Origin: Spiroplasma endosymbiont of Nebria brevicollis
GTDB taxonomy: Bacteria > Bacillota_I > Bacilli_A > Mycoplasmatales > VBWQ01
Length of the DNA: 64,000 bases
NCBI RefSeq assembly: GCF_964030895.1
Contig: NZ_OZ034986.1
Location: 806,001-870,000 of the forward strand
Reading direction: 5' to 3'
Shown: positions 1 through 64,000 of the stretch, one piece after another
How the letters are laid out: each line of letters opens with the position of its first letter
Numbering within the stretch: position 1 is the first letter of the stretch
Notes under the pieces: generated by a model
Database searches by the model: none
Seen by the model: only the letters and a program-made list of their open reading frames with translations
What the model was told of the DNA's origin: nothing
Program-made: the position numbers and the translations under genes

Positions 1-85
1 TACTTATTGAAATTGTATAAGGAGAATGTGTAAATTCTCTTCATCATAGCCAATCATCTGAATTATTACGATTTAAAAAATACAT
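1..85 (-). CDS. Start of an unknown phage gene, cut by the window edge
   Basis: ATG at 83-85, preceded on the minus strand by an AGGAAG ribosome-binding site, opens 28 codons that begin MYFLNRNNSDDW and run off the window. It follows the large tail-protein gene by about 46 nt. The right prophage copy has a different gene at this place (56720-57028), so the two copies part company here. The function cannot be judged from 28 residues. Confidence 0.5.
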
Positions 86-131
86 ATTTTAATCACTTCC
101 TAAAATTTAATTATATTTTAATTCTAACAAA

Positions 132-3083
132 TTATCTTGCGTTTAAAACTATTTTATATACATTTGATTTTATATTGTTCATAAATCTATATGCTGAACT
201 TTTATCTTGGTCTCTTGGAGTATGATTTTTAAACTCTATTTTTGATAAATTAGCTTCTAAATAAAAAGTTCAATTTAAATTATTATTATTTATTATACTT
301 AAATTTATGGGATAATAACTATTAATTTTTTGTTCATAAAAATAAGATGAACCGATAGGTTGAGTATATTCTATTTTTAAATTAAATTCAGTTTCAACTA
401 ATTTATAATATTTTCAATTATTATTAGAATTAAAATAAACTATTGCTAAATTATCTACATAATTATATGGTATTACATAAAAATCTACATTATAAAAGGA
501 TTGTGGATAATCACCATTATTAAGATTTAAATCTTTTAAATCAATTGATAAAAATGTATCTTCTTCTTTTGCAGGATGAAAACTTTCACTATTAATATTT
601 ATTTTAGTTGAGCCACTATCAGCATTTTTTGAATTATGTGTTGTTTCAATATCATAATTATAATATATAGTTATACTTTTATAATATCTTTGTAAATCAT
701 TAAAAGTATTAATTAATAATGTTGGGTCTAAATAATCTTTTAAATTAATATCCTTAGATGTATTTATTGTTTTATTATTATTTAATCATTCTTTAGTATT
801 ATCTTCTGCATTTTCTGTTATTAACATTACATCATTTGCTGTCATTTCTATTTTTAAATCAGGTATTATAATTATTGATTTTGCTATGTTTTGTGGACTT
901 GGTGGTAATATGTTTGCTGGATAACTAAAAGTTATTTCTTCACTTTCTTCATATTCATCATGATTTAATTTATATAAAGTAGTTCAATTAAAAGCATTAT
1001 TAGTTAAAGCACCTTTATTTTTATATCTAAATTGAGCAACTGAAAGTTCATTATAATCTCCTTGATAAGTAAATGGATTATCACTATAAAATGTATGTCT
1101 TTCTTCTCCTTGATGTAATGATTGAGTTACAATTGTATCAATAATATAAGCATAATTAGAACCATCACTAACACCATTACTTGTTGGATTTCATTGACAA
1201 TCTTTATCTAAATTAGTTAATGGACTTGCTATATCTAAAAATTCTGTATCTTCTGCTAAAATATAAACTTTATTATTTTTCTTTTGTGATAAATCAACTG
1301 TACTAATTTGTTCTTTAGTGGTTAATTTATGACCAGTAGTAGGGTCTCATGGATATACTGATATTCTATCTGTAAGTTTCATAGTCATAGCAGTTGTAGA
1401 AACATTAGCACCTAATAATTTACCAATAGCAAAATCATTATCATTAGTAAATGCATTTAATGGAATTAAACCACCATTACCAATAATATTTTCTAAATTA
1501 TTTGTAAAAAATGCTGACATAAAACCATTAAAATATAACATTTTTTTATATTGTTGATTATTTTGATTAATAATAAAACCAATTGGAATACCTAAACTTA
1601 AAACATTTAATAATTTACCAATTAATGGTATATCACTTAAAGCAAAAGGTAATCATTGTACACTATCATAAGGCATTTGTATTAAACTACTAAATACTAC
1701 TGAATTAAAATTTAATATAGCACTCATATATTTTTGACTTATTTTTGAATAATCTACAGTTGGTGAACCAATAATTAAATTAGTATCTGGGTCTTTATAT
1801 TTAAAATTACTAGACATATCTACATTATAATTACCAGAGATATTATTAATATTTCATTCACTATCTCAAAAGAATTTAGCTTCTCCAATTGCTGTACCAT
1901 TACTATTAGTTGCTTTTGTTTTATCAAATGCTAACATACCTTTAAAATCTTTTGTAACAAATAAATTTGCTTGTAAATTTAAACTAGTTGATAATCATTC
2001 TTTTCAATTTTTAAAATTAAGATATCCAGTAGGTTTTACATCCATTAAATTATAAAATGTAGTTTCTGGATGACTATTAGTAGTTATTTTATCATTAATA
2101 CCTGCTAATAAACCACCATTATTTTTAACTGATGTACTTGAATGGTCATTATTACCAGCAATAAATAATCTTCTTGAAGCAAATACTTTTTGTTCAAATA
2201 TTTCATTATTATTAATTTTATTAGGTGCTTGACCTTGTATTATAGGTCTACCATAATAATAACAACTAGATAATAATTCTAAACCATAAGATTGTCTATG
2301 ACTATATCTAACTCCAATATCACGCATTAAAGTACGATTTAACGTTACTAAACTATTTTGAATAGTAGGGAAAGCATAACCACTACCTGGACTTGCATAT
2401 TGTACATAATCAAGCGTATTTTGACCACTTGCTACTGCTCTATCATTAACTGAACTAAAAGTTAATACTTGCATACTAAATTCACCATTATAAGGACTAT
2501 AATAATTAGTTACATTTGAAATATATAATAATTGTCTATCTTGATTTTTACCAGTATTACCACCAATATTTTCATTTTTATCATTAAATACACAAAAAAA
2601 TTGTAAATAATCATCTACTGTAATTTGTTCTTCAAACATAACTAATATATATTGTCTTGTTGTAGAAATTGTTTTAAATAATTGATTATTAGGTAAACCA
2701 CCAAAATCTACACCACTTGTATCATCAATTAAATAAGCATTTCAATAATCACCAATTTTATATTGTTTAGTATAATATTGGTCTTGTCCAGTAGTTTTAT
2801 GAGTAGTTGGGTCTGTTATACCTTTATTTTTTTGATAGATTTTAGTACTATTTTTTCAAATACATACAACTGGAGTATTACCAGAAAGTATTAATTCATA
2901 TTGACCAAAATCACTAATTTTACTATTAATAGGTTTATAACCAGTTTCAGTTAAAGGTATTGCTCCATTATTAATTATAAATGGAAATATTTTTCAATGA
3001 CTTAAACGTTTAATTATTGCTTGTTGTCTCTTTAGATTTAGATGTGCGTGTTTCATTAATTGAATTCGTTGATGATTGCTCAT
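132..3083 (-). CDS. Large phage tail protein, left copy (983 aa, knob-like)
   Basis: Counterpart of 53687-56656. Residues 1 to about 735 are nearly identical to the right copy, with single changes such as NKINNNE for NQINNNE and TNDNDF for TNDNAF. The last 250 residues are mostly different, sharing patches such as KDYLDPTLLINTFNDL. The start ATG lies inside the end of the portal gene (74-nt overlap), as in the right copy; the stop is TAA at 132-134. Read with UGA as Trp the frame is open throughout. The inferred role is a tail tube or knob protein; the variable end is a candidate receptor-binding part. The family was not recognised with certainty. Confidence 0.75.
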
Positions 3084-4365
3084 TTTCACTATCTCCTAAT
3101 TCTTTATTTAATTTTTTATTTTCTGTAATAATATTTTCAAATTTATTTTCTGCCATAAGTTGGTCAATATTATCATATTCACCAATTGCTTCACTTACTG
3201 TCATAGTACCATTATTTAATCTTGAATTAATAATTTGGTCTTGTACTATTTGGTCAGTCATTGCTATAGGTATAAATTTAAATGAATAAGGTCTTTCACC
3301 AATACCATTTCATAAATTTTCACTAATAAGAAGTAAATCAAATATACGATAAAAATAAGCACTATAAAATGCTATTTTAATTTCTGTTGTTTCCATATCA
3401 AATTTATTATTAAACATACTTTGTGTTTTATTAGTATAAACATCATTACCATGTTCATCATAATCATAACCAGAACCATTAAATATTGCTTTAGCAGTAC
3501 CATTATAATCTAATCAATATTCACTAAATTTTGGGTCACCTTGTATAATTTGCATACTACCATTACCATTTTTATCATATCCAGCACTACCAACATTAAC
3601 TATCATATCTTTTTTAGGATTTTCAATAATATTACCATTTTCTTGCATTTCTTTAACTGTTTCATTATCTAATACAGCAAATAAAGTAGTAACATTAAAT
3701 TCTCTTTCTAATCTTTTTTTCTTAATAACTTGATTTAAATCTCATATTAAATCTCATACTGCTGTACAATCTGGATATGCATTTAAAGTAGTTGTATTAC
3801 CATATAAATTAATAATTGGTAAATTAGTTATTTCAAAAATAGGAATATAATTAAATGGATTTTTAATTTCATAAGTATTTAATGGTGTTATATTTGGTTT
3901 TAATTTAGTTCTTGTAGAACCTAAAATAATATCTTTATTATTATCTTTATATGTTTCATATTTAACTTTTCCATTTTGTATTGTTACTCAAGTTAAAGTA
4001 GCACTATCTGCTTGTTCATTAATAAAATAAAATTCTGCTGATTGTTCTTGTTCATTATATTTAGCAACTCTACCACAAAAACTATTAGGTAATATTTTAA
4101 GGGATTTACTATTATCTTCATTAACTATAATCATAATAAATACTTTACCCATTAGTGAATTTTGTAAACCAAATTTATAAAATTTTTCTAATCATTTATC
4201 TTTTAAATTCATTTCATTAAGATAATCTAATATTTCTTTTTTACTTGAATTAAATAAAAATCCTTTACCTAATCATAATTTAGTTGATTTTTGAGCAATA
4301 ATCATTGGTATATCAATATATCAATCTTTTTTATCACAACTTAAATATTCCATTGTATTTATCAT
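3010..4365 (-). CDS. Phage portal protein, left copy (451 aa)
   Basis: Counterpart of 52405-53760 and of the same length. The two copies differ at a few residues near the acidic, Asn/Ser-rich C-terminus (for example NKFENIITENKK here, NKLENIIIENKK there). It begins 1 nt after the terminase stop codon. Position directly after the large terminase, size and overall make-up indicate the portal, the dodecameric ring through which DNA enters the capsid. No short diagnostic motif supports the call, so it rests on context and general resemblance. Confidence 0.7.
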
Positions 4366-4366
4366 A

Positions 4367-5839
4367 TTAATCACCACCAAAATTATTTTTATTAATTAAT
4401 AATTTATTATTAATACCATTAATTAATCATTTCATTTCATGCATTAATGCATACATATCACTATCTCAAGTATCATCATGTAAATCTAACATTTTCGGAC
4501 TATTATTATTAGTATCTAATTTCTTTTTATCTAATCATTGCATTAAACTATATTGTCTTTTAGTTTCTGGACATCTTTCTCAATTAAAACTAATAATATT
4601 TTTAAGCATACAAATTGTTGTAAAATCAATTCTATCATTTAAATATAAAATTGATTTATCTACTGCTATAAATTTTAATCATGTTATATTACGTTTTTTA
4701 ACTCAACTTTTTAAAACATCAATAAATACTAACCCACCATTACCATAATCAACATAACAAGTAAAACCAAATAACATTGCTATATAACGTTTACTTTCAT
4801 TAATATAATAATTAATAATATCATTTGCTAAAGTATCAGTATCTTTATATTGCATAGTAACATTACTATGATAAAATTCACTTTCTTTATGTGCTCTTCT
4901 ACCATTATCATTTTCACCAATAAATCATAATGAAGCAGATGTAGGATGACCACTTGGACTTGTTGCCATACCTATATCTAAACCCCCAGTTAATCTTTGT
5001 ACTTGAAAATCTAATTTAGTATTAACTTTATCTAAATATCTAGCAAAAATAGCACCTTGTAAAATACTTGGTACACCATAATATCAACTTTGTGCTTTAA
5101 TTGGATCTAATACTTTTAATTCTTCTAAATCATTAATCATATCTAATGTAAGATTATGAGCATTTACTTTTCAATTACTATAATGAAATAATTTAAAAAT
5201 ATTATTATCAAATATTGATTTAATTTGTTCATTTTTTTCTTTCATTATTTCTAAATTAAAAGGTACAATTTTATTCATATATTCAATATAATATTGATAA
5301 ATATTATCTGGATTACAACTTTTTATTTTTATTCTTTTTTTAGCATTACCTAATGCAAATGTTATTGCTTGAAATTCTTGTTGACTAAATTCATTTGCTT
5401 CTTCACATCATTCAATTGCTAAATCAAAACCTTTTATTTCACTACGAGAAAGACCTTTTAAAGGTATTCTATCATTTGAATTACTATATACACCCATTAC
5501 CCTAATAAATGATTTAAAACCTTTAAAACGAAAGTCTGCTTGCTTATTAGGGTATTTTAAAGTAAAGTCTTTATAATCATTCAATCCAATTATTATTAAA
5601 GCATTATATATTTCTTTTACTAAATCATTAATATCTTTATTTAATTTTCTAAATGCATAAATAGCAATTGATTTTTGTACTTTAATTGATATAACTATTA
5701 ATATTGCTAATTCTTCTGCTATACTATATGTTTTACTAGAATATCTACTACCACTAAGATTATATTCACTATGAGTAAAATCACTTTTATTTAATAATCA
5801 ATAACTAATTTCATTTAAGTATGTAAATTCTTTATTCAT
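4367..5839 (-). CDS. Phage terminase large subunit, left copy (490 aa)
   Basis: Counterpart of 50931-52403. Packaging ATPase and nuclease: an N-terminal Walker-A-like GSRYSSKT near residues 30-37, a Walker B with paired Glu (IEWCEEA), then a C-terminal RNase-H-type nuclease part starting at GGLDIGMA. It follows a small Cys-rich gene by 4 nt and precedes the portal gene by 1 nt, the usual terminase-portal order. The right copy is described in more detail. Confidence 0.88.
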
Positions 5840-5843
5840 AATA

Positions 5844-6020
5844 TTACTCCTTATTTTTATAATATTCTTTAATTTCTTTTACTTTATTATTAAAATCTAA
5901 TTGATGTTTTTTACACATTTTAAAAAATTGAACAGAAGTATTTTCTAAATCTGTAGATTGTAATTTAATTAATACTTTACTATTACAATCTTTACAAATA
6001 CATTTTAATTTAGTTTTCAT
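5844..6020 (-). CDS. Small four-cysteine protein, left copy (58 aa)
   Basis: Counterpart of 50750-50926. Begins MKTKLKCICKDC. Cys-X-Cys-X2-Cys near the N-terminus and a later Cys before KKHQ could bind zinc. It sits between a 34-aa membrane peptide gene and the terminase gene. Proteins at this place in other phages are sometimes HNH nucleases or small terminases, but no HNH motif is visible here; the function is unknown. Confidence 0.7.
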   Translation of the reverse strand: MKTKLKCICKDCNSKVLIKLQSTDLENTSVQFFKMCKKHQLDFNNKVKEIKEYYKNKE

Positions 6021-6021
6021 T

Positions 6022-6126
6022 TTATTTTTTCCTTACTAAATCAAGTAATAAAACAATAAAACAACCTAAATTTATTAATGCTATTATTGTAGAATTTATA
6101 ATTATTAATATTTCTCATCAAACCAT
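6022..6126 (-). CDS. 34-aa single-span membrane peptide, left copy
   Basis: Counterpart of 50644-50748. Begins MVWWEILIIINSTIIA and is almost wholly hydrophobic, ending in a basic RKK. Its start overlaps the stop of the RuvC-like gene (TAATG). It could be a holin-like or membrane-stress peptide; nothing more can be said from sequence. Confidence 0.55.
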
Positions 6127-6635
6127 TATTTCACTTCCTTATTTAAATAATATCAACCAATTAATAAACTTTCTGCTTGGTCATGGTCTTTAATTTTAAT
6201 ATTTCAATTATGGTTCTTAATCATGAATTGAGAAAGTTCAATTGATAATTCTTTAGTTCAAGGTTTATAATTTCAATTATATTTAATTTCATCTAAACTT
6301 TGATATCATTTTCTTCATTCACTTGAACTTATTAACATATCTTTTGTTAATAATTTATTAAATTGACTTGATATAAAACCACGTAAATGGTCTAAAGTTT
6401 CTTTACCACGACCAAATTTTGGATTAAAAATACCACGTTCAATTACTAAATATAAATTATCTTTATTTATACATTCATCATAACTATTAATTTCATCAAT
6501 TATAAAAGTATTAAATTCAATTTCAGTATTTTTTTTAAAACTATAACTTTTTATTCATATTGGTTTTTTATTTTCTCATAATGTAAATCCAGTATTTTTA
6601 ATACTTGGGTCTACTGAAAGTAAATAATTATTCAT
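6126..6635 (-). CDS. RuvC-like Holliday junction resolvase, left copy (169 aa)
   Basis: Counterpart of 50135-50644. The RNase-H-fold acidic residues can be picked out: Asp in SVDPSIKNTG near residue 9, Glu in VIERGIF near residue 65, and Asp pair in DHDQAESLL near residue 150. It overlaps the recT gene by 8 nt. In phages of Gram-positive bacteria such proteins resolve branched DNA before packaging. Confidence 0.8.
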
Positions 6636-7425
6636 TACTAAATACCATATTATCTAAATTATCAATATTATTTTGTATTTGTTCATAATTAATATTTATT
6701 TCTTCTTTTGATTCTTCCATTACTTTTAATTTAATTTCTTTATTATCATTATTTGGATTATCAACATACATTATATTTTCATTATCTAATACTATTGCTT
6801 GGTCAATTTGCATTGCTCTATCAATAATATTTTGATTTTCTAATTTAATACTAGGGTCTTTATTAATATCTCTAATAATTGCTTTAATAACTGTTTTAAG
6901 TGCCATAGCATTAAAACTAGTAGTTCATGGACTATTACCATTTGCTTTACTATATTTTTTTCTATGTTCTTCACATTCTTGTTTAGTCATACCTTTAATA
7001 AAAGTAATTATTTTACCTAAATAATTTTTAATAGAAATCATACCATAATAACCAATAATTATTTTATTTTCAAATATTTTACTAGGGTCTAATTCTCAAC
7101 GTTTAGTTTCTTTATTAAAAATATGTTTATCAGTAATAATTTCTCTTTGAAAATCAATTACACAATTTGAACGTTGTAATAAAGTTAAAAAACCATCTTC
7201 TTGTATTTGTACTTGTAATTCATTATTATAAGGTATTAATGCTATTTCTTTTTTAATTGGATTATTACTTAAATCTAATTCAAATATAGTTGCTAAAGTA
7301 TTAATAACTGATTGTGGATTTAATGTTGATAATTTTTTATCATTTAATTTTGTTAATTCATAATAGTTAGTAAATTGTTGTATTTTTGATTTATCTATAT
7401 TTTTAGGTAAAGTTAAATTTGCCAT
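6628..7425 (-). CDS. RecT-family single-strand annealing protein, left copy (265 aa)
   Basis: Counterpart of 49345-50142. Differs from the right copy at a few residues (MANLTLP for MANLILP, ETKRW for ETQRW, LDNEN for LENEN). The start overlaps the stop of the exonuclease gene (TAATG). It anneals complementary single strands in phage recombination together with the exonuclease upstream. Confidence 0.85.
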
Positions 7426-8066
7426 TAGTGATTTTCCTTTCAAAGTGCAATTGCCATTTCTCATTCATATACTAATTCATCTGTTATTTCTACTAATATT
7501 TTTTCTACTTTATCTTTTTGAATTCAATAAATATAATGTATATTTGATAAATTAAAACCATTATTTTTTAATATTCAATAATAAGCAGTTAATTGTAATA
7601 TTGATTTTTCTTTATTTTCTTTATACATATTTGATAATGTTTTAAAATCAATTATTGTATATAAATTATTTTCTTTATAAATTAAATCTGGTGTTCCAGC
7701 AATAATATCATAAGTAAATACTTGTTCACATATATATTTAGTATTTACTTTAAATTCTTGTAAATTATTTAATAAATTTTCACAATATTGTAAATAATTT
7801 TTATTAAATAAATGTTGAATATTATTTAATAATTTATCTTTTATATTATTAATATTTATATTTTTAAAATATAATTCTGCTACTTTATGAACAGTTTCTC
7901 CTCTTAATCTAGCATTTTCTAATCTATCAAAAGGTATATTTTCATAAGGATTTTTATCTTCATATAAATAATATTGAATAATTTTTGAAACTGAGATTTT
8001 TTCTTGATTATTTAAAAAATATTGATGTGTATCTTTTTTAAAAATTAAATTATTTTTTAATTGCAT
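7425..8066 (-). CDS. PD-(D/E)XK exonuclease, left copy (213 aa)
   Basis: Counterpart of 48704-49345, with two substitutions noticed (NNQEK for NKQEK, YEDKN for YENKN). The nuclease core is GTPDLIY followed about a dozen residues later by IIDFKT. It is the probable partner of RecT. Its start lies 16 nt inside the ribbon-helix-helix gene. Confidence 0.85.
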
Positions 8067-8211
8067 TTTTAATTAAACTCCTTAGAAAAGCATTAATTGT
8101 AATATGATTTTCTAAGCAATATTTTTTAAATTCATAATATTCATCTATAGTTAATCTAACAATCATTTGTTTATTTAATAAATCTTCTTTATTTTTCTTA
8201 TGTGCTGACAT
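8050..8211 (-). CDS. Ribbon-helix-helix DNA-binding protein, left copy (53 aa)
   Basis: Counterpart of 48559-48720. The segment MIVRLTIDEYYEFKKYC followed by a helix and INAFLRSLIKNAI matches the beta-strand, helix, helix pattern of small repressors. It starts at the stop codon of the 62-aa gene and overlaps the exonuclease gene. It may autoregulate the recombination operon. Confidence 0.6.
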   Translation of the reverse strand: MSAHKKNKEDLLNKQMIVRLTIDEYYEFKKYCLENHITINAFLRSLIKNAIKK

Positions 8212-8399
8212 TAAAATTCAACTCCTTTAATATCTAATTCCATTACTAATATTTCATAATGTTCAATATAAGCATTTTCTAATATATGATGTTTATAATT
8301 TTTATGAAAATTAATAGCATTTTCAATTGTAGAAAATATTTTTTGTTTTCTTTTATTAGTATAATTTACTTTATATTTTAATAAATAATTATATTGCAT
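8211..8399 (-). CDS. 62-aa phage protein, left copy
   Basis: Identical to the protein at 48371-48559. Begins MQYNYLLKYKVNYTNKRKQK; mixed basic and aromatic, no membrane span. Function not recognised. Good ribosome-binding site (AAAGGAG) upstream and tight spacing support it being a real gene. Confidence 0.7.
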   Translation of the reverse strand: MQYNYLLKYKVNYTNKRKQKIFSTIENAINFHKNYKHHILENAYIEHYEILVMELDIKGVEF

Positions 8400-8413
8400 A
8401 TTATTTTTCTCCT

Positions 8414-8620
8414 TTAACCTTTAATAATTTTTTTATAATGAATAATTACTTGTTCTAATTTATTTATTTTTTCATATGAAAAATAATCTTTCATAATTTT
8501 TAAATCACCATCATTATCAATTTCAAATTCTAATTCTTCATATTTACTATTAAATTCTTCTTGTAATTCTTCAAATTTATCTATTAATTTTCTTGCATTT
8601 TGTAATTCTAATTGATTCAT
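8414..8620 (-). CDS. 68-aa acidic coiled-coil-like phage protein, left copy
   Basis: Identical to the protein at 48150-48356. It is highly charged and helical (for example KFEELQEEFNSKYEEL), fitting a short coiled coil. AAAGGAGAAA ribosome-binding site upstream. Function unknown. Confidence 0.7.
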   Translation of the reverse strand: MNQLELQNARKLIDKFEELQEEFNSKYEELEFEIDNDGDLKIMKDYFSYEKINKLEQVIIHYKKIIKG

Positions 8621-8633
8621 TATCTTTTCTCCT

Positions 8634-8807
8634 TTAAAAATTTTCTAATTGTAATTCATTAATATAATAGTTATATAAACTATCATAGTTATCACTTGTT
8701 AAATATATATCTTCTTCAATCATATTATTAATACATTTATTACAATAATAAGAATTATCTATTTCACTAATTCAAATATATTTTTTATTATGTAATTTAC
8801 ATTTCAT
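8634..8807 (-). CDS. 57-aa zinc-ribbon-like phage protein, left copy
   Basis: Counterpart of 47963-48136. Begins MKCKLHNKKYIW; Cys and His near the start plus CNKC form a possible zinc site. Start overlaps the preceding Cys-rich gene by 11 nt. Function unknown. Confidence 0.65.
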
Positions 8808-8952
8808 TATTTTTACCTATTAATTTATAAAAACAGTTATTACATGTTCTATTATTTATAGATGATTGTTTATGACAAATATCACAACTATGAGTAATAA
8901 TATTATTTAAATAAGTTTTTTTATATTCAATATTTTCTTTTCATAAATACAT
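8797..8952 (-). CDS. 51-aa Cys-rich phage protein, left copy (longer N-terminus)
   Basis: Shares its last 35 or so residues (CDICHKQSS ... CNNCFYKL) with the 39-aa protein at 47854-47973, but starts with MYLWKENIEYKKTYLN instead of MLNWN. The extra 36 nt explain the change in coordinate offset between prophage copies. CxxC...CxxC suggests a zinc knuckle. Confidence 0.65.
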
Positions 8953-8969
8953 ATATATTAATTCCTTTC

Positions 8970-9458
8970 TTAATATTTTAAATAAAATATTTTATTATTA
9001 TGAGTTACTAAATCTTTTAATGATGTTACTATATAATTTATTACTAAATCATTATGATTATATGGATTATTTATTTTAAAACTTTTTCTATCTTTTTCTC
9101 AGGTAATATTATATTTAAAACATTCTTCATTTTTTATTTGTCCAATATAATAACCATTATATTTTTTATAAAATTCAAAAGTAATTAATTTTTCAATAAT
9201 TTTATTATTTATTATTGGTTTTTCTTTTAAATCTTCAATTTGAATATATTGTTTTAATAATTCTTTTAATTGCACACCATTTAATTCTTTTTTTATATTA
9301 TCTTTAAAAACTCAATATATTCGTGTTTCATCAATATTAAAAGAATTTTTTTTAATAAAACATTTAGAAATTGATATTTTATATTCTCCAAATTCAATTA
9401 TTATTGCACCATTATCAGTTTCTTTAATAATTTGCTCTTGTGAAAATTCTATTATCAT
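8970..9458 (-). CDS. First gene of the prophage-1 early operon, left copy (162 aa)
   Basis: Counterpart of 47348-47836. Begins MIIEFSQEQIIKETDNGA. Central segment KKELNGVQLKELLKQYI is also present in the decayed prophage 2 (36103-36252). Not recognised as a known family. It starts the early gene run, about 23 nt after the hairpin at 9481-9511, so it may be a regulatory or early-takeover protein. Confidence 0.7.
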
Positions 9459-9480
9459 TTTAAAAACCTTTCTTTTTATT

Positions 9481-9511
9481 CAGCACTGCTACTTTTAGTA
9501 AGCAGTTGCTG
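9481..9511 (+). terminator. Hairpin followed by T-run, facing away from the early operon (left copy)
   Basis: CAGCACTGCTACTTTTAGTAAGCAGTTGCTG folds into a long stem with an AAA/TTT loop and is followed on the plus strand by a T-rich run, so it reads as a terminator for plus-strand transcription. The same element is at 47295-47325 and, with base-pair-preserving changes, at 35955-35985. Confidence 0.65.
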
Positions 9512-9547
9512 TTTTTTTATTTTCTTTTTTAAAAAAATCTTATAAAT

Positions 9548-9578
9548 AGGCTCTTTATCACCTACAGTGATAAAGCCT
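9548..9578. promoter_or_regulatory. Second leader hairpin (left copy)
   Basis: AGGCTCTTTATCAC and GTGATAAAGCCT form a stem with a two-base bulge around a CTACA loop. It lies upstream of the early operon in both prophage copies (right: 47228-47258). Could be an attenuator or operator; no direct evidence for either. Confidence 0.45.
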
Positions 9579-9951
9579 AAAAAAAAATAAATATATATAT
9601 ACTAATTATTTAATTTATGTTAATATATAATTGATAAGGTATGTATTTATATATAACCCCCTTTATGTGTAATAATTTAAAAATAATTAAAGAACAGGGT
9701 TTATGGTTATTACATAATCTTGAAAAATTCTTTACTAACTCAATATAGAGACTTCAATTAATAGACAAATACATACAATAACAATTCAATAAAAATTAAT
9801 AAATTACTCTTTTATACTCATGTAGTAGTATTTACATAAAGTACTCACAATTTAACTAACTACGAGAGTTTATTTAATTTAACAATTAAAAATGAGAGTA
9901 TTATCTCTCATTTATATTTTTATTAAATCTATACCTATTTTTTATACGGCC
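9579..9951. other. Non-coding leader of prophage 1, left copy
   Basis: No gene is visible in this stretch. It is the mirror image of 46854-47227 and carries TATATATATA, a run of C with palindromic flanks, a TACTCATGTA/TACATAAAGTA imperfect palindrome near 9815-9845, and the GAGAG...CTCTC hairpin near 9890-9913. It ends at the sequence CGGCC, the prophage border. Confidence 0.6.
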
Positions 9952-10560
9952 TTTACGCAAACTAATTACTTAGTTATTATTTATTTGTTTTTCTGTTTGA
10001 AAATAGATTTAAACCTCATTCTAAACCACGTTTTTATACTTTATTAAGTATTACCGTTTATATTGCTATTACTATGTTAGTGTTCTGGGGAGGGATTGCT
10101 ACTAAATCACAAGAACGTAGTAAATTTGGAACTGGTATTTATCCTTGATTTAAAACTGTAATTTTACATTTCTTTATGCCTGTAATTATGATTATCAATT
10201 TTGTCTTTGCTTGTGGTGAAGAATTTTATAGTTTAAAAGAACATCATAGATTATACTTATGATTTATTTGTTTTTATCCTTTTTTTTATTTAATTGTTGT
10301 GGTGGTACGTGGGGTATTACGTACTCAACAAGGAGAATTAGATGCTACAAGATATCCTTATTTTTTCTTAGACTACCAAACTAATGGTGTTGGGCTTTTA
10401 GTGTTTGCTATTGTTGGGATTTTTCTAATTACTATTATTTTACAATATTTTTATTTATGAATTAATAATATTAGATATAAAAAAATATCCAGTCGATGAT
10501 TCAACCATTAAAGAATTTTATGTTCCTAAAGTAAACTACCCTTATGGTACTAAATTATAA
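9952..10560 (+). pseudogene. Pr6Pr-type membrane protein, N-terminus cut off by prophage 1
   Basis: Starting directly at the prophage border, the DNA encodes FTQTNYLVIIYLFF, then after a shift in a T-run LFENRFKPHSKPRFY, several membrane spans, and the YPYFFLDYQTNGVG motif. Multi-span proteins of this type (Pr6Pr family) have a Y-F-T-x-x-S/T-N motif in the first loop and YPY(P/F)FLD before the last span; both are present in order. A second frameshift lies in the A-run near 10478-10490, after which the tail reads YPVDDSTIKEFYVPKVNYPYG. The start codon and first span are missing and should lie beyond the other end of the prophage. The gene is therefore broken by insertion, by frameshifts, or both. 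Confidence 0.7.
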
Positions 10561-10609
10561 GTTAATAGAAAGCTACTAATACATATTTTATTAAAGTTAT
10601 GTATTTTTA

Positions 10610-11080
10610 CTATTGATTAACTGTTTCTACTGTTGTTTGTTGAGTACTGTATTTACCCATAATTAGTAATACACCTGAAGCGATATTAAGACCAAGGAAA
10701 ATAATGTTAAATCCACTCATTCAATTAAAATTTCCAAAACACACAGTTTTTAAGTATAATCCCGATATTCCTAATGTTAGGCTTCCAACTACTAACCCAT
10801 CTTTAGCCCTACCTTTTAATACGTTATTACACATAATAATTAAAGTAATACAGCTTCCTAGTTTAATTAGTAAGCCAATTACAAGAATAGCAATTATGCT
10901 TGTTGATGCAGTTTGAACAACAGTACCAACATTTTTAGTCATCATCGCGACAATCGCAGCGCTATCAGCAATTAAAATAATAAAAAAAAGGGCACAGAAT
11001 ATAATACTAACAATGTTAGTAATAAATCCAATCATAGCACCTACTTTTAATTTTCGATCAAGAGTTTTTGTTTCATTCAT
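10610..11080 (-). CDS. Membrane protein with four predicted spans (156 aa)
   Basis: Begins MNETKTLDRKLKVGAMIGF. Hydrophobic stretches near residues 13-38, 42-52 to 62-83, 96-111 and 122-140 fit four spans in the membrane. A UGA tryptophan in FNWMSGFN joins the last span to the rest; the end is VETVNQ. GGAG lies upstream of the ATG but at a wide 12-13 nt spacing, so the start is probable rather than certain. Not recognised as a characterised family. It stands alone between the broken Pr6Pr gene and der. Confidence 0.7.
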
Positions 11081-11216
11081 AATAATATGGTTCTCCTTCT
11101 TTACATTTTTAAATAATTCTACTAAATTGTAACTTATAATTACTAAATAGTCAAAACTTCAAAAAGTGTAATTAATTATCGTTATTTCCTGAAAATGTCC
11201 GATGCCATTATCATCT

Positions 11217-12557
11217 TTATACTTCTTTTTGTTCGTTGTATAATGATTTACGCATTCTTAAAAACAGTTTAATCGGAACACCCTGAAAGCCAAATCGTTC
11301 ACGAATTTGATTAGTTAAGAAACGTTCATATGAAAAGTGACAACGTTGTGGATCATTAACCATTAAAACAAAAGTTGGCGGATTTTTATCAACTTGGGTT
11401 CCATAATAAATTTTTAGCCTTCCACCTTTAAAATATGGTGGTTCATTAATTAATTGTGCTTTATTAAGAACTTCATTGAGAATACTTGTTTTAATTCGTA
11501 AATTCATATTCATTAATACTTCATTAATAGTAGCAAATAATGTATGGACACGAGTATTCTCAAGTGCTGATAGAAATACAATAAATGAATATTCTAAATA
11601 TTTAAATTTATCTTTGATTTTTTTAGTAAATTCAATCATGGTTTTTTCATCTTTTTTTACTAAGTCTCATTTATTAACAATAATAATAACTGGTTTATCT
11701 AAATTCTTAGCCATTCCTGCTACTGTTAAATCTTGCTCTTGAATTTCAACACTACCATCTAATAAGAATAAAACGATACCACTGCGTTCGATGGCATTAG
11801 TTGTTCTAATTAAACTATATTTTTCTAAATGTTCACTGATTTTACCTTTTTTTCTAATTCCTGCTGTATCAATCACACAATATTGGTTTTTATTATAAAC
11901 GAAATTACTATCAATGGCATCAGTAGTAGTACCAGCGATTGGTGATACAATCACTCGATTTTCTTGTAAGATAGTATTAACCAAACTAGATTTGCCAACA
12001 TTAGGACGACCAATAATAGCTAAATTAATATTTTTATTTTGCTCTTTGTTTTGCGCTTTGGGTGATTTAGCAATAATTAAATCTAACAAGTCACCAAAAC
12101 CAATACCGTGAGCAGCAGATACTAAGATTGGATCACCAAATCCCACACTTAAATAATCATAAACTTTATCTTCATCACGAGCTACATTATCGTATTTATT
12201 TGCAACAATAATGACTGGTTTTTTGGTTTTATAAAGTAATTTGGCAATATCTTGGTCTTCATGCGTTAAACCTTCTTGATATGAACACACAAATAAAATA
12301 ATATCAGCTTCAACTAAAGCAATATTGACTTGCTCATTAATTTGTTTAGTAAAATTAGTAATTTCTTTGGTAATACCACCAGTATCAATGACCACAAAGT
12401 TTTGTGTTAACCATTCACCAATGCCATAAATACGGTCTCTTGTGGCACCAGGCATATCTTCAATAATGGCTACTCGTTTTTGTAATATCCGATTGAAGAT
12501 TGAAGATTTACCAACATTTGGTCTGCCAACAATTACAACTTTTGGTAATTTATTCAT
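11217..12557 (-). CDS. der: Ribosome-biogenesis GTPase Der (446 aa)
   Basis: Essential double GTPase that assists 50S ribosomal subunit assembly in the cytosol. Two G domains in tandem are visible: GRPNVGKSS at residues 10-18 with DTGGI and NKYD, and a second GRPNVGKSS near residue 180 with DTAGI and NKWD (the W is a UGA codon). The C-terminal KH-like domain holds the basic RFLTNQIRERFGFQGVPIKLFLR segment (split here only by its length). Length is normal for the family. The start MNKLPKVVIVG sits right at the first strand. It lies 24 nt after cmk, as in many Firmicutes and Mollicutes, and is probably co-transcribed with it. Confidence 0.97.
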
Positions 12558-12581
12558 TTGTTTCCATCCTTATTTTATTTA

Positions 12582-13247
12582 TTAATGACTAAAGTAATTA
12601 TGGTATAAACTTGTTAATTTAGCAACTGTTACTTGTAAATCATAGTCACTATTATCTAAAACTTTAGCATCTTCAACAATAATTAGTCTTCCTGTACTAC
12701 GATTTTTATCAGTATTATCACGTAATAGCATATCTTCATATACTTGTTCTTGTTTAATATTAATACCTTCTTTAATATATTGTTTGTATCTTCTAATACT
12801 ACGAGCATGAAGACTAGAAGTTAAAAAGATTTTTAACTGCGCATCAGGCAACACAACACTAGCAATATCTCTTCCGACAACAATAAACCCTTGTGTTTTA
12901 ACAATATCTTGAATTCGTTTCACAATAATTTTACGAACCTCTGGTAAAGCAGCAATTTTAGGAACGTTTTTTGTAACATTAGCACTATAAATTTCATCAG
13001 TGACAGGTTGACCATTAAATAAGAAGTGACCATTAACTCATTTCATTTCAAATAATTCTAATGCTTGGGTCACTAAGTCTTCACTATCGAAGGGAATTTG
13101 TTTTTTTAAACAATACTCAGTAAAACTACGGTACATAATCCCTGTATCCATATAGTTATAGTCAACTTTTTTAGCCAATAATGCTGCTGCTGCTGACTTA
13201 CCAGATGCTGCAGGTCCATCGATGGCAATATTAATTTTTTTAATCAT
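12582..13247 (-). CDS. cmk: Cytidylate kinase (221 aa)
   Basis: Phosphorylates CMP and dCMP with ATP in pyrimidine nucleotide salvage. The P-loop DGPAASGKS is at residues 9-17; [12 protein letters not shown] and the Arg-rich lid (RSIRRYKQY ... [15 protein letters not shown]) follow as expected. I chose the ATG at 13245-13247 ([11 protein letters not shown]) because GGAGATAAA lies just upstream; an in-frame ATG nine codons earlier lacks a site. One UGA tryptophan occurs in KWVNGHF. Length is typical. It is followed by der and preceded by a coiled-coil membrane protein gene. Confidence 0.96.
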
Positions 13248-13266
13248 TATTTTATCTCCATTCTCT

Positions 13267-13914
13267 TTAATCAATATAAGTTATTAACAATAAAATTAAT
13301 GTCACAACTAAAACTAAACAAATAATAATGCTAAAAATTGTTAAACTAGTTTTATAATTGTTTTTAGTTTTAATTTTTTGTAACTCATCTTGAAAATTGT
13401 TATGTTGATCATTAATTTCGATTAAACCTTGTTTGAAATCGCGAACATTTAATTTATGTTTTTGATATTTAGTTTCTAAACTTTTAATGAATAGTCTAAC
13501 ATCACTAATTTTACTTTCCAAATGCGTTTGAAATTCAACAATTTTATTGTGCATACTAGTAATTAATGTTTTATATTCTGGATTAATGTCATCTAGTGAT
13601 GATGGTTCATTAACAACTTTGGTTGTGAAATGTTCAAGCGTATTGTTAATATCAACTAACATTTTTTCAAGTACATATTTATCATTATCTTTTAATTTTT
13701 CATCATTAGTTGTTAATAGATGGGTTTCAAAATTAATTAAATTTAATTCATGATTTAAATCTTTGAAAATAGCAGTAAAATATTCTTTATCAATTTTCAT
13801 TAATTTTTGGCGATAATTTTCTAACATTTGTTCTTGTTGTCAAATATTAGCATTATCTTTAATATCCTGAGCAATTTGATTACGAACTGATTGATATTTT
13901 TCCATTCTTGTCAT
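13267..13914 (-). CDS. Coiled-coil protein with a C-terminal membrane anchor (215 aa)
   Basis: Begins [17 protein letters not shown]. Mostly charged and helical, with heptad-like runs across residues 15-185, then a strongly hydrophobic stretch ([20 protein letters not shown]) ending four residues before the stop. This layout suggests a tail-anchored cytoplasmic coiled coil. It ends 19 nt before the cmk start and probably belongs to the same transcript. Not recognised; a structural or division-related role is a guess. One UGA tryptophan in NIWQQEQ is needed to reach the upstream start. Confidence 0.75.
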
Positions 13915-14031
13915 AAAAGCACCTACTAGCAAACAATTAATTTTAACATTATTTATTGAATATTATTATTTTTTCTTCTCATTTTTAGCTCAGGAATCAT
14001 TGAATTTAAAAATCAATTTTACTATTACTAA

Positions 14032-17000
14032 TTAATCAATTTCGTTTAAGGTTTTAATAGGATTAATTTTTTTCATACTATTTCAACCAATCATAAAGGT
14101 AGCACCATAAATTCCTAACACAATACCTGCTACAACAAATGGTAGCCATCATGTAAAGAATAGTGGTAACACCCAAATTGTGTGTAATGCTAAATAACTA
14201 ATAACTTGGCTCACAATAACTCAACCAATAGGAAATCCAATCACAAACATGGCAATAATTAATGGCAAGTACATACCAATCACAATATTAGTGATTTTAC
14301 TGTCACTATAACCTAAGGTTTTCATAGTAGCAATAACTTTTCGGTTTTCATAAATAACTAAGTTACTTGTTAGCAAGATAATAAAGAACGAAATAATTAA
14401 TGAGAAAACAATGAACGCCGCTAATACTGCATCGACTAAAGTGGTAATTTGATTTAATAATTGATAATGGACATATAGTGGTGATACATTAAGCGCAGAA
14501 CCAACACCATAGCCTTCATAGGTTTCACCACTCGCTTCTTCAAATCCACCATTTAAACCAAAAGGACTGTAATCGCCATATATCTGTGATGTTGAAAATG
14601 AATTAGTAATATCAGGTAATACATCCGAATTTGAAAATTTAAAGTTAAATAGGGGATATTCATTATCAAATACTTTGACTAAATTAGGGTCAACAGTTGC
14701 ATCATTAACGAATTTAGCATAATCCATATCTGCTGGCTTTAAAACACTAAAATCAATACCATTTCAGGTTGCTTCATTTTTTCATTCCATTTGAAAAATA
14801 CGAAATAACATACTACGACTATCAGTATTATTGACTGTTTTATCATTATAATGTAATAGTTTATCAGCATTAGTTTTACTAATATAAGCATTCGGTTGAC
14901 CATAGCCATTATATATTCCTACTACTTTATATTTGGTAAGAATACTATCACGAGTAGTAACAACATTACCAGCGACATTCTCTTTTAACATCTTTGTAGC
15001 AGTATTTAATGAAACATATGGATTATCTTTTAATTTATTGACTTTTGTAAACCTAGTACTTTGTTTATTTAACGTAACATTATTTGATCGATTACCAACT
15101 ATATTTTTACCTAACTCAGTAAATGAGATATCTTTTACATTAAAATGGGTATAATCATCACCAGGATTATTTTTAAATTCCATAATATTACCATTAGTTG
15201 TCATCATAAATGGATCATTAACATGTAAGTTTAATTGTTTAGCAATCGTTTGATTAATAACAATCCTTGTTGTATCACTACCATCATCACTTTCTAATAA
15301 AGGATTTAAAACATTGCCATCACTATCATATAATTGCATCATTGATGGTTTTTCTAATTGTTGTTGACTTTGTAATCCATAAACTTTCATGGGATATTTA
15401 TGGCCATTAAAATATTTATCAGGTTCACCAACAAAATAAGTACCTAATTCATCAGTTTTGTTATTAAAGGGAAGGACATTAAAACTAATATTAAATGGAG
15501 AATTGGGATCGTTATAAGCATTGGCAATATTTTGACGAATAAAATATGGTGAACGACTATACGTACCTTGTACTACTGTTTGACCAATTCTACTATAAAA
15601 TAAGGCACCAAATCATGTTGATATTTTATTAATTCAACTATTACGTGATGCTTGTGAAGGCAATTCAGTAGCAGATTTTGTTAATATTTCTTTTTCATTA
15701 GTTACATGCCACGGATAGGCCTTATCACTTTGGTCAAATTGAAAATTATCAATCGTAGTTTCAAAAGTATCACCACCTTCACTAATTGGTGGAATATTAT
15801 CATAAGCAGGAATAGTTTTTTTGCCTAAAAAATCATTCTTAGTAGCAAAGCTTTTAAATAAAGTATTACTAAAATCATTAGGATTATCACTTAACTGACC
15901 AGACTTAGAGATGACACCACTAATATTCATCGCGACAGTTGAACGATAATCTTGATAAAACTTACGTAATAAATTATAATTATCGTTACTATAGTAACTA
16001 TCAACATCAGTATTTTGCAAAGCATTTAAGTAAATAGGCCATGCTGCAGGTCAAGCACTAGGAACAATTGTCGAAATTAAATAAGGACTATTAGCATCAC
16101 TACTATCTAAACCGTTTAAAAAAGATTTAGTAAACATTTTACCATCTAAGTAGGTTAAACTAAATAATCCCAATGTCGATAGTGCTGCACTAGCATTCGC
16201 AAAAGTCATAGGTGCATAAGCTTCGGAATTAATATTATTTGCTAAGATTTCTTTCACAAATTCATCATTATTTTCATCACCTCGTAGTGGTCGTTGATAG
16301 GTATCAGTGCCTTGTTTTATCGTTTTATAATCTCATGGTTTAGTATTAGGATTATAAGTTTGGTAAAAAGTATATGGTGAGTTGTAAGTAGGAATATTAT
16401 ATTCAACTGCTGATTTATAGTTCATACCTGTAAAGGAAAGCAATTTATTATCAGCCATAATTTTTGGCCCAATAATAGCTGTTGTCATTAAAGTAGTTCC
16501 TAAAAACATTGTTAGCGATGCAGCAGCCATTTTGCCAATACTTGATGTAAATAATGCTAAACGAAATCTTGTTAAAAATCCACGATTAATACTTACACGT
16601 TTTATTGCTCTAGTAAAGTGTGAATCTGCAGTTACTGATTCGTTTTTAATTAATTTAATGGGATTTTGAATAACAGTTAAAGCACTAATTACTCAGGCAA
16701 TAATTGATAAAAACCCAAATGTTAAAATTAAACAATATAAAAAACCTAAACCATCAAATACAAACTTTCCAAAATCTAAATTAAAATAGTTAGCAAAAGT
16801 ATGAACAACAATTAATTGTAAACCACTAGCAGGTAAGAATACTAAAATCGTACCAATAAAAGCTGCTACCATGGGATATGCCAATGATGTAATTAAGATT
16901 TTAATATTACTATAACCAAGCGATTTTAAGATTCCAATTTGCATACGAGAATTATCAATATTTTTATAAGTAATTAAAACTACTGTAATTCCCGTAATAA

Positions 17001-18057
17001 CTAAAACAATTAACAATAACGCGATTAGTAAACTAGTAAAACCATTAATCGTACCTGTTAAAATACTAGTACGACTATTAAAGCGATAATCACTATCTCC
17101 TAAATTATAAACTAACTTAGCATCAGCATCGATAATGCTAACATAAGTAGTACGTAATTGATTACTAACATTAGTAATATTATTGTTTTGACCATGATTT
17201 CATTTCCCAACAAAATAAACTTCACGATCGGCTTGTGAACTGACACTAAAATGTTCTAATTGTTTATTATAAGTTCAAAAAAAATTATTATCTTTACGAG
17301 AATTACTTAGTCCAAAACTAATTGGATCAACATATAAAACACCTTCACGTGTTTTATTAGGAATAGGAGTTGTTTGGTCAATAATAGGAGTTGTAAAATC
17401 AGCACTAGTGCCAAATCCCACAATTTTTAATCAATTAAAAATACTATAAATCGGATTATTAATATCATAATTAACTTTTAAACTAGTACCCAACTGGTCT
17501 TTTTGAACACGAATAATATCACCAATGTGTAAATTATTTTTATAAGCAAATTCTTTATTAATAACTGTTTGTTTAACAGCAGGTGTTAATTTATCGGGAT
17601 TATTAGAATCACCAATGGTATAACCATCACTGATAACTAATCGGTCAATACGTGCTTGATTATTATAAGTTAGTAACTTTAATACTCGTTGGTTCTTATT
17701 ATTGTCAAGTTGTAAGTTTCTTCCTTCAACCCGGTCCCACATGAAACTATTATCAATTTCATTAGCAATGTTATTAATCACAATATTAGATTTTTCTTCT
17801 AAAAATGGTGTAGCGGGAATGGGGCCAATGGTAGCAGTTTCTGATAGGTCAATAACAAAGTCATGCAAGTTAGAACCATGTTGGGGATCATTACCAATTA
17901 ATATTACATATTCACTAGAGATACGACTTAAACTAGTTTCCATTAATGAGAAAATAGTTGATGATAATAATACTAACACTATTAATCCCACTAATTGAAT
18001 TTTATTACGAAATGCTTGTTTAAAAGCATTTTTAAATAATAATGATTCTTTTTTCAT
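14032..18057 (-). CDS. Very large FtsX-like permease (1341 aa)
   Basis: Predicted membrane subunit of an ABC-type transporter or lipoprotein-release system. One span follows the N-terminus (LVGLIVLVLLSSTIF). A long extracellular part follows, then a cluster of three spans near residues 350-460 with the FtsX-type IGILKSLGYSNIKI, a second long outside part of some 600 residues, and a final three-span cluster with VIATMKTLGYSDSKI. This is the double-FtsX arrangement of big Mollicute permeases. The frame runs through at least seven UGA tryptophans. ATG at 18055-18057 is preferred over the in-frame GTG 12 nt earlier because AGGGTGG lies at the right distance. No ATPase gene is next to it. Confidence 0.85.
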
Positions 18058-18107
18058 GCTATTAACCACCCTATTTTATTTCCTCATAAAAGAAAACTAT
18101 ATACTTA

Positions 18108-18116
18108 ATTCTAGCA
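18108..18116 (-). promoter_or_regulatory. Possible extended -10 for the FtsX-like gene
   Basis: TGCTAGAAT on the minus strand, about 50 nt upstream of the start, resembles an extended -10 box (TGnTATAAT). No convincing -35 was picked out. Confidence 0.35.
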
Positions 18117-18383
18117 TAAAAATTTATTTTTAATAGAATAACGGAAAGTAGTAAGATTATTAGTTTCTGAAATAATTTCCAAATAGTAGATAAAAATTAA
18201 AAATATTGTCATTGAAACAGTAATATTTAACGAATGTCATGAGAAATATTAAACTGCTTAATTAAATTAAAAATTTTTAGAAACTAGAGTGATTACAAAC
18301 AAAATTGCGTTTTAATTTTAAACAATACATCAACTTAATTTTACAACTCAGGACTCTATAACCCGAAATTTTCTTCTATTTCA

Positions 18384-18392
18384 TGATAAAAT
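18384..18392 (+). promoter_or_regulatory. Possible extended -10 for smc
   Basis: TGATAAAAT lies 34 nt before the smc ATG and fits TGnTATAAT. The 18.07-18.43 kb gap between the divergent permease and smc genes holds both promoters; nothing else was seen there. Confidence 0.4.
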
Positions 18393-18426
18393 ACTATTCA
18401 AGAAATATAAAATAGGTGAGGTAGAA

Positions 18427-21381
18427 ATGGCATTTTTAAAACGCATTGAAGCATACGGCTTTAAATCATTTGCAGAACCAATCAAAATTGAATTTGATAG
18501 TAACATAGTCGGGATTGTGGGACCCAATGGTTCTGGCAAGTCTAATATTAATGATGCTATTCGTTGAGTCTTAGGCGAGCAATCAGTTAAATCATTACGT
18601 GGTGAAAATAGCGAAGATATTATTTTCAATGGTGCCAAAGGCAAGCAACCATTAAATAGCGCCCAAGTAACACTAGTGTTCGATAATACTAGTGGTATTT
18701 TTAAAGTTGACTTTAATGAAGTACAAATTACCCGTAAAGCCTATCGCAATAGTAGTGAAAATGAATATTTCATTAATAAAGCTCGTGTGCGTTTAAAAGA
18801 TGTTCAAGAAATCATAATGGGAACTGGCCTTGCTAAAGGTTCACTTGCTATTATTAGTCAAGGTAATGTTTCTAAATTTGCCGATTCAAAACCCGAAGAA
18901 CGAAGAAGTTTATTTGAAGAAGCAGCAGGTGTTTCTAAATATAAAAAACGCAAAGAAGAATCACTACGTAAATTAGAACGTACTAATGATAATTTAACAC
19001 GAGTTAGTGATATCATTAGTGAAATTCATCGTAAAATTGAACCACTTGCCAATCAAGCTCAGAAAGCTAAAACCTTTCTTGAACTACGTGATACTTTAAA
19101 AAAATATGAAATTACGATTATTGTTAAAGACTTAACTGTTTATCAACAGCAATTATTATCAACTACCACTAGTATCACTAATAACAGTAAACTGCAACAA
19201 CAACTTAATTTAAAAATTAGTAACAACAAACAACAATTAAAATTCTTAAAAAACAAAAGTTATGATTTAGAAAAAAATATTAATAGTTTAGAAATGAACT
19301 TATCTAACATTAATATTTTATTACAAGTACTAGAACAACAGAAAACCTTAATTCAAACTAAAAACCAACAACAAGACCAATCAGAAGTTACGATCTTAAA
19401 AAGTAATATTACTGATTTAATGGCATTAATGGAACAAAAAAACTTATTAATCCAAAAAGAACAACTGCACTTTGATATGATTAGTGAATCCTACAATGAT
19501 TTAAACATTCAATTACAAGATTTAATGCTAGGTCAAAACAATCTTCATCAAGGGTTAGGTGACAAAAAAGCACAACTAGCAACTGCCATCAACTATCAAA
19601 TTCGTAGTAATCAAAAATATTTAGGTGTGCAAACAATTTTAAATAATAAAGAAAATTTAACTGGTATCGTTGGTGTCGTTAGTGATTTAATTACTGTACC
19701 TGAACTTTATACTAATGCTATTGTTATGGTGCTTGGTAACGCTTTAAAGAATATTGTTACTGTCACAAGTAAAGATGCTACCAAAGCTGTAGCGTTTTTA
19801 AAACAAAACCAAGCAGGAATTGCGACATTTTTACCTTTAAACTCCTTACAAGTTCGTACTGCAACAAAAGAAGATGAAATTATTGTGATGAGCAAACCTG
19901 GATTTTTAAACTTTGCCCATCATATTGTTACTGCTACTGATATTTCAATGCAACCGATTGTTGATTTTTTATTAGGACGTACTATTGTTTGTGAAACTTT
20001 AGAACAAGCAAGAATTATTTCCCAATTAATTGCTGCTAAGTACCAATGTGTTACCCTAGATGGGCAACTAATTAAAGCCGGAGGAGCCATTGTTGGAGGT
20101 TACCATCAACAACGTAATAATGTTAATATTTTCCAAGAAAAACGGATAATTGAACAACTAAATGATGAAATTAAATCTTTAGAACAACAACTAGTTAACA
20201 TTAATGTCCAAACTACTAGCATCCAAAGTGAACTTCACGAATTACAAGACCAAAAAATTACGAGTAATCTAACAATCAATAAACTAATAACCGATAATAA
20301 TGAATTCAAAAACCGTTGTCAACTATTAACAAGCCAATATCAAAATCTAACTGGTGAAAAACTAGATATTAATAACACCAAATTAACTGATGTTTTTCTT
20401 CAATATGAAACAAGCAAATATGAACAAACTCAAACTACCCAACAATTACAAGTTATTCGTAAACAAAAACATCAGTTACTAGAGCAAATGCAAAAATTAG
20501 AAAACGAATTATACATTTGAAACCAAGAACACTTTATGGCAACTGAACAGTTAAATAAACAACAACTAGATCATGTAAAACTAGAAAGCAAAATAGAACA
20601 ACATCTCCTACGTCTAGTTGAAACTTATAATTTAACTTATGAATATGGTAAAGAACACTATCATGAACCACTTGCCGATGAAGCACAAGCACGAATTTTA
20701 GTACAACAATTACGTAATCAAATTGAAGATTTAGGATTTGTTAATATCAATGCGATTGAAGAATTCGAAAAAGAAAATGAACGTTATTTGCATTTAAAAA
20801 CTAAACATGATGAATTACAAACTGCTTCCAAAGAACTGTTAAAAGCCATTGATGAAATGGATAATATAATGATAACCCAGTTTGATGAAACAATTAAAGC
20901 TATTAACTTAGTTTTACCAGAAACATTTCAAACATTATTTGGTGGAGGAACTTGTAGTTTACGTTATACCTTACCTGATGATATTTTAAACACTGGTGTG
21001 GAAGTCCTAGCTAACCCCCCAGGAAAAAAAATTAGTAATTTAAACTTACTATCAGGTGGTGAGAAATCATTAGTTGCATTAGCGGTATTATTTGCCATTT
21101 TAAAAGTAAAACCATTACCACTAACGATTTTAGATGAAGTTGAAGCACCACTTGATCCTGCTAACTTGGAACGTTTTGCGCGTTATGTTCGTAGTTTTTC
21201 TAAAACCACACAGTTTATTATTGTTACTCACCGTCCTGGAACTATGGAAAATTGTGATGTTTTATATGGAACAACTATGCAAAATCAAGGCATTACAAAA
21301 ATGGTTGCTATTAAACTAGCTGATGCTAAAACTATTATTGCTAGTGAAGAGAAACCAATTAGTACTAATTATGTGGTTTAG
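18427..21381 (+). CDS. smc: Chromosome partition protein SMC (984 aa)
   Basis: ATPase that compacts and helps segregate the chromosome as a dimer with ScpA and ScpB. Walker A GPNGSGKSN is at residues 32-40, followed by the first coiled coil; the hinge covers about residues 405-560 (GIVGVVSDL ... GGAIVGGYH); then the returning coiled coil, ABC signature LSGGEKSLVALA near 875 and Walker B LTILDEVEAPLD near 900. Two UGA tryptophans (AIRWVLGEQ and YIWNQEH) are needed to read it as one protein. At 984 residues it is shorter than the usual 1150-1200, mainly in the coiled coils. AGGTGAGG lies upstream of the ATG. It is a lone plus-strand gene, convergent with mgtA. Confidence 0.97.
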
Positions 21382-21460
21382 TATAAACTGAATTGTTTAT
21401 TTTTTTTTGATCAAAAGAAGGTTTGAATTTTTATTTTCGCACTTGGGATTACAATTCGGG

Positions 21461-21482
21461 AATATTAAAAATATTTAATATT
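21461..21482. terminator. Hairpin between convergent smc and mgtA
   Basis: AATATTAAA and TTTAATATT pair perfectly over nine bases around an AATA loop. It sits 4 nt beyond the mgtA stop codon. AT-only stem, so the call is tentative. A second small hairpin with a T8 run follows the smc stop at about 21382-21407. Confidence 0.4.
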
Positions 21483-21486
21483 ATAA

Positions 21487-24216
21487 TCAGCGTTTATTAA
21501 CTTTAATATAAAACATTTTCAACAATTGACTTGCAAAGAAGTATACTACTACTACCCCTGCTAAATAAGCATAAAATATTGGTGGAATTGTTGTTAAACC
21601 AATAGTAGTTCCCAATGCTGTATAAGGAATTAAAATCCCAATTCCGGTAATTAAAACGGTAGTACTGAATAACTGCCACGATGGACGACTTTGTAAAAAG
21701 GGGATTTTTGAAGTTCGTAACAACTGGACAATTAAGGTTTGACTAGTAATTCCTAATATAAATCATCCTGTTTGAAATAATGATATTCAGTATAAAGCAT
21801 CTGTTCTTGATGAATTACTATAGTTACTAAAAATATGTAAACCATATCCTAAAAATAAGAAGGTGGTTATATCGAAGAGCGAACTTAAAGGTCCATTTCA
21901 AAAGGCAAATGGTAAAATACTCTTAGTATCTCACTTTTGTGGTTTAGCCACAAAGTCATTATCAACACGATCTCAAGGAATAGCTAATTGAGAAATATCA
22001 TATAACAAGTTTTGCAATAACAATTGAATAGCCATCATTGGTAAAAATGGTAACCAAATTGAAGCAATTAAAATACTTAGTGAATTACCAAAATTAGAAG
22101 AAATAGTAATTTTAATATATTTCAAAATATTACCAAAGGTAATACGACCACTAATAACACCTTGTTCTAGAACTTCTAAATCTTTTTCTAATAAAATAAT
22201 ATCAGAAGCTTCTTTTGCAATATCAGTGGCACTATTGACTGAAATCCCCACATCAGCATGATGTAAAGCAACAGCATCATTAATCCCGTCACCTAAGAAT
22301 CCAACAGTATGGCCATTTAGTTTTAAAATATCAATAATGCGTGCTTTTTGTAATGGATCCATTTTAGCAAAAATAGTTGTCTTATCAACAATAGTACGTA
22401 AAAGTTGGTCATCCATATTTTCAATATCAGAACCCAATAATGGAACACCAGGAGTTAATCCTACTTTTCTACAAATGGCTTTAGTAACAATTTCATTATC
22501 GCCAGTTAAGATTTTAACTGCTACACCATGTTGATTCAATGAGTTAATAGCTTTAATAGCGCTTGGTTTGGGTACATCTAAAAAACCAACATATCCTGAT
22601 AAAATTAAGTTTTCTTCATCACTAATTTTAAAAATTTTTTTATCACTCGTAAATGGTTTATAGGCAATAGCAATTACACGTAAACCATCATTATTAAGGT
22701 CAACACTTAATTTTAAAACATTATCTTTAATTTTATCAGTTAATGTAATAACTTTGCCACCAATATCAACTTGTGTACAAATTTTTAATAGTTCTTCAAC
22801 AGCACCCTTACAAATTAAAGTGTTAGTTACTTTATCTTTTGATACAACAACTGACATTCTACGTCGTGCAAAATCAAAAGGAATTTCGTCAATTTTACGA
22901 TATGGCATAATATCAGTAACGCTATTATGATGAGCTTTAATATGTTCAACAATTGTCTTATCAATATTATTTTTTAATCCTGTTTGAAAAGAACTGTTTA
23001 AATAAGCCATTGCTAACACTTTCTCTGATTCAACGCCATCAGGATTTAAATGTTTAACTAATTCAATACGGTCTTCAGTTAATGTCCCAGTTTTATCGGT
23101 ACATAAAATATTCATGGCACCGAAATTTTGAATACTAGTTAAATTTTTAACAATAACTTTTTTACGTGATAGTTTGACAGCACCTCGTGCTAGATTGGCA
23201 CTAATAATCATTGGTAACATTTCTGGGGTAATACCTACAGCAACCGAGATTGAAAAAATTAACGCAGTTAAGATATTTCCTTTAGTAAAAACATTAACAA
23301 TAAAAATTAATGGTACCATTACACACATAAAACCAACTAAAATATAACTTACTTTTTTGATACCTTTATTAAAACTAGTAGTAGGACGTTTTCCTGTGAC
23401 AGCACTAGCAATCGAACCAAAGTATGTATTAGCACCTGTCGCCATAACAATGGCAATAGCACCACCAGAAACAACACTAGTGCCCATAAAACATAAGTTC
23501 TGCAGTTCCAAGATACTACTTTTCTTAGCATCGTTAGTAGGGTCAATAGCATGCTTTTCTACTGGTAAGGTTTCACCTGTTAAAGCTGCTTGGTTAATAA
23601 ATAAATCAGCTGATGCTAAAATTCGAACATCAGCAGGAATCATGTCACCTGAAGATAAGAAAATAATATCACCAGGCACTAAGTTTTCGATTAGTATTTC
23701 TTGGGTAAAATTTGAAACGCTATTTAAATCATTAAAATTAATATTTTTATTTTGGTCCTGAAATCGAAAGACACTGGCGGTTGTTTCAATTAACTGTCGT
23801 AATTTTTCTGATGATTTATAGGAACGATAATCTTGAAAATAAGAAATAAAGACACTCATTACAATCATTACTAATACAATAATAGCACTATATAAATCAA
23901 CTTTACGATCATTACTATTATCAAGGACACTATAACTAATAAAATTATAAATAACAATTAACGTTAATATAATAATAAATGGATTAATAATATTATGAAC
24001 TAATTTTTTGTACCAGACAAAACGTTTATGAGAAAAAATGTTTTTTCCATTTTCTTTGATTCTATCTTCAACATCATCAAATTTTAAACCTTTCATCCTA
24101 CCATTTAATTTTGTGATGGCTTCTTCTTTTGACATTTGGGAGAATTGTTTAAACATAGTAGTTGTTTTTTGTTCTTTATGTTTCGTCTTTCAAAAGTGCA
24201 TGACAGAAAACCCCAT
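21487..24216 (-). CDS. mgtA: Magnesium-importing P-type ATPase (about 909 aa)
   Basis: Integral membrane pump of the P3B class that brings in Mg2+ at the cost of ATP. Visible parts: actuator loop ALTGETLPVEK, phosphorylation site CTDKTGTLTEDR near residue 374, nucleotide-domain FDFARRRMSVVV, LTGDNE, and hinge GDGINDAVALHHAD near 640. Near the C-terminus WDRVDNDFVAKPQKW resembles the conserved NxxDNDFLxxPxxW of MgtA/MgtB. About ten spans are expected and seen. I took the first ATG (24214-24216, MGFSVMHFWKTKHK); an ATG 15 nt later is equally possible because neither has a strong ribosome-binding site. It is controlled by the M-box riboswitch and terminator directly upstream. Confidence 0.95.
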
Positions 24217-24249
24217 TTCTAAACTTATTTACTTTAATTGTATACTATA

Positions 24250-24282
24250 AATAAAAGGACTTTATTCAAAGAGAATAAAGTC
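24250..24282 (-). terminator. Riboswitch-controlled terminator upstream of mgtA
   Basis: On the minus strand GACTTTATTC and GAATAAAGTC form a perfect 10-bp stem with a five-base loop, followed by CTTTTATTT. It lies between the M-box and the mgtA start, where magnesium-bound M-box RNA would let it form and stop transcription. Confidence 0.88.
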
Positions 24283-24310
24283 GTGACAATTGCAAAAATA
24301 GCAGACATTA

Positions 24311-24473
24311 ATATTCCCTCGTTACAGAATGAGCACGATATAGCTTAGGTATCCTACCAGCTACGTTAGCAAAAGCCTTAATCCGACTGTTGCTGTGTTG
24401 ACCCATAAAATGTCTTTGGACATAGGATGGGCAGTAGCGTATTTCTATAAAGGAGCCTTTCTGAACAGAATAT
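24311..24473 (-). ncRNA. M-box (ykoK) magnesium riboswitch
   Basis: Read on the minus strand this leader holds the conserved M-box blocks in order: AGGCTCCTTTATAG, AATACGCTACTGCCCA, TGTCCAAAGACA, ATGGGTCAACA, then TAGCTGGTAGGATACCTAAG and a closing GAATAT. The 5' AUAUUCU pairs with the 3' GGAAUAU to close the outer helix. M-box RNAs sense Mg2+ directly and shut off magnesium transporter genes when it is plentiful. A terminator and mgtA follow. Confidence 0.94.
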
Positions 24474-24500
24474 AATTATTAGTTTTTAAAATACAAGTTA

Positions 24501-24529
24501 TTTATAACAGAATTAAAAGCAAACATCAA
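24501..24529 (-). promoter_or_regulatory. Promoter of the M-box/mgtA transcript
   Basis: On the minus strand TTGATG, a 17-nt spacer and TGTTATAAA (extended -10) lie just upstream of the riboswitch's first helix. Spacing and position fit a housekeeping promoter. Confidence 0.65.
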
Positions 24530-24648
24530 TCAATTTAGAATAGAATAATTTTTTGGTACCATTAAGCATTAATTTAATTGAACCATACTTTTAAATTAGC
24601 GATAATGAATTTGATAAAAGGGAAAATAGATGAATATTTTTTATAATT

Positions 24649-25452
24649 TTATCAATTATCAGGTGCTGATAGTTGATTAATTTTTCTTATTGACAATAGA
24701 TTATTTAATCAACAAAATAAGAAAATAAAACTAACAATTACAACTAAAATTCCAATTGAAATACCAATCATTTCACCAAGACCTTCTTTAAAATTTAAGA
24801 ATTGATAAGGGTAAGAATAATTAATTACTCATTTTCCATCATGAAATACTACTTCGCCTACTAATGAACCTTTAATTAAAGCATTAATAAAAAATAAAAA
24901 CGGGAAGATTAACATATAAGGTAATTTTTTAAATGCTAATTGTTTATAAGTAACCGGCTGACTACTAGGAGTTACTAAGAATAAGACAATTACTCCTAAA
25001 GGTACTATTAAATGTAAAAGAATACTACTCACAAAAGTCATATTATCTAAAATTCCGATTTTATTATTTTGTGCTTGAATCGGTAATAGTGCTAAAAAGT
25101 AAGTAATAAAAATAGTACTAGCATAAACTACTGTCGCTAAACGGAAATAATAATTAGAATATTTATTTTCATTTTCTTGATTGTGAAATATAATCAATAG
25201 AATTAATAAGACAATGATAATGATATTAGTTTCAATACTAAAGTATGATATTCCTGTTCATAAAAACATAGCCGGATTAAGTGAGTATCATAAACCATGA
25301 ACATTTTCAAGAAGAAAAGTACTATCTTTATTTCAACCATTTAACTGATTAGCACCAGCAACAAAAGTTTGAATCATGGCATATAAACTTACAATAATAG
25401 TTAGTATCTTAATGAATAGTTTTCAATCATATAAATATTTTTTTCAATTCAT
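24649..25452 (-). CDS. Pr6Pr-like multi-span membrane protein (267 aa)
   Basis: Begins MNWKKYLYDWKLF; about six or seven hydrophobic segments. GISYFSIETNIIII matches the Y-F-(S/T)-x-x-S/T-N loop motif, HLIVPLGVIVLF follows, and SYPYQFLNF stands where the family has YPYxFLD, so I place it with the same kind of protein as the broken gene at 9952-10560. AGGAG lies 10 nt before the ATG. Several UGA tryptophans are needed. It starts some 440 nt downstream of the pcrA operon end and runs the same way. Function of the family is not established. Confidence 0.65.
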
Positions 25453-25841
25453 TGTTTTACTCCTATCTTATATAACCTAATATTGTAATTATAACTACTT
25501 TTGCACGTTTATGTGTTAATTATGCATTGTGCATGAATTATCTAAAAAGTAATTTGAAGTTGTTAATAAAATTATCCATGATTACCAGTAACAAGTTCGG
25601 CGATTGTTGCTCCTGTAGTGCCAATATAACTTAATTCAACTTGATATATAAGAGAGGGTGTCACCTCTAAGTTAGAATAATTGGTATGCTATTGATAAGA
25701 AGTACCGTTTTGCTATTAAAAATAAAATCAGTTCACTAACACAGTAACTAAAAAGACTTTTAGACTTTCCAAAACCAACAAATTTCTTAATTTTAAACTT
25801 AATAATCGCTGACATATATAAATGAATCTCACATACTAATT
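25453..25841 (-). other. Gene remnants or non-coding gap
   Basis: No intact gene is supported. On the minus strand there is a 47-codon frame beginning MSAIIKFKIKKFVGFGKSK near 25814 and, after it, a 38-codon frame ending LSYIGTTGATIAELVTGNHG near 25573. Both look protein-like in composition but neither has a clear full-length form. They may be the debris of one lost gene. Confidence 0.4.
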
Positions 25842-25873
25842 AAAAATGTCTATTACTAGTAATAGACATTTTT
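25842..25873. terminator. Bidirectional terminator after pcrA
   Basis: AAAAATGTCTATTACT and AGTAATAGACATTTTT form a perfect palindrome with A- and T-runs at its ends, 19 nt beyond the pcrA stop. Confidence 0.75.
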
Positions 25874-25892
25874 AATATTTAAGAACAGAATA

Positions 25893-28079
25893 TTATACAA
25901 ACTTTTTAATTGCATTATGAGTAGCGCTAAGGATACGTATACCACCATTATTTTTATGAAAAGCAACTTGAATTTTGTCACCAATTAGTTTAGTGATTAC
26001 TCCTTTACCAAAAATTTCATGAACAATAATATCTCCAACTTTTCAATCATTACTAATAGCTTGGTTATTGTCTTTGTTTGCATCAAATTTAAAATAATTA
26101 AATTTTGAATTACTACGATTCTGGTAACTTTCCGCCATCTCTTGGTGTTCATTATTAATTATTTTTAAATGGGTAATATCTAAATCTTTTAAAAAGCGTG
26201 ATGGTTGTTTCATAGCATTTAAAAAAAATGAAAAACCATCAGCACTTGATAAAAATAAATATTTTTTAGCTCTGGTAATAGCAACATAAAATAGACGACG
26301 TTCTTCTTCAATTTTATTATCTTTATCATTATTTTTACTATGACCTGGTAAGATACCTTCGTTAATACCTATAATAAAAACAACATCAAATTCTAGGCCT
26401 TTAGCACTATGAATAGTCATCAAACTGACAGCTTTTGCATTACTATTTTCATCTAAGTCAGTATATAAACTTGCTTCTTGTAAAAAAGAAGTAAGCAAAG
26501 CAGTTCCTTTTGTTTCATTAGTACTATCAAAATCTAATAATTGTGTCAATAATTGTTGTAAGTTTTGAATTCGCTCAGTTTCCAAGTTTTCCTCTAATGT
26601 TTTTAAATAATTAGTTTCTGCTAATACTTGTTCTGTTAATTTATGTAATGAGGTAACATCTTCAATATTTTTTTGGATATCACTAATTAATTTAATTAAT
26701 GGTTGTAAGTGTTGACGGTAATTTTTTGGTAAGTTGTATTGATACTGAAATAAATATTCATTTAGACTTAATGAATTTTGTTTAGCTAGTTCTAATAAAT
26801 GGTCAATAGCTTTAGGACCGATTTTTGGTGTAGCATTCAAAATACGAACCATTGATAAATTATCGTTTCAAGCAATAACTTTTAAGTATGCTAAAATATC
26901 TCTAATTTCCTTACGTTCGAAAAATTTGTAACCACCAAAAATTTTATAGTTAATATTATTATTAATTAATGCTTGTTCTAAATCTTTTGATAAATAATTA
27001 TTACGATATAAAATTGCAATATTATTTAAACCTAAATGATATTTTAAATGAATTTTTTTAATACTTGTAGCAACTCAATGCGCTTCTTGAGTACTACTGC
27101 TAGCATGATAAACAACTACTTCACTACCCATATCATTTTTAGTAAATAAGGATTTATCAATTCGTTGGACATTATTTTTAATTAAACTATTAGCAATGTT
27201 TAAAATTTTAGTGGTACTTCTAAAATTTTCATTTAAAATAAAAGTTTGGGTATTAGGGAATTTTTTAGTAAAATTTAAAATTAAATTAATATTAGCACCC
27301 CTTCAACTATAAATAGTTTGGTCTGGATCACCAACTACTGTGATATTATTATGATTTGTAGAGAGGGATAATAATAAACTATATTGAATATCATTAGTAT
27401 CTTGAAACTCATCAACTAAAATAAAACTAAATTGGTCTTGTCATTTTTTTAAGACATGAGGGAATTCTTTAAACAAACGTTGTACTAACAATAATAAATC
27501 ATCAAAATCTAAACAAGAATTACTTGTTTGATATTGTTTATATGATTCATAAACTTTAGCTCGTAAAATTCATTGGTCTTGATTTTGATAATCGTTTACT
27601 AATTCATCATAAGTAGTATGATGATTTTTTCAATTAGAAATACTGCTACTTAATAATCTTAATTCTGCCAAATCAACTTTATTTGAGAATTCTTTTTGAT
27701 AAATATCTTTTAAAATTTTTCGTTGGTCTTCTTGGTCAATAATATTAAAACTATTATTAATTTTTAAATTATGAATATCTTTTCGTAAAATTTTAGCACA
27801 TATTGCGTGATAAGTAGCAATGGTAACTTTGATATCATCATTTTCTAATAACTGTACTACTCGAAGTTTCATTTCTTTGGCTGCTTTATTTGTAAATGTT
27901 AAAGCTAAGATCTTTTCGCTTGGTATTTTTATTACATTAATTAAATAAGCAATTTTATAAGTCAAAACACGAGTTTTTCCCACTCCAACTCCAGCAATAA
28001 TACGGCATGGTCCATCAATATTAATAACTGCTTGCAATTGTTGGTCATTAAGATTGTTAAGAAGTTTATTTTTATCCAT
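25893..28079 (-). CDS. pcrA: ATP-dependent DNA helicase PcrA/UvrD (728 aa)
   Basis: 3'-5' superfamily 1 helicase used in repair and in plasmid or phage replication. Begins [18 protein letters not shown] (Q-motif). Walker A reads GVGVGKT where GAGSGKT is usual, keeping the Gly-Lys-Thr core. [14 protein letters not shown] (motif Ia), the [18 protein letters not shown] motif and [12 protein letters not shown] near the C-terminus follow in order. The tail [17 protein letters not shown] is the usual PcrA C-terminal Tudor-like domain, reached through a UGA tryptophan. Length is normal. It is the last gene of a three-gene minus-strand run with the RDD protein and the glycosyltransferase. Confidence 0.95.
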
Positions 28080-28115
28080 TTTTTGGTGTCCTTAAATTAG
28101 TAAATATCGATACGT

Positions 28116-28808
28116 TTAAAGATTATGAATATTTTCTAATTCGTCATCACTAATATTACCTGGTTGGCAGAACACTAAGTGGATATGTGGTTCATTATGT
28201 TTTTTTTGTTTAACATTTATTTTTTGGATAATCGGGTTTTTATTAATAACATAAGTTTTAGCACGACGGTCATAAAACAATTGGTGATATTTGTCAATTT
28301 TCGTTACAATCATGATACCACAATATCAAGCAAAATCAAAACTAACCACAATACGAATAAGAATATTTATTCAAAAATTTAAAGTATTATTAGGTTTAAT
28401 AGTAACAATATTTATGTTAAAAGTCAATCTCAGAAATAAAATTATTCCCATCGTTAGACCTAATGGAATAAAAACCAAAAACATTTCCCGATAAAAAAGT
28501 TGCTTTAAAGTTAGGTTTTCATTATTATCATTTACTAACTTAATTTGTAAAATTAATTTACCTAACGTTCGACCATGTCATTTTCAAGGAACAATAACAA
28601 AATAGATAGTAACAATAACAATATTAATAATAAATACAAGCATGATTTTTCATCATTCTTGATTAGTTTTATCACCTAAATAGATTCCTAAACCAATTAC
28701 TAGTGGGATAATACTAACAATAATTACATCAAAAATACGAGCTGTAAGGCGCTTTCATGTTTGAGCGATTTTATAAGTTTCAGTTAAGGGCTTGTTTTTG
28801 TTGTTCAT
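28116..28808 (-). CDS. RDD-family membrane protein (230 aa)
   Basis: Three hydrophobic spans and the family hallmarks: RLTARIFDVIIVSIIPL (Arg-Asp pair in the first span), IVPWKWHGRTLGKLILQIKLV (G-x-TxGK before the next part) and KIDKYHQLFYDRRAKTYVI (LH/YD-R-x-A-x-T box near the end). Such proteins are thought to be transporters or ion exchangers. Starts 8 nt before the preceding gene's stop region (only 7 nt apart) and lies 36 nt before pcrA, so it is in that operon. Confidence 0.88.
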
Positions 28809-28815
28809 AGTTTTT

Positions 28816-29814
28816 TTACTCTCAATATTTTGAATCATCCACAATTTTATTTTCACGACAATATGTTTTAACATACTTACTTAAATCAAGGCAATACGTC
28901 GTGAACACATCGTATTTATTAATAGTTTTTAAATAAGGATTTTTAAGAAAATTTTTATAACGAAAATCAATGGTATCTTTAACACGATTATAAGCTTTTT
29001 GAATTAGTAATGGCTTTTTGGTAATACTAATAAAACGTAAGAATGTATACAAATAATAACGAACAAAGGCATATTCTAGTTCATCATGTAATACTTTTTT
29101 AATTTTTTGGTTATTATAATAGTTTAAAATATGTACTCACTGATTTAACAAATCAAAGGTATTATCATGTTCTAAAGAATTAAATTTACAGGTAATTAAT
29201 GTATCAATAATAGCATAATATTCTGTACAATGCGCTAAAAACGAGTAAAGAAATAAACTATCAAATTGAATTTCTTTACGAAATTGGATTTCATGTTCTC
29301 TAATAATACGTAATTTCATTACTTTCGTACTTAAAATTGGTGATGTTAAAGCATAAACGCTTTTTCCCTTAGGTGTATTTAATTGATACAACTCATTAGT
29401 TTCGATTCTAATTGTTGAATGGAAAACGGAATTAGCATCTAATTCATAATGAACACGATATTCAATGCAATCAATTTTGGGATTTTTTTCTAATGTTTGT
29501 GTAATAAGCAATACAAAATTAACATTTGGAATTTCAGTTGGATTTAAAACAATTACATATTCTCCTCGTGCATATTTTAATCCTAAATTACGACCAATGG
29601 AAATGCCACTACTTTGAAAATAAGTAATAAGAACTAGTTGCTCTGAATATAATTTAAAAAACTTAGACATTACTTCTAAGTTTTCATTGTCAATTCCATC
29701 ATCAATAACAACAATTTCAAAATCAGAACTTTTTTGTTGGAATATATTTTCTAATCAATAGTTTAAAACTTTTGATTCAATAGCTGTTGTATTTAAAATA
29801 AAACTTAGCAACAT
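28816..29814 (-). CDS. Glycosyltransferase family 2 (332 aa)
   Basis: Begins MLLSFILNTTAIESKVLN; FEIVVIDDGIDNENLE is the family's nucleotide-sugar-binding strand and Asp pair, SGISIGRNLGLKYARGEYVIVLNP follows. Predicted to add sugars to a lipid or surface polymer at the inner face of the membrane. The start at 29812-29814 is supported by AAGGGA upstream; an overlapping ATG 5 nt earlier is out of frame. No membrane span at the C-terminus. First gene of the run with the RDD protein and pcrA. Confidence 0.85.
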
Positions 29815-29904
29815 AACATTCCCTTTCTTGTTTCTCCTTTAATTATAACATTACTTAATTCTTTTGTTTAATAAAAACCAAAATAAGTAATTAGTTATAG
29901 AATA

Positions 29905-30657
29905 TTATTTATCGTTGAAACGTTCTTGTTTTTCGATAACAGAGGAATATAATTTCTCATCATTTAAATTATACTTTAAATTTTTTTTATTACTCAATTT
30001 TAGTGGTAAGCTGCCCGCTTCTTTTACTTTTTTCCTATTAGTTTTACTAATTAATTTTGTTGTTTGTTTTTCTAAAGCACATATTTTTTTGGTTTCAAAT
30101 CTTTCTATTTTTAATAAAAAACTACTAATGAATTTTTTATAAGAATTAACATAGTAACGTAATAGTTTCTTATTCTGCGCATGATTATGATATTTAAGTA
30201 AAATACAAACATAATTTAATTCCTTATCTTTTTCTTTAGCAACAATTGTATCAAAGAAACTTTGGTAGTTATGACTTAAATTATATTCTTGACCCTTAAC
30301 AGGACTATGATAAGTAGTAAAACCTAAATTACCTGTGGTATTATAATATTTAAAACCAGCAACGCGTGTTGTTTTTTGCCCATGGGGATGTTCTTGCGAT
30401 TTAATATCTGAAATTTTAAAAATATTATCGTCATCAAAATCTAAAAAATAACAATAAATCTTATGAGTAAAATCAGTTTTTGTTTTAAATGATATGTATA
30501 AATCAATTTTAGCTTCATAATTTAATTTATCAAAGGTGCTAACATAAGGTTGATAAAAATCATATTTTTTTTCAATAATTTCTCAACTTTTATTTTTAGT
30601 AATTACCTTTTCAATTTCATCAATACAAATACTTGTTTTTAAAATATTTTTTTTCAT
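29905..30657 (-). CDS. Unknown protein (250 aa)
   Basis: Begins MKKNILKTSICIDEIEKV; soluble, Lys- and Tyr-rich. Contains YCYFLDFDDDNIFKISDIKS and HPHGQKTTRVAGFKYYN. The C-terminal third is basic and probably helical (KKICALEKQTTKLISKTNRKK). No signal peptide or membrane span. Not recognised. It lies 90 nt upstream of the glycosyltransferase gene on the same strand. The frame is open with one UGA tryptophan (NKSWEII). Confidence 0.7.
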
Positions 30658-31093
30658 AATCACTTGCTCCAATCTTTACTTATATCATAATCTAGTAACT
30701 ATTTTATCAAATTATAATTTAATAGTGTGATAAGACGAATTATAGGTTTGAATAAAGTTTTTGTTGGTCGTAGGGTCTAATCTAAATCAAATAAAACAGT
30801 TAAATAAAAGTTAATGAGTATATTGTTTTAATGGTTTTACTAGAAATTTTCTTTAATAATCATACTTATCAAGTTTAGACCAACAACAATTTTATTTATT
30901 CATTACACAGTTAATGTGTAAATTACTATATCTACTGCGAGCACAATTTAAAAGCATAAAATATACTCACTTCTTAAAAATTAAGGAGTTATGGTTTAAA
31001 ATCATTGCTGAATTTAAAAGCATATGGTTTTTGATTTTAAAGATTTAAAAGCAAGGTATTGTTTGTCAAAACAACAAAAAGGAGTGATTATTT
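30658..31093. other. Non-coding region with short repeats
   Basis: No gene seen. It has three copies of ATTTAAAAGCA (30946, 31012, 31043) upstream of the 31094 gene, and TTGTTGGTC (30761) facing GACCAACAA (30878). The spaced direct repeats could be a regulator-binding array; the inverted pair may be a relic of a small mobile element. Confidence 0.45.
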
Positions 31094-31683
31094 ATGGATA
31101 ATAACAATATTAGAGGAATAGCAGCAGAAACAACACGTGATAATGCTAGAACAACTTATCAAAATTTAGTAACAAGATTTAATGCTGAAGAAAGAAAAAT
31201 TAACACTCTACATACAGAACTTACACGAGCAAGGGAAAGGATGAGGGTAGCAAGGAGTAACCGACTCAACAACAAACCCGTGCAACAACAGCAAATTCAG
31301 CATATTCTTATAGTACTGGAGCAGAAAGAGAGGCACTAAAATATAAATGAGAGGCAGCAGTAAAACGTTATGAGCATTTTAATGGTAAGAAAATACAAGC
31401 AGAACAAGAACATAATATATTAGAAACCAATTTCAATAATAGAGTGGCAGCCCTTAATAGGTTAAAAGATGAACGTAATAATGCTCAAACATATTATGAT
31501 CAAGCAGCAAGAACGATTGATAATGTTTTAGGAAGACTTAATACAGCTCGAGCAGAACGAACAGAATTAGAACGAGTAAGAAATTGAAATAACTTAGCAC
31601 GACAACAAGCAAATAGTAATAGTAGTAGTTCAAGTGCTAATGATAGTCCTAATACTTGAATGAATAAAAGATTTGGAAGATAA
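31094..31683 (+). pseudogene. Coiled-coil protein gene with a frameshift
   Basis: Frame one gives MDNNNIRGIAAETTRDNAR and about 55 more residues of charged helix; the rest (QQQTRATTANSAYSYSTGAE ... NTWMNKRFGR, ending at 31683) is in the frame one base back. The switch falls between about 31258 and 31285. Joined, it would be a roughly 196-aa Arg/Glu/Asn-rich coiled coil with a Ser-rich tail. Strong AAAGGAGTG ribosome-binding site. Either a decayed gene, a one-base assembly error, or a coding shift; no classic slippery heptamer is seen. Function unknown. Confidence 0.65.
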
Positions 31684-31706
31684 ATTTTAAGGGACGTATC
31701 CCTAAG

Positions 31707-31748
31707 AAGGTAGTTAGTAAAAAATTATTTTTACTAACTACCTTTGTC
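31707..31748. terminator. Strong bidirectional terminator
   Basis: AAGGTAGTTAGTAAAAA pairs over 17 bases without mismatch to TTTTTACTAACTACCTT around ATTA. It separates the plus-strand coiled-coil gene from the minus-strand membrane protein gene and can end both transcripts. Confidence 0.9.
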
Positions 31749-31768
31749 AATTTTTGACCAATAAAGTC

Positions 31769-33397
31769 TTATTCGCCTTCTTCTAGCAAAGGAATGTTAT
31801 TAGTTTCAATTAGTAATGTTTCTGGTTTATGATTTTCTCGTTTAGTTCCAAGTTGTTTATTATCACGTTTATCATACCATCAGTTAACTAATAATGACAA
31901 TGGTACTAAAATTACCACAAATAGTAATAAACAACCAAGACTTCATAAAATATTAAGTGCATTAGGATTAATAAGAATTTCCCTTAATCCTTTAATAGCA
32001 TAACTAAATGGTAACACGTGGTACATGACTTGAAAGAATCCTGGTTCAAGTTCCACGGGGAAAGTGCCACTTGATGATGAAAGTTGTAAAATCAATAAAA
32101 TAACAATTAAAAATCTTCCTAAATCATGATTGCGGAACATATGAGCAATACTTTGAACTACTAAGTCAAAAACTATCCCAATACACCACATATATAATAA
32201 TAATTGTCAACAACGACTTCATAAATCAGAACTATGGAATAGCAATAATAATGAAGTAGTTAAAATCGTTGATTGTACTAATCCAAACATGACCATTCAT
32301 GCTGATTTACCTAAATAATTAGATCAGAACTTAGATTTATTTAAATCCTTATCACGAATGAAAGTAAAGGTTAATAATAAGGTTCCTACTCACATCCCGA
32401 TACACATAAAGTACGGACCTAAACCAAAACCATAAGGTGATTTATCTTGTCCTTCAATGTTAATATTAAAATCAATAAAATTTAGTGGTGCTAGTAGTTC
32501 ATGATTCATTCAATATGTATGTTCTAACTGTTTAATCTCCTTAATTTTATCATTGTTATCAACACTATTAATCCGAGTATTAAACTCATCAGCATGCGGA
32601 CCTAGACCAGGAACGACAATTGATAAAAAACCATATAAGGTTTTAAAAGTTTGTTGAAACTTTTTATAACCATCAACACCGTCTTTAATAGCATTATTGT
32701 ATCAATAATCAAAAATTTGGTCACTAATAACGACTGGTAAGAATTTACCAAAGATACTATCTTTTAAAGTATTTAATGCAAAATCATTAATTTCCCCTAA
32801 AATGGGACTAACTTTATATGAAGCTTCTAAACTAATTTTGGGACGATCAGTAATTTGATTAATCAAATTCCAAATCTTTTCAGGTTTTTTAATCTTATCT
32901 TCCACGATTTTTAAAGATTTACTAAAAAAAATATTAAAATCATTAGTAAAGTTTTTATCAACTATAATTTCTGTCAAAAATGTTTTATCATTTTTATGTT
33001 GTTGGTATGTTTCATCATTATCATAATAATAAACGGTAAAGGTTTTCTTCTCATTACTAATTTTTAAATCATTAATATTAAATTGATAAGCACCATATTT
33101 ATTTTGTGAAATTCCATCTAAATTTAAATTATGCAAGTTAATAACACGGTTATCACTACCAGAAGCATCACTATACGTATCAGCGTTGACTAATGCAATA
33201 GGCAACTTATTAATATTACCTAAAGGATTAAAAAATGCTCACAAGGCAATAAAGGCATATAAGAAAGGAATAAAACATAAGGCAATACTTTTAACAATGG
33301 TTTTCCGATTTTTATATACGTGATTAGAACCTATTGTTTTAAAAGCAGTTTTAAATTCTTGATTACCATTTTTTATTGATTTTAAAAGTTTTTGCAC
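31769..33397 (-). CDS. YhgE/Pip-like ABC-2 type membrane protein (542 aa)
   Basis: An N-terminal span (SIALCFIPFLYAFIALWAFF) is followed by NPLGNINKLPIALVNADT, the typical start of YhgE/Pip proteins, then a long outside part and at least five C-terminal spans with SGTFPVELEPGF before the last ones, as in ABC-2 type permeases. Members are linked to phage infection or secretion in other bacteria; the role here is unknown. GTG at 33395-33397 is preferred as start because AAGGAG lies 8 nt upstream; there is no ATG before the first span. Divergent from tpx. Confidence 0.82.
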
Positions 33398-33438
33398 AAT
33401 TTTTACTCCTTAAGTTTTATTTATCACTAGTTTTTAGT

Positions 33439-33444
33439 TATAAT
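33439..33444 (+). promoter_or_regulatory. Likely -10 box of tpx
   Basis: TATAAT 43 nt before the tpx ATG. The -35 is not clear. AAAGGAG ribosome-binding site follows at 33469-33475. Confidence 0.45.
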
Positions 33445-33486
33445 AATATTATAAAATACATTTACTAAAAAGGAGAAATAAATATT

Positions 33487-33993
33487 ATGGTTCAACTAAC
33501 AATTAAGGGTAACCCTGTTCATATTAAAAATAATCCCATTAAGGTTGGCGATACATTAAATTTCACGGCAGTTGATAATGTCCTGTGTGAAATGAATTTA
33601 GCACAGTTTCCTCATCGCTTTAAAATCATTTCTAGTGTTCCTAGTATTGATACTAAAACTTGTGCTTTACAAACTGCATATTTTAATGTGGAAGCTGCTA
33701 AGTTACAAGAATTAACTGTTATTACAATTTCTAAAGATTTACCATTTGCGCAAAGTAGATTTTGTGAAAACTTAAAACTTAACAGTAATTTCCATATTTG
33801 AAGTGATTATCGTAATAATGAAAATAATTTTAGTAGCAAGACTAATTTATTAATTGATGAAACACAATTGTTAGCACGTAGTGTTATGGTACTAGATGCT
33901 AGTAATAAAGTTTTATATTTACAAATTGTCAAAGAAGTAAGTGATGAACCAGATTATGACCACATATTAAAGTTTCTTAAAACATTAAACTAA
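33487..33993 (+). CDS. tpx: Thiol peroxidase Tpx (168 aa)
   Basis: Atypical two-cysteine peroxiredoxin that reduces peroxides using thioredoxin. Peroxidatic Cys59 is in VPSIDTKTCALQT and resolving Cys93 in LPFAQSRFCENL; the 34-residue spacing equals that of known Tpx enzymes. Length is standard. Start MVQLTIKGNPVHI with a strong ribosome-binding site. One UGA tryptophan (FHIWSDY). Monocistronic, divergent from the YhgE/Pip-like gene. Confidence 0.94.
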
Positions 33994-34010
33994 TAAAGAA
34001 AACTTCTTTA

Positions 34011-34318
34011 TTATTCATCTAAATCAAAGTCTTCTAATTTTTCTTGTTTATCCTTTATTTTATTAATAGTTATGTCAAGGTCCCTTATTATCTTTTCATT
34101 ATCTAATAATTTCTTTTTAATTACTTCTCATCTAATGTTAAATCTTTAATAATCATCTTTAATTTCGTTAATTACTTTTTTAACTTTACTAATATTTTTA
34201 TTCAACTCATAGTCTTTTTGAATTTGAGAAATAATATGGAATGAATAGGCTAAAGTAGTGGGTGAACAAATCCAAACTCGTTCACGAAATGAAACATCAA
34301 AAATCTCGGGAGTGTAAC
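34011..34318 (-). pseudogene. rmuC: C-terminal fragment of RmuC
   Basis: The minus strand reads IFDVSFRERVWICSPTTLAY, which resembles the RmuC core ending in the PTTL motif, then a helical part ending LEDFDLDE. A TAA lies in frame in the helical part (INEIKDDY-stop-RFNIRWEVI). The first two thirds of the gene, including the long coiled coil, are missing upstream. RmuC is a DNA-recombination-limiting protein; this remnant cannot work. Confidence 0.7.
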
Positions 34319-34508
34319 AAAAATCCGGAATTAATTATTCAATATTGTCTGATTATCATTTGAGACGAGAAATAATTAAGAATTTTTATGTAATTATAAT
34401 TTAATAATACTCTTAATTATAAATAATTGCAATTAAAATAAAATGCATACAATAAAAATTGTAATAAATGATAAAATCACACTTAGATTATAAAAGGAGA
34501 ATGAAAAT

Positions 34509-34925
34509 ATGAAAAAGAAAAAACTACAATTAATAACCGGATCACTATTTATTGTAACTATTTTAATTATGATTTCAGGATTTTTATTAATAAGTTTATA
34601 TCATTTAAAAGAAATATGAACAATTAAACATTATAACGAGAAAATAATAATTAATTATAATGGATTTGATTTATTAAAACATTATAATTTAAATTCTATA
34701 TTAGTAAATAATTGTAAATTTTCCAATAGAATTTCTGGACTTTGCACTATTCAAATTTCTAATCATCATTTATTATTGCAGTTACAAATTGGACTTATTT
34801 TACTAATAATTATAACTCCAATTTTAACTTTTATAATTATTATATTAACTAATTTCTTAATTATTGTCAAAATAAAATCTAAAATAAATAATAATTTTGA
34901 GATGCTATTAAAAATTGCGAAATAA
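34509..34925 (+). CDS. Two-span membrane protein (138 aa)
   Basis: MKKKKLQLITGSLFIVTILI starts with a basic head and a long span (to about residue 30). An outside part with two Cys (NNCKF and GLCTI) could be disulfide-linked; then a second span (LQIGLILLIIITPILTFIIIILT) and a basic end. GGAG lies 19 nt upstream. An ATG 8 nt earlier is out of frame. Not recognised; it stands alone among gene debris. Confidence 0.6.
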
Positions 34926-34950
34926 TTAATAATTACTATATACATTAAAC

Positions 34951-35620
34951 CTAAAATCTTAAATTTATTTGTTGGCATTTAAAGATAATCATTTGCTTAT
35001 ATGTTTCAATACTATAAGTGCGATTACCAAGCATTGACTTTAAAATATGTCAAACATTACTTTCAGCATAACAACCAATATTTTCTTTACAAGATTGATT
35101 AGTAATGCCTTCTTTATTATTAAGAAAGTATTTTTTCTTTAGTTTTTTATGTTTTAAAGTTTTAAGATAATCAAGTAATTTATCATATTCACCATTTTCA
35201 ATAAAATTTCTACAAGTATTATATTCTTGATAATACTTGCCTTTATTACCAGCAATAATGCCAAGATATAATACTTTAATTGAATGAAATTTATCTAAAA
35301 TAAATTTGGCATTAAGATATTCAGCAGTTTTTTTAATTCAACCAGCACTATCACCACAAATAATTACTTGTGCTTGGTCAAAATTTTCAAAAAAAATGTT
35401 TTCCTTGTTCTAAAATAAAGTCAGCAGTTTTTCTAACACCAAGCACAGTTTTATTTAGTCTAATGATAACCTTTGCTCTTTTATTAACTAATGTATATGA
35501 TTAATATTATCTGTATAAAATACTACTAATCGCATTGAATATTGATTAATTTTACGCTTGTATTCTCAAAATTTTGGGATCGTGGCAAAGATGTCGATAA
35601 CTCATCATTTTTATAAATAG
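34951..35620 (-). pseudogene. ISLre2/UPF0236-type transposase remnant
   Basis: Minus-strand segments NKRAKVIIRLNKTVLGVRKT, then ICGDSAGWIKKTAEY, KFILDKFHSIKVLYLG and QSCKENIGCYAESNVWH fit the central and C-terminal parts of UPF0236 (ISLre2) transposases, which have a G-D-G/S-A-x-W-I motif. A one-base shift lies in a T8 run at about 35384-35393 and stops interrupt the part nearer 35.5 kb. The N-terminal half is missing. No clear terminal inverted repeats were found. Confidence 0.72.
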
Positions 35621-36102
35621 ATTCCTTGCTAACCCTCATTACAATCTATATCAAAATTCACAAAAAGACGAGAAATAAGTATCGTCTTTTTTTGTAATTG
35701 TAAAATTTGCAAATTTTATAACCGTCTTTATCACTATTATCAACACGTGTTAGGGACATAAAACAGTGAACCATAACACAGTTGTTCAAAATAGTGGCTA
35801 GCATGTGGACTTGCATGTTGAAATAAAAAGTGGAGTGATACCTAACAAAATATACTAACCATTAATAATGGTAATCCTTGGGGTGGGAGCGGATTGGCAA
35901 CTAGTATATATAGACCCGTTTTGGGAGACATACTGTAATTAGTTTTTTATTTAACAGCACTGCCACTTTCAGTGAGCAGTTGCTGTTTTATTTTTTTCAT
36001 TTTTTTGGGCGAGTAACATAAATTTTAAAACTTGTAAAAAAAAATTAAACGGGGCTAGTTCAATATAAATATAACTTGCTAAATGCAAGTTATTAAAAAC
36101 CA
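35621..36102. other. Intergenic border of prophage 2
   Basis: No gene of convincing length. It holds a hairpin at 35662-35691 (AAAAAGACGA/TCGTCTTTTT, terminator-like), the palindrome AACACGTGTT near 35741, a 30-codon plus-strand frame with GNPWGGSGLATSIYRPVLGD ending near 35936, and the phage-type hairpin at 35955-35985. Where chromosome ends and prophage 2 begins cannot be fixed, but the hairpin and the following gene remnant are phage-derived. Confidence 0.5.
35955..35985 (+). terminator. Phage hairpin with T-run (prophage 2 version)
   Basis: CAGCACTGCCACTTTCAGTGAGCAGTTGCTG then TTTTATTTTTTT. It matches the prophage-1 leader hairpin (9481-9511, 47295-47325), but with one base pair of the stem changed from T-A to C-G and a loop change. 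Its T-run faces the phage gene remnant downstream. Confidence 0.65.
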
Positions 36103-36252
36103 AAATGCTTTATTAAAAATAATACCTTTAATATTTATGATAATAATAATTATTGAATTTATAATTTAGAAAATATTAAAAAAGAATTAACTGGTGTGCA
36201 ATTAAAAGAATTATTAAAACCATATATTAGATGATTATATGACATTTACTAA
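36103..36252 (+). pseudogene. Remnant of the phage early gene (cf. 47348)
   Basis: Reads KCFIKNNTFNIYDNNNYWIY then KKELTGVQLKELLKPYI and stops at 36250-36252. This matches residues of about 33 to 75 of the 162-aa protein at 47348-47836. The beginning and end are missing, so it marks a deletion joining an early-region piece to structural genes. Confidence 0.75.
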
Positions 36253-36770
36253 TGATAAAAATGAAAATGAAATTATGTCCTTTATTTTAGCAACACCAAA
36301 AGCAATGAAAAGATATATGCTAGAAAATACAGTTGTTTATGTGCAAGAGATTACGGACGGTAAAGTTGGTAGAGCATATAAAGTTGGTGGTGAAGTATTG
36401 GGTCAATCAATTCCTTATATGTCAAAAAAAGAAACAACATCTCGTTGAATGAATGATGTGTGGTGTAATTAAAAGTGAAGTAAAAACTGACTTAAAATCT
36501 AAAATTACAAATTTAACATTAGATACTACGGCAAGAACAGATAAAAATAATAGAGATTTAGACACAAATATTTTATATACAAAAGAAATTAATGGTTTAA
36601 ATCCAAGTTTAGAAACTCCTACAATTAAATATTTTAGTGATGACCAAGGTAAAAATATTATAAGTAATAATAAACAAAAAACTGGTGATTTATATGTAAT
36701 TATTAGAACAAATATAAATGACCCAAATTATAAAGGTTCAACAAATCCTATTAAAATTAATCTTAAATAA
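36239..36770 (+). pseudogene. Probable end of a phage structural gene, frameshifted
   Basis: Two overlapping frames: 36239-36472 (MTFTNDKNENEIMSFILAT ..., 77 aa) and 36453-36770 (MMCGVIKSEVKTDLKSK ..., 105 aa). The second has no ribosome-binding site, and the two fit together as one protein with a one-base shift near 36450. The ending, with GDLYVIIRTNINDPNY and a basic NPIKINLK, is loosely like the end of the prophage-1 capsid protein, so this may be the tail end of a capsid gene whose start was deleted. That is a guess. Confidence 0.45.
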
Positions 36771-36784
36771 GGAAAATTAATACT

Positions 36785-38479
36785 ATGCCAATTGGTACTA
36801 CTAGCACTGCTATAATTTTAAACATAAATAAACCAAAACATACTAGAATAAGTAAACAACAAGAAAATAAAAGTTGATGATTAGAAATTTTAGAAATGAT
36901 TGGTGTACCAGTAATAGCAGTGGCACTTGCTCCTTTTACTGGTAGTTTAAGTGAAGAACTAGCACTTGGATTAGGTGCAAGTGACTTGCTTGCTAGTATT
37001 AGTGCAACAAGTATTGAATTTGCAACTGATTTTACTATTAATCAAGTTTATGATTATTTAAAAGGAAATGTAACAAAATTAAATACTTTTTTTAATTTAT
37101 TACCAGCGTTTGCCGGACTTAATAAAATTACTCGTGGTATTCGTACTACTAAATTTATTAAACTAGCACAAAAAACTAAAACATTAGAAAAAATTGGGAT
37201 TAAAGAAGCAAAAAATTTACAAGATGTTACTAATCAAGTAACAGGTAAAGAAATTTTAACAGATAAAATTATTGGTAAACAACGATATTTATTTAATTAT
37301 TCAATTGCACCTAATCGTGAAACAATATTGCAAAACTTAGGTTATGTTGCTCAAAGACAATTTAAAAATAATTTTAAATATTTAGAAGCACAACAATTAA
37401 AAGATTATTTATCATTACAAAATTTATTAGTAAAATTAAATCCACAATTAGAAACTAAATTAAAAATTAAAGATATGGATAGAGTAAATAACTTTTTAAA
37501 ACAATATAATATTGAATTTAAAGCAGTATTAAACATGAATCAACATGAATGATTAAATTTAGTTCATACTTTACAAATGCAAAATAAAGGTAAAGCGTTG
37601 ATTTTAATTTTAGAACAAATACGTGCTAATGCAATCAAATTTAATTTTAAAAATAGTAGTATTCATAAATTTGTTTTAAAAACTAATAAAACTTTTAAAT
37701 ACTTTGACATTAGATTTTATTTAAGAAAAGGATTAAATAAATTTTGAAAAGATACACCTTATTTTGAAAAATTACGAGAGAAAATCTATAAATTACAAGA
37801 AAAATTTGAACAATTAGAAGAAAAAGCAATAGCAAAAATTAATAAATTAAAAGAAAAAGCAAGTGATTTATTTACTAGTGCTGAGAAAAAAGCAATTAAA
37901 CATGCACAATTAATTCCATTAAATTCACCAGTATTTATGGGATGTAAAATTCAACCATTATCTCTAGATAAATGTGCTATTACTATTTATCATCGTAATC
38001 CTAAATATAAACCATTTGTTGTTATTGATACTTTTATTAAAGCAGAAACTTTCGTTACACAAGTACATCCTTTTCATTGATATCGCTGAAATAGTGGTTG
38101 ATATATTGGTTATGGAGTTAATACTAATAAATGATTAAAAACAATTGCATTTGCTCCACCAGTTGTTCAACAGATTATAAGAGATGCTTTTAAGGTACAT
38201 CGCGAAATATTAAGAATAGTAAGAACTTATCATAAAGTTATTAATGTTATTAATAATCCGATGGAAAATGTTACTAAATCTTTTAAAAGTGTTAGTTTAA
38301 AATTTGGAGTTTATACGTTGTTTGGTACTGGTTTATTACATCATTTAAAAAAATTTGCTTATAGTCAAGTGGTTGAAAAAGGTAAGAAAAAATTACAAAA
38401 AGAAATTATACATATAGCACATAGAAAAACTAAAAAACGTACTAAACATTATAAAAAAGCATTTTTTAAGGAATGATAA
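36785..38479 (+). CDS. Unknown prophage-2 virion protein (564 aa)
   Basis: Begins MPIGTTSTAIILNINKPKH. A Gly/Ala-rich, weakly hydrophobic helical stretch at residues 38-75 (VPVIAVALAPFTGSLSEELA), then long charged helices (KLREKIYKLQEKFEQLEEKA near 330-350), an aromatic block HPFHWYRWNSGWYIGYG near 420-440 and a very basic end (HRKTKKRTKHYKK). The frame is intact through several UGA tryptophans. Size, position before the fibre genes and helix content suggest an internal virion or DNA-ejection protein, but no family was recognised. Begins 14 nt after the preceding remnant. Confidence 0.6.
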
Positions 38480-38480
38480 T

Positions 38481-39401
38481 ATGATAAAAGAACTTTGAAC
38501 TGATATTAGTTTAGAAAATTATAATAAGTGATATCCATTAACCGGAACAATTGACGACACTCCACAACAATATGTAAATACATGACCAAATGCTAAGGAA
38601 TGATTTACTACATTTGCTATTCGCGCACAAAATGATATTAATGCTTATCTTAATTTTATTTTATATAAATTTCCTTTTGATAGTTTTAAAGATAAATTAC
38701 TTCAAGAAACATTAAGAGATATGGTTTACGTAATGGTGGAACATTGAGTATTTAATCGTACTCCAATTGAATTTAATGTTGATACTAATATTCAATTTAA
38801 TAATGGTACACAATTTAGTGCTAGTAGTATTCCAACAATTAATGTGTGAGATTTAGCACCAAGTAGAATGAAAATTCTATCTCAATTAACGCAATTAAAA
38901 GAGCTCCTAATGAGTTATGATGAACAAGAAATTGATGTTGATAAAATTGATTTAGAAGCATTTTATACCAGAAATCAAGTAGATGAATTAATTGATAATG
39001 AAAAAGAACAAAGAATTAGTGGTGACAAAGATAATCATGATTTTATATTAACTAAACAAATAAAATTATATGATGATGTTATAAGTAAAAATGAACATGA
39101 AGTATTTCGTGGAGCAGTTACTAAACTTGTAAATAAAAGTTATGTAGCAACTGAATATAACCCCGAAACTGAAACAATGGTTTTAAATTGACCAAGTGAA
39201 ATTGGTACATTACCACCAGAAGCATTACAAAATAATCCACAAGAGGGTGATTTTACCCATGCTGCAACTGCTGATTTTTCTGCTAAACAACAAAAAAGGA
39301 TTACTAGTAATGAAAATAATATTAAGTTAGCAAATAAAGAAATTGAAAGTATTAAAAATAATTGATTTAATATTGAAACAAGTCCTTTATGAAAAAAGTA
39401 G
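38481..39401 (+). CDS. Fibre-associated virion protein (306 aa)
   Basis: Begins MIKELWTDISLENYNKWYP, 1 nt after the previous stop. The N-terminal 150 residues look like a globular virion-binding part with many tryptophans (UGA). AFYTRNQVDELIDNEKEQR near residue 155 is the same kind of repeat as YYTKQETNELLDKK in the fibre that follows, and the remainder is fibre-shaft-like. Likely an adaptor or short fibre linking the tail to the next gene product. Overlaps the fibre gene by 13 nt. Intact. Confidence 0.6.
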
Positions 39402-41143
39402 AAAATGAAAACATAGAATTACAAAAATGATATGTAATAAGTTGAGTAATTAATTACAATTATGATATTGGTAATTTAGTTAATTTTAGAAGAACTACTA
39501 AAGTATTTTTATCTGTTCTAGATGAAGATATTGCTAAGGGTATATTTACTTTATATTCCATTTTTTATGTAGATGAATTAGGTACAAAAAGATTGGAAAA
39601 AGGCGTAAGAATAGCTTTTGATACAAATAATAAACAGTTTACTTCATTTGGTTATAATCACCCACAATATACACCTAATACTGGTGCAATGATTGAAAAA
39701 ATATATCAATATCAAGGTTTTGGCACTCCAACTGAATTTATAGCAGAAACTAATAATGATGATAACTATTATACTAAACAAGAAACTAATGAACTATTAG
39801 ATAAAAAACAAGATAAATTAACTGCAGGTACTAATATAACTATTAAAGATAATATTATTAGTGCAAGTGGTGGTGAAGTAGATTTATCTAATTATTATAA
39901 AAAAGAAGAAACTAATAATTTATTAGATAAAAAAGAAAGTATTGAAAATCATAATAATGATATAAAATCAGTAGAATTAAAAATTAGTCAACTTCATACT
40001 GAAGTAACTAATAATATGAATATTATAGTTTTAAAACAAAATATTAAAGATGATAATTTACAAACTACTGATAAAACTATTACTGGTGCTATTAATGAAA
40101 ATAAAACTAATATTGATAAAAAACAAGATAAATTAACTTTTAATAATCAATTTAAAAATGAAAATAATACAATTTCATTAGATACAGAAATAGTATTTAA
40201 TAAATTAAATATTTCTAATGTGAATACAATTGATAAAACTGTTAGTGGGGCAATTAATGAGATATATAAATTAATACCTAAATGAAAAAAAGTAGGAGAA
40301 AAAGTAAATGATTATAATTTTATTAGATATAATTTTAAATTAAATACTTTATATAAAGTTAGTTATTCATGAAATGCAAGTGATAAAGGTGCAATAATTT
40401 TTAAAACATTTTTATGAAAAGGAGATACTACCGTATTAGATTATACTTTTTGAAATGAGAAAAGTAAAAAATATGATGTTGTATTAGTTGCAGATAAACC
40501 TACTCAACCACAAAATTTAAACGGGGTTTATATTAATTCATTTAATTCTTCAAATGAACCAGTTACTATTAGTGTTGGTGAAATAATTTCATTAGAAGAA
40601 GAAGTAAAAGAAAATACTTATGAAATTAAAAGTAATACATTAGATATTAAACAACCTAAAAATATTAATATTACTAAACCTTTACATATTAATTCAAATA
40701 CTTTAAATATTAAAGAAATAGCAGAAAATACTTTTGGTATTGAATTAAAATCAAATCCAATACCAACACCTTGTCCATGTCCAAAATGAAAAGAAGTAGC
40801 CCTTAGTACAGATGGTTTTACTATAAAATATGATTTAAAAGAAAATACAAAATATCGTATTTATTAAAATTGTTCTAAAATACCAGTTACGATTTTAGAG
40901 AGTGGAGTTTATAAAGTTATTGAATTATTCAATATTAAAAAAATAGATAAAAACGAAGCTTCTATGAAAGATATCATTATTGAAACAATTATTAGTATAG
41001 GTATGATGAAAAATATTACTTTAAGATATTATTGGGGTATGTCATCAAGTGTAAGCATGTTAAGAATTTCAGATAATTTATTACCTTCAACAACAAGACC
41101 GGACTTTGGTACACTTTGAAAATTAGAAGAATTACAGGATTAA
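39389..41143 (+). pseudogene. Prophage-2 tail fibre, interrupted by an in-frame stop
   Basis: MKKVENENIELQKWYVISW starts a 492-codon frame that stops at TAA 40865-40867, but the same frame continues for 91 more codons to DFGTLWKLEELQD, TAA 41141-41143. The prophage-1 fibre ends in the very similar LKLEELQE, so the true end is the second stop and the first is a nonsense change. The shaft has YYTKQETNELLDKKQDKL, AGTNITIKDNIISASGG and SGAINEI repeats and shares a near-identical stretch with 58.1-58.33 kb. Pro/Cys-rich PTPCPCPKWKEV precedes the tip domain, as in prophage 1. A shortened protein might still be made, lacking the tip. Confidence 0.75.
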
Positions 41144-41147
41144 TATT

Positions 41148-41270
41148 ATGTTTTTTAAAATTATAAAAATTATTTTAGGTTTAATTGGAATAGTATTATC
41201 ATCAGCAACAGCAGGTTTAATTATATTTATTATTATAAAAATTATATTAAAAATTAATCATTTATTTTAA
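41148..41270 (+). CDS. 40-aa single-span membrane peptide
   Basis: MFFKIIKIILGLIGIVLSSA then a continued hydrophobic stretch to residue 35. It lies between the fibre and portal genes, 4 nt after the fibre stop. A holin-like role is possible; no proof. Confidence 0.5.
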   Translation: MFFKIIKIILGLIGIVLSSATAGLIIFIIIKIILKINHLF

Positions 41271-41287
41271 AAGAAAGGTAAATAATT

Positions 41288-42476
41288 ATGAAAATATTTA
41301 ATATAAAAGAAAAACTAACTGAAAATGATAATACAAAATTATTTAGTTTAAGTAAAGAAAAAACAATACATGCTTCTATACTAGATTTTTTTGGATTTAA
41401 TAGTTTTAATCATGAAACTCATTTTACTGATTTTGTAGCAGAAAATAATGCTAATTTATATAATGCACCATTAGAAATTAATAATGACAAAATTAAACAA
41501 TATTTAATTAATCAAGAATACTATCGTAAAAATTGAAATTCTATTTTTAAATTAAGTAAATTAGGAATTAGTGGATATTTAATCTATATTTTCAATTAGT
41601 AAATATACAACAAAGAAATTATGATATTACTGGTAAATTAATTCAATGTACTATTTTTTATGAGAATTATCAAAAAAATGCTCAAATAGTAAGATTATTT
41701 GAAATTTATACGCTTAATAATGAACAAGTAACTATTAATCGTGCGATTTATAGTATTAGTGATAATAAAAAACAATTTGTATTAGATTATAAAACATATA
41801 ATAACAACTCTAACTTAGAACAAAAACAAGTATTAAACATTAATTATATACCAATAGCAATTATGCGTAATCGTGCTAATGAAGAACCTGACTGTAATAA
41901 AGTCATGGATAAAATTAAAGCATTAAATATTTTCTTTGAACAAATCATTTTAGATGTCATTTTAAACTCACCTAAATTTGTTTTTAATAATATTTATGGT
42001 AATAATCAACAAACAATTGATGATGCGATAAGAAAATTAATTACTAAAAACTATTTATTTACTGATAAAAGTCCTAATGATACTCCTAATGGTTTAGTAA
42101 CTATTATTCAAGGTAATTTTAAAGGTAAAACATTAATAAGTGATGTTTATGATTGATTAATGAAATATCTAAGCGTTGTGGTTTGCATATACCAAGTCAA
42201 AAGAAATCAGCACAACAATCAGTTCCTGAAAGTACCGCTGTAAATATTTCAACAGTTAATTATATTGAACAAAAACTATGACAATTTAATATTGATACTC
42301 TTAAATTTATTCAATTATTAGTACGCGTTGATAAAGATTTATTAGATAGTAAAACATTTGAAATTAATGATGAAAAAGCAATTGAAAATTTAACAGTTAA
42401 ATTAACTTTATTTAATCCAGTAAATAATCAATTAGTAGGAGAAAATGACAATGGACAACAACAAACCACAAACTAA
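41288..42476 (+). pseudogene. Prophage-2 portal protein, two frameshifts
   Basis: Three frames join into one protein of about 396 residues. Part one, MKIFNIKEKLTENDNTKLF to GISGY, ends at 41599. Part two, FNLYFQLVNIQQRNYD to SDVYDWLMKY, starts near 41580; one T lost from a T-run would explain it. Part three, KRCGLHIPSQKKSAQQ, ends at 42476. IPIAIMRNRANEEPDCNKV, then KIKALNIFFEQIILDVI and SPKFVF, resembles the middle of portal proteins of small podoviruses (upper collar). AAAGAAAGG site before the ATG. In the present sequence it cannot make a full portal. Confidence 0.65.
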
Positions 42477-44471
42477 GTTTCCACAAAAACAAACTAAACT
42501 CAATCAAGCAGAAAATGATTATTTAATAGATAATATACCAAATGATTTTTCAAACCTTATGGGCAATACTAGTGACCCTGATATTAATAGAATATACGAT
42601 AAATTTAAAAAACGAACAATCTATATTTATGAAATTGAACGTTTATTCAAAAATAATGAGAATAATACTTTAAAATTCTCACCTAATACTATTAAAATTG
42701 GTTTTATTGATATTGAGCAAGTATTAACTACTAATGCTGTTGAAACATCAGACTTTAATATGCAACTAAATCAAAGAGCAAGTACCAATATTAATGATAA
42801 TACCATTGAATATAGTATGACTGATATTAAAAATTTAATCTTTCAAGAAATAGATTTATTAAATCAATTTAAGTTGTATGCTGTTAGTATAAATGAAACT
42901 TTAACTGAAAATAATATTGATAATTTATATATTATTAATAGTTATTCCCAACCTTATCAAAATCCAAAATTAAGAAGTACAAAAAGTATTACTATCATAA
43001 AAATTAAAGATTTTAAAACAAGAGATGGTTATCCAATCATTATTAAATTACAAAAACCATTAGATAAAGATACAAAAGTTATTGGATTAAAAATTAAAGC
43101 ACCAAGAAGCATGCTCTTTGGCAATATAAAGGTACTTGGTGAAGTAGATAATATGGAAAAGTATACCCTAAGTTATTTGTTAAAGATAAGATAGCATTTC
43201 CGTTATTATCAATGCCAATTGAAACTCAACCAAAAGTTTGAATATTAGAACAATGATTTAGTGAACAAATATTACCATGAAATTTAGCAAAACAATTTAT
43301 TGGACAAGAAAAATCAGTTTTAGATTTAATTACTATTGGTGGTGGAAAAGAAACTAGAAAAGAAGTTATTAACAATGCAAGAGTAACTAACGTTTGATTA
43401 GGCCATGATTTCACTGATAGTCCTGGTTATTGACCATTAAATGGACAAAAAGAATTAAAAGATAAAGAAATATGAACTTTTCGTATAACAGATAATGAAA
43501 GCGAACATATTTCTACTAATGCTATATTTAGAGATGTTGAAATAGAAATAAAAGATGCACCAACTATTGATAGTTTACAAAAATTATTATTAGATATGTT
43601 AAGTTATACATATAACTATAATAGAAATTTTGAAGGTGCAGAATATGATGAAAAAACCGGTAAACCTAAAAATGATATTGCAAAATTACGTGATAAATTC
43701 TCAGGACAAAAACCAGATGAAATAATTACAAATTTATTTAAACAATGGGAGTTTGAATATCCAAATTATATAAACTTATTACAGATTAAAATATTTAAAC
43801 AAATATTTATAATGTTATCAAAATATATTTATTCATCATTATCAATTAATAAAGGTTTAAATGATGATAATAAAATTTTGTTACCTTATTATTTTGAATT
43901 AAAATCAAGGCCAATAAAACCTACTGGTAAAGATATTTGAAAATTCAAAGATGTAAAAGTAATATTAAAATCTGAATATTTTGATTTTACAGATATAAAC
44001 AACATTAAATTAAAAAATAATGATATTAGTCAAAATGAGTTATTTAAACTAGATGATAATCAGTTTAATTGATTATCTATTACAAATGAACTTGAAAGTA
44101 ATAATATACCATCATTAATTCCTGCTGATTGAACACTAGGTAATGGTGAATATGGTAAATACTTTACAAAAGCAATTATTGATAAAAGCAAAATTGAAAA
44201 TGTTTTAAATTTATATGGTTCAAATAAATCACAACTATTTTCTAAATTAGAGTTTTATAAAGAAATTTCACAAATTGATAATAATAGTGAATTTGAATTA
44301 CAAATTGAAAACCCGATTAATAACTTAAATCGGATTGAAATTAGTGGAATATTTGGTTCTGGAAATTATGATTTAATTTTAATAACTGACAAACAAGAAA
44401 TTAATTTAAAAAATATTAATTTATTTGATAAATATAATGAAAATATTTCTTATATTAATTTAGAGATTTAA
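42445..44471 (+). pseudogene. Prophage-2 collar- or knob-like tail protein, one frameshift
   Basis: Starts MTMDNNKPQTKFPQKQ with AGGAG just upstream, overlapping the portal end. The first frame stops at 43192-43194; the rest (YPKLFVKDKIAFPLLSMP to YNENISYINLEI) is one base back, the switch lying in TATACCC near 43155. Joined it has about 675 residues. The position after the portal gene, as with gp11/gp9-type genes of small podoviruses, suggests a lower-collar or tail protein. Contains GGGKETRKEV and a long Asn/Lys-rich second half. Not recognised by motif. Confidence 0.6.
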
Positions 44472-44760
44472 TTATTAAAATATCCATCAGGATAAATACC
44501 ATCTCATTTTACATCTTCATCATAATGTGATTTAATATCAAAATATAAATTTATATTTGTATCATTATTTATTTTATTAGACCATATAGTTGTCCCATCC
44601 CCCAGTAGACTGTATAGTCATTCCCTAAAAATGATTGATAACCATTAGTTTGATTATGTGCTATTGAACCAATTATTAAACCAGTAACTCCACTTACAGC
44701 ACCAGTTAGTGCTAATGCTAATGTTATTTTACTTAAATTTGTTTTTATTCATGTTTTCAT
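44468..44760 (-). pseudogene. Small secreted or anchored protein, frameshifted (about 97 aa)
   Basis: MKTWIKTNLSKITLALALTG and a hydrophobic run to residue 31 make a signal-anchor. The frame ends early at GQLYGLIK, but one more G in the G5 run near 44602-44606 would give YWGDGTTIWSN and lead on to FDIKSHYDEDVKWDG and a stop at 44468-44470. AAAGGAG lies 10 nt upstream. Tail-to-tail overlap with the collar gene. It may be a lipoprotein-like superinfection or conversion factor; unknown. Confidence 0.55.
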
Positions 44761-44847
44761 ATTAAATTACTCCTTTTTTCTTAATTTTACTATTAAATTG
44801 TACTTAATTTTTGTATTTTTTGCAAATATACCTTTAAACGTTAAAAT

Positions 44848-44867
44848 AACGCCAAATACAAGGCGTT
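44848..44867. terminator. Hairpin after the prophage-2 terminase
   Basis: AACGCC and GGCGTT pair around AAATACAA, with T- and A-rich flanks on both sides. Located 53 nt past the end of the terminase remnant. Confidence 0.6.
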
Positions 44868-44919
44868 AATTTTGTGATACTATACTATTACTAGTATTGT
44901 TTTCGTTGCTTATATGGCA

Positions 44920-46619
44920 TAAGAAAAAACACTTATTTTAGTAGAAGCATTATTTTTACCCCTAATTATATTTTTGTATGGATATAGCGCATAAAATAAC
45001 GCATCGTAAGGGTCTTGGTACATAGTTTTGTCAGGAAATGTTAGTTTTGATTTGGTCATAGCGTAATTCTTCTAAACATTGCGTACTTTTTAATAAATCA
45101 TTTTTATTAGCATAAAAATTACCATAACTCATAATATTACGCATTCATATACAACGGTCAGTTAATCCTGCTTCTTGATTAAGACTAGAAGCATGTTTAA
45201 TAGCAACTTGACTCATAATTAAGATATTATGTTCATCTGCTAATTTTTGACTTATTCAATCGATAGCAGTTTTTGCTTTATCATCATAATAGTAAATTGC
45301 TTGGTCAAAATTTTCAAAATTATCAACTAATCCACAAATTTCATCAACATAAGCATTAATCTTTTCATTTTCATTAATAAAATCATTGGGAGTAATTACT
45401 AATTCGCAAATAATATAAGGGTCATAATAACCACTATTATTATATTCTTTAAAACCAGTTACCATAAGTACAGTATGGTCTTTGGAACCTGTTGCTCAAT
45501 CAATACCAACACTATAAAAATCAAATTTATAAGTATCTTTTTCTTTGTTATAGAATTCTTGTAAATTATATGGTTGTCAATATTTTATTGCTTTTAGAAA
45601 TGGAAAAACAGTTGCATCACTATCTAAATATTCAAATCCATAATAAACAGTATTAAATTCATCAGGATTTTTCTTTTTTAATTCTAAAATTAATTTTTGC
45701 GTTACTGGTTCTAATTTATTTCAAAATGGAAATAAAAAGTAAATCTTAAAATAAATAATCCAAGTCCACTAAACGCTTCATTATCTTCATAGTAGACCTT
45801 ACCAATTTTTTTAAGGGTATCTATCACTTTATCATTTAATGGCAAATACGGGGTGCAATAAAGTAAATAAAAAGGGTGGTATTTATCATAGGGGTTACAA
45901 GTAAAAGCAATAAAGTGATTTTTATAAAAATAACGAGTAATTTTTTTACCATAAGTTGGACTAAATATATTTCTATCAGTAAATATTCAACTTCAGTCTT
46001 GAATTGGTTCATTAGATACTTTAATACGATTACTACGAAACATTGATAATTTTAAACGTTCATAACGTTGAGTTAATTGTTTTTCACTTAACGTTTCTTT
46101 TTCTTCTGCCATAATAATTTCATCTGTTCTTGAACATAAATAACTAGAACCACCAACTGATTTTCCAAAAATCTTATTACCATTAGCATAACCAATAAAA
46201 TCTATTTGTTGATTATTAGGAAAGATAATACAACCACCATCCTTAGTGATTTTTCATTTAATACCATGGGGATTATTAACTCCTAAGTGAATATCATACT
46301 TATCTTCTAAATATTGACAAACATCCATTAAAGAACCAATGGTTGTTTCATTATGAGTATTTTCATAACGTCTTACTTCTTGTACAGAACTATCACTAAA
46401 ATTACAACACACAAATAAATCAAACGCTAAACAATTTCATGTTTTTCTTGTTAAGCGTGCAGTTGGTACAAAACGATAAAAACAATTGGTAGTAAAAAAT
46501 TCTGCTCATTGTTCACCAACAAATTCTTTAAAAATATCTCAATTAAAACCATAATTATTATCACTAAAATTAAGGTCATATTTTTTATTTAATTGTGCAT
46601 AACTACTAATAAGTGTCAT
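44920..46619 (-). pseudogene. Prophage-2 terminase large subunit, two frameshifts
   Basis: Three minus-strand frames join. The first, from ATG at 46617-46619 (MTLISSYAQLNKKYDLNF), carries a Walker-A-like PTARLTRKTW and a Walker B region SRTDEIIMAEEK, and runs to about 45730. The second, from FWNKLEPVTQKL, holds the nuclease acidic motif SVGIDWATGSKDHT and FDQAIYYYDD. The third, from LTFPDKTMYQDPYDALFYAL, holds the last motif and ends at 44920-44922. It is clearly different from the prophage-1 terminase. Its gene runs opposite to the other prophage-2 genes. Broken, so this prophage cannot package itself. Confidence 0.78.
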
Positions 46620-46694
46620 ATTTTATTCACAAACCTTTACTTATAAATTAAAATTAAATCATTAACAAACCAAATTCAGAAAGGAACATAAAAC

Positions 46695-46904
46695 ATGTTA
46701 TCATTACCATTTCAAAATCATTTTGATTGAGACAAACATCATTTTAATCAAGATGAATTAAATTTAAAACAAACAGAGAAATTATTTAAAAAAATAGATG
46801 AACAATTATGAAATGAATGTGATAAATCTATATATAAACCATATAGATTTAGAGGCCGTATAAAAAATAGGTATAGATTTAATAAAAATATAAATGAGAG
46901 ATAA
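46695..46904 (+). CDS. 69-aa protein crossing the prophage-1 border
   Basis: MLSLPFQNHFDWDKHHFNQD to NERY-type basic end (RGRIKNRYRFNKNINER). AAAGGAAC lies upstream. The last 17 codons fall inside the prophage-1 repeat (from 46854), the rest outside it. At the left copy the equivalent upstream part is absent. It may be a fusion made when prophage 1 landed in prophage 2, or a true prophage-1 gene that lost its start on the left. A terminator overlaps its end. Confidence 0.5.
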
Positions 46905-46920
46905 TACTCTCATTTTTAAT
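46892..46920 (+). terminator. Hairpin terminator at the prophage border
   Basis: AAATGAGAG, loop ATAATA, CTCTCATTT, then TT. It ends the 69-aa gene and isolates the prophage leader from outside transcription. Also in the left copy (about 9890-9913). Confidence 0.7.
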
Positions 46921-47227
46921 TGTTAAATTAAATAAACTCTCGTAGTTAGTTAAATTGTGAGTACTTTATGTAAATACTACTACATGAGTATAAAAGAGTA
47001 ATTTATTAATTTTTATTGAATTGTTATTGTATGTATTTGTCTATTAATTGAAGTCTCTATATTGAGTTAGTAAAGAATTTTTCAAGATTATGTAATAACC
47101 ATAAACCCTGTTCTTTAATTATTTTTAAATTATTACACATAAAGGGGGTTATATATTACATACATACCTTATCAATTATATATTAACATAAATTAAATAA
47201 TTAGTATATATATATTTATTTTTTTTT
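46921..47227. promoter_or_regulatory. Non-coding leader of prophage 1, right copy
   Basis: No gene. It contains the imperfect palindrome TACTTTATGTA-8 nt-TACATGAGTA (46962-46990), TGTAATAA (47091) facing TTATTACA (47130), and a TATATATATA run near 47205. Such features fit operators or an origin; which one cannot be told. Conserved in the left copy. Confidence 0.45.
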
Positions 47228-47258
47228 AGGCTTTATCACTGTAGGTGATAAAGAGCCT
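47228..47258. promoter_or_regulatory. Leader hairpin A (right copy)
   Basis: AGGCTTTATCAC and GTGATAAAGAGCCT pair with a two-base bulge around TGTAG; a T7 run follows 11 nt later. Possible attenuator of the early operon. Confidence 0.45.
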
Positions 47259-47294
47259 ATTTATAAGATTTTTTTAAAAAAGAAAATAAAAAAA

Positions 47295-47325
47295 CAGCAA
47301 CTGCTTACTAAAAGTAGCAGTGCTG
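47295..47325 (-). terminator. Leader hairpin B (right copy)
   Basis: CAGCAACTGCTTACTAAAAGTAGCAGTGCTG. On the minus strand it is followed by a T-rich run, so it should stop transcription coming from the early genes' direction outward. 22 nt before the first early gene. Confidence 0.65.
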
Positions 47326-47347
47326 AATAAAAAGAAAGGTTTTTAAA

Positions 47348-47836
47348 ATGATAATAGAATTTTCACAAGAGCAAATTATTAAAGAAACTGATAATGGTGC
47401 AATAATAATTGAATTTGGAGAATATAAAATATCAATTTCTAAATGTTTTATTAAAAAAAATTCTTTTAATATTGATGAAACACGAATATATTGAGTTTTT
47501 AAAGATAATATAAAAAAAGAATTAAATGGTGTGCAATTAAAAGAATTATTAAAACAATATATTCAAATTGAAGATTTGAAAGAAAAACCAATAATATATA
47601 ATAAAATTATTGAAAAATTAATTACTCTTGAATTTTATAAAAAATATAATGGTTATTATATTGGACAAATAAAAAATGAAGAATGTTTTAAATATAATAT
47701 TACCTGAGAAAAAGATAGAAAAAGTTTTAAAATAAATAATCCATATAATCATAATGATTTAGTAATAAATTATATAGTAACATCATTAAAAGATTTAGTA
47801 ACTCATAATAATAAAATATTTTATTTAAAATATTAA
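47348..47836 (+). CDS. First early-operon protein of prophage 1 (162 aa)
   Basis: Begins MIIEFSQEQIIKETDNGA with AGAAAGG upstream. Mixed alpha/beta composition, no membrane span, no cysteine cluster beyond two single Cys. The central KKELNGVQLKELLKQYI is conserved in prophage 2, which shows that both phage types carried it. Not recognised. First in a run of small genes leading to the recombination cassette, so an early function is likely. Confidence 0.7.
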
Positions 47837-47853
47837 GAAAGGAATTAATATAA

Positions 47854-47973
47854 ATGCTTAATTGAAATATTATTACTCATAACTGTGATATTTGTCATAA
47901 ACAATCATCTATAAATAATAGAACATGTAATAACTGTTTTTATAAATTAATAGGTAAAAATAATGAAATGTAA
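47854..47973 (+). CDS. 39-aa Cys-rich protein (right copy, short N-terminus)
   Basis: MLNWNIITHNCDICHKQSS to CNNCFYKLIGKNNEM: two CxxC pairs suited to one zinc ion. GAAAGGA upstream. The N-terminus differs from the 51-aa left version. Function unknown. Confidence 0.65.
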
Positions 47974-48136
47974 ATTACATAATAAAAAATATATTTGAAT
48001 TAGTGAAATAGATAATTCTTATTATTGTAATAAATGTATTAATAATATGATTGAAGAAGATATATATTTAACAAGTGATAACTATGATAGTTTATATAAC
48101 TATTATATTAATGAATTACAATTAGAAAATTTTTAA
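47963..48136 (+). CDS. 57-aa zinc-ribbon-like protein
   Basis: MKCKLHNKKYIWISEIDNS then YYCNKCINNM: a CxxH plus CxxC arrangement, followed by an acidic and Tyr-rich end. Overlaps the preceding gene by 11 nt, suggesting translational coupling. Function unknown. Confidence 0.65.
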
Positions 48137-48149
48137 AGGAGAAAAGATA

Positions 48150-48356
48150 ATGAATCAATTAGAATTACAAAATGCAAGAAAATTAATAGATAAATTTGAA
48201 GAATTACAAGAAGAATTTAATAGTAAATATGAAGAATTAGAATTTGAAATTGATAATGATGGTGATTTAAAAATTATGAAAGATTATTTTTCATATGAAA
48301 AAATAAATAAATTAGAACAAGTAATTATTCATTATAAAAAAATTATTAAAGGTTAA
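48150..48356 (+). CDS. 68-aa acidic coiled-coil-like protein
   Basis: MNQLELQNARKLIDKFEELQ and on: a Glu/Lys-rich helix with hydrophobic residues at heptad spacing. AAAGGAG 8 nt before the ATG. Identical in the left copy, which hints that it is maintained. Function unknown. Confidence 0.7.
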   Translation: MNQLELQNARKLIDKFEELQEEFNSKYEELEFEIDNDGDLKIMKDYFSYEKINKLEQVIIHYKKIIKG

Positions 48357-48370
48357 AGGAGAAAAATAAT

Positions 48371-48559
48371 ATGCAATATAATTATTTATTAAAATATAAA
48401 GTAAATTATACTAATAAAAGAAAACAAAAAATATTTTCTACAATTGAAAATGCTATTAATTTTCATAAAAATTATAAACATCATATATTAGAAAATGCTT
48501 ATATTGAACATTATGAAATATTAGTAATGGAATTAGATATTAAAGGAGTTGAATTTTAA
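48371..48559 (+). CDS. 62-aa phage protein
   Basis: MQYNYLLKYKVNYTNKRKQK to VMELDIKGVEF. Small, basic first half, acidic end. AAAGGAG upstream; identical in both copies; stop overlaps the next start (TAATG). Function unknown. Confidence 0.7.
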   Translation: MQYNYLLKYKVNYTNKRKQKIFSTIENAINFHKNYKHHILENAYIEHYEILVMELDIKGVEF

Positions 48560-48720
48560 TGTCAGCACATAAGAAAAATAAAGAAGATTTATTAAATAAA
48601 CAAATGATTGTTAGATTAACTATAGATGAATATTATGAATTTAAAAAATATTGCTTAGAAAATCATATTACAATTAATGCTTTTTTAAGGAGTTTAATTA
48701 AAAATGCAATTAAAAAATAA
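48559..48720 (+). CDS. Ribbon-helix-helix DNA-binding protein (53 aa)
   Basis: After a basic head (MSAHKKNKEDLLNKQ), QMIVRLTIDEYYEFKKYCLE supplies the strand and first helix and ITINAFLRSLIKNAIKK the turn and second helix of the RHH fold. Such dimers bind operator repeats. AAAGGAG precedes it within the previous gene. Likely represses its own early operon; the target could be the palindromes in the leader. Overlaps the exonuclease gene by 17 nt. Confidence 0.6.
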   Translation: MSAHKKNKEDLLNKQMIVRLTIDEYYEFKKYCLENHITINAFLRSLIKNAIKK

Positions 48721-49345
48721 TTTAATTTTTAAAAAAGATACACATCAATATTTTTTAAATAAACAAGAAAAAATATCAGTATCTAAAATTATTCAATATT
48801 ATTTATATGAAAATAAAAATCCTTATGAAAATATACCTTTTGATAGATTAGAAAATGCTAGATTAAGAGGAGAAACTGTTCATAAAGTAGCAGAATTATA
48901 TTTTAAAAATATAAATATTAATAATATAAAAGATAAATTATTAAATAATATTCAACATTTATTTAATAAAAATTATTTACAATATTGTGAAAATTTATTA
49001 AATAATTTACAAGAATTTAAAGTAAATACTAAATATATATGTGAACAAGTATTTACTTATGATATTATTGCAGGAACACCAGATTTAATTTATAAAGAAA
49101 ATAATTTATATACAATAATTGATTTTAAAACATTATCAAATATGTATAAAGAAAATAAAGAAAAATCAATATTACAATTAACTGCTTATTATTGAATATT
49201 AAAAAATAATGGTTTTAATTTATCAAATACACATTATATTTATTGAATTCAAAAAGATAATGTAGAAAAAATATTAGTAGAAATAACAGATGAATTAGTA
49301 TATGAATGAGAAATGGCAATTGCACTTTGAAAGGAAAATCACTAA
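48704..49345 (+). CDS. PD-(D/E)XK exonuclease of the phage recombination pair (213 aa)
   Basis: Predicted to resect DNA ends to single strands for RecT. Starts MQLKNNLIFKKDTHQYFLN; ENARLRGETVHKVAELYF contains the helix with the first conserved Glu/His of Cas4/RecB-type nucleases, and GTPDLIY plus IIDFKT around residues 125-142 form the PD-x-n-(D/E)xK core, with LQLTAYYWIL (the QLxxYxW-like helix of RecB nucleases) after it. Overlaps recT by one base (TAATG). Two or more UGA tryptophans are in the C-terminal third. Confidence 0.86.
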
Positions 49346-50142
49346 TGGCAAATTTAATATTACCTAAAAATATAGATAAATCAAAAATACAACAATTTAC
49401 TAACTATTATGAATTAACAAAATTAAATGATAAAAAATTATCAACATTAAATCCACAATCAGTTATTAATACTTTAGCAACTATATTTGAATTAGATTTA
49501 AGTAATAATCCAATTAAAAAAGAAATAGCATTAATACCTTATAATAATGAATTACAAGTACAAATACAAGAAGATGGTTTTTTAACTTTATTACAACGTT
49601 CAAATTGTGTAATTGATTTTCAAAGAGAAATTATTACTGATAAACATATTTTTAATAAAGAAACTCAACGTTGAGAATTAGACCCTAATAAAATATTTGA
49701 AAATAAAATAATTATTGGTTATTATGGTATGATTTCTATTAAAAATTATTTAGGTAAAATAATTACTTTTATTAAAGGTATGACTAAACAAGAATGTGAA
49801 GAACATAGAAAAAAATATAGTAAAGCAAATGGTAATAGTCCATGAACTACTAGTTTTAATGCTATGGCACTTAAAACAGTTATTAAAGCAATTATTAGAG
49901 ATATTAATAAAGACCCTAGTATTAAATTAGAAAATCAAAATATTATTGATAGAGCAATGCAAATTGATCAAGCAATAGTATTAGAAAATGAAAATATAAT
50001 GTATGTTGATAATCCAAATAATGATAATAAAGAAATTAAATTAAAAGTAATGGAAGAATCAAAAGAAGAAATAAATATTAATTATGAACAAATACAAAAT
50101 AATATTGATAATTTAGATAATATGGTATTTAGTAATGAATAA
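49345..50142 (+). CDS. RecT-family single-strand annealing protein (265 aa)
   Basis: Binds single-stranded DNA and anneals homologous strands, giving the phage its own recombination. Typical RecT features: SVINTLATIFELDLS near the N-terminus, EIALIPYNNELQVQIQEDGF (the LiPy...v..q.gy-type core), IGYYGMISIKNYLG, and the SPWTTSFNAMALKTVIK segment before the acidic C-terminus (Glu/Asn-rich, as in the group). The W in RWELDP is UGA. Its presence with nearly identical prophages 37 kb apart may itself promote exchange. Confidence 0.88.
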
Positions 50143-50644
50143 TTATTTACTTTCAGTAGACCCAAGTATTAAAAATACTGGATTTACATTATGAGAAAAT
50201 AAAAAACCAATATGAATAAAAAGTTATAGTTTTAAAAAAAATACTGAAATTGAATTTAATACTTTTATAATTGATGAAATTAATAGTTATGATGAATGTA
50301 TAAATAAAGATAATTTATATTTAGTAATTGAACGTGGTATTTTTAATCCAAAATTTGGTCGTGGTAAAGAAACTTTAGACCATTTACGTGGTTTTATATC
50401 AAGTCAATTTAATAAATTATTAACAAAAGATATGTTAATAAGTTCAAGTGAATGAAGAAAATGATATCAAAGTTTAGATGAAATTAAATATAATTGAAAT
50501 TATAAACCTTGAACTAAAGAGTTATCAATTGAACTTTCTCAATTCATGATTAAGAACCATAATTGAAATATTAAAATTAAAGACCATGACCAAGCAGAAA
50601 GTTTATTAATTGGTTGATATTATTTAAATAAGGAAGTGAAATAA
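50135..50644 (+). CDS. RuvC-like Holliday junction resolvase (169 aa)
   Basis: MNNYLLSVDPSIKNTGFTLW opens with the first catalytic Asp (residue 9). LVIERGIFNPKFGRG gives the Glu near 65 and the closing KDHDQAESLLIGWYYL the last Asp residues near 150. This matches RuvC-type nucleases that cut branched DNA, found in phages next to RecT or the terminase. Overlaps recT by 8 nt. Tryptophans are almost all UGA. Confidence 0.82.
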
Positions 50645-50748
50645 TGGTTTGATGAGAAATATTAATAATTATAAATTCTACAATAATAGCATTAATAAAT
50701 TTAGGTTGTTTTATTGTTTTATTACTTGATTTAGTAAGGAAAAAATAA
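50644..50748 (+). CDS. 34-aa single-span membrane peptide
   Basis: MVWWEILIIINSTIIALINL then a further hydrophobic run and a DLVRKK tail. Start codon overlaps the resolvase stop. Possibly holin-like. Conserved in both copies. Confidence 0.55.
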
Positions 50749-50749
50749 A

Positions 50750-50926
50750 ATGAAAACTAAATTAAAATGTATTTGTAAAGATTGTAATAGTAAAGTATTA
50801 ATTAAATTACAATCTACAGATTTAGAAAATACTTCTGTTCAATTTTTTAAAATGTGTAAAAAACATCAATTAGATTTTAATAATAAAGTAAAAGAAATTA
50901 AAGAATATTATAAAAATAAGGAGTAA
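50750..50926 (+). CDS. Small four-cysteine protein (58 aa)
   Basis: MKTKLKCICKDCNSKVLIKL with C-x-C-x2-C, and FFKMCKKHQLDF later. Could be a zinc-binding DNA-packaging helper. AAGGA upstream. Ends 4 nt before the terminase start; function not recognised. Confidence 0.68.
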   Translation: MKTKLKCICKDCNSKVLIKLQSTDLENTSVQFFKMCKKHQLDFNNKVKEIKEYYKNKE

Positions 50927-50930
50927 TATT

Positions 50931-52403
50931 ATGAATAAAGAATTTACATACTTAAATGAAATTAGTTATTGATTATTAAATAAAAGTGATTTTACTCATA
51001 GTGAATATAATCTTAGTGGTAGTAGATATTCTAGTAAAACATATAGTATAGCAGAAGAATTAGCAATATTAATAGTTATATCAATTAAAGTACAAAAATC
51101 AATTGCTATTTATGCATTTAGAAAATTAAATAAAGATATTAATGATTTAGTAAAAGAAATATATAATGCTTTAATAATAATTGGATTGAATGATTATAAA
51201 GACTTTACTTTAAAATACCCTAATAAGCAAGCAGACTTTCGTTTTAAAGGTTTTAAATCATTTATTAGGGTAATGGGTGTATATAGTAATTCAAATGATA
51301 GAATACCTTTAAAAGGTCTTTCTCGTAGTGAAATAAAAGGTTTTGATTTAGCAATTGAATGATGTGAAGAAGCAAATGAATTTAGTCAACAAGAATTTCA
51401 AGCAATAACATTTGCATTAGGTAATGCTAAAAAAAGAATAAAAATAAAAAGTTGTAATCCAGATAATATTTATCAATATTATATTGAATATATGAATAAA
51501 ATTGTACCTTTTAATTTAGAAATAATGAAAGAAAAAAATGAACAAATTAAATCAATATTTGATAATAATATTTTTAAGTTATTTCATTATAGTAATTGAA
51601 AAGTAAATGCTCATAATCTTACATTAGATATGATTAATGATTTAGAAGAATTAAAAGTATTAGATCCAATTAAAGCACAAAGTTGATATTATGGTGTACC
51701 AAGTATTTTACAAGGTGCTATTTTTGCTAGATATTTAGATAAAGTTAATACTAAATTAGATTTTCAAGTACAAAGATTAACTGGTGGTTTAGATATAGGT
51801 ATGGCAACAAGTCCAAGTGGTCATCCTACATCTGCTTCATTATGATTTATTGGTGAAAATGATAATGGTAGAAGAGCGCATAAAGAAAGTGAATTTTATC
51901 ATAGTAATGTTACTATGCAATATAAAGATACTGATACTTTAGCAAATGATATTATTAATTATTATATAAATGAAAGTAAACGTTATATAGCAATGTTATT
52001 TGGTTTTACTTGTTATGTTGATTATGGTAATGGTGGGTTAGTATTTATTGATGTTTTAAAAAGTTGAGTTAAAAAACGTAATATAACATGATTAAAATTT
52101 ATAGCAGTAGATAAATCAATTTTATATTTAAATGATAGAATTGATTTTACAACAATTTGTATGCTTAAAAATATTATTAGTTTTAATTGAGAAAGATGTC
52201 CAGAAACTAAAAGACAATATAGTTTAATGCAATGATTAGATAAAAAGAAATTAGATACTAATAATAATACTCCGAAAATGTTAGATTTACATGATGATAC
52301 TTGAGATAGTGATATGTATGCATTAATGCATGAAATGAAATGATTAATTAATGGTATTAATAATAAATTATTAATTAATAAAAATAATTTTGGTGGTGAT
52401 TAA
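50931..52403 (+). CDS. Phage terminase large subunit (490 aa)
   Basis: Motor and nuclease that cuts concatemeric DNA and drives it into the capsid. ATPase half: GSRYSSKTYSIAEEL (residues 30-44) is the Walker-A-like P-loop; FDLAIEWCEEANEF near 145 is Walker B with the catalytic Glu; KKRIKIKSCNP near 175 is the coupling motif. Nuclease half: GGLDIGMATSPSGHP near 285, CYVDYGNGG near 360 and LHDDTWDSDMYALM near 460 hold the metal-binding acids. Length is in the usual range. The preferred start has AAGGAG upstream. The protein differs strongly from the terminase of prophage 2. Confidence 0.9.
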
Positions 52404-52404
52404 T

Positions 52405-53760
52405 ATGATAAATACAATGGAATATTTAAGTTGTGATAAAAAAGATTGATATATTGATATACCAATGATTATTGCTCAAAAATCAACTAAATTATGATTA
52501 GGTAAAGGTTTTTTATTTAATTCAAGTAAAAAAGAAATATTAGATTATCTTAATGAAATGAATTTAAAAGATAAATGATTAGAAAAATTTTATAAATTTG
52601 GTTTACAAAATTCACTAATGGGTAAAGTATTTATTATGATTATAATTAATGAAGATAATAGTAAATCCCTTAAAATATTACCTAATAGTTTTTGTGGTAG
52701 AGTTGCTAAATATAATGAACAAGAACAATCAGCAGAATTTTATTTTATTAATGAACAAGCAGATAGTGCTACTTTAACTTGAGTAACAATACAAAATGGA
52801 AAAGTTAAATATGAAACATATAAAGATAATAATAAAGATATTATTTTAGGTTCTACAAGAACTAAATTAAAACCAAATATAACACCATTAAATACTTATG
52901 AAATTAAAAATCCATTTAATTATATTCCTATTTTTGAAATAACTAATTTACCAATTATTAATTTATATGGTAATACAACTACTTTAAATGCATATCCAGA
53001 TTGTACAGCAGTATGAGATTTAATATGAGATTTAAATCAAGTTATTAAGAAAAAAAGATTAGAAAGAGAATTTAATGTTACTACTTTATTTGCTGTATTA
53101 GATAATGAAACAGTTAAAGAAATGCAAGAAAATGGTAATATTATTGAAAATCCTAAAAAAGATATGATAGTTAATGTTGGTAGTGCTGGATATGATAAAA
53201 ATGGGAATGGTAGTATGCAAATTATACAAGGTGACCCAAAATTTAGTGAATATTGATTAGATTATAATGGTACTGCTAAAGCAATATTTAATGGTTCTGG
53301 TTATGATTATGATGAACATGGTAATGATGTTTATACTAATAAAACACAAAGTATGTTTAATAATAAATTTGATATGGAAACAACAGAAATTAAAATAGCA
53401 TTTTATAGTGCTTATTTTTATCGTATATTTGATTTACTTCTTATTAGTGAAAATTTATGAAATGGTATTGGTGAAAGACCTTATTCATTTAAATTTATCC
53501 CTATAGCAATGACTGACCAAATAGTACAAGACCAAATTATTAATTCAAGATTAAATAATGGTACTATGACAGTAAGTGAAGCAATTGGTGAATATGATAA
53601 TATTGACCAACTTATGGCAGAAAATAAATTAGAAAATATTATTATAGAAAATAAAAAATTAAATAAAGAATTAGGAGATAATGAAAATGAGCAATCATCA
53701 AAGAATTCAATTAATGAAACACGCACATTTACATCTAAAGAGACAACAAGCAATAATTAA
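52405..53760 (+). CDS. Phage portal protein (451 aa)
   Basis: MINTMEYLSCDKKDWYIDIP starts one base after the terminase stop. MIIAQKSTKLWLGKGFLF near the N-terminus, a beta-rich middle (KILPNSFCGRVAKYNEQ, NPFNYIPIFEITNLP), and a long helix around DCTAVWDLIWDLNQVIKKK fit the portal clip-stem-wing order of SPP1-like portals. The C-terminal 60 residues are charged and probably disordered. The next gene starts within its last 25 codons. Identification rests on position and general architecture. Confidence 0.72.
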
Positions 53761-56656
53761 ACGTTTAAGTCATTGAAAAATATTTCCATTTATAATTAAT
53801 AATGGAGCAATACCTTTAACTGAAACTGGTTATAAACCTATTAATAGTAAAATTAGTGATTTTGGTCAATATGAATTAATACTTTCTGGTAATACTCCAG
53901 TTGTATGTATTTGAAAAAATAGTACTAAAATCTATCAAAAAAATAAAGGTATAACAGACCCAACTACTCATAAAACTACTGGACAAGACCAATATTATAC
54001 TAAACAATATAAAATTGGTGATTATTGAAATGCTTATTTAATTGATGATACAAGTGGTGTAGATTTTGGTGGTTTACCTAATAATCAATTATTTAAAACA
54101 ATTTCTACAACAAGACAATATATATTAGTTATGTTTGAAGAACAAATTACAGTAGATGATTATTTACAATTTTTTTGTGTATTTAATGATAAAAATGAAA
54201 ATATTGGTGGTAATACTGGTAAAAATCAAGATAGACAATTATTATATATTTCAAATGTAACTAATTATTATAGTCCTTATAATGGTGAATTTAGTATGCA
54301 AGTATTAACTTTTAGTTCAGTTAATGATAGAGCAGTAGCAAGTGGTCAAAATACGCTTGATTATGTACAATATGCAAGTCCAGGTAGTGGTTATGCTTTC
54401 CCTACTATTCAAAATAGTTTAGTAACGTTAAATCGTACTTTAATGCGTGATATTGGAGTAAGATATAGTCATAGACAATCTTATGGTTTAGAATTATTAT
54501 CTAGTTGTTATTATTATGGTAGACCTATAATACAAGGTCAAGCACCTAATCAAATTAATAATAATGAAATATTTGAACAAAAAGTATTTGCTTCAAGAAG
54601 ATTATTTATTGCAGGTAATAATGACCATTCAAGTACTACTGTTAAAAATAATGGTGGTTTATTAGCAGGTATTAATGATAAAATAACTACTAATAGTCAT
54701 CCAGAAACTACATTTTATAATTTAATGGATGCAAAACCTACTGGATATCTTAATTTTAAAAATTGAAAAGAATGATTATCAACTAGTTTAAATTTACAAG
54801 CAAATTTATTTGTTACAAAAGATTTTAAAGGTATGTTAGCATTTGATAAAACAAAAGCAACTAATAGTAATGGTACAGCAATTGGAGAAGCTAAATTCTT
54901 TTGAGATAGTGAATGAAATATTAATAATATCTCTGGTAATTATAATGTAGATATGTCTAGTAATTTTAAATATAAAGACCCAGATACTAATTTAATTATT
55001 GGTTCACCAACTGTAGATTATTCAAAAATAAGTCAAAAATATATGAGTGCTATATTAAATTTTAATTCAGTAGTATTTAGTAGTTTAATTCAAATGCCTT
55101 ATGATAGTGTACAATGATTACCATTTGCTTTAAGTGATATACCATTAATTGGTAAATTATTAAATGTTTTAAGTTTAGGTATTCCAATTGGTTTTATTAT
55201 TAATCAAAATAATCAACAATATAAAAAAATGTTATATTTTAATGGTTTTATGTCAGCATTTTTTACAAATAATTTAGAAAATATTATTGGTAATGGTGGT
55301 TTAATTCCATTAAATGCATTTACTAATGATAATGCTTTTGCTATTGGTAAATTATTAGGTGCTAATGTTTCTACAACTGCTATGACTATGAAACTTACAG
55401 ATAGAATATCAGTATATCCATGAGACCCTAAAACTGGTCATAAATTAACCACTAAAGAACAAATTAGTACAGTTGATTTATCACAAAAGAAAAATAATAA
55501 AGTTTATATTTTAGCAGAAGATACTGAATTTTTAGATATAGCAAGTCCATTAACTAATTTAGATAAAGATTGTCAATGAAATCCAACAAGTAATGGTGTT
55601 AGTGATGGTTCTAATTATGCTTATATTATTGATACAATTGTAACTCAATCATTACATCAAGGAGAAGAAAGACATACATTTTATAGTGATAATCCATTTA
55701 CTTATCAAGGAGATTATAATGAACTTTCAGTTGCTCAATTTAGATATAAAAATAAAGGTGCTTTAACTAATAATGCTTTTAATTGAACTACTTTATATAA
55801 ATTAAATCATGATGAATATGAAGAAAGTGAAGAAATAACTTTTAGTTATCCAGCAAACATATTACCACCAAGTCCACAAAACATAGCAAAACAAATAATT
55901 ATAATACCAAGTAATCCAAGTATAACAGAAACAGTGAATTTATATCCAACTTTATTATATAAAGACAAAAACCATTTAGAATATGATAAAAATACATGAA
56001 TTAATAATAATAAAAATTTAAAAAATTTAGAAATAGATATTAATTTTAAAGACTATTTAGACCCTACATTATTAATTAATACTTTTAATGACTTAAAAAG
56101 ATATTATAAAAGTGTAGATATTTATTTATCATGAAACTATGAAACAGTTGAAAGTAAACAAGGTAATAAAAATAATATTTTAACTTCAGAAAAATTTATA
56201 CCTACAAAATCACAAAGTTATTTTTTTAGTCAAAATTTATCTGAACTAAATACTTATAATGAAACTAAAACATCAAATAATTATGATAATTATGAAATTA
56301 TAGAATACCCAAGTGGTGAAAGTTATGTGTTTGATAATTATGGAGTTTCAGTAATAACAAAAGAACCCAATAATATTGATTGACTATATACAATTTCTAA
56401 ATGTTCGCTTAAATCAGAAGCTAAACTCCTTAAACAATTAATAATGGAAAAAGATAGTTATACTTATTTAGGTTTTTGTGATATTAGTGATAAAGAATTT
56501 AAATTTAAAATACAAATGTTTCCCATAATAACACAAGTACAAGTTATATATCAAGATTGTAATACATTAAATCCTAGTTCTAATAATTCTCAAATCATAA
56601 GATATATAAATAAATATTATTTAAGTATTGATAAAATAATATTTAATTCACGATAA
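53687..56656 (+). CDS. Large tail protein, knob-like (989 aa)
   Basis: One open frame from ATG 53687 (MSNHQRIQLMKHAHLHLKRQ), with GGAG 10 nt upstream inside the portal gene, to TAA at 56656; it contains many UGA tryptophans. The first 450 residues are beta-rich with repeated Tyr/Asn. Residues of about 460-505 (SSLIQMPYDSVQWLPFALSD then IPLIGKLLNVLSLGIPIGFI) are strongly hydrophobic, then a polar domain and, after about residue 735, a C-terminal part that differs from the left copy. In small podoviruses such as phi29 the tail-knob protein carries a hydrophobic loop that enters the host membrane, and this layout resembles it. No sheath or tape-measure gene is near. Family not confirmed. Confidence 0.7.
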
Positions 56657-56719
56657 TTTAAATAATATGCTAATATTAAATTATTAATTTGGTTTTAATA
56701 CCCTTATGAAAGGAGAAAT

Positions 56720-57028
56720 ATGAAAGTTGATGTAAATTATTTAATAATAATATTATGTATTATTTATGGATGAATAATGTTATTTGTTATTCCTCTTGGG
56801 ATTAAGTTATGTAAGAAAAATCATTCTTTAGGTATAGTATTATTATTTATAGTATTAAATTTTATTGGATTAATAGTAGCTTTAATTATTATTAAAAATA
56901 AATGTGATGATTTAATAGAAGAAATAGGACATGATAAATATAAAATAAATTTTTATAGGTTTAAATTTAAAAGAAAACCTAAAAAAACTAAAATTCCCAC
57001 ACAATCTAATAAAAAAGTTACCAATTAA
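56720..57028 (+). CDS. Two-span membrane protein (102 aa)
   Basis: MKVDVNYLIIILCIIYGWIM (first span to residue 27), then LGIVLLFIVLNFIGLIVALI (second span) and a basic tail. AAAGGAGAAAT ribosome-binding site. Last gene of the plus-strand arm. The loop-span pattern faintly recalls superinfection-immunity proteins, and a holin is also possible; the choice cannot be made. The left copy lacks it in this position. Confidence 0.55.
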
Positions 57029-57039
57029 GGTAACTTTTT
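57012..57039. terminator. Shared terminator of the two convergent arms
   Basis: AAAAAGTTACC, loop AATTAA, GGTAACTTTTT: perfect 11-bp stem with A- and T-runs, working in both directions. It overlaps the end of the 102-aa gene and lies 4 nt from the fibre stop. Confidence 0.88.
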
Positions 57040-57043
57040 ATAT

Positions 57044-59038
57044 TTATTCTTGTAATTCTTCTAATTTTAAAATATTTCCATAAGTAATACCACCAGCGTT
57101 GTTAATTCTAATACAAATATTATTAACTTCTAATTTAAACAACTCAATTCTATTTTTAACTACATTTCAATTTCGTACATAACTATCTATTGTATATATA
57201 CAATCAATCTTGTTTGATACTAGTTTATCAAATTCTTTAGTTATAGAATAAGAAATAGGTTGCGTATCTCCGTATCACATATAAGTAACTCTATATTTTT
57301 TACCCACAATAAAAGTATATAAAATTCTATCTTTAGTTTGTCTTGTTCCTACTTCTTTTCATTTTGGACATGGACAAGGTGTTGGTGGTATTGGTGGAGT
57401 TATTGGTAATATTTGTTCACTATAATTTTTAGTATTTGTATTTTCTGCTTCTTCTAATGAAAGCAAAAAACCAGTTTGGTAATTATATTTTTTTAAATAA
57501 ATCATTGCTGATGTAACACCTAAATCAACATAATTAGTTACTACCTTTTGATTATTTTCTGCTTGAAATGTACTATCTAATATAGCAGGTGCGCCTCTTC
57601 ACATAAAAATTAAATATTTACTACTTCCATTACTTTTAAGATATGCTCATGAATAAGCAACTCTATATAAAGTGTTTAATTTAAAATTAAATGCAATATT
57701 ATCATTTTCATTACTAATAGTACCAACTGATTTTCATTTAATAAAATTTAATTCATTAATTTTATCATCAACATATTTTTTATGTGGAATATCTAAATCA
57801 TCAGTTACAAACGGATTATTTCTATATGTTAATGTAATATTACCTTTTTTAATAACATTATTAATTAAATTAGTAGTAGTATCTTTATCATCTTTATTAT
57901 CAAATATTCTATTTTCATCAACTGAACTTCCCCCACTAGCACTAATTTTATTATTGTCATCAATAGTAATATTATCCCCTGCAGTTAATTTATCTTGTTT
58001 TTTATCAATATTTACTTTATTTTCATTAATAGCAGGAACAATTTCTTTTTTATCTGTAATTAATTTTTCATCTTTAATATTTTGTTTCAAAATTATATTA
58101 CTCATATTATTAGTTACTTCAGTATGAAGTTGACTAATTTTTAATTCTACTGATTTTATATCATTATTATGATTTTCAATACTTTCTTTTTTATCTAATA
58201 AATTATTAGTTTCTTCTTTTTTATAATAATCAGTTAAATCTGGTGGTTCACTACCACCAGTAGCACTAATAATATTATCTTTAATAGTTATATTAGTACC
58301 TGCAATTAATTTATCTTGTTTATTATTAATTTCATTTTGTAATTTATTACTAATATCAGTATTAACTACATGAGTTTCTTTATCATATTTAATATCAATA
58401 GTTTTTTTTGGACTTTTAAATTCAGGTACTGTAGTACTTGTATTAATACCTCTAGTATCAATATTAACAACTGGTCTTAACATATTTTGTGTATTAGTAA
58501 TAGTAATTTTAGTTCTAATATCTAATGATTTTATATTAGTATATGGTATATATGCATTTAATGGACTATCTTCTCCACAATTTGAAATAAATTTATTAAA
58601 ATAATTATTTTTTTGTGGTTCTATTCCTTTTAAATTAAAACCTTTAATATTTGGATATTCTTTAATTTTTCTTAAATAATTAAATACTTCGGGTGGGATA
58701 AAATAAGGGTCATCTGGATTAGTTTCACTATAAGTTAATCCACCTTGACTAATTGAACCTTGACCACGTAAATAATCTACATCTTTAGTTAATAAAAATC
58801 TAACATAATTAGTAGTTGCTGTTTGAACATTATCTGTAAAATCTGTTGGTGTTATTTCTGGTCATTTTTTACTAATAGTAAAACCACTTAAATAATCAAT
58901 ATTACTACTAGCTACAGATATTGCAAATCAAATTTCATTATCTGGAGTAGTTACTTTATCAAATAATAATTCATTAAAATATTTTGATAATTTAAATTCT
59001 TCAACTGTAATAAATAATATTGGGTCTTTAATTGCCAT
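57044..59038 (-). CDS. Tail fibre of prophage 1 (664 aa)
   Basis: MAIKDPILFITVEEFKLSKY begins with AAGGAG upstream. The N-terminal 180 residues are probably the virion-binding part. The shaft has repeats: NKQDKLIAGTNITIKDNI, YYKKEETNNLLDKKESI, KQDKLTAGDNITIDDNNKIS. The motif pair YYxKxETxxLL plus KQDKLxAG is common in fibres of phages of Firmicutes. A Pro/Cys-rich neck (PPIPPTPCPCPKWKEV) precedes a tip of about 100 residues ending LKLEELQE. Intact. Shares a near-identical shaft stretch with the prophage-2 fibre at 39.83-40.02 kb. Confidence 0.85.
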
Positions 59039-59079
59039 AATTTACTCCTTAATGTAAAAATAAAGGGTATTTAAACCCT

Positions 59080-59421
59080 TTAAATTTTAATTTTAGTTAC
59101 TTTTTTCTTATCTTTATTTGTTAATTCTTGACGTTTTGCTTTTTGAGCAATAATAAAATCTTCAAAATCTTTTTCATCAACATCAAAAGCATCTAATTTT
59201 TGTGCAATAGGAGTTTCTGTTAATTGTAATCTATCATTTAATTGTTTAATATTTAAAATAATATATTCAATTAATTTATTAATTTTAAGTTCTTTAGCAA
59301 CTATATCTTGTTTATTTTTTTTAATTTTTTTTGAAATAATAGATAATACAAAAGTAATAATAACACCACTAGTAACTGCTGCTCCTATAATTGCACTTAA
59401 TAAATATACTGTTAAATTCAT
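59080..59421 (-). CDS. Membrane-anchored protein, single N-terminal span (113 aa)
   Basis: MNLTVYLLSAIIGAAVTSGV and on to IIS is a span; the rest is a charged helix (KKIKKNKQDIVAKELKINK) with a basic end. Holin-like or spanin-like shape. 41 nt upstream of the fibre gene; the previous gene ends 3 nt before its start. Confidence 0.6.
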   Translation of the reverse strand: MNLTVYLLSAIIGAAVTSGVIITFVLSIISKKIKKNKQDIVAKELKINKLIEYIILNIKQLNDRLQLTETPIAQKLDAFDVDEKDFEDFIIAQKAKRQELTNKDKKKVTKIKI

Positions 59422-59424
59422 TTT

Positions 59425-59943
59425 TTATTCCACCTTTTCTATTTGAATTTTATTTGAATGATTTTTACATAAAATACATTCTTTTTTATGTTTTTTAATT
59501 TGTTGATATTGATAAATTAAATAAGGACTTGTAATAATAATTGGAATTGTTATTAATCCATATTTAATTAATTTTCCATAATTACCTAATTTAGTAATAA
59601 CATTTACTCCTATATGACTAAACATTGGAAATAAAGTTAATATTAAATGGTCAGGTCAAGTAAAATTATATTGAGTTGTATAACTTCCAATTCCCATTTC
59701 TATTGGTATTTTAGGTAGTAATCATGGTGTTATTGTAAAAAATAATGTTATTAATATACCAATAATATGACTAGTTATTTTTAAAATATTAGATATTAAT
59801 ATTTTGATTTTATCTATATGAGTACTATTTTTATTAAATCAAATTTTATTTAATTTTTTATATTCTTTATTATCTTTTGATATTGGATTAATAGTATTTC
59901 ATATACCAATTGGTTTAATAGGTTTTGTTAAATCTATATCCAT
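59425..59943 (-). CDS. Membrane protein with several spans (172 aa)
   Basis: MDIDLTKPIKPIGIWNTINP, then hydrophobic stretches around residues 45-68, 90-100 and 118-140, and a Cys/His-rich tail (KECILCKNHSNK). UGA tryptophans in the middle. GTAGGTG lies upstream of the ATG. Position in the structural arm suggests a virion membrane-interacting or lysis protein; not recognised. Confidence 0.6.
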
Positions 59944-59951
59944 ATAATCAC

Positions 59952-60869
59952 CTACTTTCATGTTTTATATTTACTTTTATTTTTATAAATAGAAATACCT
60001 ATATTTTTAGTAGTACTACTTGTTTTATGAAAATTTAAATATTCTTTTCTTTCTACTCTTCATGCTCTACTACCTAATTCAGTTTTTGGTAAAGTTTTAA
60101 ATTCTTTAAGTTTAAAAAATCCACGTTCTAATCTATTAATAAATGCAGTTGTTTTTAATACATTAATATTAGTTGATTTAAGCACATTATAGCGTTGTTT
60201 ACCTTTACTAATACCTTTCTCTTCTTTAAGTTGTTTCTTAACATATTTACGTATTTGTGAAGGTAAAAAACCCCTTAAAAAATATCTTCAAAATATTGTT
60301 CCAGCACCACTACCATTTTTACCTTTTTGAACTTTCATTAATTCTCAAGTCTCTTCATTTACATTAGGATAAGTATATGGACCATATCAACGTTTATTTT
60401 TATATGTATCAGATTGTATTAAAACTTGTAATAATCCTAATTTAAGTGATTTATTAGATTTATAAAATAAACCTTTTTTTAATCATGAACTAGATAATAT
60501 TACTCAACCTTTATCATCTTTATTATCAGTTTCTTTTACATCTTTATTATTTAAATCTTTAGTATCTTTAGTTTTATTATCTTTAAATAAATTATTAACT
60601 TTTTTAATTGGATTAACAAATAATTTATCTAATTCAGTTTTTAAAATAGTTAATTCATTAGGTTTTAAAATAGATAATAATTTTTTAGCAATATTAGGAT
60701 TAAAAACTGAATAAGGTTGATTTAATTCTTCAATAGAAACATTTTCACTATCTAACACTGATTTTAATCCATTATCTTTACTATAATTTTTTAATAAACT
60801 AACAATTAATACACGAATATCATCACTTGCTAATGCAGAATATATTAATCTAATAATTAAAGGTAACAT
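59952..60869 (-). CDS. Unknown virion protein with basic C-terminus (305 aa)
   Basis: MLPLIIRLIYSALASDDIRV opens a helical N-terminal half with a Lys/Asp-rich linker (NKTKDTKDLNNKDVKETDNK), followed by a very basic half with aromatic blocks (KNKRWYGPYTYPN, GTIFWRYFLRGFLPSQIRKY). Its start overlaps the stop of the preceding gene (TAATG). Basic, DNA-binding-like character suits an internal or ejected protein. The prophage-2 protein at 36785 has a similar make-up but no clear sequence match by eye. Confidence 0.6.
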
Positions 60870-61276
60870 TATAAACTAAAATTACTATTATTACATTGAA
60901 TATTAGGAACATAATCATTAATAGTATTTCTTATTTCATAGTTATCTCAATCAAAAATATTATCATCTGATATTATTGGTTGAGTTTCATTATCAATAAA
61001 ACTAGTTTCTTGCATTTCTCTATCATGATTTGTTTTCATTGGTAATAAATTATGTATAATTTCACTAGCACCCGCTATTATTGTAGGAATAGCATAAGCA
61101 TTATTAAAATCATTATTAATACCCATTGCTACACCACTACTAATTAAACACCCACCAGTACCCATATTTGCTATTTTTCTTATTGGTTCAAATCTATTAG
61201 GTATTAATTCAGTAATTCCACTAATAAGATTTGAAATACCATAAGCATTTAATGAAATATAAGTATCTCAATCCAT
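60869..61276 (-). CDS. Unknown phage protein, Gly/Ala-rich (135 aa)
   Basis: MDWDTYISLNAYGISNLISG then NMGTGGCLISSGVAMGINND and an acidic C-terminus ending NFSL. The start is uncertain, since no ribosome-binding site is visible; it is the first in-frame ATG. Weakly hydrophobic helices like those of small ejection proteins. Coupled to the next gene. Confidence 0.55.
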
Positions 61277-61307
61277 TAAATTATTAGGATTATTATTAAA
61301 TAAAATA

Positions 61308-61469
61308 TTAAAATAATAAACTATTAATTGAGCCTAATATTGGATTACCTATTAATTGACCATAATAAGCACTGGTTCCAATCATTGCTGAAATAGGACT
61401 TATACCTGTTCTAATTAATTTTATTAAAGTATAATTACTCAATGATGTAGTCTCAGCATGTTGTGGCAT
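61308..61469 (-). CDS. 53-aa phage protein
   Basis: MPQHAETTSLSNYTLIKLIR to GSINSLLF. Overlaps the end of the 90-aa gene by 17 nt and has AAAGGAG at a suitable distance within it. Gly/Ile-rich with a possible short hydrophobic helix. Function unknown. Confidence 0.55.
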   Translation of the reverse strand: MPQHAETTSLSNYTLIKLIRTGISPISAMIGTSAYYGQLIGNPILGSINSLLF

Positions 61470-61725
61470 GTTTATTTTCTCCTTTTAATAATTTAGTAGA
61501 TTTTTTAATTTGAATTATTACTTTACCTTGACAATTTATATTATCTCCAACACATATAGCAAAATCATCATGTATATCACTTACTATAAAATAATCATTT
61601 CTTAATTTAGGATATTCATCAAGTAATATTGCTCTTAAATCATTACTAGTAGTTAAATCTTCTGGTTTTGGTGAATTTATAATAATTTCATTTTTATAAT
61701 TAAAATATTCATATATATTAGTCAT
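61453..61725 (-). CDS. 90-aa phage head- or tail-completion-like protein
   Basis: MTNIYEYFNYKNEIIINSPK to NKHATTC. Overlaps the end of the capsid gene by 8 nt. Mixed alpha/beta, no span. Small genes right after a capsid gene are often connectors, which is the only basis for the suggestion. Confidence 0.55.
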   Translation of the reverse strand: MTNIYEYFNYKNEIIINSPKPEDLTTSNDLRAILLDEYPKLRNDYFIVSDIHDDFAICVGDNINCQGKVIIQIKKSTKLLKGENKHATTC

Positions 61726-63061
61726 TATTAACTTGTTTCTTTTTTACTTTTGAAAATGTTATTTTTACTGTTCCATAATATTCTTTATTATCACCAGTCA
61801 TAGTTGCACTTGTATTAGTAATATTAGTATATGTTGCTTTTTTAGGTGTAAATCCAACATTACCAGAATTTACTATTGCTATATCTAATTCATCACTAGT
61901 AGGATTATCACTAGCAATAGTAATTTTTCCTAAATCTTTATAATAAATTATATTTTGTAAATCTAAAATATTCATATTATCATAATCTGTTGATTGATAA
62001 GTAGCATTAACATTAGTTGGGTCTGTTTTATAATTTTTTGCTCTTGCTGTTTTAATTTCATCAATTGTTGGCATTTTTTCTTGAATAATATACATTAAAT
62101 CTGGTCTAATTGCACTTGGTAATGCATATAATGCTTTCCCAATAATACGAATATTATCTGTTGCATTATCTAATTTATTTCTTACTTTTGTAAATGAAAT
62201 AGGCATACCTCACATATATCTGTTATAAACTACACCAAATAAATTTAATAAATTATAATCTTTTTCTAAATGCATACCAGAAACTGTATCATGAATAAAA
62301 TCTTGTTCTAAATAAAAACTTTCATAAAATTCCATACCCATAATTTGATTTGTATATCTTTTACCAGTTGCTAAAGTATTTGCAGCAATTTGACCATAAT
62401 TTAATAATGTAAATGCTTTTGCCAAATTAAAACTACTATCAATACCACAAGCACCAGTTAAATCTGCTTTATTAATACCAACCGTAATATCATCTACTTT
62501 TTTAATTAATTTATTATTTCTTTCTCCAATTATATAATAAGCATTTAATGCTTGTTCTTTAGTCATATTATTTAAATTTAAAGGTAATACTAATGATTTA
62601 GCAATTGCATAATCTTTGGTACCTTGTAAAAATATTAATTCAAAATTTTCTCTTAAATTTCTCATAAATGAACTTGTTCAATTTGAAACAATTTGAGTTG
62701 CTACATTTGCTGGTGAAGTCATAAATCTTTCAATATCAAATTCTGGAATATTAAAATCAATTGTTAATTCTTTATCAATAATTAATGTTGTTGTTTTAAC
62801 TGTTCCTTTTTGTCTTTTAGTACCAGTAAATTCATCTCATGTTGAACCTCATAATACACGAACTGTTGCTCTATATATTGCCATTGCGACACCACTAATA
62901 TTTGCTATTTGGTCAGCAGTAACAGTATTTCTCATAAATAAAGTACTTATTTCAGCAGTTAATTCACCACGAACTTGTGCTTCAAGTACACTTAAAACAG
63001 CATTTTCAGTAGGTGTATTACCACCAATAATAAATGCTTTAGGTATTTGTGGAATTGCCAT
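61718..63061 (-). CDS. Major capsid protein (447 aa)
   Basis: Reading UGA as Trp joins three shorter pieces into one protein: MAIPQIPKAFIIGGNTPTEN ... RVLWGSTWDEF ... NRYMWGMPISFTKVRN ... VKKKQVNND. The gene directly follows a scaffold-like gene on the same strand, and the protein has the size and alpha/beta make-up of an HK97-type capsid protein, with a possible Ig-like C-terminal part (TSATMTGDNKEYYGTVKITF). AAGAGGAT ribosome-binding site. Identified by context and size rather than by a motif. Confidence 0.75.
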
Positions 63062-63073
63062 TTTATCCTCTTT

Positions 63074-63599
63074 CTATTTAATAGATTTAAGTGCATTTCC
63101 TCTTGCTAAATTTACAAGTTTTTCTAATTCGTTAGGGTCAGTAATACCTGTAGTTTTTGCTTTTTCATTTAATTTTCTTTCTAATTCTTCTGGAATAATA
63201 ACTATTTGTATGTAAATCTAAAAGAGTTTTAGGATTAAAATCATTTGTATTAGGTTTATTTTCTTGTTTAAAAGATTCTGATATTTTATCAATAAGAAAT
63301 TCTTTATAATCTTCATTTATTTTATTAAATGCTTCTTGTTTAGATAAAGATTTATAATTATCAGTACTCATTAAATTTTTAATTAAATTTACTTTTTTAG
63401 TATCTTTAATATTAGAAAATAATTGTTGCTCTTCATAACTATTAATTTTAGTTTCATATTCTTTTAATTTAGTTTGTTGTTCTTGTAGTTTTGGATTTAA
63501 GATTTTATTTTCCATAAATTCTTCATGTTCTTTAACTAATCTTTGTAAATTTTCTGGTTTAGAATAATCTACTTTATCATCTCATTTAAAATTTTCCAT
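63074..63599 (-). CDS. Scaffold-like protein, apparent frameshift (about 174 aa)
   Basis: MENFKWDDKVDYSKPENLQR starts with AAGGAG upstream; a long charged helix follows (KLQEQQTKLKEYETKINSYE). Frame one ends at 63165 (SYYSRRIRKKIK), but the other frame continues with IVIIPEELERKLNEKAKTTG and ALKSIK to TAG 63074-63076. One A too many in the AAA near 63212-63216 would explain it. Helical, acidic, just before the capsid gene: typical of scaffolds. Could also be a true shift; the copy in other genomes would tell. Confidence 0.65.
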
Positions 63600-63692
63600 T
63601 TTAAACTCCTTATTAATAATAATTCCTATTATTAGGCAAATAGTCACGCCATGTTTCATAATAATTATATCATTTTTACCCTTTAAAATAAA

Positions 63693-63720
63693 GAAAAAAT
63701 CTATATTAAATATAGATTTT
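63693..63720 (-). terminator. Terminator after the last gene in the window
   Basis: AAAATCTATATT and AATATAGATTTT pair around a TA/AT centre and are followed on the minus strand by TTCTTTA. It separates the 63721 gene from the scaffold-capsid run. Confidence 0.75.
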
Positions 63721-64000
63721 CTAATTATTATTTTCAATTTTTCTTGGTTCAGTAATATTAATAATTATATTACTATTATTTGTTTCTACATCTTGATTAT
63801 CTATTAAATCATCAAACATATCTCTATGATTTGTTCTTAAATATAATCATTCATATTGTGCAACTTTAGTTACATTTTTTAATCGTGCAATGCCTATTTT
63901 AAGGCATGCTTTATCATATTCGTTAATAAAATCTTTTTGTCATTTTGTCGGTCTTCTTCGGCAATCAAATATGTATTTATTATCAACCTTTAAAATATAA
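63721..64000 (-). CDS. Phage protein, cut by the window edge (92 codons seen)
   Basis: The minus-strand frame enters as YILKVDNKYIFDCRRRPTKW, goes on AQYEWLYLRTNHRDMFDDLI, and stops at TAG 63721-63723. Trp codons are UGA. Upstream of scaffold and capsid, a small terminase or another early structural protein is possible. The start lies beyond 64000. Confidence 0.55.

Follow-up and report, generated by a model that had tools for sequence, protein, structure and literature searches.

A covarying hairpin as the probable intrinsic terminator of a putative noncoding leader RNA conserved in Spiroplasma prophages

What keeps a short phage hairpin folded while its base pairs change, and why does it point with the early gene in one prophage and against it in another? 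The question is raised by positions 35955-35985 of the window, a stretch of 64,000 nt (positions 806001-870000 of a 1.49-Mb Spiroplasma-like genome, translated with code 4). According to the original prediction, a 31-nt hairpin from the leaders of another prophage recurs at this place with one stem pair changed from T-A to C-G on both arms, with its fold and bulges intact and with its T-run differently oriented relative to the early gene, suggesting selection for an RNA structure that is more than a simple terminator; covariation in further copies was named as a check.

The hairpin occupies exactly three sites in the window, 9481-9511 (+), 35955-35985 (+) and 47295-47325 (-), where no copy is expected by chance (0 in 100 shuffles), so the recurrence is real. 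Genome-wide there are 14 copies, eight of type A, which carry the T-A form at stem pair 10-20, and six of type B, including the one at 35955, which carry the C-G form. The two forms differ at three positions, namely 10 (T/C), 20 (A/G) and 16 (T/C). Positions 10 and 20 pair with each other, so that the T-A to C-G change is compensated just as had been described, while T16C is a loop change absent from the earlier account. One type-A copy also has T-A replaced by C-G at pair 7-24, and T26A in the bulge occurs in three of the six type-B hairpins of this genome. The two forms retain the same pair of bulges, A21 and one T at 26/27, and the folding of all copies is far above that of shuffled sequences (z -4.3 to -6.4), with the copy at 35955 forming 13-14 pairs at -19 kcal/mol (z -6.4), which agrees with the predicted conservation of fold and bulges.

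Taken by itself, the two-form pattern is weak, as 4.8% of simulations with three random changes restricted to transitions match it; when any substitution is permitted, 0.8% give a compensated pair and no broken pair. About 70 type-B orthologues were therefore gathered from four sister Spiroplasma genomes of the ixodetis clade and aligned, leaving aside an inverted hairpin form of S. ixodetis. S. ixodetis SHM and the Spiroplasma from Danaus chrysippus are among the sister genomes in which related loci occur. Over 23 distinct hairpin forms, 96.9% of the stem cells are paired. Double changes are found at seven of the 14 stem pairs, against an average of 2.4 pairs in shuffles, and 18 cells are doubly changed versus 2.8 in shuffles; none of 500 shuffles reached the observed values, in a control that takes the copies as unrelated. 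Despite this disregard of relatedness, the covariation is supported by the sliding of the pairing register, which leaves just 0-1 pairs with double changes, by wobble intermediates at two pairs (G-U in locus L060, U-G in L100) and by pair 27-46, which is doubly changed in two lineages (L014, L114). The pairing of the hairpin is clearly conserved in evolution, and the check by covariation comes out in favor of selection for an RNA structure.

Selection is not the only process that can produce paired changes, given that template switching at palindromes creates compensatory changes and loop inversions (PMC8794818), and in-place inversions recur among these leaders. At two S. ixodetis loci the terminal hairpin is inverted between unchanged flanks, its reverse complement having 2 mismatches in 34 positions to the common form versus 14-16 for the forward sequence. 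Inversions were also observed in the loop of the type-A distal hairpin (L001 vs L004), in type-C hairpins (L129 vs L132) and in the hairpin proximal to the Shine-Dalgarno sequence (SD; L125 vs L115), and some stems are lengthened symmetrically (L134, L129, L133). In these inversions, paired changes and symmetric extensions the hairpins resemble the template-switch cases, and because inversion in place is repeated, a flipped orientation is by itself no sign of a special function. As the T-run of type A is flipped too, either a longer piece moved or the T-run arose separately. Template switching contributes to the paired changes and the orientation differences. It is nevertheless unlikely that quasi-palindrome correction and hairpin inversion during replication would be their main source, with little selection on RNA: correction should erase the bulges, yet both persist in nearly all of the 23 forms, the G-U intermediates at two pairs are what stepwise substitution predicts, and several double changes hit a single pair and leave the neighbouring stem unchanged. 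The published case concerns rRNA, whereas the present one concerns multicopy phage leader hairpins, where the bulges and G-U intermediates also indicate selection.

Conservation of symmetry could also serve a protein, if a dimeric phage repressor bound the palindromes as double-stranded DNA operators and symmetric changes preserved the protein site rather than an RNA. Leader palindromes of several phage types do share an operator-like core (TTATCACTGTAGGTGATAA, GCTACTTACAGTAGC), and a dyad site is left nearly unchanged by loop inversions. We regard this reading as highly improbable, considering that the bulges of the 31-nt hairpin lie on one arm only and break the dyad spacing, yet are kept, that the stem sequence differs widely between the type B of this genome and type B elsewhere with the pairing kept, and that the T-rich tract is always 3' of the hairpin.

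The surroundings of the 35955 hairpin form an ordered left end of a type-B prophage. The left terminal repeat GGGATCGTGGCAAAGATGTCG lies at 35576-35596 (+); its motif marks the left boundary of many copies in the sister genomes, and the host sequence upstream of it is different for each type-B copy. Left ends are found at many host sites, and at the few head-to-tail junctions the right prophage end is an imperfect inverse of the left one (...GACAACATCGGTACGCTCCC); no transposase was identified among the proteins scanned. An upstream terminator-like hairpin, GACGAGAAATAAGTATCGTC followed by T7, is located at 35667-35693 (+) and is kept in most copies as GACAAGA...TCTTGTC-T7 or GACGAG...CTTGTC-T7. 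After it, about 150 nt inside the prophage left end, begins a noncoding block of about 270 nt, with a conserved core at 35722-35945 (+), which is closed at its 3' side, just before the early operon, by the C-G hairpin (35955-35985, +) and a U-tract (TTTTATTTTTTTCATTTTTTT, 35986-36006, +). The tract starts directly 3' of the stem on the same strand (TTTTATTTTTTT), and all type-B copies have a T-rich tract immediately 3' of the hairpin. The prophage copy at 35955 is decayed, and its relative of the early gene at 36034-36231 (+; G000:C1:842034-842231) covers residues 11-73 with two internal TAA codons (E=1.2e-10). Most type-B copies examined likewise lie at the left end of a prophage, with an early-gene relative downstream. 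Many type-B copies (e.g. L149, 7150-7310) also contain an optional segment of ~150 nt between terminator and early gene. Its ends are complementary (GGGCGAGAAAATAAATTTC ... TTTATTTTTGAGCCC), so that it is either MITE-like or a long hairpin, and other copies lack it cleanly.

Of 298 genomes of the order, five, all from one Spiroplasma genus, contained the leader element, at ~77 loci in total; outside those five there was one marginal match of 52 nt. Between species the block is 88-90% identical, versus 78-80% for the adjacent early gene, and it holds no conserved ORF or small protein across the copies. RNAalifold predicted nine core helices, in which 99.4% of cells pair, and kept the terminator as a separate domain. 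Double changes outside the terminal hairpin are few because the leader sequence barely varies, and the core fold is a prediction; the full leader folds slightly better than shuffles (z -1.9). In the type-B hairpin proximal to the SD, double changes were seen at three pairs in a small hand-picked set.

The 35955 hairpin is ordinary in kind. Like intrinsic (Rho-independent) terminators, it has a stable GC-containing stem within the usual range of ~7-20 pairs, a short loop and an immediate U-tract 3' on the strand that would be transcribed, and it ends a conserved block that looks transcribed. Terminator stems covary too, so the covariation at 35955 needs nothing beyond a terminator, whose stem would change pair by pair because the fold must be kept. 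Unlike typical intrinsic terminators, it keeps two bulges on the 3' arm, and the hairpin inverts in place and appears flipped in another phage leader; the terminator scanner, which permits no bulges, did not list it. The suggestion that the structure is more than a simple terminator finds no support at 35955, where hairpin, immediate U-tract and the end of the conserved noncoding block coincide, but the doubt was justified for the prophage-1 copies described below.

Whether termination here would be conditional is a separate matter. The leader might control read-through into the early operon in cis, as an attenuator or riboswitch-like element, a reading that we consider possible but short of probable. 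Leader, terminator and early gene follow one another on one strand in those type-B copies that keep the early gene, one intact early gene begins just 45 nt past the hairpin (G000:C1:488276-488854), and the leader is strongly conserved, as are cis-acting leaders that bind ligands or proteins. Yet no alternative, antiterminating helix that engages the hairpin's 5' arm was identified, the predicted separate terminator domain speaks against it, no riboswitch family matched, and the spacer ahead of the early gene could house a promoter of its own. A promoter scan between the upstream terminator and the block gave no convincing site and none above shuffle level.

In type-A prophages, called prophage 1 in the window, the same hairpin stands in another arrangement. 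Copy 1 carries the T-A form at 9481-9511 (+) with a T-run at 9512-9530 on the plus strand, its early operon runs on the minus strand from a first gene of 162 aa (8970-9458, -, code 4), and a distal leader hairpin AGGCTCTTTATCACCTACAGTGATAAAGCCT, whose loop is inverted in other copies, lies at 9548-9578. In copy 2 the distal hairpin is at 47228-47258 and the T-A hairpin at 47295-47325 (-) comes just before the SD AAAGAAAGG and the ATG at 47348 of the 162-aa first gene (47348-47836, +). The early operon of type A encodes the 162-aa protein, followed by exonuclease, RecT, RuvC-like resolvase and terminase genes; an AlphaFold model of the 162-aa protein had a mean pLDDT of 58, too poor for a fold search. 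The left 444 nt of the insertion, from the sharp left boundary GGCCGTATAAAAAATAGG to the hairpin (46851-47294, +, in copy 2), are identical or near-identical in most type-A copies, while the host flanks are all different. Two further observations concern these elements. The nearly identical type-A prophages at 132-9955 and 46851-56656 lie in inverted orientation ~37 kb apart and form a substrate for recombinational inversion of the intervening segment. Within the type-A leader, 98 nt (CATAAACCCTGTTC..., window 47100-47197) have counterparts of 84-85% identity in three plasmids (L026, L027, L028, ~4001-4098) from the Drosophila atripex Spiroplasma, where they precede small hypothetical genes.

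Relative to the early gene, the type-A hairpin is flipped and sits 8-10 nt before the SD. A long T-run is kept in each of the eight copies, only on the strand that lies opposite the gene. This bears out the predicted difference in orientation from 35955, where the T-run shares the strand of the early-gene remnant. A-like leaders of the sister genomes lack the 31-nt hairpin and have another hairpin in its place. Across types A, B and C, a stable hairpin directly precedes the first SD in nearly all leaders of first genes and persists even where the first gene differs. Since every phage type has such a hairpin, a 5'-UTR role (e.g. in mRNA stability or translation control) is plausible for the prophage-1 copies. 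The flipped hairpin might instead terminate leftward, antisense transcription, and the T-run on that strand in eight of eight copies would fit; we find this rather doubtful, as the 444 nt from the hairpin leftward to the left end contain no phage gene, and the corresponding hairpins of other types have no T-run of this kind. Apart from this, the 400 nt directly preceding the early gene in type-C leaders (L129-L148) contain two tandem palindromes with shared operator-like cores (GCTACTTACAGTAGC, TTATCACTTACAGTGATAA), with symmetric changes of stem length and flipped loops.

Database searches assigned the leader to no listed family. Rfam returned nothing at the gathering score and chance hits only at E<=10, blastn against phage and plasmid collections gave no match to the element, and a scan of IMG/VR by hairpin, element motif and early protein gave nothing. 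Publications on Spiroplasma ixodetis prophages, to the extent that they were searched, give prophage counts only. The block contains an apparent T-box-like motif, GGGUGG, which was discarded for want of Rfam support. A bridge RNA of the IS110 kind, considered for a GGGAGCG common to the RNA and the phage end, was likewise abandoned, as the ends look like inverted repeats and the proteins scanned included no IS110 recombinase. Elsewhere in the window, an M-box (Mg2+) riboswitch is located at 24308-24476 (-), upstream of a 911-aa ORF (21481-24216, -).

Taking position, covariation, flips and conservation together, we think it likely that 35955-35985 is the intrinsic terminator of the ~270-nt conserved noncoding leader RNA and that the type-A hairpin is a flipped re-use of it. 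In a family of putatively transposable Spiroplasma prophages, the leader would follow the left end and precede the first early gene, insulated from host transcription by the upstream terminator. RNA polymerase would start past that terminator and transcribe the structured leader, and the 35955 hairpin with its U-tract would halt it ahead of the early operon. Either the leader RNA would act alone, or read-through of the terminator would set early-operon expression. Type-A prophages of this genome would have acquired the same hairpin, flipped, into their early-gene leader, where it may serve as a 5'-UTR hairpin just before the SD, like the other hairpins of other phage types. More tentatively, and with some doubt on our part, the leader could represent a new regulatory RNA family, specific to transposable Spiroplasma phages, that gates RNA polymerase into the early operon by conditional termination at the 35955-type hairpin, its cassettes being swapped and flipped between phage families.

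Phage leader RNAs of the HK022 put type act by antitermination and others by attenuation. The Spiroplasma leader resembles them in its order of a structured noncoding leader, a terminator and then an early phage operon, and differs in having no sequence or Rfam match. GOLLD and ROOL are large phage-associated noncoding RNAs that are conserved and of unclear function (PMC12286853). The Spiroplasma leader is also noncoding, phage-associated and conserved; it differs in its length, below the several hundred nucleotides of that class, and in its restriction to one Spiroplasma clade, and the Rfam models of GOLLD and ROOL did not match it.

The conserved putative leader RNA is a more interesting object than the hairpin that ends it. 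The hairpin led to a predicted RNA element that is not listed in Rfam, is more conserved than the neighbouring gene, and stands at the entry to the early region of the prophages that fill these symbiotic bacteria. Its set of copies shows selection on the fold and inversion by template switching side by side, which is rarely possible outside rRNA.
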